Below, one piece after another: positions 1-17,817 of a stretch of DNA of 17,817 bases (position 1 is its first letter; each line of letters starts with the position of its first letter). The stretch covers positions 1 through 17,817 of the forward strand of contig JAATVS010000470.1 of NCBI GenBank assembly GCA_014523695.1. The letters are read 5' to 3'. The translations under genes were made by a program, and so were the position numbers. The notes under the pieces are model-generated. The model searched no databases. It was given only the letters and a program-made list of their open reading frames with translations, and was not told the origin of the DNA. The stretch comes from Nitrososphaerales archaeon TH5895 (GTDB lineage: Archaea > Thermoproteota > Nitrososphaeria > Nitrososphaerales > Nitrososphaeraceae).

Positions 1-87
1 ATCAAGAGTTCGGCAGCATAGAAATCGGTCGCATGACGTTGGCTTAACGGCATGATAGGCGAAAAAGTTGGTTGGTCCATTCTGAAT

Positions 88-1584
88 TCAATCTTGTGTC
101 GTCGTTATGATTTTCTCCTGCCCAATTATCTCAGTTAAAAGATTACTACATGCATCAGTTAGATCTTGAATTTCCTTCCTTTTTGCTTCGAGAGTGGTTT
201 GTGTCTCAGCGATGAGAATCTTCTTCTCTTCGATCTCTCTTTCATTTCGATATATCAAATCGTCAAGAGATTCAATTGAATTAAATGCCTTACGATTTTG
301 ATTTTGCCTTATGCTTATCGCCTTCTGTTGTATCTCCCATCCTCTAGATTCAATCTTGGGAAACACGTCAATCGCCTTATCCAAATAAGTCGAAACCTTG
401 TCTGAACCTTTTAAACTAATTGTACCTTTAGCGACGGCTCCCCGTATTTCAATAAGCAATGTTCTGTAAGCATCAATTACCTCACGATCCTCCTTGCTTC
501 GTTCCACAATCTGATCGGGGGAATTGGAGAGAGCGTCCGATTCAATCCTTCTCTGATCCAAGAATATCTCCCATGGCGAGTTGGAAAGCAAGTCAATTTT
601 TGCAGCTACGCTCTTCGAAACACCATAAGAATACTTTGTAAAAGCACGGTTAAGATGAGAGAATAAATCAGAAACGTATTCCCGGAATTCTGCTTTGCTT
701 TTTTCCAAATCTCTAGATTGAGATTCAAGTAGAGCATAGTTTTTGTACTCGTCAGACTGTTCTATTTCGTGACGACGCTTTGTCAATTGAGTAATGTCCT
801 TTTCCAAAGCCTGTACTTCTGCAGACATGCTGGCTATTCTCTCCTTTGAATAACTCAATGATGATAAGTTGTTTGTTAGCTCGGTAATTTTTTGACTACA
901 AGCGTTTGTGTCTTCCAAATCGAGGTCATAGTTTTTAATCAATTTTGACGTCTTCTTGTTCAAGTTAGTGAAGTCTGAAAATTCGGATCTGAACTTGTCA
1001 GCATACTTCTTTAGAAATACGTTGAAAAGTTTGCTGTGAGAGCCTGTGAGCTGACCAAAACGATTAGTAAGGGATTCTAGTCGGTCTTTGAACTTGATAG
1101 CGTCATCGTATGAGGTTATTTCCGGAAAACTAGAATTTGCGTCCTTTAGTATAGAGGTAATAACTGTACTACGAGCGTTTTCCACCGCTGATTCAAATCG
1201 CTGATCTTCTACTTTGATCTCTTCATTCTGAAGCTCGGCCGCCAAGTCCACGATCGATTGCAGGCTTGCCTGCGCAGAATTTCGAATTGGAGATAGCTGT
1301 TGGACAAGCTCATTTGTCTTCTGCTCTTCAATCCTACGAAGCCGATTTGTCGCATCCTCAATACTTATAGCTTTTCCAGACCATTCCGCGAGTCGTTGAG
1401 GGTCAGACTTGTCACTTTGCTCCAATGCCAATTCACTTTGGTCATATCCATCAGTAACTGAACCCCTGTCTAAATCATCATTTCTCTTGCCTTTGAGGTA
1501 CTCCTTAGGCTGATCGGATGCTTCAGGTTTGAGTTTGGATTTGGACCTGAATCGGTTTTTTATAAAGTCAAATGAAGGACACAA
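88..1584 (-). CDS. Long coiled-coil protein, function unknown
   Basis: I do not recognise a family. The 498-aa product is almost entirely charged and helix-forming, with heptad-like spacing of Leu/Ile and many E/K/Q/R, most clearly around residues 225-310 and again over the last 70 residues, so it should be an extended coiled coil like the arms of SMC/Rad50-like or tethering proteins. No Walker motif, membrane segment or catalytic signature is visible. The first 25 residues are basic (FIKNRFRSKSKLK) and could contact nucleic acid or acidic lipid. The start used is a TTG at 1584; the first internal Met is about 250 residues in. The frame stays open upstream to a TAG near 1650, so translation could begin slightly further out. 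The nearest TATA-like sequence on this strand (CATATATGG, about 1665-1675) would give a leader of several tens of nt. It reads away from its right-hand neighbour. Confidence is high for a real gene, low for function. Confidence 0.75.
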   Translation of the reverse strand: MCPSFDFIKNRFRSKSKLKPEASDQPKEYLKGKRNDDLDRGSVTDGYDQSELALEQSDKSDPQRLAEWSGKAISIEDATNRLRRIEEQKTNELVQQLSPIRNSAQASLQSIVDLAAELQNEEIKVEDQRFESAVENARSTVITSILKDANSSFPEITSYDDAIKFKDRLESLTNRFGQLTGSHSKLFNVFLKKYADKFRSEFSDFTNLNKKTSKLIKNYDLDLEDTNACSQKITELTNNLSSLSYSKERIASMSAEVQALEKDITQLTKRRHEIEQSDEYKNYALLESQSRDLEKSKAEFREYVSDLFSHLNRAFTKYSYGVSKSVAAKIDLLSNSPWEIFLDQRRIESDALSNSPDQIVERSKEDREVIDAYRTLLIEIRGAVAKGTISLKGSDKVSTYLDKAIDVFPKIESRGWEIQQKAISIRQNQNRKAFNSIESLDDLIYRNEREIEEKKILIAETQTTLEAKRKEIQDLTDACSNLLTEIIGQEKIITTTQD

Positions 1585-1854
1585 AAGCAGTCTAAGTACC
1601 TCATGTACACGTTCTCTAACAAAATCTTTACGGTACCTCTGAATTGGCTAATGCCTTGCAGCACCATATATGGTTGCGTTATTCGATACCGTATTTGAAA
1701 TGTTTCTCCTAATTCAATTCGGACTGAGGTCATGACCATATTAAAGGTAAGGTCGATAAGGTAAGTAAAAGAGAGGGTAAATGACACTCCGTAAGGCGAC
1801 TCAAGCCAACGATAAGTATATCTACCAAATTACCTTACTATACTATACCAGTAG

Positions 1855-2649
1855 TTGGTCAGAAAAATTTCAAAGCATAGTGGCACCAAAAAAGAAATGA
1901 TATTGAAGATGCTCCTTGACAATAAAAATAAGTATTCTGCCAGAGATATTGCTCGTACTGTCGGAACAACTGAAGGGAACGTGTTCAAAGAAAAATCTAG
2001 GTTGAAAGCCGACGGTGTTTTGACGGATCAAAGCTTAAGCGTCTTTTCACATTCTGTCGGAGACGAAACCCTCACTCTAGCTCGTGCGGAGGCTAGGACT
2101 TTAGTCACTCGGCCAGATCTTGGGCCCTTAACAGACATTCCCCCTCTGGGACAAGAAGATCTGAAGAAAATGTACTGCGAATTCCAGAATGGTAAAACCC
2201 CAGTTGAGGTTATTGCTGCAAACGGTTTCAATCCTGTGCTGGTTGAGCATGAGTTTTATAGATTTTGCCGCATGAATGGTCTGAATCTCAAATCTTTGGC
2301 GCACGAAATAATCGAGGTGTTAAAATCAAGTAATAAGGAATCTTCCACCCTTCTCTTGCAGGAAATAGAGAAGGAGAGCATTACCTGCAACAGGGATATA
2401 ACAGAACTGGTTGAATTTGCTTCAACTTCCTCTTATTCTGGGGGTCAGTTATCCGTGATTAAGCAAATGAAAAATGGCGATTCAATAGCCACATTTGGAC
2501 CGTTCGTCTGTTCAATATGTCGTAAACCAATGAAAGGTGCATTGATTGTACCTGAGAGCGAGATTGGCAGGAAACTCCTTCAGTCCATTGGAACAGGCGC
2601 TGTTCATGACAATTGTATCAGTGGGTTCCCATTAAAAGCAGGATATTAA
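1855..2649 (+). CDS. Winged-helix DNA-binding protein with C-terminal zinc-finger-like motif
   Basis: The protein is predicted to be a DNA-binding regulator or DNA-metabolism accessory factor of 264 aa. Residues about 14-57 read as a helix-turn-helix (KEMILKMLL... YSARDIARTVGTTEGNVFKEKSRL), typical of winged-helix domains. Residues about 98-145 form a second helical unit (EDLKKMYCEFQNGKTPVEVIA...) resembling a homeodomain-like HTH. Near the C terminus C219-x2-C222 and H251-x2-C254 could bind one zinc. The TTG at 1855 directly follows an in-frame TAG, so it is the most upstream possible start; ATG 1897 (residue 15) is an alternative that would trim residues ahead of the HTH. A TATA-like stretch (ACTATACTATACC, 1838-1850) suits the later start better. 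It converges on the radical SAM gene with only 3 bp between stop codons. Its targets cannot be deduced from the sequence. Confidence 0.75.
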   Translation: MVRKISKHSGTKKEMILKMLLDNKNKYSARDIARTVGTTEGNVFKEKSRLKADGVLTDQSLSVFSHSVGDETLTLARAEARTLVTRPDLGPLTDIPPLGQEDLKKMYCEFQNGKTPVEVIAANGFNPVLVEHEFYRFCRMNGLNLKSLAHEIIEVLKSSNKESSTLLLQEIEKESITCNRDITELVEFASTSSYSGGQLSVIKQMKNGDSIATFGPFVCSICRKPMKGALIVPESEIGRKLLQSIGTGAVHDNCISGFPLKAGY

Positions 2650-2652
2650 TTC

Positions 2653-4377
2653 CTACCAGTAGCTGGCCTTTATTTTCTCTATTACTAATTCGTGCTCTGG
2701 ACCCTTCCTTCTGGCGAATCTCTCCATAGCGTTTAGAGGAACACCTCCCAACGACCTTGCCAAACCAGCAAAGAACAAATTCTTCATCGGGTTATCTCGT
2801 CCAACTTTTCGCATGAATTTCTGAATCCCATATTTGAAGTTGTGCTGCCATGTCTTGTACATTACTCCTAACTTAGGCGGGTCCATTGTATTGTTAATAT
2901 CAAAGAATTCGGATTTTTCTAACAATCCGATAGGGACAAATGTCAATGGCGTTACAGTAAATCTTGAATCGGGCTGTTCCGTTTCTAACTCATGAATCAA
3001 CTGGATGGTTTCCCAACTATCTTCGGGAGTCTCATCGTTGTTCAAACCCATTATCAAGGTGAAAGCCGGTACCCAGTAGTTTTGATTCAGAGTCTTAACT
3101 CCATTCTTTACAACCCAATGCCATTCATTCGGTCTGAAAGGAGCGAGCTTTCGGTCGGCATATTTTCCAATTAAGCGTGTACTTCCAGTTTCGAAGCCAC
3201 ATTGGATACCAATGTGATTTTCAGGACTCGATCCAATGATCTCGGAAATGTTTGGAATGAGTCGTTCATCGGCAATTGCGCCGGCCAAAGTACCGTGAGT
3301 AGGATTACTATGTTCAATTCCTGTATCCATAATACCTTTGAAAAGTTCCTCTAGCGCTTCTCTATTGGGTTCCATGTTCTTCGTAGTTCTTGGGTTTAAA
3401 CCGTACACAAAGATGTCATCGCTATGAATCCATGCACTTTTGGCTCCACCGTATTTCATGTTTACATGAATTTCCTTTTGCACTTTTTCGACGGGGTAAT
3501 AACGTAATGGCCTAAGGGTCACGTCGCAGAATTTGCATCCTCTCCCACAGCCCCGCATCACTTCAACCATCCCATGCATACTCGGATTTATAATGTCAGG
3601 AATTTCGTCGACGGATGGTTCATCCCTATAGTGTATAAATCGACCATGATATTTTCGCTCTGGTCGATCGTATTCTTTAACCTCGACTTTGAATTTAGAC
3701 TTTTTGAACGGATTGGCAGTATCGAAATCACCAGCTATTGCAGCATCAAAGAAACTAGCGCCAGCCCCATCTATCTCCGGACCAATTCCACCGAGATCTC
3801 CTTCAACTATACCATAGATCCCGTACTCTTCTATCTTTGCAGGATCATAGTTATATTGCCATGTGCCTGACGCACCAACTATGACTTTTGCATTACTTCC
3901 ATTCTCTTTTTTTGCCTTTGAAATGCGCATGTGTAAATCTCTGCAGTAAAATTCGTCGTAAGACATGTGTTTGCGTCCGTAAGTAAATGTCATGGTGACT
4001 GGACCCATGCCAAGAGGGTCCATTTCATACGTACCGACGATCTGAGTTTCAGGTCCTATAAATTTTTCAACATGATCAGGGTGAGCCACAACAACATCTT
4101 CTCGGCTGTAACCATCTCTGATGAGAGAAGACTCAACCTTCCTCAATCCATATGGAGCATATTTTGCGACTCCATTAATATTTTCAATTGGGTTACAGAT
4201 GAAGTCAAATAATAGCCTCGGAGTTATCTGTTGACCCATTATTTTATACAAAAGTGACGTAGGATCTCTCTTAGTATCAATAGCTGGAGCACAACCAAAG
4301 AATGAAGCTAAGGATATTCCTCTATATGGCGACATAAGTGTTCGGTCTGCAGTAAGTACAACTTTAGGATATTTCAT
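2653..4377 (-). CDS. B12-type radical SAM protein, candidate lipid or C-C bond-forming enzyme
   Basis: This 574-aa radical SAM enzyme should use a [4Fe-4S] cluster to cleave S-adenosylmethionine and form a 5'-deoxyadenosyl radical. The cluster motif is RGCGRGCKFC with Cys277-x3-Cys281-x2-Cys284. The roughly 270 residues before it (VVLTADRTLMSPYRG..., VVVAHPDHV..., KVIVGASGTWQ) have the alternating strand/helix character of a cobalamin-binding-type N-terminal domain. The barrel continues to about residue 500 (HIGIQCGFETGS, FTLIMGLNNDETPEDS), followed by a helical basic tail. Archaeal B12-binding radical SAM proteins of this size include the GDGT ring synthases GrsA/GrsB, and thaumarchaeal membranes contain ringed GDGTs including crenarchaeol, so a tetraether-modifying role is a reasonable guess, but I cannot assign it from memory of sequence alone. 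The ATG at 4377 is clear, with a weak AT box about 30 nt upstream. No operon partner is visible. Confidence 0.88.
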   Translation of the reverse strand: MKYPKVVLTADRTLMSPYRGISLASFFGCAPAIDTKRDPTSLLYKIMGQQITPRLLFDFICNPIENINGVAKYAPYGLRKVESSLIRDGYSREDVVVAHPDHVEKFIGPETQIVGTYEMDPLGMGPVTMTFTYGRKHMSYDEFYCRDLHMRISKAKKENGSNAKVIVGASGTWQYNYDPAKIEEYGIYGIVEGDLGGIGPEIDGAGASFFDAAIAGDFDTANPFKKSKFKVEVKEYDRPERKYHGRFIHYRDEPSVDEIPDIINPSMHGMVEVMRGCGRGCKFCDVTLRPLRYYPVEKVQKEIHVNMKYGGAKSAWIHSDDIFVYGLNPRTTKNMEPNREALEELFKGIMDTGIEHSNPTHGTLAGAIADERLIPNISEIIGSSPENHIGIQCGFETGSTRLIGKYADRKLAPFRPNEWHWVVKNGVKTLNQNYWVPAFTLIMGLNNDETPEDSWETIQLIHELETEQPDSRFTVTPLTFVPIGLLEKSEFFDINNTMDPPKLGVMYKTWQHNFKYGIQKFMRKVGRDNPMKNLFFAGLARSLGGVPLNAMERFARRKGPEHELVIEKIKASYW

Positions 4378-4578
4378 GAAATACTATTACGCCGTTCCCT
4401 AAGCATATCCATTTCACAGGGATAGATATTAAGTTTTTCAATTCAAATGCGATTTCAGAAAGATAATTTAAAGGATTGAATGAACAGCGCTGCAAGACTT
4501 GTACAAAGCATAATGGACTCAATGATAATATAGCCCCATGAGGCAATTTGCCACATAATTCAGAAGCTAATACATCTA

Positions 4579-4962
4579 CTATTTAGGCAGCGACCTAATT
4601 ATTGGTATCTTGTCTTTCATCCCAACCACCTTGAATTTATACCTGTCCCTATAATTGCTTGCGTAGAACTGAGCGTAGCTTGCAGCAGCCTGGTATGTAC
4701 TGAATTTTACTCTCAATTCCGGGATAATTGTCTGGTTACCAACTGTGTCAAACGTTTCGATTATGTAACTTGAAGGCAATCTTCTTGCCTGTTTCATAAC
4801 CAGGTATACTGCAATCAATAGGAATATGACAGCTGATATGAATACTATTATAGCTCCAAATTCCTTTGAAAATGCTAATATGTGTGCTAGCATGTTCTCG
4901 TTTAACCATTTATACGAAAATTCAATACCTTTGAAAAATAGGCTAGCGATTACTTCATACAT
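4579..4962 (-). CDS. Small single-pass membrane protein, unknown function
   Basis: A 127-aa protein of unknown function. Residues about 36-57 (AIIVFISAVIFLLIAVYLVMK) form one strong transmembrane helix, followed at once by a basic stop-transfer segment (KQARR). The remaining 70 residues make a small soluble domain, probably cytoplasmic by the positive-inside rule, with an alternating pattern (IIETFDTV, LRVKFSTYQAAASYAQFYAS, YKFKVVG) that could be a compact alpha/beta fold. The amphipathic N-terminal 25 residues may lie on the membrane surface. The ATG at 4962 is preceded by an AT-rich box (TATACTATTATAG on the minus strand, 4997-5010), implying a short leader. It lies 85 bp downstream of the L40e gene on the same strand and could be partly co-transcribed with it. 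It is likely a real lineage-conserved gene, but this is a composition-based judgement. Confidence 0.7.
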   Translation of the reverse strand: MYEVIASLFFKGIEFSYKWLNENMLAHILAFSKEFGAIIVFISAVIFLLIAVYLVMKQARRLPSSYIIETFDTVGNQTIIPELRVKFSTYQAAASYAQFYASNYRDRYKFKVVGMKDKIPIIRSLPK

Positions 4963-5047
4963 CCTACCTCGACCCTTACAGTAAATACTCCAGCCTACTA
5001 TAATAGTATAGCTAAACGCGTTACGAGCTGCTTAATAGAAAGATAAT

Positions 5048-5215
5048 TCACTTCTTGGCGCCTAGTGTTCGATTCTTCAGTCTAAGCTGACTTCCTCTGC
5101 ATTTCCTGCAGCGTTTTGCTGATATGGGATTTCTTCCCCCACACTTAAAGCAAACTTTAAAGAAGAGCCTTCGTTGCTGAGCGATTTGTTTCTTTGTAGC
5201 GTCGGTTATTGGCAT
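5048..5215 (-). CDS. rpl40e: 50S ribosomal protein L40e
   Basis: A 55-aa protein found by translating the minus strand from ATG 5215 to TGA 5048. It begins MPITDATKKQIAQQR, carries a four-cysteine zinc ribbon (CFKCGG at 22-26, CRKCRG at 36-40) and ends GAKK, matching archaeal L40e in length, zinc-binding pattern and very basic character. L40e is a component of the large ribosomal subunit shared by archaea and eukaryotes (in eukaryotes fused to ubiquitin); here it is free-standing, as is normal for archaea. An AT-rich GAAATTATC box at 5241-5250 lies about 30 nt upstream of the ATG, consistent with a leaderless archaeal promoter. It is a housekeeping gene and marks the left boundary of the accessory island. 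Confidence 0.93.
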   Translation of the reverse strand: MPITDATKKQIAQQRRLFFKVCFKCGGRNPISAKRCRKCRGSQLRLKNRTLGAKK

Positions 5216-5360
5216 AATATAATCAATGTGAGTTATCGTCCGATAATTTCTAGCTTTCCATAAGGTTAGGCATTCTTAGAGTATGCCCCGTTTGCAGCTT
5301 CTACGTGCAGATTAATGATGCGCCAGTAGTAAAGCACAAGATACGCTGAGAGAGAATATT

Positions 5361-5407
5361 TTTAGAGAACAAATCTTTAGAGAACAAATCTCTATAGAGT
5401 ACAAGTG
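5361..5407. repeat. Tandem 15-bp direct repeats upstream of paralog A
   Basis: TTTAGAGAACAAATC occurs twice back to back (5361-5375 and 5376-5390, identical). A degenerate third copy, TATAGAGTACAAGTG at 5393-5407, matches 11 of 15 positions. The array lies about 135-180 bp upstream of the paralog A start and between two divergent promoters, so it may be an iterated regulator-binding site. The copies are direct, not inverted, and no CRISPR-like spacers are present. Confidence 0.75.
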
Positions 5408-5508
5408 GCTCTCGGAACTCTATTTGCTTATCGAGTGCGTTACTTGACTTAATATCACAAGCGTCTGCTATCTAACCCTAGGTTCGGTCCGAAATTTAAT
5501 TGATCAAA

Positions 5509-5515
5509 TTTATTA
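5509..5515 (+). promoter_or_regulatory. TATA-like box of paralog A
   Basis: TTTATTA starts exactly 30 nt before the ATG of paralog A, inside CAAATTTATTAGC. The same heptamer sits at the identical distance before B and C. That spacing predicts a transcription start at or near the A of the ATG, giving a leaderless mRNA. Confidence 0.6.
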
Positions 5516-5538
5516 GCATCAGATGAACAGAGAGTTTT

Positions 5539-6183
5539 ATGGCAATTAACGTCATCCCGAGAAATCAAGAACTCTATTTGGAAATTGTCAAGGATTTTTG
5601 GAGAAAAGAATGTGAAGTGAACCGGAATGAAAGTCCAGCCTACAACAACAGTGGAAACAAGGATAGGAACATCAATAGTGCAGGCCAGCAGTTTTTTTAC
5701 TTGAGTTGGAGTGAGCGAGGACCACGGAACAGGGTTTGCGATGTTCCCCACGGCAAAGGGCTCTTAATACCTATTGTGTCCGTCATAGTTTCAGATAAGG
5801 AAAGGCCAGGTGCGTCTGATCGGGATTTACACCAACTTGTGGATCAGGATCAGAAATATACGGATGATCCATTCGTAGAATTAGACGATATTCGATTTGA
5901 TCTGACCGGATTCGATCCGGTCCACACAGATGTGTTTGAGGTCAATTACCCTAACAACGCAATTTGGGATGACCATACCCATCCACCGTACCCTATTTCG
6001 CCAGGCCGTTCAAAGGCCGTAGCAGGCGGACACTATCTGCTCACAGCACCCCTTACGCCAGGTCGGCATACTGTACGTTTTGGTGGTAAGGTGGAGGTAC
6101 CCGACAAAGAGGATTGCATAGAGAGGTTTTACGATGAAAACGTTGAATATACCTTGAACGTCCGAAGTTCCCTACCTCTCTAG
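5539..6183 (+). CDS. IPxGK/ADGY-family paralog A, function unknown
   Basis: First of seven paralogs in this island, 214 aa, with no signal peptide or membrane segment. Recognisable family blocks are DFWRKE at about 19-24 (a degraded form of the W-x-W-L block), VCDVPHGKGLLIPI at 66-79 (core C-x-[IV]-P-x-G-K), ERPGAS at 88-93, a FEVNYP strand near 133-138, and AVAGGHYLLTAPLTPGRHTVRFGG at 160-183. The pattern of short hydrophobic strands separated by G/P/D turns suggests a beta-rich fold. The tail is acidic (VEVPDKEDC...) and ends NVEYTLNV, like the other members. It is likely cytoplasmic. I know of bacterial hypothetical proteins with the same block order, but of no assigned function. The ATG is supported by the TTTATTA box 30 nt upstream. 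Its C-terminal block is the closest match to the pseudogene piece at 7276-7350. Confidence 0.8.
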   Translation: MAINVIPRNQELYLEIVKDFWRKECEVNRNESPAYNNSGNKDRNINSAGQQFFYLSWSERGPRNRVCDVPHGKGLLIPIVSVIVSDKERPGASDRDLHQLVDQDQKYTDDPFVELDDIRFDLTGFDPVHTDVFEVNYPNNAIWDDHTHPPYPISPGRSKAVAGGHYLLTAPLTPGRHTVRFGGKVEVPDKEDCIERFYDENVEYTLNVRSSLPL

Positions 6184-6323
6184 ATAGTATGTAGAGCTCT
6201 CCTGTAAATTGTAAGGCTCTAGCAGACGGTCCTAGATTCCTACAGAAACAGATGCAACAGATAAAAGGAAAACGAGGATCTCATCGCACGCTTCAAGCGT
6301 ATAACGTTAAAACAATCTTCTTG

Positions 6324-6346
6324 GGTGTTTCATGATCATGAACACC
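6324..6346. promoter_or_regulatory. Palindromic operator-like element upstream of paralog B
   Basis: A perfect 10-bp palindrome CATGATCATG (6331-6340) is flanked by complementary 6-bp arms, GGTGTT (6324-6329) and AACACC (6341-6346), with one unpaired T at 6330. It lies about 140 bp before the B start codon and about 95 bp before its TATA box, and has no following T-run. That fits a dimeric regulator site better than a terminator. Confidence 0.45.
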
Positions 6347-6440
6347 ACAATTAGGGGGAAACCAATTGCAGGTTCGGATGCCATTATTTATGCGACTTCG
6401 TCACATGAATTGCATGATATTTTGGTATGAGCGTCGATCT

Positions 6441-6459
6441 TTATATTTAAAGTTTATTA
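6441..6459 (+). promoter_or_regulatory. Promoter box of paralog B
   Basis: An unbroken A/T stretch (TTATATTTAAAGTTTATTA) contains two possible TATA boxes. The downstream TTTATTA (6453-6459) begins exactly 30 nt before ATG 6483, as in A and C. The upstream TTATATTTAA (6441-6450) is a stronger consensus TATA but would give a leader of about 13 nt. Confidence 0.6.
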
Positions 6460-6482
6460 ATTTGGCTCATACATCATAAATA

Positions 6483-7178
6483 ATGACCAGCAATGGAGAT
6501 GAAGGTATACCTATCAATGGTTGTAAACTCTACAAAGCTGATAAAAAAACCGTCGAGGATTATTGGAAATGGATATGCCGCTTGCCAAAACGTGACAATC
6601 CATTTTTAAATAATGATGGAATTAAAGACATGGTACAGAACGCTGAGAGGAGAGATAAAATGTTCTTTTTGAGCCCAGCAGATTCTGGCCGATCTCACAG
6701 ATTCTGCGAGGTTCCTTCGGGTCATAAAATTCTGATCCCTTCGCTTTGTGTTGTGGCAACAGGTGGTGCAACTAAAAAAGGTGGCGAAAAACCTGGTACG
6801 GAGTTTAATGACCTCATACATTTTAATGAGGTAGATCAAGGTAATATAGAATATCGACGCGTCAAAATAGATGGACAATTAATACCTGAAGAGTTTTTGA
6901 ACGAGCGCAGACATAGTTCCAGAGAGGAAAGATTTGAAGTTAAATTTCCAGAAGACCAGCCCATCTTTAACGCTAAATCAGGAGATTGTGAAGCTGTAGC
7001 AGATGGAGTCTATCTTATTTTGGAGGAAGGTCCCCCAAAATCGGACAAGATGGGGAAAGCAAGTAAACACACGATACACCTTGAAGGGAAGATAAACTTA
7101 TCTGATGATGGGGACAGCTTAGAGACGACTAATTATACAGAGGATGTTATGTACACTCTAGTAGAGAAAGCGAAATAG
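6483..7178 (+). CDS. IPxGK/ADGY-family paralog B, function unknown
   Basis: 231-aa family member without signal peptide or TM helix. Blocks: DYWKWICRLPKRDNPFLNNDG at 26-46 (full W-x-W and NP..DG signature), MFFLSPA at 60-66, FCEVPSGHKILIPS at 74-87, the EVDQGNIEYRRVKIDG segment at 116-131, FEVKFPEDQPIF at 151-162, AVADGVYLIL at 171-180 and KHTIHLEG at 195-202. It is closest to C: EVDQGNIEYRRVKIDG in B against DVDHDNIEYRRIEIDG in C, and the DNA there is also near-identical (AATATAGAATATCG in both), pointing to a fairly recent tandem duplication. An insertion of G/K-rich residues (about 93-104) and a lysine-rich loop before KHTIH are peculiar to B. Expression should be leaderless from the TATA region at 6441-6459. 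The biochemical role is unknown. Confidence 0.82.
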   Translation: MTSNGDEGIPINGCKLYKADKKTVEDYWKWICRLPKRDNPFLNNDGIKDMVQNAERRDKMFFLSPADSGRSHRFCEVPSGHKILIPSLCVVATGGATKKGGEKPGTEFNDLIHFNEVDQGNIEYRRVKIDGQLIPEEFLNERRHSSREERFEVKFPEDQPIFNAKSGDCEAVADGVYLILEEGPPKSDKMGKASKHTIHLEGKINLSDDGDSLETTNYTEDVMYTLVEKAK

Positions 7179-7182
7179 AGAA

Positions 7183-7350
7183 TTAAATTCTGCAATCAAC
7201 TTCATCTTTCATCACGAGCAGCGTAGTAAACGCTGCCTTGTCATCAGTCCAGGGTTTATTAACTATAACAACTTTATGCTCAGCTCGCGCGAGAGGTGTT
7301 CTTTGCAGATAATGTCCACCGCTATGGCCCTTCAAGGGACTTAGGACGTT
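7183..7350 (-). pseudogene. Inverted C-terminal fragment of an A-like paralog
   Basis: On the minus strand, downstream from about 7350, the open frame reads NVLSPLKGHSGGHYLQRTPL followed by ARAEHKVVIV. This aligns with the family C-terminal block, best with paralog A (GGHYLLTAPLTPGRHTVRF). DNA similarity is evident too: GGTGGACATTATCTGC here against GGCGGACACTATCTGC in A. Only this block (about 7276-7350) is recognisably homologous; the frame then runs to a stop at 7183 without a clear family tail. The N-terminal and central blocks are absent and no start is plausible except by borrowing C's upstream region. It is therefore a decayed, inverted remnant, not a working gene. Imperfect direct repeats flank the homologous part. 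Confidence 0.6.
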
Positions 7351-7395
7351 GCTTGCAGCAGCAGTCCAAAGTTTATTAGCCATAAGAATTTATTG
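7245..7395. repeat. Imperfect direct repeats flanking the pseudogene fragment
   Basis: Copy 1 (7245-7278) and copy 2 (7362-7395) match at 26 of 34 positions, sharing CAGTCCA, GTTTATTA and ATAA at the same spacing. Similarity seems to extend upstream with small gaps (ACGYTGC just before each). Copy 2 contains the promoter box of paralog C; copy 1 looks like a duplicated, decayed version. The A-like inverted fragment sits between them. Confidence 0.6.
7372..7378 (+). promoter_or_regulatory. TATA-like box of paralog C
   Basis: TTTATTA within CAAAGTTTATTAGCC begins exactly 30 nt before ATG 7402. The match to A and B in both sequence and distance supports ATG 7402 over the TTG at 7393 as the start of C. 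Confidence 0.6.
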
Positions 7396-7401
7396 CAATT
7401 G

Positions 7402-8019
7402 ATGGCCAGCCATAGCCTGAGTCGCGCTTCACAGGAAGTTGTACAGGAATATTTCAGATGGCTTTGCAAATTTCCTAAATCCATCAACCCAGCGATACAT
7501 AATGATGGAGATAGAACAATAGCGGCCAATAAATCTAATCCTAAAGAAGATGAATATATATTTCTCACCCCCGTGATAAGTGGATCTTTTCACCGGGAAT
7601 TGGGCACAATTCAGTGCGGAAAGAAACTTCTGATAACTTCCCTTAGCTTCATCGGTTGTGAAGCTGAACGTCCTGGTTCGGATGTTTCTCAATTGTACAA
7701 GTTTGCAGATGTAGATCACGACAATATAGAATATCGCCGTATCGAGATCGACGGCAGACCGCTAGTGGGAGATTTGGAAAATCGTTTCAGGGTACGTACG
7801 GATCCTTTTGAAGTTGAATTCCCGGAGAAAGCCCTTTTCGGGGCTCGTAAGGGAGTGTCGAAGGCTGTGGCGGACGGGATTTATATTGTTTGGGAACCCG
7901 GCATAGGTAAGCACGAGATACATGTTGAAGGAAAAATAGATCTCCCCGACGAGGAGGAGGACAGCTTAGATAACTCACCTTTCACAGAGTTCTACACATA
8001 CACTTTTGGAGTAATGTAA
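7402..8019 (+). CDS. IPxGK/ADGY-family paralog C, function unknown
   Basis: 205-aa member of the same family and the closest relative of B. Blocks: EYFRWLCKFPKSINPAIHND at 16-35, YIFLTPV at 52-58, a modified central block GTIQCGKKLLITSL at 68-81 in which the usual Cys-x-I-P-x-G-K has become G-T-I-Q-C-G-K, ERPGSD at 89-94, DVDHDNIEYRRIEIDG at 103-118, FEVEFPEKALFGARKG at 136-151, AVADGIYIVWEPG at 155-167 and KHEIHVEGKIDLPDEEED at 170-187. There is no export signal. ATG 7402 is chosen because the TTTATTA box lies exactly 30 nt upstream; a TTG three codons earlier is possible. The shift of the conserved Cys and loss of the Pro indicate divergence at what is otherwise the most conserved site. The function is unknown. 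Confidence 0.8.
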   Translation: MASHSLSRASQEVVQEYFRWLCKFPKSINPAIHNDGDRTIAANKSNPKEDEYIFLTPVISGSFHRELGTIQCGKKLLITSLSFIGCEAERPGSDVSQLYKFADVDHDNIEYRRIEIDGRPLVGDLENRFRVRTDPFEVEFPEKALFGARKGVSKAVADGIYIVWEPGIGKHEIHVEGKIDLPDEEEDSLDNSPFTEFYTYTFGVM

Positions 8020-8192
8020 TTTCTCGTAATATGCTTTTGGCCGACTTCCCTCTCCTTAGATAAGATTGAATATTATAGTAGCTAGAGTGGCCATCATCAG
8101 GAACGTTCAGCATCTGAAGGAATTTGATCCCATTATATCCCTAGATCAGAGGGCGAAGAGTCAATATCATATATCTGATACTGGTTTGAGGA

Positions 8193-8912
8193 TTGAAAGC
8201 TAGTATAATCAGACCCTCCGAAAATTTTCTAGGTATGTCCTATAGTGAATGGGTGATAACTTGGTGTAATTGGCTGTTTTCCGAAGATCCTGATACGTAT
8301 GATGGCGGGGATATATTATTCCTTAGAGGAAACGTAGATTATCTCCCTGTCAATGATTCTGGTATAGGGCCGCGTTTCATTGATCCTAAGTCAATCTATG
8401 ACAGAACAGGGCAAAATGGTCAGACTATTTTTGAACGAACGGCCATCTTAGTTCCTGTGATGGTTGCGATGCTTGTAATGGGGGAGCTATACGAAGGAAG
8501 AATACTTAGGACACCGGAGCAGCTACGATATAACGCGAATCTAGATATTCATAAGTGTGGACCTGTATGGGCTACGATCATGAAAAAAGGAGAAGCGAAA
8601 CCACACAAAATCGTGGACAATCTTAAGTACTACTACGTTGCAACTCCTTTATTCAAGTTGGATGTTCCAGAAAGCAGCTCCTTGAAGGACAAGGCCGATA
8701 TAACATACGACCCTGGAAATTACGACATGGTCGCTGCAGGCATCTTCTTGTTAATCAAGTCACTTCCGCCCTCGACATATCGTATTAATTTTGGCGGTAT
8801 AACTGGGGCATATCATACCGATTCTGTTTATGATATCACAATCCAAGGTAAAAGAAAGGAAACTTTGAAAGATATTTCTGCTAGACGTTTCGTCAAGCGC
8901 AGATGGAAATAG
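8193..8912 (+). CDS. IPxGK/ADGY-family paralog D, most divergent member
   Basis: 239 aa. Family membership rests on the two ends: FLGMSYSEWVITWCNWLFSE (12-31) matches the [FY]G-x-[ST]-[YW]-x-E-W...W-x-W-L opening of E, F and G, and MVAAGIFLLIKSLPPSTYRINFGG (179-202) matches the C-terminal block, followed by SVYDITIQG. Between them ILFLRGN is the FL-x-G strand and TIFERTAILVPVMVA (78-92) replaces R-x-C-x-I-P-x-G-K-x-x-L-x-P-V, with the Cys, Pro and Lys all lost. The NP..D.TG turn is also missing. Starting at TTG 8193 keeps the conserved G-x-[ST]-Y segment; the next Met (8235) would cut into it. An AT-rich ATATCATATAT lies about 23-29 nt upstream. The basic tail (RRFVKRRWK) is unique. D ends 60 bp before the peroxidase gene on the same strand. 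Confidence 0.78.
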   Translation: MKASIIRPSENFLGMSYSEWVITWCNWLFSEDPDTYDGGDILFLRGNVDYLPVNDSGIGPRFIDPKSIYDRTGQNGQTIFERTAILVPVMVAMLVMGELYEGRILRTPEQLRYNANLDIHKCGPVWATIMKKGEAKPHKIVDNLKYYYVATPLFKLDVPESSSLKDKADITYDPGNYDMVAAGIFLLIKSLPPSTYRINFGGITGAYHTDSVYDITIQGKRKETLKDISARRFVKRRWK

Positions 8913-8942
8913 TCTATGTTTTTGTTACCTTATGGATAACGA

Positions 8943-8949
8943 TTTAATA
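8943..8949 (+). promoter_or_regulatory. TATA-like box of the DyP peroxidase gene
   Basis: TTTAATA begins exactly 30 nt before ATG 8973, consistent with a leaderless transcript starting between D and the peroxidase gene. Readthrough from D is also possible because the intergenic gap is only 60 bp. Confidence 0.5.
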
Positions 8950-8972
8950 AAAGCTCCTCCGTTTTAGTAAAA

Positions 8973-10286
8973 ATGAAAAAACTACAAGATGGAATTTATT
9001 ATCGTAGGCGTCAGTTGAACGAGTTAGGACGGGATAATAGCAATTCTAGGAATGATTGTTTTGCGATCGCGTTCTTACGAATTTCTGATAGTCTAACATC
9101 ATCAGAGATTGGCGAATACCTAAAGGGTCTTTGGCAGATATATTTAGACCTTAAGAAAGGTGTTGTTAGTGATCTGAAGGGCCATCATGTGCCGTCAGGA
9201 GACTTGTCTGTTCTTCTCGGTTATGGTCCGACTATTTTCACGATTCCCGGAATAACTAAGAAAATACCTAGGGACCTTAGGAAGCAATTTCGCAAACCGG
9301 TTTGTGGCGAACCAATTCTAGATGGATCAGGAATTAATTATAGCTTTGATGCACCTAGAAATCTGGGAATTACTGAACATGTAGCAATGCAATTTATATC
9401 AAAGTCACAGCTAGCAACCTATCGCGCCGTGGTGGAGACATGGAAATATGTTGCAATGACTACTCCACCGAAGAGAGGAATCGCCCTTTCAACATTCTTT
9501 ACAGGATTCCAACGAGACGATAGCAGGAGCTGGTTAGGATTTCACGACGAGGTTTCAAATATGAAGAACGCCAGTGAGAGAAGAAAGGCCATCGTGATCG
9601 ATAGAGCCAAGAATTATCTGGTACACCAAGATTTTTGGACTGAGGGTGGTACTTATCTTGCGTTTTTGCGCATAGGAATCAATCTTCACATGTGGGAACA
9701 GATGAAACGACGCGATCAAGAGCTCCTGATTGGAAGAGACAAATTAAATGGCATCCCTTTAGTTGGTGTCGATAGGAAAGGAAACCCCATAAGAAAACCA
9801 GGCTGCCCCCCTTTTTCACAAGTCCGATCTTATGATAAGAGGTTTCACGAACACACCAATTACTTCCACAGGCCTCCGGTAGGCAGCAGTATGAAAACTG
9901 AAATAGATACGGACAATTCGATTAGTTTGTTGAGTCAAAGCCACATTGGAAGAACGCGTCACATGGACCAGATAAAGAGCGATGATCCTGCTTCAAGACG
10001 GATATTTAGGCAAGGATTCGAATTTATCGAACCTCTCCATCATGATTCTTATAAACCTATAAGATTGGGCCTAAATTTCATCAGTTTTCAAGACGATCCC
10101 ACTAGACTATTATTTATCCTGACCGATCCTAACTGGCTTGGCACTAGCAACTTTGGAGGAACGGGAGATAATATAGCAATGAAAGATTTTCTTTCGGTTC
10201 AGGCATTAGGCATATTTTTTGTGCCCCCAAAGGAAATGCCCTTCCCCGGTGCGAGTATTTTCGACCATTTTGATGCTGGTAACTGA
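8973..10286 (+). CDS. DyP-type haem peroxidase
   Basis: A 437-aa dye-decolorising-type peroxidase. DyPs bind haem b and use H2O2 to oxidise bulky substrates. Evidence is the order of family motifs: GFHDEVSN at 189-196 aligns with G-F-x-D-G-[TS]-x-N, giving D192 as the distal Asp; EGGTYLAFLRIGINLHMWEQM at 224-244 matches GGSYLvvRri...W; QELLIGRDKLNGIPL at 249-263 is the usual QE..IGR.K..G.PL; SHIGRTRH at 323-330 supplies the likely proximal haem ligand H324; RRIFRQGFEF at 342-351 corresponds to iLRRGysy, with R346 a likely distal-pocket Arg; and GLNFISFQDDP at 366-376 is the terminal strand. No Tat or Sec signal is visible, so it is probably cytoplasmic. It is oddly altered at the GxxDG signature, where the final Gly is Glu193. 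It is flanked by paralog D upstream and converges on a membrane-protein gene. The substrate is unknown. Confidence 0.85.
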   Translation: MKKLQDGIYYRRRQLNELGRDNSNSRNDCFAIAFLRISDSLTSSEIGEYLKGLWQIYLDLKKGVVSDLKGHHVPSGDLSVLLGYGPTIFTIPGITKKIPRDLRKQFRKPVCGEPILDGSGINYSFDAPRNLGITEHVAMQFISKSQLATYRAVVETWKYVAMTTPPKRGIALSTFFTGFQRDDSRSWLGFHDEVSNMKNASERRKAIVIDRAKNYLVHQDFWTEGGTYLAFLRIGINLHMWEQMKRRDQELLIGRDKLNGIPLVGVDRKGNPIRKPGCPPFSQVRSYDKRFHEHTNYFHRPPVGSSMKTEIDTDNSISLLSQSHIGRTRHMDQIKSDDPASRRIFRQGFEFIEPLHHDSYKPIRLGLNFISFQDDPTRLLFILTDPNWLGTSNFGGTGDNIAMKDFLSVQALGIFFVPPKEMPFPGASIFDHFDAGN

Positions 10287-10345
10287 AATCACATACGTAC
10301 TTCTGACTAAAAGATGCAGACTTATGTGTCTAGGTGACCAACGGA

Positions 10346-11713
10346 TCACGAAGATCGATCTCTTTTGACTTCCTCAATAACTTGATCGAGATATTTTCTT
10401 AGTTCTTTCTCATCAAATTCGACTTTTGCCACTCTTTCTATTTCTCTTTCCTTTCCTAGAATATCCTGACTTGTAATGATCTCATTTACAGTTTTCTGCA
10501 ATTCTCTTTCCATTTCTGCCCGTCCTATGGAATGTAGCAGCTCCGGTCGCAAGGCACGTTGATAAATGTCCTTGCGTAAGTTATTATTCACTGAGACGAG
10601 CTTAGCCGAATTGTAAATGCCTATCAGTACCAGGTATGCTGCCAAGGTCAATACCGTTATCGTTGGAATCCCGAAAGGGGGGAAAGGGGTAGTCAATTGT
10701 GCAGTTGCCTGATTTCCAGCAAATATCAAGAATATGCCCCACCCGGAAATAAACATGTAAGTCTTGATTCTTTTTTCATAACTTACCGTTCTAGCTATGT
10801 TCCAAAAGGCTGATCCAAAAACCAATCCTCCTATTGGTTTGCTCAATGACAGGAATGCCAATAGTATGATAGTGACTGTTACTGGATCAACAGCTATGCT
10901 TGAGCTCAGTAAAGTGCCCAAGATAAATTGGTAAAAGAATGTTACAATGAAATAAACAAGTGGAATCAATAATACAATCGAATACGTTATAACACTGAGT
11001 AGTCTTCCCCTGTAAGAAGCCATTAGCATAGCTGTGGTAAACCATAAAGCAAAGAATGATGTGAAAGATGACACCCGGTATATAAAATCGATTGTAATAT
11101 GTCTACCACCAGACATATCTCCGGCTCCGCCAACATAAGATCCGATTTGATCTGGTCTGTCGCTTACCTTTGCACTCGAAAAAACGGCTGTCATAATTAA
11201 GTTGAATGCGATAAACCACATCGAAACAGAATACAAAAATATGATTAATTTGCGAGATGATCTATACCAAGTCAAGAACATCCATGAGAGCCATATTATG
11301 AAAACTGACGCAGTCCCGTAACTTATCGCAATTATGGCAACGGTAGTAAGGGAACTGTATTGATTGTAAAAATACAATTGAAAAATCATAACCGTCAATA
11401 GGGCACTTAAAATACTTAGTGAGGCTAATGAAATTGCAGACTGTAATTTGCTTTGCAACTGATTCGTTTTGAACGTTTTCCATACCTGTTTTAAAATAAA
11501 AAATTGTAAAATTATGCATAAAAAAGCCCCAGCCGAAAATAATGGAATCTTGATTTGAAAGTCTTTATCGATAACCTCATATATCTTAACAACTGAGGTA
11601 TCAATTAGCATAACGACTATTAACGAGAGAATTAGACACAGAAATCTCCTCTGACTAAAGGAGATTTCAAGTCCAATATTCAATCTTAGATATATTCGAT
11701 GAAGGTTAAACAT
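10346..11713 (-). CDS. Ten-TM integral membrane protein, function unknown
   Basis: 455 aa from ATG 11713. Further in-frame sequence upstream (to 11977) is only the antisense of paralog E and is excluded. About ten hydrophobic helices can be traced, from FLCLILSLIVVMLIDTSVV near residue 30 to ITVLTLAAYLVLIGIYNSAKL near residue 365. A Gly/Ser/Asp-rich loop of about 30 residues follows helix 5 (RPDQIGSYVGGAGDMSGG), probably outside the cell. A charged helical tail of about 75 residues (RAEMERELQKTVNEI...) is probably cytoplasmic. It matches no transporter signature I know. Its promoter, minus-strand TATATTTA at 11740-11747, lies about 34 nt upstream and inside a 9-bp inverted repeat. It is divergent from paralog E with 49 bp between the chosen start codons, so shared regulation is likely. 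Real gene: high confidence. Function: none assignable. Confidence 0.82.
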   Translation of the reverse strand: MFNLHRIYLRLNIGLEISFSQRRFLCLILSLIVVMLIDTSVVKIYEVIDKDFQIKIPLFSAGAFLCIILQFFILKQVWKTFKTNQLQSKLQSAISLASLSILSALLTVMIFQLYFYNQYSSLTTVAIIAISYGTASVFIIWLSWMFLTWYRSSRKLIIFLYSVSMWFIAFNLIMTAVFSSAKVSDRPDQIGSYVGGAGDMSGGRHITIDFIYRVSSFTSFFALWFTTAMLMASYRGRLLSVITYSIVLLIPLVYFIVTFFYQFILGTLLSSSIAVDPVTVTIILLAFLSLSKPIGGLVFGSAFWNIARTVSYEKRIKTYMFISGWGIFLIFAGNQATAQLTTPFPPFGIPTITVLTLAAYLVLIGIYNSAKLVSVNNNLRKDIYQRALRPELLHSIGRAEMERELQKTVNEIITSQDILGKEREIERVAKVEFDEKELRKYLDQVIEEVKRDRSS

Positions 11714-11730
11714 AATCTTTTTGTAGTGGA

Positions 11731-11764
11731 ACCAGACTCTAAATATACAAGGATTGAGTCTGGT
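11731..11764. promoter_or_regulatory. Inverted repeat in the divergent promoter of the membrane protein and paralog E
   Basis: ACCAGACTC (11731-11739) and GAGTCTGGT (11756-11764) are perfectly complementary 9-bp arms around a 16-bp A/T-rich spacer that contains the minus-strand TATATTTA box. The right arm covers the possible start codons of paralog E. The position suits a repressor site able to control both genes; an mRNA hairpin hiding the E start is the alternative. Confidence 0.55.
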
Positions 11765-12470
11765 GTCATATTTTCTTTTAATTTTCCTGACGGTAATAGT
11801 ATTATTTTCAACTTCTGGCTTGCTGATGACGGTCAGGGGTTCAAGCTCGATAGGTATTTTTCCGCCTGATAGTGAACCATACGGGCTGTCATATGCCGAA
11901 CATACACAAAATTTCTGGAAGTGGCTGCTGTCAATACCAGCAAGTGAAAATCCTATTGATGACACCACAGGAGACAAGTGTACTGTTGGCCAGTCTAATA
12001 CTAATTCATCAGTTTTCTATTTAGCAGAGGGAGAAGGTAAAGTCGAAAGGACGTGTACTATTCCAGCTGGCAAAGGTCTTCTCATCCCAGTAATGCTGGT
12101 AGAAATCTCTGACAAGGAGGTTCCGGGTGCATCAGTTGAAGAATTGAGCAATGCTGCAAAGAATGACCAAAACAGCGTTAACAGCATGTATTTAAGGGTA
12201 GATGATAAAGAATATGGTTACGGCTTACTTAGTGGATATAGGCTCGATGAGCCCACAGTCTTTCAAGCAATATTTCCAGATAATGGAATCTTCGGGGTAA
12301 TGGAAGGCGGGTCTTCAACAGCTGCGGCTGATGGATTTTACATACTTACTGAACCACTTACAGCAGGCAACCATACAGTTCACTTCAGATCGAGTCTGCT
12401 TTGTACGGAAGTAGGTTGTGCAGAACCGGCTTTTGCACAGGATGTATTGTACAATATAGTTGCAAGATAG
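11763..12470 (+). CDS. IPxGK/ADGY-family paralog E, exported or membrane-anchored member
   Basis: 235 aa from GTG 11763 (TTG 11754 is the alternative). It is the only family member here with an N-terminal hydrophobic segment (SYFLLIFLTVIVLFSTSGLLMTV, about 2-24), so it should be exported or anchored with the domain outside. It is also the most canonical copy: YGLSYAEHTQNFWKWLLSIP (40-59), ENPIDDTTGDKC (62-73), SVFYLAEG (83-90), ERTCTIPAGKGLLIPV (95-110), EVPGAS (119-124), AADGFYILTEPLTAGNHTVHF (188-208). C73 and C98 occupy positions that could form a disulfide, reasonable outside the cell, and a second pair CTEVGC lies at 214-219. Its last codons take part in a 41-bp imperfect tandem repeat reaching into the YcaO upstream region. 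It is divergent from the ten-TM protein and precedes YcaO by 101 bp. Confidence 0.82.
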   Translation: MSYFLLIFLTVIVLFSTSGLLMTVRGSSSIGIFPPDSEPYGLSYAEHTQNFWKWLLSIPASENPIDDTTGDKCTVGQSNTNSSVFYLAEGEGKVERTCTIPAGKGLLIPVMLVEISDKEVPGASVEELSNAAKNDQNSVNSMYLRVDDKEYGYGLLSGYRLDEPTVFQAIFPDNGIFGVMEGGSSTAAADGFYILTEPLTAGNHTVHFRSSLLCTEVGCAEPAFAQDVLYNIVAR

Positions 12471-12510
12471 CTTTTGCGCACGATGTTCAGGTAAATATAG
12501 TTGCGAGACA
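12429..12510. repeat. 41-bp imperfect tandem repeat at the E-YcaO junction
   Basis: Positions 12429-12469 and 12470-12510 match at 31 of 41 bases (shared GCTTTTGC, GATGT, AATATAGTTGC). The first copy encodes the end of paralog E (FAQDVLYNIVAR). The second, shifted by 41 bp and so into another frame, would encode FAHDVQVNIVARQ in the frame of the YcaO gene. This explains why that frame is open upstream of the likely YcaO start. Confidence 0.85.
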
Positions 12511-12571
12511 AAAACTCGACCGGACCTGTCAGGACTATCTAATAAGCAAATTGGTATTGAATCATCCGCAA

Positions 12572-13960
12572 ATGCGTCTTAGAAGCAGAATAAAGAGTGT
12601 GGAAAACGGGGATGGTTCTCTAGCAAGGGTAACGTCTGTCTACAACACACTCACTAAGGTCATGCCGATTTGTAAGGATATAGGAGTCACCAGAATTTCA
12701 GATATAACTTTACTGGATAGACTTTGTATTCCAAACTACTCTACAATATTACCGGGAACAGATGACATATTCTGGGTTTACGGGGGAAAAGGCACGACAA
12801 AAACCCAGGCGAAAGTAAGCGCCTTGATGGAATCGGTAGAAAGGTACTCTTCGATGCAAAGGACCAATCCAAAAACCGTTATCACGGGTGATTATATACA
12901 TTTTTCAGATTCTTTTAATAAAGTATTGCATCATTCTGAGGTAGTAGAGCCTCTGGTCCCAAATTATGAAGAAGGGAGCACAATAGATTTCTTACGAGGA
13001 TTCGATCTGCTTAACGATGAAGAAATTTTGGTTCCTGCAGAAATCGTCTATTACAGATATTTTCCAAAATGCCCTGCCGTCGCTGCATTTCAATGTTCCC
13101 ACACAAATGGACTTGCATCCGGCAATGTTCTTGAAGAAGCCATATGTCATGCACTCTGTGAAGTCATTGAAAGAGATGCGGTTAGCATAGCTGACTTATG
13201 TGCGTCTAGTATTCCATATAATATTGTTCACAAAATCGGGGAAACCTTTGAGGAAACCAGTTGCATCGGTTCTCAGCTACTGGATCACATCGGTGCGAAT
13301 TTTGTGGATGAACCCACAATTTATCCGGACGTCGAGATCGATGGATTAGCCAGAGAGTTTCCGCCCATCATAAAATTACTCCGTAAATTCACTGATGCTG
13401 GAATTCCGTTGATGATAAAATGCATAACGCAGGAAGATATCAATATTCCAACGATTGCTGCAAGCAGCATTGATTGGTTAACGCATGATTATGGGCTTTT
13501 TGCTAAGGGCTATGGAACTCACCCCGATTCGAGGGTAGCCTTGATGCGAGCGATCACTGAGCTTGCTCAAACTAGAGCGGCAAATATACAAGGAGCGAGG
13601 GATGACTTGAAAAGAATACATTATAAAGACAAGATCGAGATTTATAAGAGAAAATGGCCATTCATGCCTTCATCATATCTAACTGGGAAAAATCAACATC
13701 ATAATATCATAAATTTCCGTAATATTAAGACATATGTAAATAATGATATTTTAAACGACATAAACCTTATTCTCTCGGTACTGAAAGAAGCAGGAATAAA
13801 AAGGGCAATAATAGTCGAGCTCACAAATCCAAAGATCGGAATTCCTGTTGTAAGAGCGATTGTCCCTGGACTTGAAACCTTTGAGGTTACACACTCGGTT
13901 ATGGGCCCTAGGGCAAAAAAACATTTTAACAAACACTTTCCCTGCGTCTACAAAAGATAG
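12572..13960 (+). CDS. YcaO-domain protein (ATP-dependent peptide backbone cyclodehydratase/thioamide-type)
   Basis: 462 aa from ATG 12572. YcaO enzymes use ATP to activate a backbone amide, making azolines, thioamides or amidines. Motifs in order: SALMESVERYS (83-93, the S-x3-E-x2-E-R nucleotide/Mg site), NGLASGNVLEEAICHALCEVIERDA (179-203), GYGTHPDSRVALMRAITELAQTR (313-335) and NPKIGIPVVRAIVPGLETF (419-437), ending GPRA...KR. All the usual ATP/Mg-binding acidic residues seem present, so it should be active. The frame is open back to 12401, but that part overlaps paralog E and contains the duplicated E tail; ATG 12572 is preferred because YcaO similarity begins shortly after it. No TfuA, E1-like/ThiF or dehydrogenase partner is visible, and no classical Cys/Ser-rich RiPP precursor adjoins. 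Archaeal stand-alone YcaOs can act on proteins (McrA thioamidation in methanogens), so a protein or small-peptide target is possible. Confidence 0.88.
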   Translation: MRLRSRIKSVENGDGSLARVTSVYNTLTKVMPICKDIGVTRISDITLLDRLCIPNYSTILPGTDDIFWVYGGKGTTKTQAKVSALMESVERYSSMQRTNPKTVITGDYIHFSDSFNKVLHHSEVVEPLVPNYEEGSTIDFLRGFDLLNDEEILVPAEIVYYRYFPKCPAVAAFQCSHTNGLASGNVLEEAICHALCEVIERDAVSIADLCASSIPYNIVHKIGETFEETSCIGSQLLDHIGANFVDEPTIYPDVEIDGLAREFPPIIKLLRKFTDAGIPLMIKCITQEDINIPTIAASSIDWLTHDYGLFAKGYGTHPDSRVALMRAITELAQTRAANIQGARDDLKRIHYKDKIEIYKRKWPFMPSSYLTGKNQHHNIINFRNIKTYVNNDILNDINLILSVLKEAGIKRAIIVELTNPKIGIPVVRAIVPGLETFEVTHSVMGPRAKKHFNKHFPCVYKR

Positions 13961-14476
13961 TTTACGTTTCTGTAATTGGAGATTCAGTCATGTTAGACCC
14001 GTCACTTCTTTTCATCAATTAATCGCAAATGAATCGATTCAGAAAGCCGAGAGGAATTTTCTTTGAATGTATGAAAAAAATAGCAAACTAGTTTTCCTCT
14101 GCTAGGGATAAACTAGCTCTGACAGCGATCTCAATTATAATCATCTAAATGCATGTGCTAGTTAGTTGTGAGACATTTGGGTGGTCTCTCCCGGTGTTCT
14201 TTTTATTAGCGTTTTTCCTGCATATTTTATTGATGCATCGCGAGCAATTATTGCCTTTAGGGTTGCAAGTGCCTTTTCCATGCAATATCTGTCAGGTCCT
14301 AATTAATAAATACTATTCCAGTGATGTATCGGGTATTGCCGATTGCCGATTTCCAGTCCTCGATTCTAGTTATGTATTATATCGCTGGCCATATCTGTTC
14401 ATGATAGCCGAGAGAAGAAGTAGCTGCCCCAGAACGACTACCGTTTACATCGATACTGTGTCGTCACGCTGACTTT
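13961..14476. other. Gene-poor region between YcaO and paralog F
   Basis: About 515 bp without a gene I can support. A 107-codon frame (14149-14472, +) has a hydrophobic stretch but no family motif and no box at -30. Small oddities are AAACTAG occurring twice (about 14085-14120) and a short tandem ATTGCCG pair near 14335. No tRNA, terminator T-run or paralog remnant was found on either strand. Confidence 0.5.
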
Positions 14477-15088
14477 CTATTCAATATAGACTTTATAGAT
14501 AGCTCCAGAATGCAATCGTCCCATTTCACACGAACCTTGGTAAGAGATAGTATGTTCACCCCTTGAGAGTGGTTTCAAGAATGCCCAGTAACCATCAGCA
14601 GATGCGTGAGTCAATCCTCCTTTGACACTAAATAGATTGTCCTCGACCAATCTCACCTCAAATATTAGAGGATCGGAACGAACACGGTGTACCGGAACTG
14701 CTTTACCGTCCAAATAGCAGTGGTATGATACTATAGTATCTTCATCACTTTTTGCACGTTGCTCTATGTCTTTGTAAGATTCTAATTCAGGATTTTCTAA
14801 TGGATTCGCTTCGCAGTTTATCACAGGTACTAGAATCGACTTCTGACCCGATACTTTACAGCTACGCTCAGGAAGGTTTTTCCCTTTTTCGGCCAACTTT
14901 CCAGCGAGAAACAACACGTCACGATTCTGCTGATTCATCGTAGTATATTTCCCACTCGGATCTACGACAGGGTTGATTCGCCTAGGGATGCCTAGGATCC
15001 AACGCCACCATTCCACCGTCCAGTTTCCATACGTCTTGCCATAAGGTGTATCACTTGCAATGAAAAAACCTACTGGTTTATCATTCAT
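14477..15088 (-). CDS. IPxGK/ADGY-family paralog F, function unknown
   Basis: 203 aa from ATG 15088 (GTG 15100 would add four residues). It is the only intact member on the minus strand. Blocks: TPYGKTYGNWTVEWWRWILGIPRRINP (14-40), a good match to the start of E and G; VVDPSGKY with the first conserved Cys replaced by Thr; VLFLAGK (58-64), ERSCKVSGQKSILVPV (74-89), where the I-P-x-G-K core has become V-S-G-Q-K; the strand IFEVRLVEDNLFSVKGG; and HASADGYWAFLKPLSRGEHTISYQGS near the C terminus, ending AIYKVYIE. There is no signal peptide or TM segment. Its promoter is unclear: minus-strand TTCATAAG and ATCATAACTATAG lie 35-60 nt upstream. F and G are divergent neighbours about 390 bp apart and are more like each other at the N-terminal block than like A-C. 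Function unknown. Confidence 0.82.
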   Translation of the reverse strand: MNDKPVGFFIASDTPYGKTYGNWTVEWWRWILGIPRRINPVVDPSGKYTTMNQQNRDVLFLAGKLAEKGKNLPERSCKVSGQKSILVPVINCEANPLENPELESYKDIEQRAKSDEDTIVSYHCYLDGKAVPVHRVRSDPLIFEVRLVEDNLFSVKGGLTHASADGYWAFLKPLSRGEHTISYQGSCEMGRLHSGAIYKVYIE

Positions 15089-15368
15089 AATCCGGTCCAC
15101 TTAGATCGACGGCATTGGTAACTTATGAAGCTATAGTTATGATAAACGCGGGGGTACCTCTATATTACTGGTTAACAAATTATTTTATAACGCGAATTGG
15201 CTAGACCGGGCCTTCTCCTCGAAATACGGCAATCTCGAACAGCTTCACAGTAGTGGAAAGAAATAGGCCTTGTAGGTTGACTACCACAAGTACGCTGGCG
15301 CCATCTAACGAGCTTGGTCGGATAGATAGGGAACAAGGTAATAATCAAATAACAGCAGGTGTTCGTAT

Positions 15369-15482
15369 ATGAAAGTGATATTTGGAAAGGTAACTAAAGC
15401 AAAATTTAGAAATCAACAAGTGTCAGGTTACTATGCGCGTTTAAAGTGCTGTTCACGGAACTGTAAAGGCGATACTTATTGA
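15369..15482 (+). CDS. Possible small Cys-rich basic peptide overlapping paralog G
   Basis: A 37-codon frame from ATG 15369 begins MKVIFGKVTKAKF and ends YYARLKCCSRNCKGDTY. It is strongly basic and has three Cys near the C terminus (CCSRNC). Its TGA overlaps the ATG of paralog G by one base (TGATG), the arrangement of translationally coupled genes, and AT-rich TAATAATC starts exactly 30 nt before its ATG, the same distance as the boxes of A, B and C. Against it, frames this short arise by chance, and no homologue is known to me. If real, it could be a leader peptide for G or a small partner; its Cys-rich tail would also be a formal candidate for a modification substrate. Confidence 0.33.
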   Translation: MKVIFGKVTKAKFRNQQVSGYYARLKCCSRNCKGDTY

Positions 15483-16162
15483 TGGTCTGTCCCTTCCTTT
15501 ATGAACTTCACGAGCACCCGTTTGGTAAATCATGGCAGGAGTGGGCTGCTTTATGGTGTAGATGGATGCTTTCGATTCCAAAGAAAAAAAATCCATCATT
15601 AGATAGAACTGGCAAGTATTGCTCAATCAATCAGGATGACCATAATGTCTGGTTCTTGACAGGATCGTTTGGAAACGTTGGCCCAATCAAACGCAAGTGT
15701 ATCATACCGTCAGGAAAGGCGATCTTTTTTCCTGTACTTGTGAAAGAAGACTCCTTGGCCGAAGATTCTGACCTTAAGACTGAAGCCGATTTGATTAAGC
15801 GCTGTGAGCAAGCCACTAATAGGCTTATCAATATTGAAGCATCTATTGATGATCAGCGGATGGAACATTTAAGGAATTATCGAGTGCGATCCGAGGTTTT
15901 TGACTTGATGGTCCCGAAGGAGAACGTATATAACGTAAGACCTGGCCTAACTCGGTCAGTATGTGACGGGTATTGGCTTTTCATAAAGCCGTTACAGGCT
16001 GGTATTCACTCGATATTTTTTAAGGGGGAAACTTCGCTTGAAGAACCCTACACTATGAATCAGTTAAAGGGGAATGCGATTCATAGCCCAATTTGGAAGA
16101 ACATGGACAAAAACTCAACATTCAAACTAGAGGTTTCTTATGATTTAACAATTAGAAAATAG
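15482..16162 (+). CDS. IPxGK/ADGY-family paralog G, function unknown
   Basis: 226 aa from ATG 15482 (a TTG lies one codon earlier). Blocks: HPFGKSWQEWAALWCRWMLSIPKKKNPSLDRTGKYC (12-47), VWFLTGSFG (56-64), KRKCIIPSGKAIFFPVL (70-86), FDLMVPKENVYNVRPG, SVCDGYWLFIKPLQAGIHSIFFKG, ending KLEVSYDLTIRK. C47 and C73 correspond to the Cys pair of E, but no signal peptide is visible, so the disulfide idea would not hold unless it is exported by another route. G resembles F (GKYTTMNQ in F, GKYCSINQ in G). Its C-terminal region has an extra 25-residue insertion (NQLKGNAIHSPIWKNMDKN). It may be translated from its own box (TTTAAAG, 15440-15446) or coupled to the small frame ending on its start codon. Confidence 0.82.
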   Translation: MVCPFLYELHEHPFGKSWQEWAALWCRWMLSIPKKKNPSLDRTGKYCSINQDDHNVWFLTGSFGNVGPIKRKCIIPSGKAIFFPVLVKEDSLAEDSDLKTEADLIKRCEQATNRLINIEASIDDQRMEHLRNYRVRSEVFDLMVPKENVYNVRPGLTRSVCDGYWLFIKPLQAGIHSIFFKGETSLEEPYTMNQLKGNAIHSPIWKNMDKNSTFKLEVSYDLTIRK

Positions 16163-16550
16163 TCAAGCTTCCTACTTATTTCCTGTTTAGTAGTATTCCG
16201 CAATGTCATAGGGACACGTGCTGCATACTTTGGTTTGATAGTTTGGATTTTAAAGAGGATAAATTAACAGAATCTGAACGCGTGAGTAGGTCACCTCGGC
16301 CCCTGGTATCTGTGACTCTATATGCCTATCAATATCAATGAACGGTGTCCTCCTTACGATCTACTGAATTACTTAATCAGCTACCAGTATTGTCCAATTT
16401 GTGTAGCCCTTCAAATGAAATCCCGAAAAAAGATACTCCTATCGTTCATTTCAAGCGCAAGAGGTCGAAGAGGCCGATTAATCCATTATTTCAGGCCTAT
16501 CAGCCCACAAACAGTTTTAATCTTATCTCGTTCATATCAAGATATTTGCG
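16163..16550. other. Gene-poor region downstream of paralog G
   Basis: About 390 bp with no gene I can defend. Two overlapping plus-strand frames (from 16322 and 16345) lack motifs, sensible composition or a consistent box. TTTTAATC at about 16515-16522 lies roughly 30-36 nt upstream of the next gene and may be its TATA box. No RNA gene or paralog remnant was seen. Confidence 0.45.
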
Positions 16551-16853
16551 TTGGATTACTTTGAAATCGAAAGGTTGATAGAGGATTTAGCGAAGCTGTA
16601 TTCTTGTTCTTGTGCTACCAGCTGGTTCAAGGTGGAAGGTCAGTGGAATCCAACGAGAGATGAATTCAGGAACAAGGTAGTTGAATTCATGAACCACTTC
16701 GAATATACCCTATCACAGTTCCCCAACTCCCCGGAAAGTGAAAAATTCAAAAAGCGAACTAGGGATCTTCTCGGAAAGGAGTCCATGCTTGTTATTAAGG
16801 GTGACAATAAAGAAGTTGAAAAAAGATACAATTACTTTGTGAATTCCAGATAA
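16551..16853 (+). CDS. Small hypothetical protein
   Basis: A 100-aa protein I do not recognise. It looks mostly alpha-helical and charged (LIEDLAKLY, FRNKVVEFMNHFEYTLSQF, SEKFKKRTRDLLGKES, EVEKRYNYFV), with a CSCATSW segment at 19-25 that could be a reactive or metal-binding site, though only two Cys are present. There is no membrane segment. The start is a TTG at 16551, the first usable initiator after an in-frame TAA at 16518; the next candidate, TTG 16575, would remove eight residues. Amino-acid composition is typical of a real soluble protein, and the TTTTAATC box at the right distance supports a gene. It lies between the paralog island and the FBP aldolase/phosphatase gene on the same strand, 231 bp from the latter. 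Confidence 0.55.
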   Translation: MDYFEIERLIEDLAKLYSCSCATSWFKVEGQWNPTRDEFRNKVVEFMNHFEYTLSQFPNSPESEKFKKRTRDLLGKESMLVIKGDNKEVEKRYNYFVNSR

Positions 16854-17084
16854 TGCCTTTCCACGCTAATGCAGCAGGATGCCATTTAACTCTTGAGGTC
16901 GTGTATTTGCCAATATTTTAGAGCTAATTTCTCAAGTACTGCACTATTTTCAATACTTCTGCTTCGAAGACATAATACGATTAGGTTCTAATACTGCATC
17001 ATCAAAAAACCCAAGCCAATCAGCAAAAAAGGGATATCGGAAGGGATTTATGATGTACCAAGAGAATTAGGCTAGGGAATATTA

Positions 17085-17817
17085 ATGAAAGTAACTGTAT
17101 CAGCTATAAAAGCAGACATCGGGGCGATTGGAGGTCATACAAGACCCAGTGATGAACTTTTAAACTCGGTTAAGGAATTTGTAAAGAAAAATTCAAAAAA
17201 TCTGTTAATTGATTTGTACATAGGGTACACAGGTGACGATATTCACCTTATTATGAGTCATACCCATGGAATAGAAAATGAGAAGATTCACAAACTAGCA
17301 TGGGACGCATTTACCACTGGTACCAAAGTAGCAAAGGAACAGGGATTGTACGGAGCAGGCCAGGATCTCCTAAAGGATGCGTTTTCAGGTAATGTCAAAG
17401 GCATGGGACCTGGAGTAGCAGAAATTGAGATGGAAGAGCGGCCAAGTGAGGTATTCAGTGTATATGCCGCAGACAAGACGGAACCCGGAGCATTTAACTT
17501 CCCACTATGGCGTGCCTTTGTGGACGCAGGAAGCAATACAGGTTTGTTAATAAACGAGAAGCTAGCTAGTGGTGTCACTTTTAGAATTATGGACGTCATG
17601 TCTGGAAAATTGGCAAGCCTAAAGATGTGGGAGGATAAGGCAGAGTTGGAAGCCGCCCTTATGTACCCCGGACAATTTGTAGTTCACTCAATCGTCTCAT
17701 CTGAAAAAGAAGATGGGGAGGTAATCGTATCTGCTTCTACAGATAGATTGCATAATATCGCGGGCACATATGTAGGTAAAGATGACCCGATAATGATAGT
17801 TCGGACTCAGAAGGATA
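17085..17817 (+). CDS. fbp: Fructose-1,6-bisphosphate aldolase/phosphatase, 3' end missing
   Basis: The bifunctional archaeal-type gluconeogenic enzyme condenses triose phosphates to fructose 1,6-bisphosphate and then dephosphorylates it to fructose 6-phosphate in the cytoplasm. The first 244 residues are present; the family is usually about 360-400 aa, so the rest lies beyond the window. Diagnostic features: an N terminus MKVTVSAIKADIGAIGGHTRPSDE with metal/catalytic D11 and H18, GDD at 50-52, DKTEPGAFNFPLWRAF at 130-145, and YVGKDDP at 229-235, where K232 matches the Schiff-base Lys of the aldolase activity. ATG 17085 gives exactly this conserved start, and a TTTATGAT box lies 31-38 nt upstream. 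The gene is undamaged as far as visible and, like L40e on the left, marks conserved chromosome outside the island. Confidence 0.95.
   Translation, partial: MKVTVSAIKADIGAIGGHTRPSDELLNSVKEFVKKNSKNLLIDLYIGYTGDDIHLIMSHTHGIENEKIHKLAWDAFTTGTKVAKEQGLYGAGQDLLKDAFSGNVKGMGPGVAEIEMEERPSEVFSVYAADKTEPGAFNFPLWRAFVDAGSNTGLLINEKLASGVTFRIMDVMSGKLASLKMWEDKAELEAALMYPGQFVVHSIVSSEKEDGEVIVSASTDRLHNIAGTYVGKDDPIMIVRTQKD

Follow-up and report, generated by a model that had tools for sequence, protein, structure and literature searches.

The window, i.e. the whole analysed stretch of 17,817 nucleotides, contains seven genes (A–G) of an uncharacterised protein family, one of which (E) encodes a putatively exported protein and lies beside the gene of a multi-pass membrane protein (termed MEMB) related to the input part of histidine kinases (Table 1). 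Our preferred interpretation, with a probability of about 0.38, is that E-type proteins act outside the cytoplasm as partners of a membrane sensor, A–D, F and G being intracellular derivatives.

Table 1. Annotated features of the window, ordered by position.
Feature	Position	Strand	Remarks
Radical SAM protein (as we take it to be from its sequence)	2653..4377	-	left slot flank; conserved in C508, C454, C315, G003
TM127 (127 aa, one hydrophobic stretch)	4579..4962	-	left flank; same position in C454, C508, C315, G001, G003
Family gene A	5539..6183	+	leaderless; clade with B and C
Family gene B	6483..7178	+	leaderless, fast evolving; dN/dS 0.73 [0.47-1.17] vs C454
Family gene C	7393..8019	+	leaderless, without cysteine pair; dN/dS 0.32
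Family gene D	8193..8912	+	divergent subfamily without central motif; dN/dS 0.14
DyP-type peroxidase relative	8973..10286	+	adjoins D; Dyp_perox_C E=1.1e-18; nearest PDB deferrochelatase/EfeB
MEMB, multi-pass membrane protein (455 aa)	10346..11713	-	divergent to E; longer relatives are histidine kinases; start taken from predicted protein P0214
Family gene E	11754..12470	+	signal-peptide-like N terminus; Cys76/Cys101
YcaO protein (462 aa)	12572..13960	+	PF02624 E=8.3e-70; nearest PDB MJ1094; start placed at Met common to C315 copy
Family gene F	14477..15100	-	leaderless
Family gene G	15479..16162	+	leaderless; both cysteines kept
p100 (100-aa protein)	16551..16853	+	right flank; precedes FBPase in related loci
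Fructose-1,6-bisphosphatase (FBPase), archaeal type (presumed from its sequence)	17085..17816	+	right flank; cut by window end

The seven reading frames reported in an earlier note on this DNA are all present at the claimed positions and intact. Judged by sequence comparison they constitute one real family with homology above chance, as protein A alone, used as query in its own genome, retrieved E, C, B, G and F with E-values from 7.5e-25 to 6.4e-5. D was not found by this query and was matched, among the matches listed, by profile A4 (E = 4.9e-59), which does not include D itself and includes relatives from metagenomes that were retrieved by a profile containing D. The block order ascribed to all members applies insofar as A–G align in order, with D being gapped at the central C-x-P-x-G-K block; gene C lacks both conserved cysteines. 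The description as an array of seven is correct for the window and understates the repertoire, the own assembly containing 24 matches, some of them fragments. Consistent with the earlier view of an uncharacterised paralogous family with bacterial relatives, no functional assignment was found in Pfam, NCBIfam, PHROGs, PADLOC or PDB sequences, where A–G produced no significant match (weak chance rows only); the family profiles gave 0 matches to PDB sequences, the PADLOC models 0 families for ten window proteins at E up to 0.1, and the open-access literature no title on the family among the matches listed. The bacterial relatives, for which one scan used two short motifs and was non-exhaustive, are spread over many phyla and usually occur once per locus, and the flanks read by eye, those of 12 out of 43 bacterial loci, had no neighbour in common. 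In a sample of 300 genomes from the class Nitrososphaeria, matches are confined to the Nitrososphaeraceae and reach 40 per genome, fragments included. The host is a soil ammonia-oxidising archaeon. One member (genome G006) resembles Cache domains towards its C terminus (dCache_1, 7.6e-9; the score of 35.9 bits falls short of the 45-bit cut-off), and a member from genome G012 has a similar appearance by eye.

The structure model of E (pLDDT 91.8) predicts an Ig-like beta sandwich following a Trp-rich helix, the region 85–238 matching Ig-like folds. The top Foldseek matches are chagasin-like inhibitors (best E 1.3e-3; probability 0.97 for EhICP2), and the similarity is weak. Chagasin/ICP proteins (MEROPS I42) inhibit through loops with NPTTG-like and RPW/F-like motifs. 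The family might accordingly comprise I42 inhibitors that pair with the peptidases of papain-like (C1) and M4 type found in these islands, given that a C1 gene is found in 2/17 and an M4 gene in 4/17 family loci. We set this reading aside as very improbable since, for all the weak resemblance in Ig-like topology, the NPTTG-like motif occurs in 2 and the RPW/F-like motif in 3 of 359 family rows, and the E model differs from chagasin by an extra N-terminal helix and inserted helices.

The export signal of E is a hydrophobic N-terminal helix (residues 3–20) identified, as all leaders here, by a hydropathy rule and not by a dedicated signal-peptide program; the six other array members lack a leader. 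Across the alignment the cysteine pair is present in 180 of 186 signal-bearing and in 19 of 53 leaderless rows, counted over 239 of the 359 rows; those dropped are 94 with a gap at one of the cysteine columns, of which 91 are leaderless, and 26 whose leaders are ambiguous. The alignment is enriched in the E subfamily (124/359 rows) because E served as search query, and under phylogenetic control the association between leader loss and cysteine loss comprised 4 independent pairs and was not significant.

The most frequent neighbour of the family is MEMB, not DyP or YcaO. Among 45 family reading frames, MEMB lies within 400 bp of 12 of the 16 signal-bearing genes, of 1 of the 27 leaderless ones (another, in locus L046, is 415 bp away) and of neither of the 2 ambiguous ones; signal-bearing and leaderless genes thereby differ at a Fisher value of 1.4e-6 that leaves relatedness uncontrolled. 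The loci were picked by the position of family genes or of FBPase before MEMB was searched for, MEMB having already been seen by eye in L045, L046, L049 and L050 prior to the choice. Eight further family genes, fetched with MEMB positions known and all adjoining it, were kept out of the 12/16 and enter the 20 adjacent pairs, in which family and MEMB distances are correlated (r 0.37; reached in 10 of 5000 shuffles, in 169 of 5000 when shuffling stays within genomes, and in 59 of 5000 once the near-duplicate L050 is removed); the nearest neighbours of both partners agree in 11 of these pairs.

The MEMB profile covers ca. 440 positions on the N-terminal side of Nitrososphaeraceae proteins of about 1020 residues, in which HisKA and HATPase_c exceed the Pfam cut-offs in all three tested, and one of these long relatives is closely followed downstream by a response regulator gene. 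Window MEMB resembles the membrane input part of these histidine kinases and differs from them in ending after a short helical tail; it has no Pfam match, and HisKA and HATPase_c are absent. A 7TM rhodopsin/GPCR-like helical arrangement is a tentative candidate for its fold. LuxP-LuxQ exemplifies two-gene systems of an extracytoplasmic binding protein and a membrane sensor. E and MEMB correspond to this type in that a putative secreted binding protein is encoded beside a sensor-type membrane protein; unlike LuxP-LuxQ, they combine an Ig-like instead of a periplasmic-binding-protein fold with a stand-alone sensor devoid of a kinase and an array of leaderless paralogs. Alternatively, the family may consist of secreted or cell-surface adhesion or envelope proteins, whose Ig-like modules hold cells, matrix or minerals, while MEMB acts in assembly or anchoring and not in sensing. 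Such a role, which we regard as unlikely though worth keeping in mind, would suit the Ig-like beta sandwich and a cyanobacterial member that contains an RTX repeat stretch and bears the annotation of a type I secretion target; it is at odds with the six leaderless members of the array, the kinase domains on the long MEMB relatives and the composition of the family proteins as one small domain without repeats or anchor.

The DyP relative, the YcaO protein and the multi-pass membrane protein do occur among A–G, as had been stated. The DyP relative scores 68 bits against Dyp_perox_C (cut-off 20) and 70.2 bits against TIGR01413 (below the cut-off of 100.5). DyP peroxidases carry a GxxDG motif, which is missing in this product, its translation reading GFHDE. 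The YcaO protein matches TIGR03266 under the cut-off. Both genes recur, a point that the earlier note had proposed for checking: of 17 family loci, 5 have DyP (including a partial DyP of L044 below the length limit of one count, 4 without it) and 4 have YcaO. As general partners they were rejected in view of MEMB in 12/17. A dyp-type peroxidase is named in the legend of a figure on gene gain and loss in ammonia-oxidising archaea (PMC7554672).

In the tree, whose bootstrap is not fully settled, A, B and C cluster as one clade (99/87) joined (100/97) with the E clade (100/85), and D, F and G fall into other subfamilies. The array label changes 6 times for the seven genes, shuffled labels giving 6.9 changes on average and no more than 6 in 49 of 500 cases. 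Phylogenetically, the array is therefore not one simple local expansion; the proposed expansion holds for A, B and C, next to E, and fails for D, F and G. Diversification at the central site is contradicted by the R.C.P.GK..P block being the third least variable of 15 blocks in the E subfamily (mean entropy 0.38) and likewise among the remaining family members (2.11). Nor was the postulated selection for multiple specificities borne out, as B evolves fast relative to its C454 counterpart, yet C and D are constrained (Table 1).

The array occupies one slot, extending from the radical SAM gene to FBPase, on six contigs of the genus, and the contents of the slot differ among them. The dS values of ca. 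0.1–0.3 for the array and 1.2 for the flank indicate different histories of both, the flank itself not being uniform, as TM127 and the radical SAM gene differ in dS (0.93 and 0.29, C454 versus C508). The C454 copy of gene A is a fragment according to BLAST. It seems that the gene block moves on its own, apart from the genes around it. Concerning the slot copies of the own assembly (C339, C508, C315 and C454), we lean towards regarding them as co-binned contigs of co-occurring lineages and not as duplicates in one cell: the assembly has three FBPase copies compared with one each in G001 and G003, the radical SAM and FBPase genes of the window are only 84–91% similar to the other copies at the DNA level, and rpoB and the gene upstream of the radical SAM gene were found once. 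Against this stand a contamination estimate of only 2.38% and at least two FBPase matches in G005 and in G023, each a genome in one contig. A slot with differing contents holds under either reading because G001 and G003 show differing contents too; if the copies are true duplicates, exchange would take place between slots of one genome. Passages of PMC7603488 describe lateral gene transfer followed by gene duplication in Nitrososphaerales, which the family resembles in having bacterial members as well and in having multiplied in certain lineages; those passages mention neither the family nor cassette exchange at one slot. As to other origins, a viral one was rejected: a tblastn search of 50,697 phage records with E gave no match, queries with A3 or E confirmed no relative in viral contigs, and fold comparison yielded nothing viral at E <= 1e-3. 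A tRNA-linked island was likewise rejected, neither a tRNA nor any match to Rfam being found in the window.

The different family sets at one slot, the differing array and flank histories, the proximity of the leaderless A–C to the E clade and the fast evolution of B might also point to a polymorphic conflict or kin-recognition locus, in which the secreted protein acts on other cells and the leaderless paralogs provide matching immunity or decoys. We give this scenario little credence, as a toxin-like domain and a PADLOC match are both absent, E varies little among its 124 subfamily rows, and C and D are constrained.

Returning to the sensor interpretation, we propose that E is secreted, binds an external ligand or an envelope component through its Ig-like domain and pairs with the divergently encoded MEMB as a sensor module, MEMB relaying the signal inward. 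The leaderless A–D, F and G would be cytoplasmic, mostly without a disulfide, and probably take part in recognition of a related kind within the cell, and the slot content may move as cassettes between lineages or between slots. What the sequences themselves show is the family, its predicted fold, the division by leader, the pairing with MEMB, the kinship of MEMB to kinase inputs, the slot and the separate histories of array and flank; binding, signalling, the disulfide, and the cytoplasmic location and role of the leaderless forms are inferences. A more far-reaching and rather doubtful extension is an exchangeable recognition locus, in which a secreted disulfide-bonded sensor partner repeatedly gave rise to leaderless, cysteine-poor intracellular paralogs and blocks were swapped, so that each lineage would own a paired outside/inside repertoire for ligands or for distinguishing kin from non-kin. 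The findings draw attention to a family that hit no Pfam or NCBIfam model, extends over many bacterial phyla and, in relatives of soil archaea that oxidise ammonia, attains as many as 40 matches in a single genome. The slot may serve as a marker of gene exchange in the genus, and the pairing with a kinase-input-like membrane protein offers a testable hypothesis for the function of the family.

All seven ORFs of the array (A-G) are intact and homologous, and searches of Pfam, NCBIfam, PHROGs and PADLOC gave no significant match to any of them; profiles of their family, here termed FAM, likewise matched no PDB sequence. The seven-gene array of a so far unnamed family, as claimed in the earlier note, is real. 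That it arose by simple local expansion is not supported by the tree of the family, nor is the proposed diversification at the central site by a block-by-block comparison of variability. Member D is odd in being devoid of the central motif, and its separate clade is shared with members of G000, G001, G005 and G008. At the stop codon of E, which is straddled by a 39-nt direct repeat with 41-nt spacing, the code for the last strand appears to be duplicated on the 3' side.

The array contains two kinds of member. A hydropathy rule assigns an export signal to E and to none of the six other members (A-D, F, G), whose frames could gain no more than 0 to 16 codons at the 5' end. Cys76 and Cys101 (E numbering) are both kept in 180 of 186 signal-bearing rows versus 19 of 53 leaderless rows; when relatedness is controlled, four independent comparisons are left, too few to test the association, and G forms an exception with both cysteines and no leader. 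The gene of the multi-pass membrane protein MEMB, the divergent neighbour of E, is found within 400 bp of 12/16 signal-bearing versus 1/27 leaderless FAM genes, at loci which were picked by FAM or FBPase (fructose-1,6-bisphosphatase) position before MEMB was searched for. Eight of these 12 pairs are divergent, two convergent and two tandem. Over 20 pairs, FAM distances correlate with MEMB distances, and both partners have the same nearest neighbour in 11; the closest relative of the window pair, in both proteins, is the pair of L143 (genome G016). MEMB was matched in 24 of 41 genomes, five of which belong to Nitrososphaeraceae and gave no FAM match. The predicted MEMB structure consists of about ten long helices and a helical tail (pLDDT 78), and a resemblance to 7TM proteins falls short of being decisive. 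In longer MEMB relatives, the MEMB part is followed by a histidine kinase part in 3/3 tested. We tentatively consider a sensing mechanism of FAM and MEMB, with a probability of slightly below 40%. Proteins of about 1020 aa (L215, L216, L217, L219) combine a MEMB-type membrane part, devoid of a Pfam match, with a long middle part, the three tested being histidine kinases.

Coordinates of features in the window and in compared FAM loci
Location	Feature	Coordinates	Strand
Window	DyP peroxidase relative	8973-10286	+
Window	MEMB gene	10346-11713	-
Window	Direct repeat at stop codon of E	12429-12508	
L044 (C454)	Degraded A-like and B-like remnants	3612-3947 and 2956-3192	
L046 (C315)	Peptidase gene	3298-4404	
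L125	Peptidase gene	8182-9120	
L124	Peptidase gene		
L138	Peptidase gene		
L187	Fused or extended FAM form	5701-7080	
L083	Fused or extended FAM form	4063-5274	
L046 (C315)	Fused or extended FAM form	5585-6535	
L141	Fused or extended FAM form	4335-5597	

FAM genes are present on all six contigs of the window's genus which were seen to reach rSAM (radical SAM)/TM127 or FBPase, the left and right flanks of the slot (the window, C454, C508 and C315 of our assembly, G001 C181 and G003 C110); their FAM sets differ and are combined with MEMB, DyP, YcaO or peptidases. FBPase gave no match in G002 and G004. Outside the genus, 11 FBPase loci showed no FAM gene; the sequence available before FBPase spans at least 5.7 kb in eight of them and just 0.6 to 2.4 kb in three. 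C454 carries intact counterparts of B, C and D and, next to them, A-like and B-like remnants interrupted by internal stops, which indicates that the slot also loses members. Thermolysin-type (M4) peptidase genes occur in 4/17 FAM loci and papain-type (C1) genes in 2/17; FAM domains are also found fused to a SnoaL_2 domain, with RTX repeats, or in two long forms without Pfam match.

In our assembly (3.88 Mb, 719 contigs, completeness 92%, contamination 2.4%), FBPase was found three times, but rpoB just once, as was the gene 5' of rSAM. The extra slots may derive from co-binned lineages. The differing slot contents stand nevertheless, because G001 and G003 show them too. Between C454 and the window, dS is 0.26 for B, 0.13 for C, 0.14 for D and 0.08 for the start of DyP versus 1.24 (0.85-2.28) for the flanking rSAM. 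The C454 copy of rSAM rather resembles its C508 counterpart (dS 0.29). Array and flank therefore have different histories: either the one or the other was exchanged, whether between lineages or, should the contigs belong to a single genome, from slot to slot. C and D are constrained (dN/dS 0.32 and 0.14); B evolution (0.73; 0.47-1.17) is relaxed or rapidly changing. Peroxidases usually carry GxxDG at a motif site occupied by GFVDG in the C315 DyP and by GFHDE in the window relative, which, judged from sequence, may not be a normal peroxidase.

The seven-sequence profile matched 19/41 genomes, and FAM 29/300 in a class-wide sample, every one within Nitrososphaeraceae; matches, fragments counted, number 24 in our assembly, 40 in G001 and 4, 6 and 9 in the remaining three genomes of the genus. 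Among the matches listed, five are organism-labelled, four as Nitrososphaeraceae and one as a Methanobacteriota assembly. A non-exhaustive scan of a one-genome-per-species collection with two short motifs confirmed at least 62 FAM loci, 19 archaeal and 43 bacterial as labelled, the latter from Pseudomonadota, Acidobacteriota, Verrucomicrobiota, Planctomycetota, Actinomycetota, Chloroflexota, Gemmatimonadota and others, with a single FAM ORF in 37/43 and two in 6/43. One of the archaeal-labelled loci, L203, a frame-broken copy on a contig labelled Nitrosopumilus sp., lies outside the family and the usual archaeal range, possibly owing to a binning or label error. Archaeal rows mostly group in the FAM tree, the deep fork being weakly supported (42/88). 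One or few transfers between bacteria and archaea with subsequent expansion are plausible, in agreement with the general pattern described in PMC7603488. The array is more structured than previously seen, consisting of a MEMB paired with a FAM protein predicted to be secreted, and of leaderless paralogs, within a slot whose content changes.
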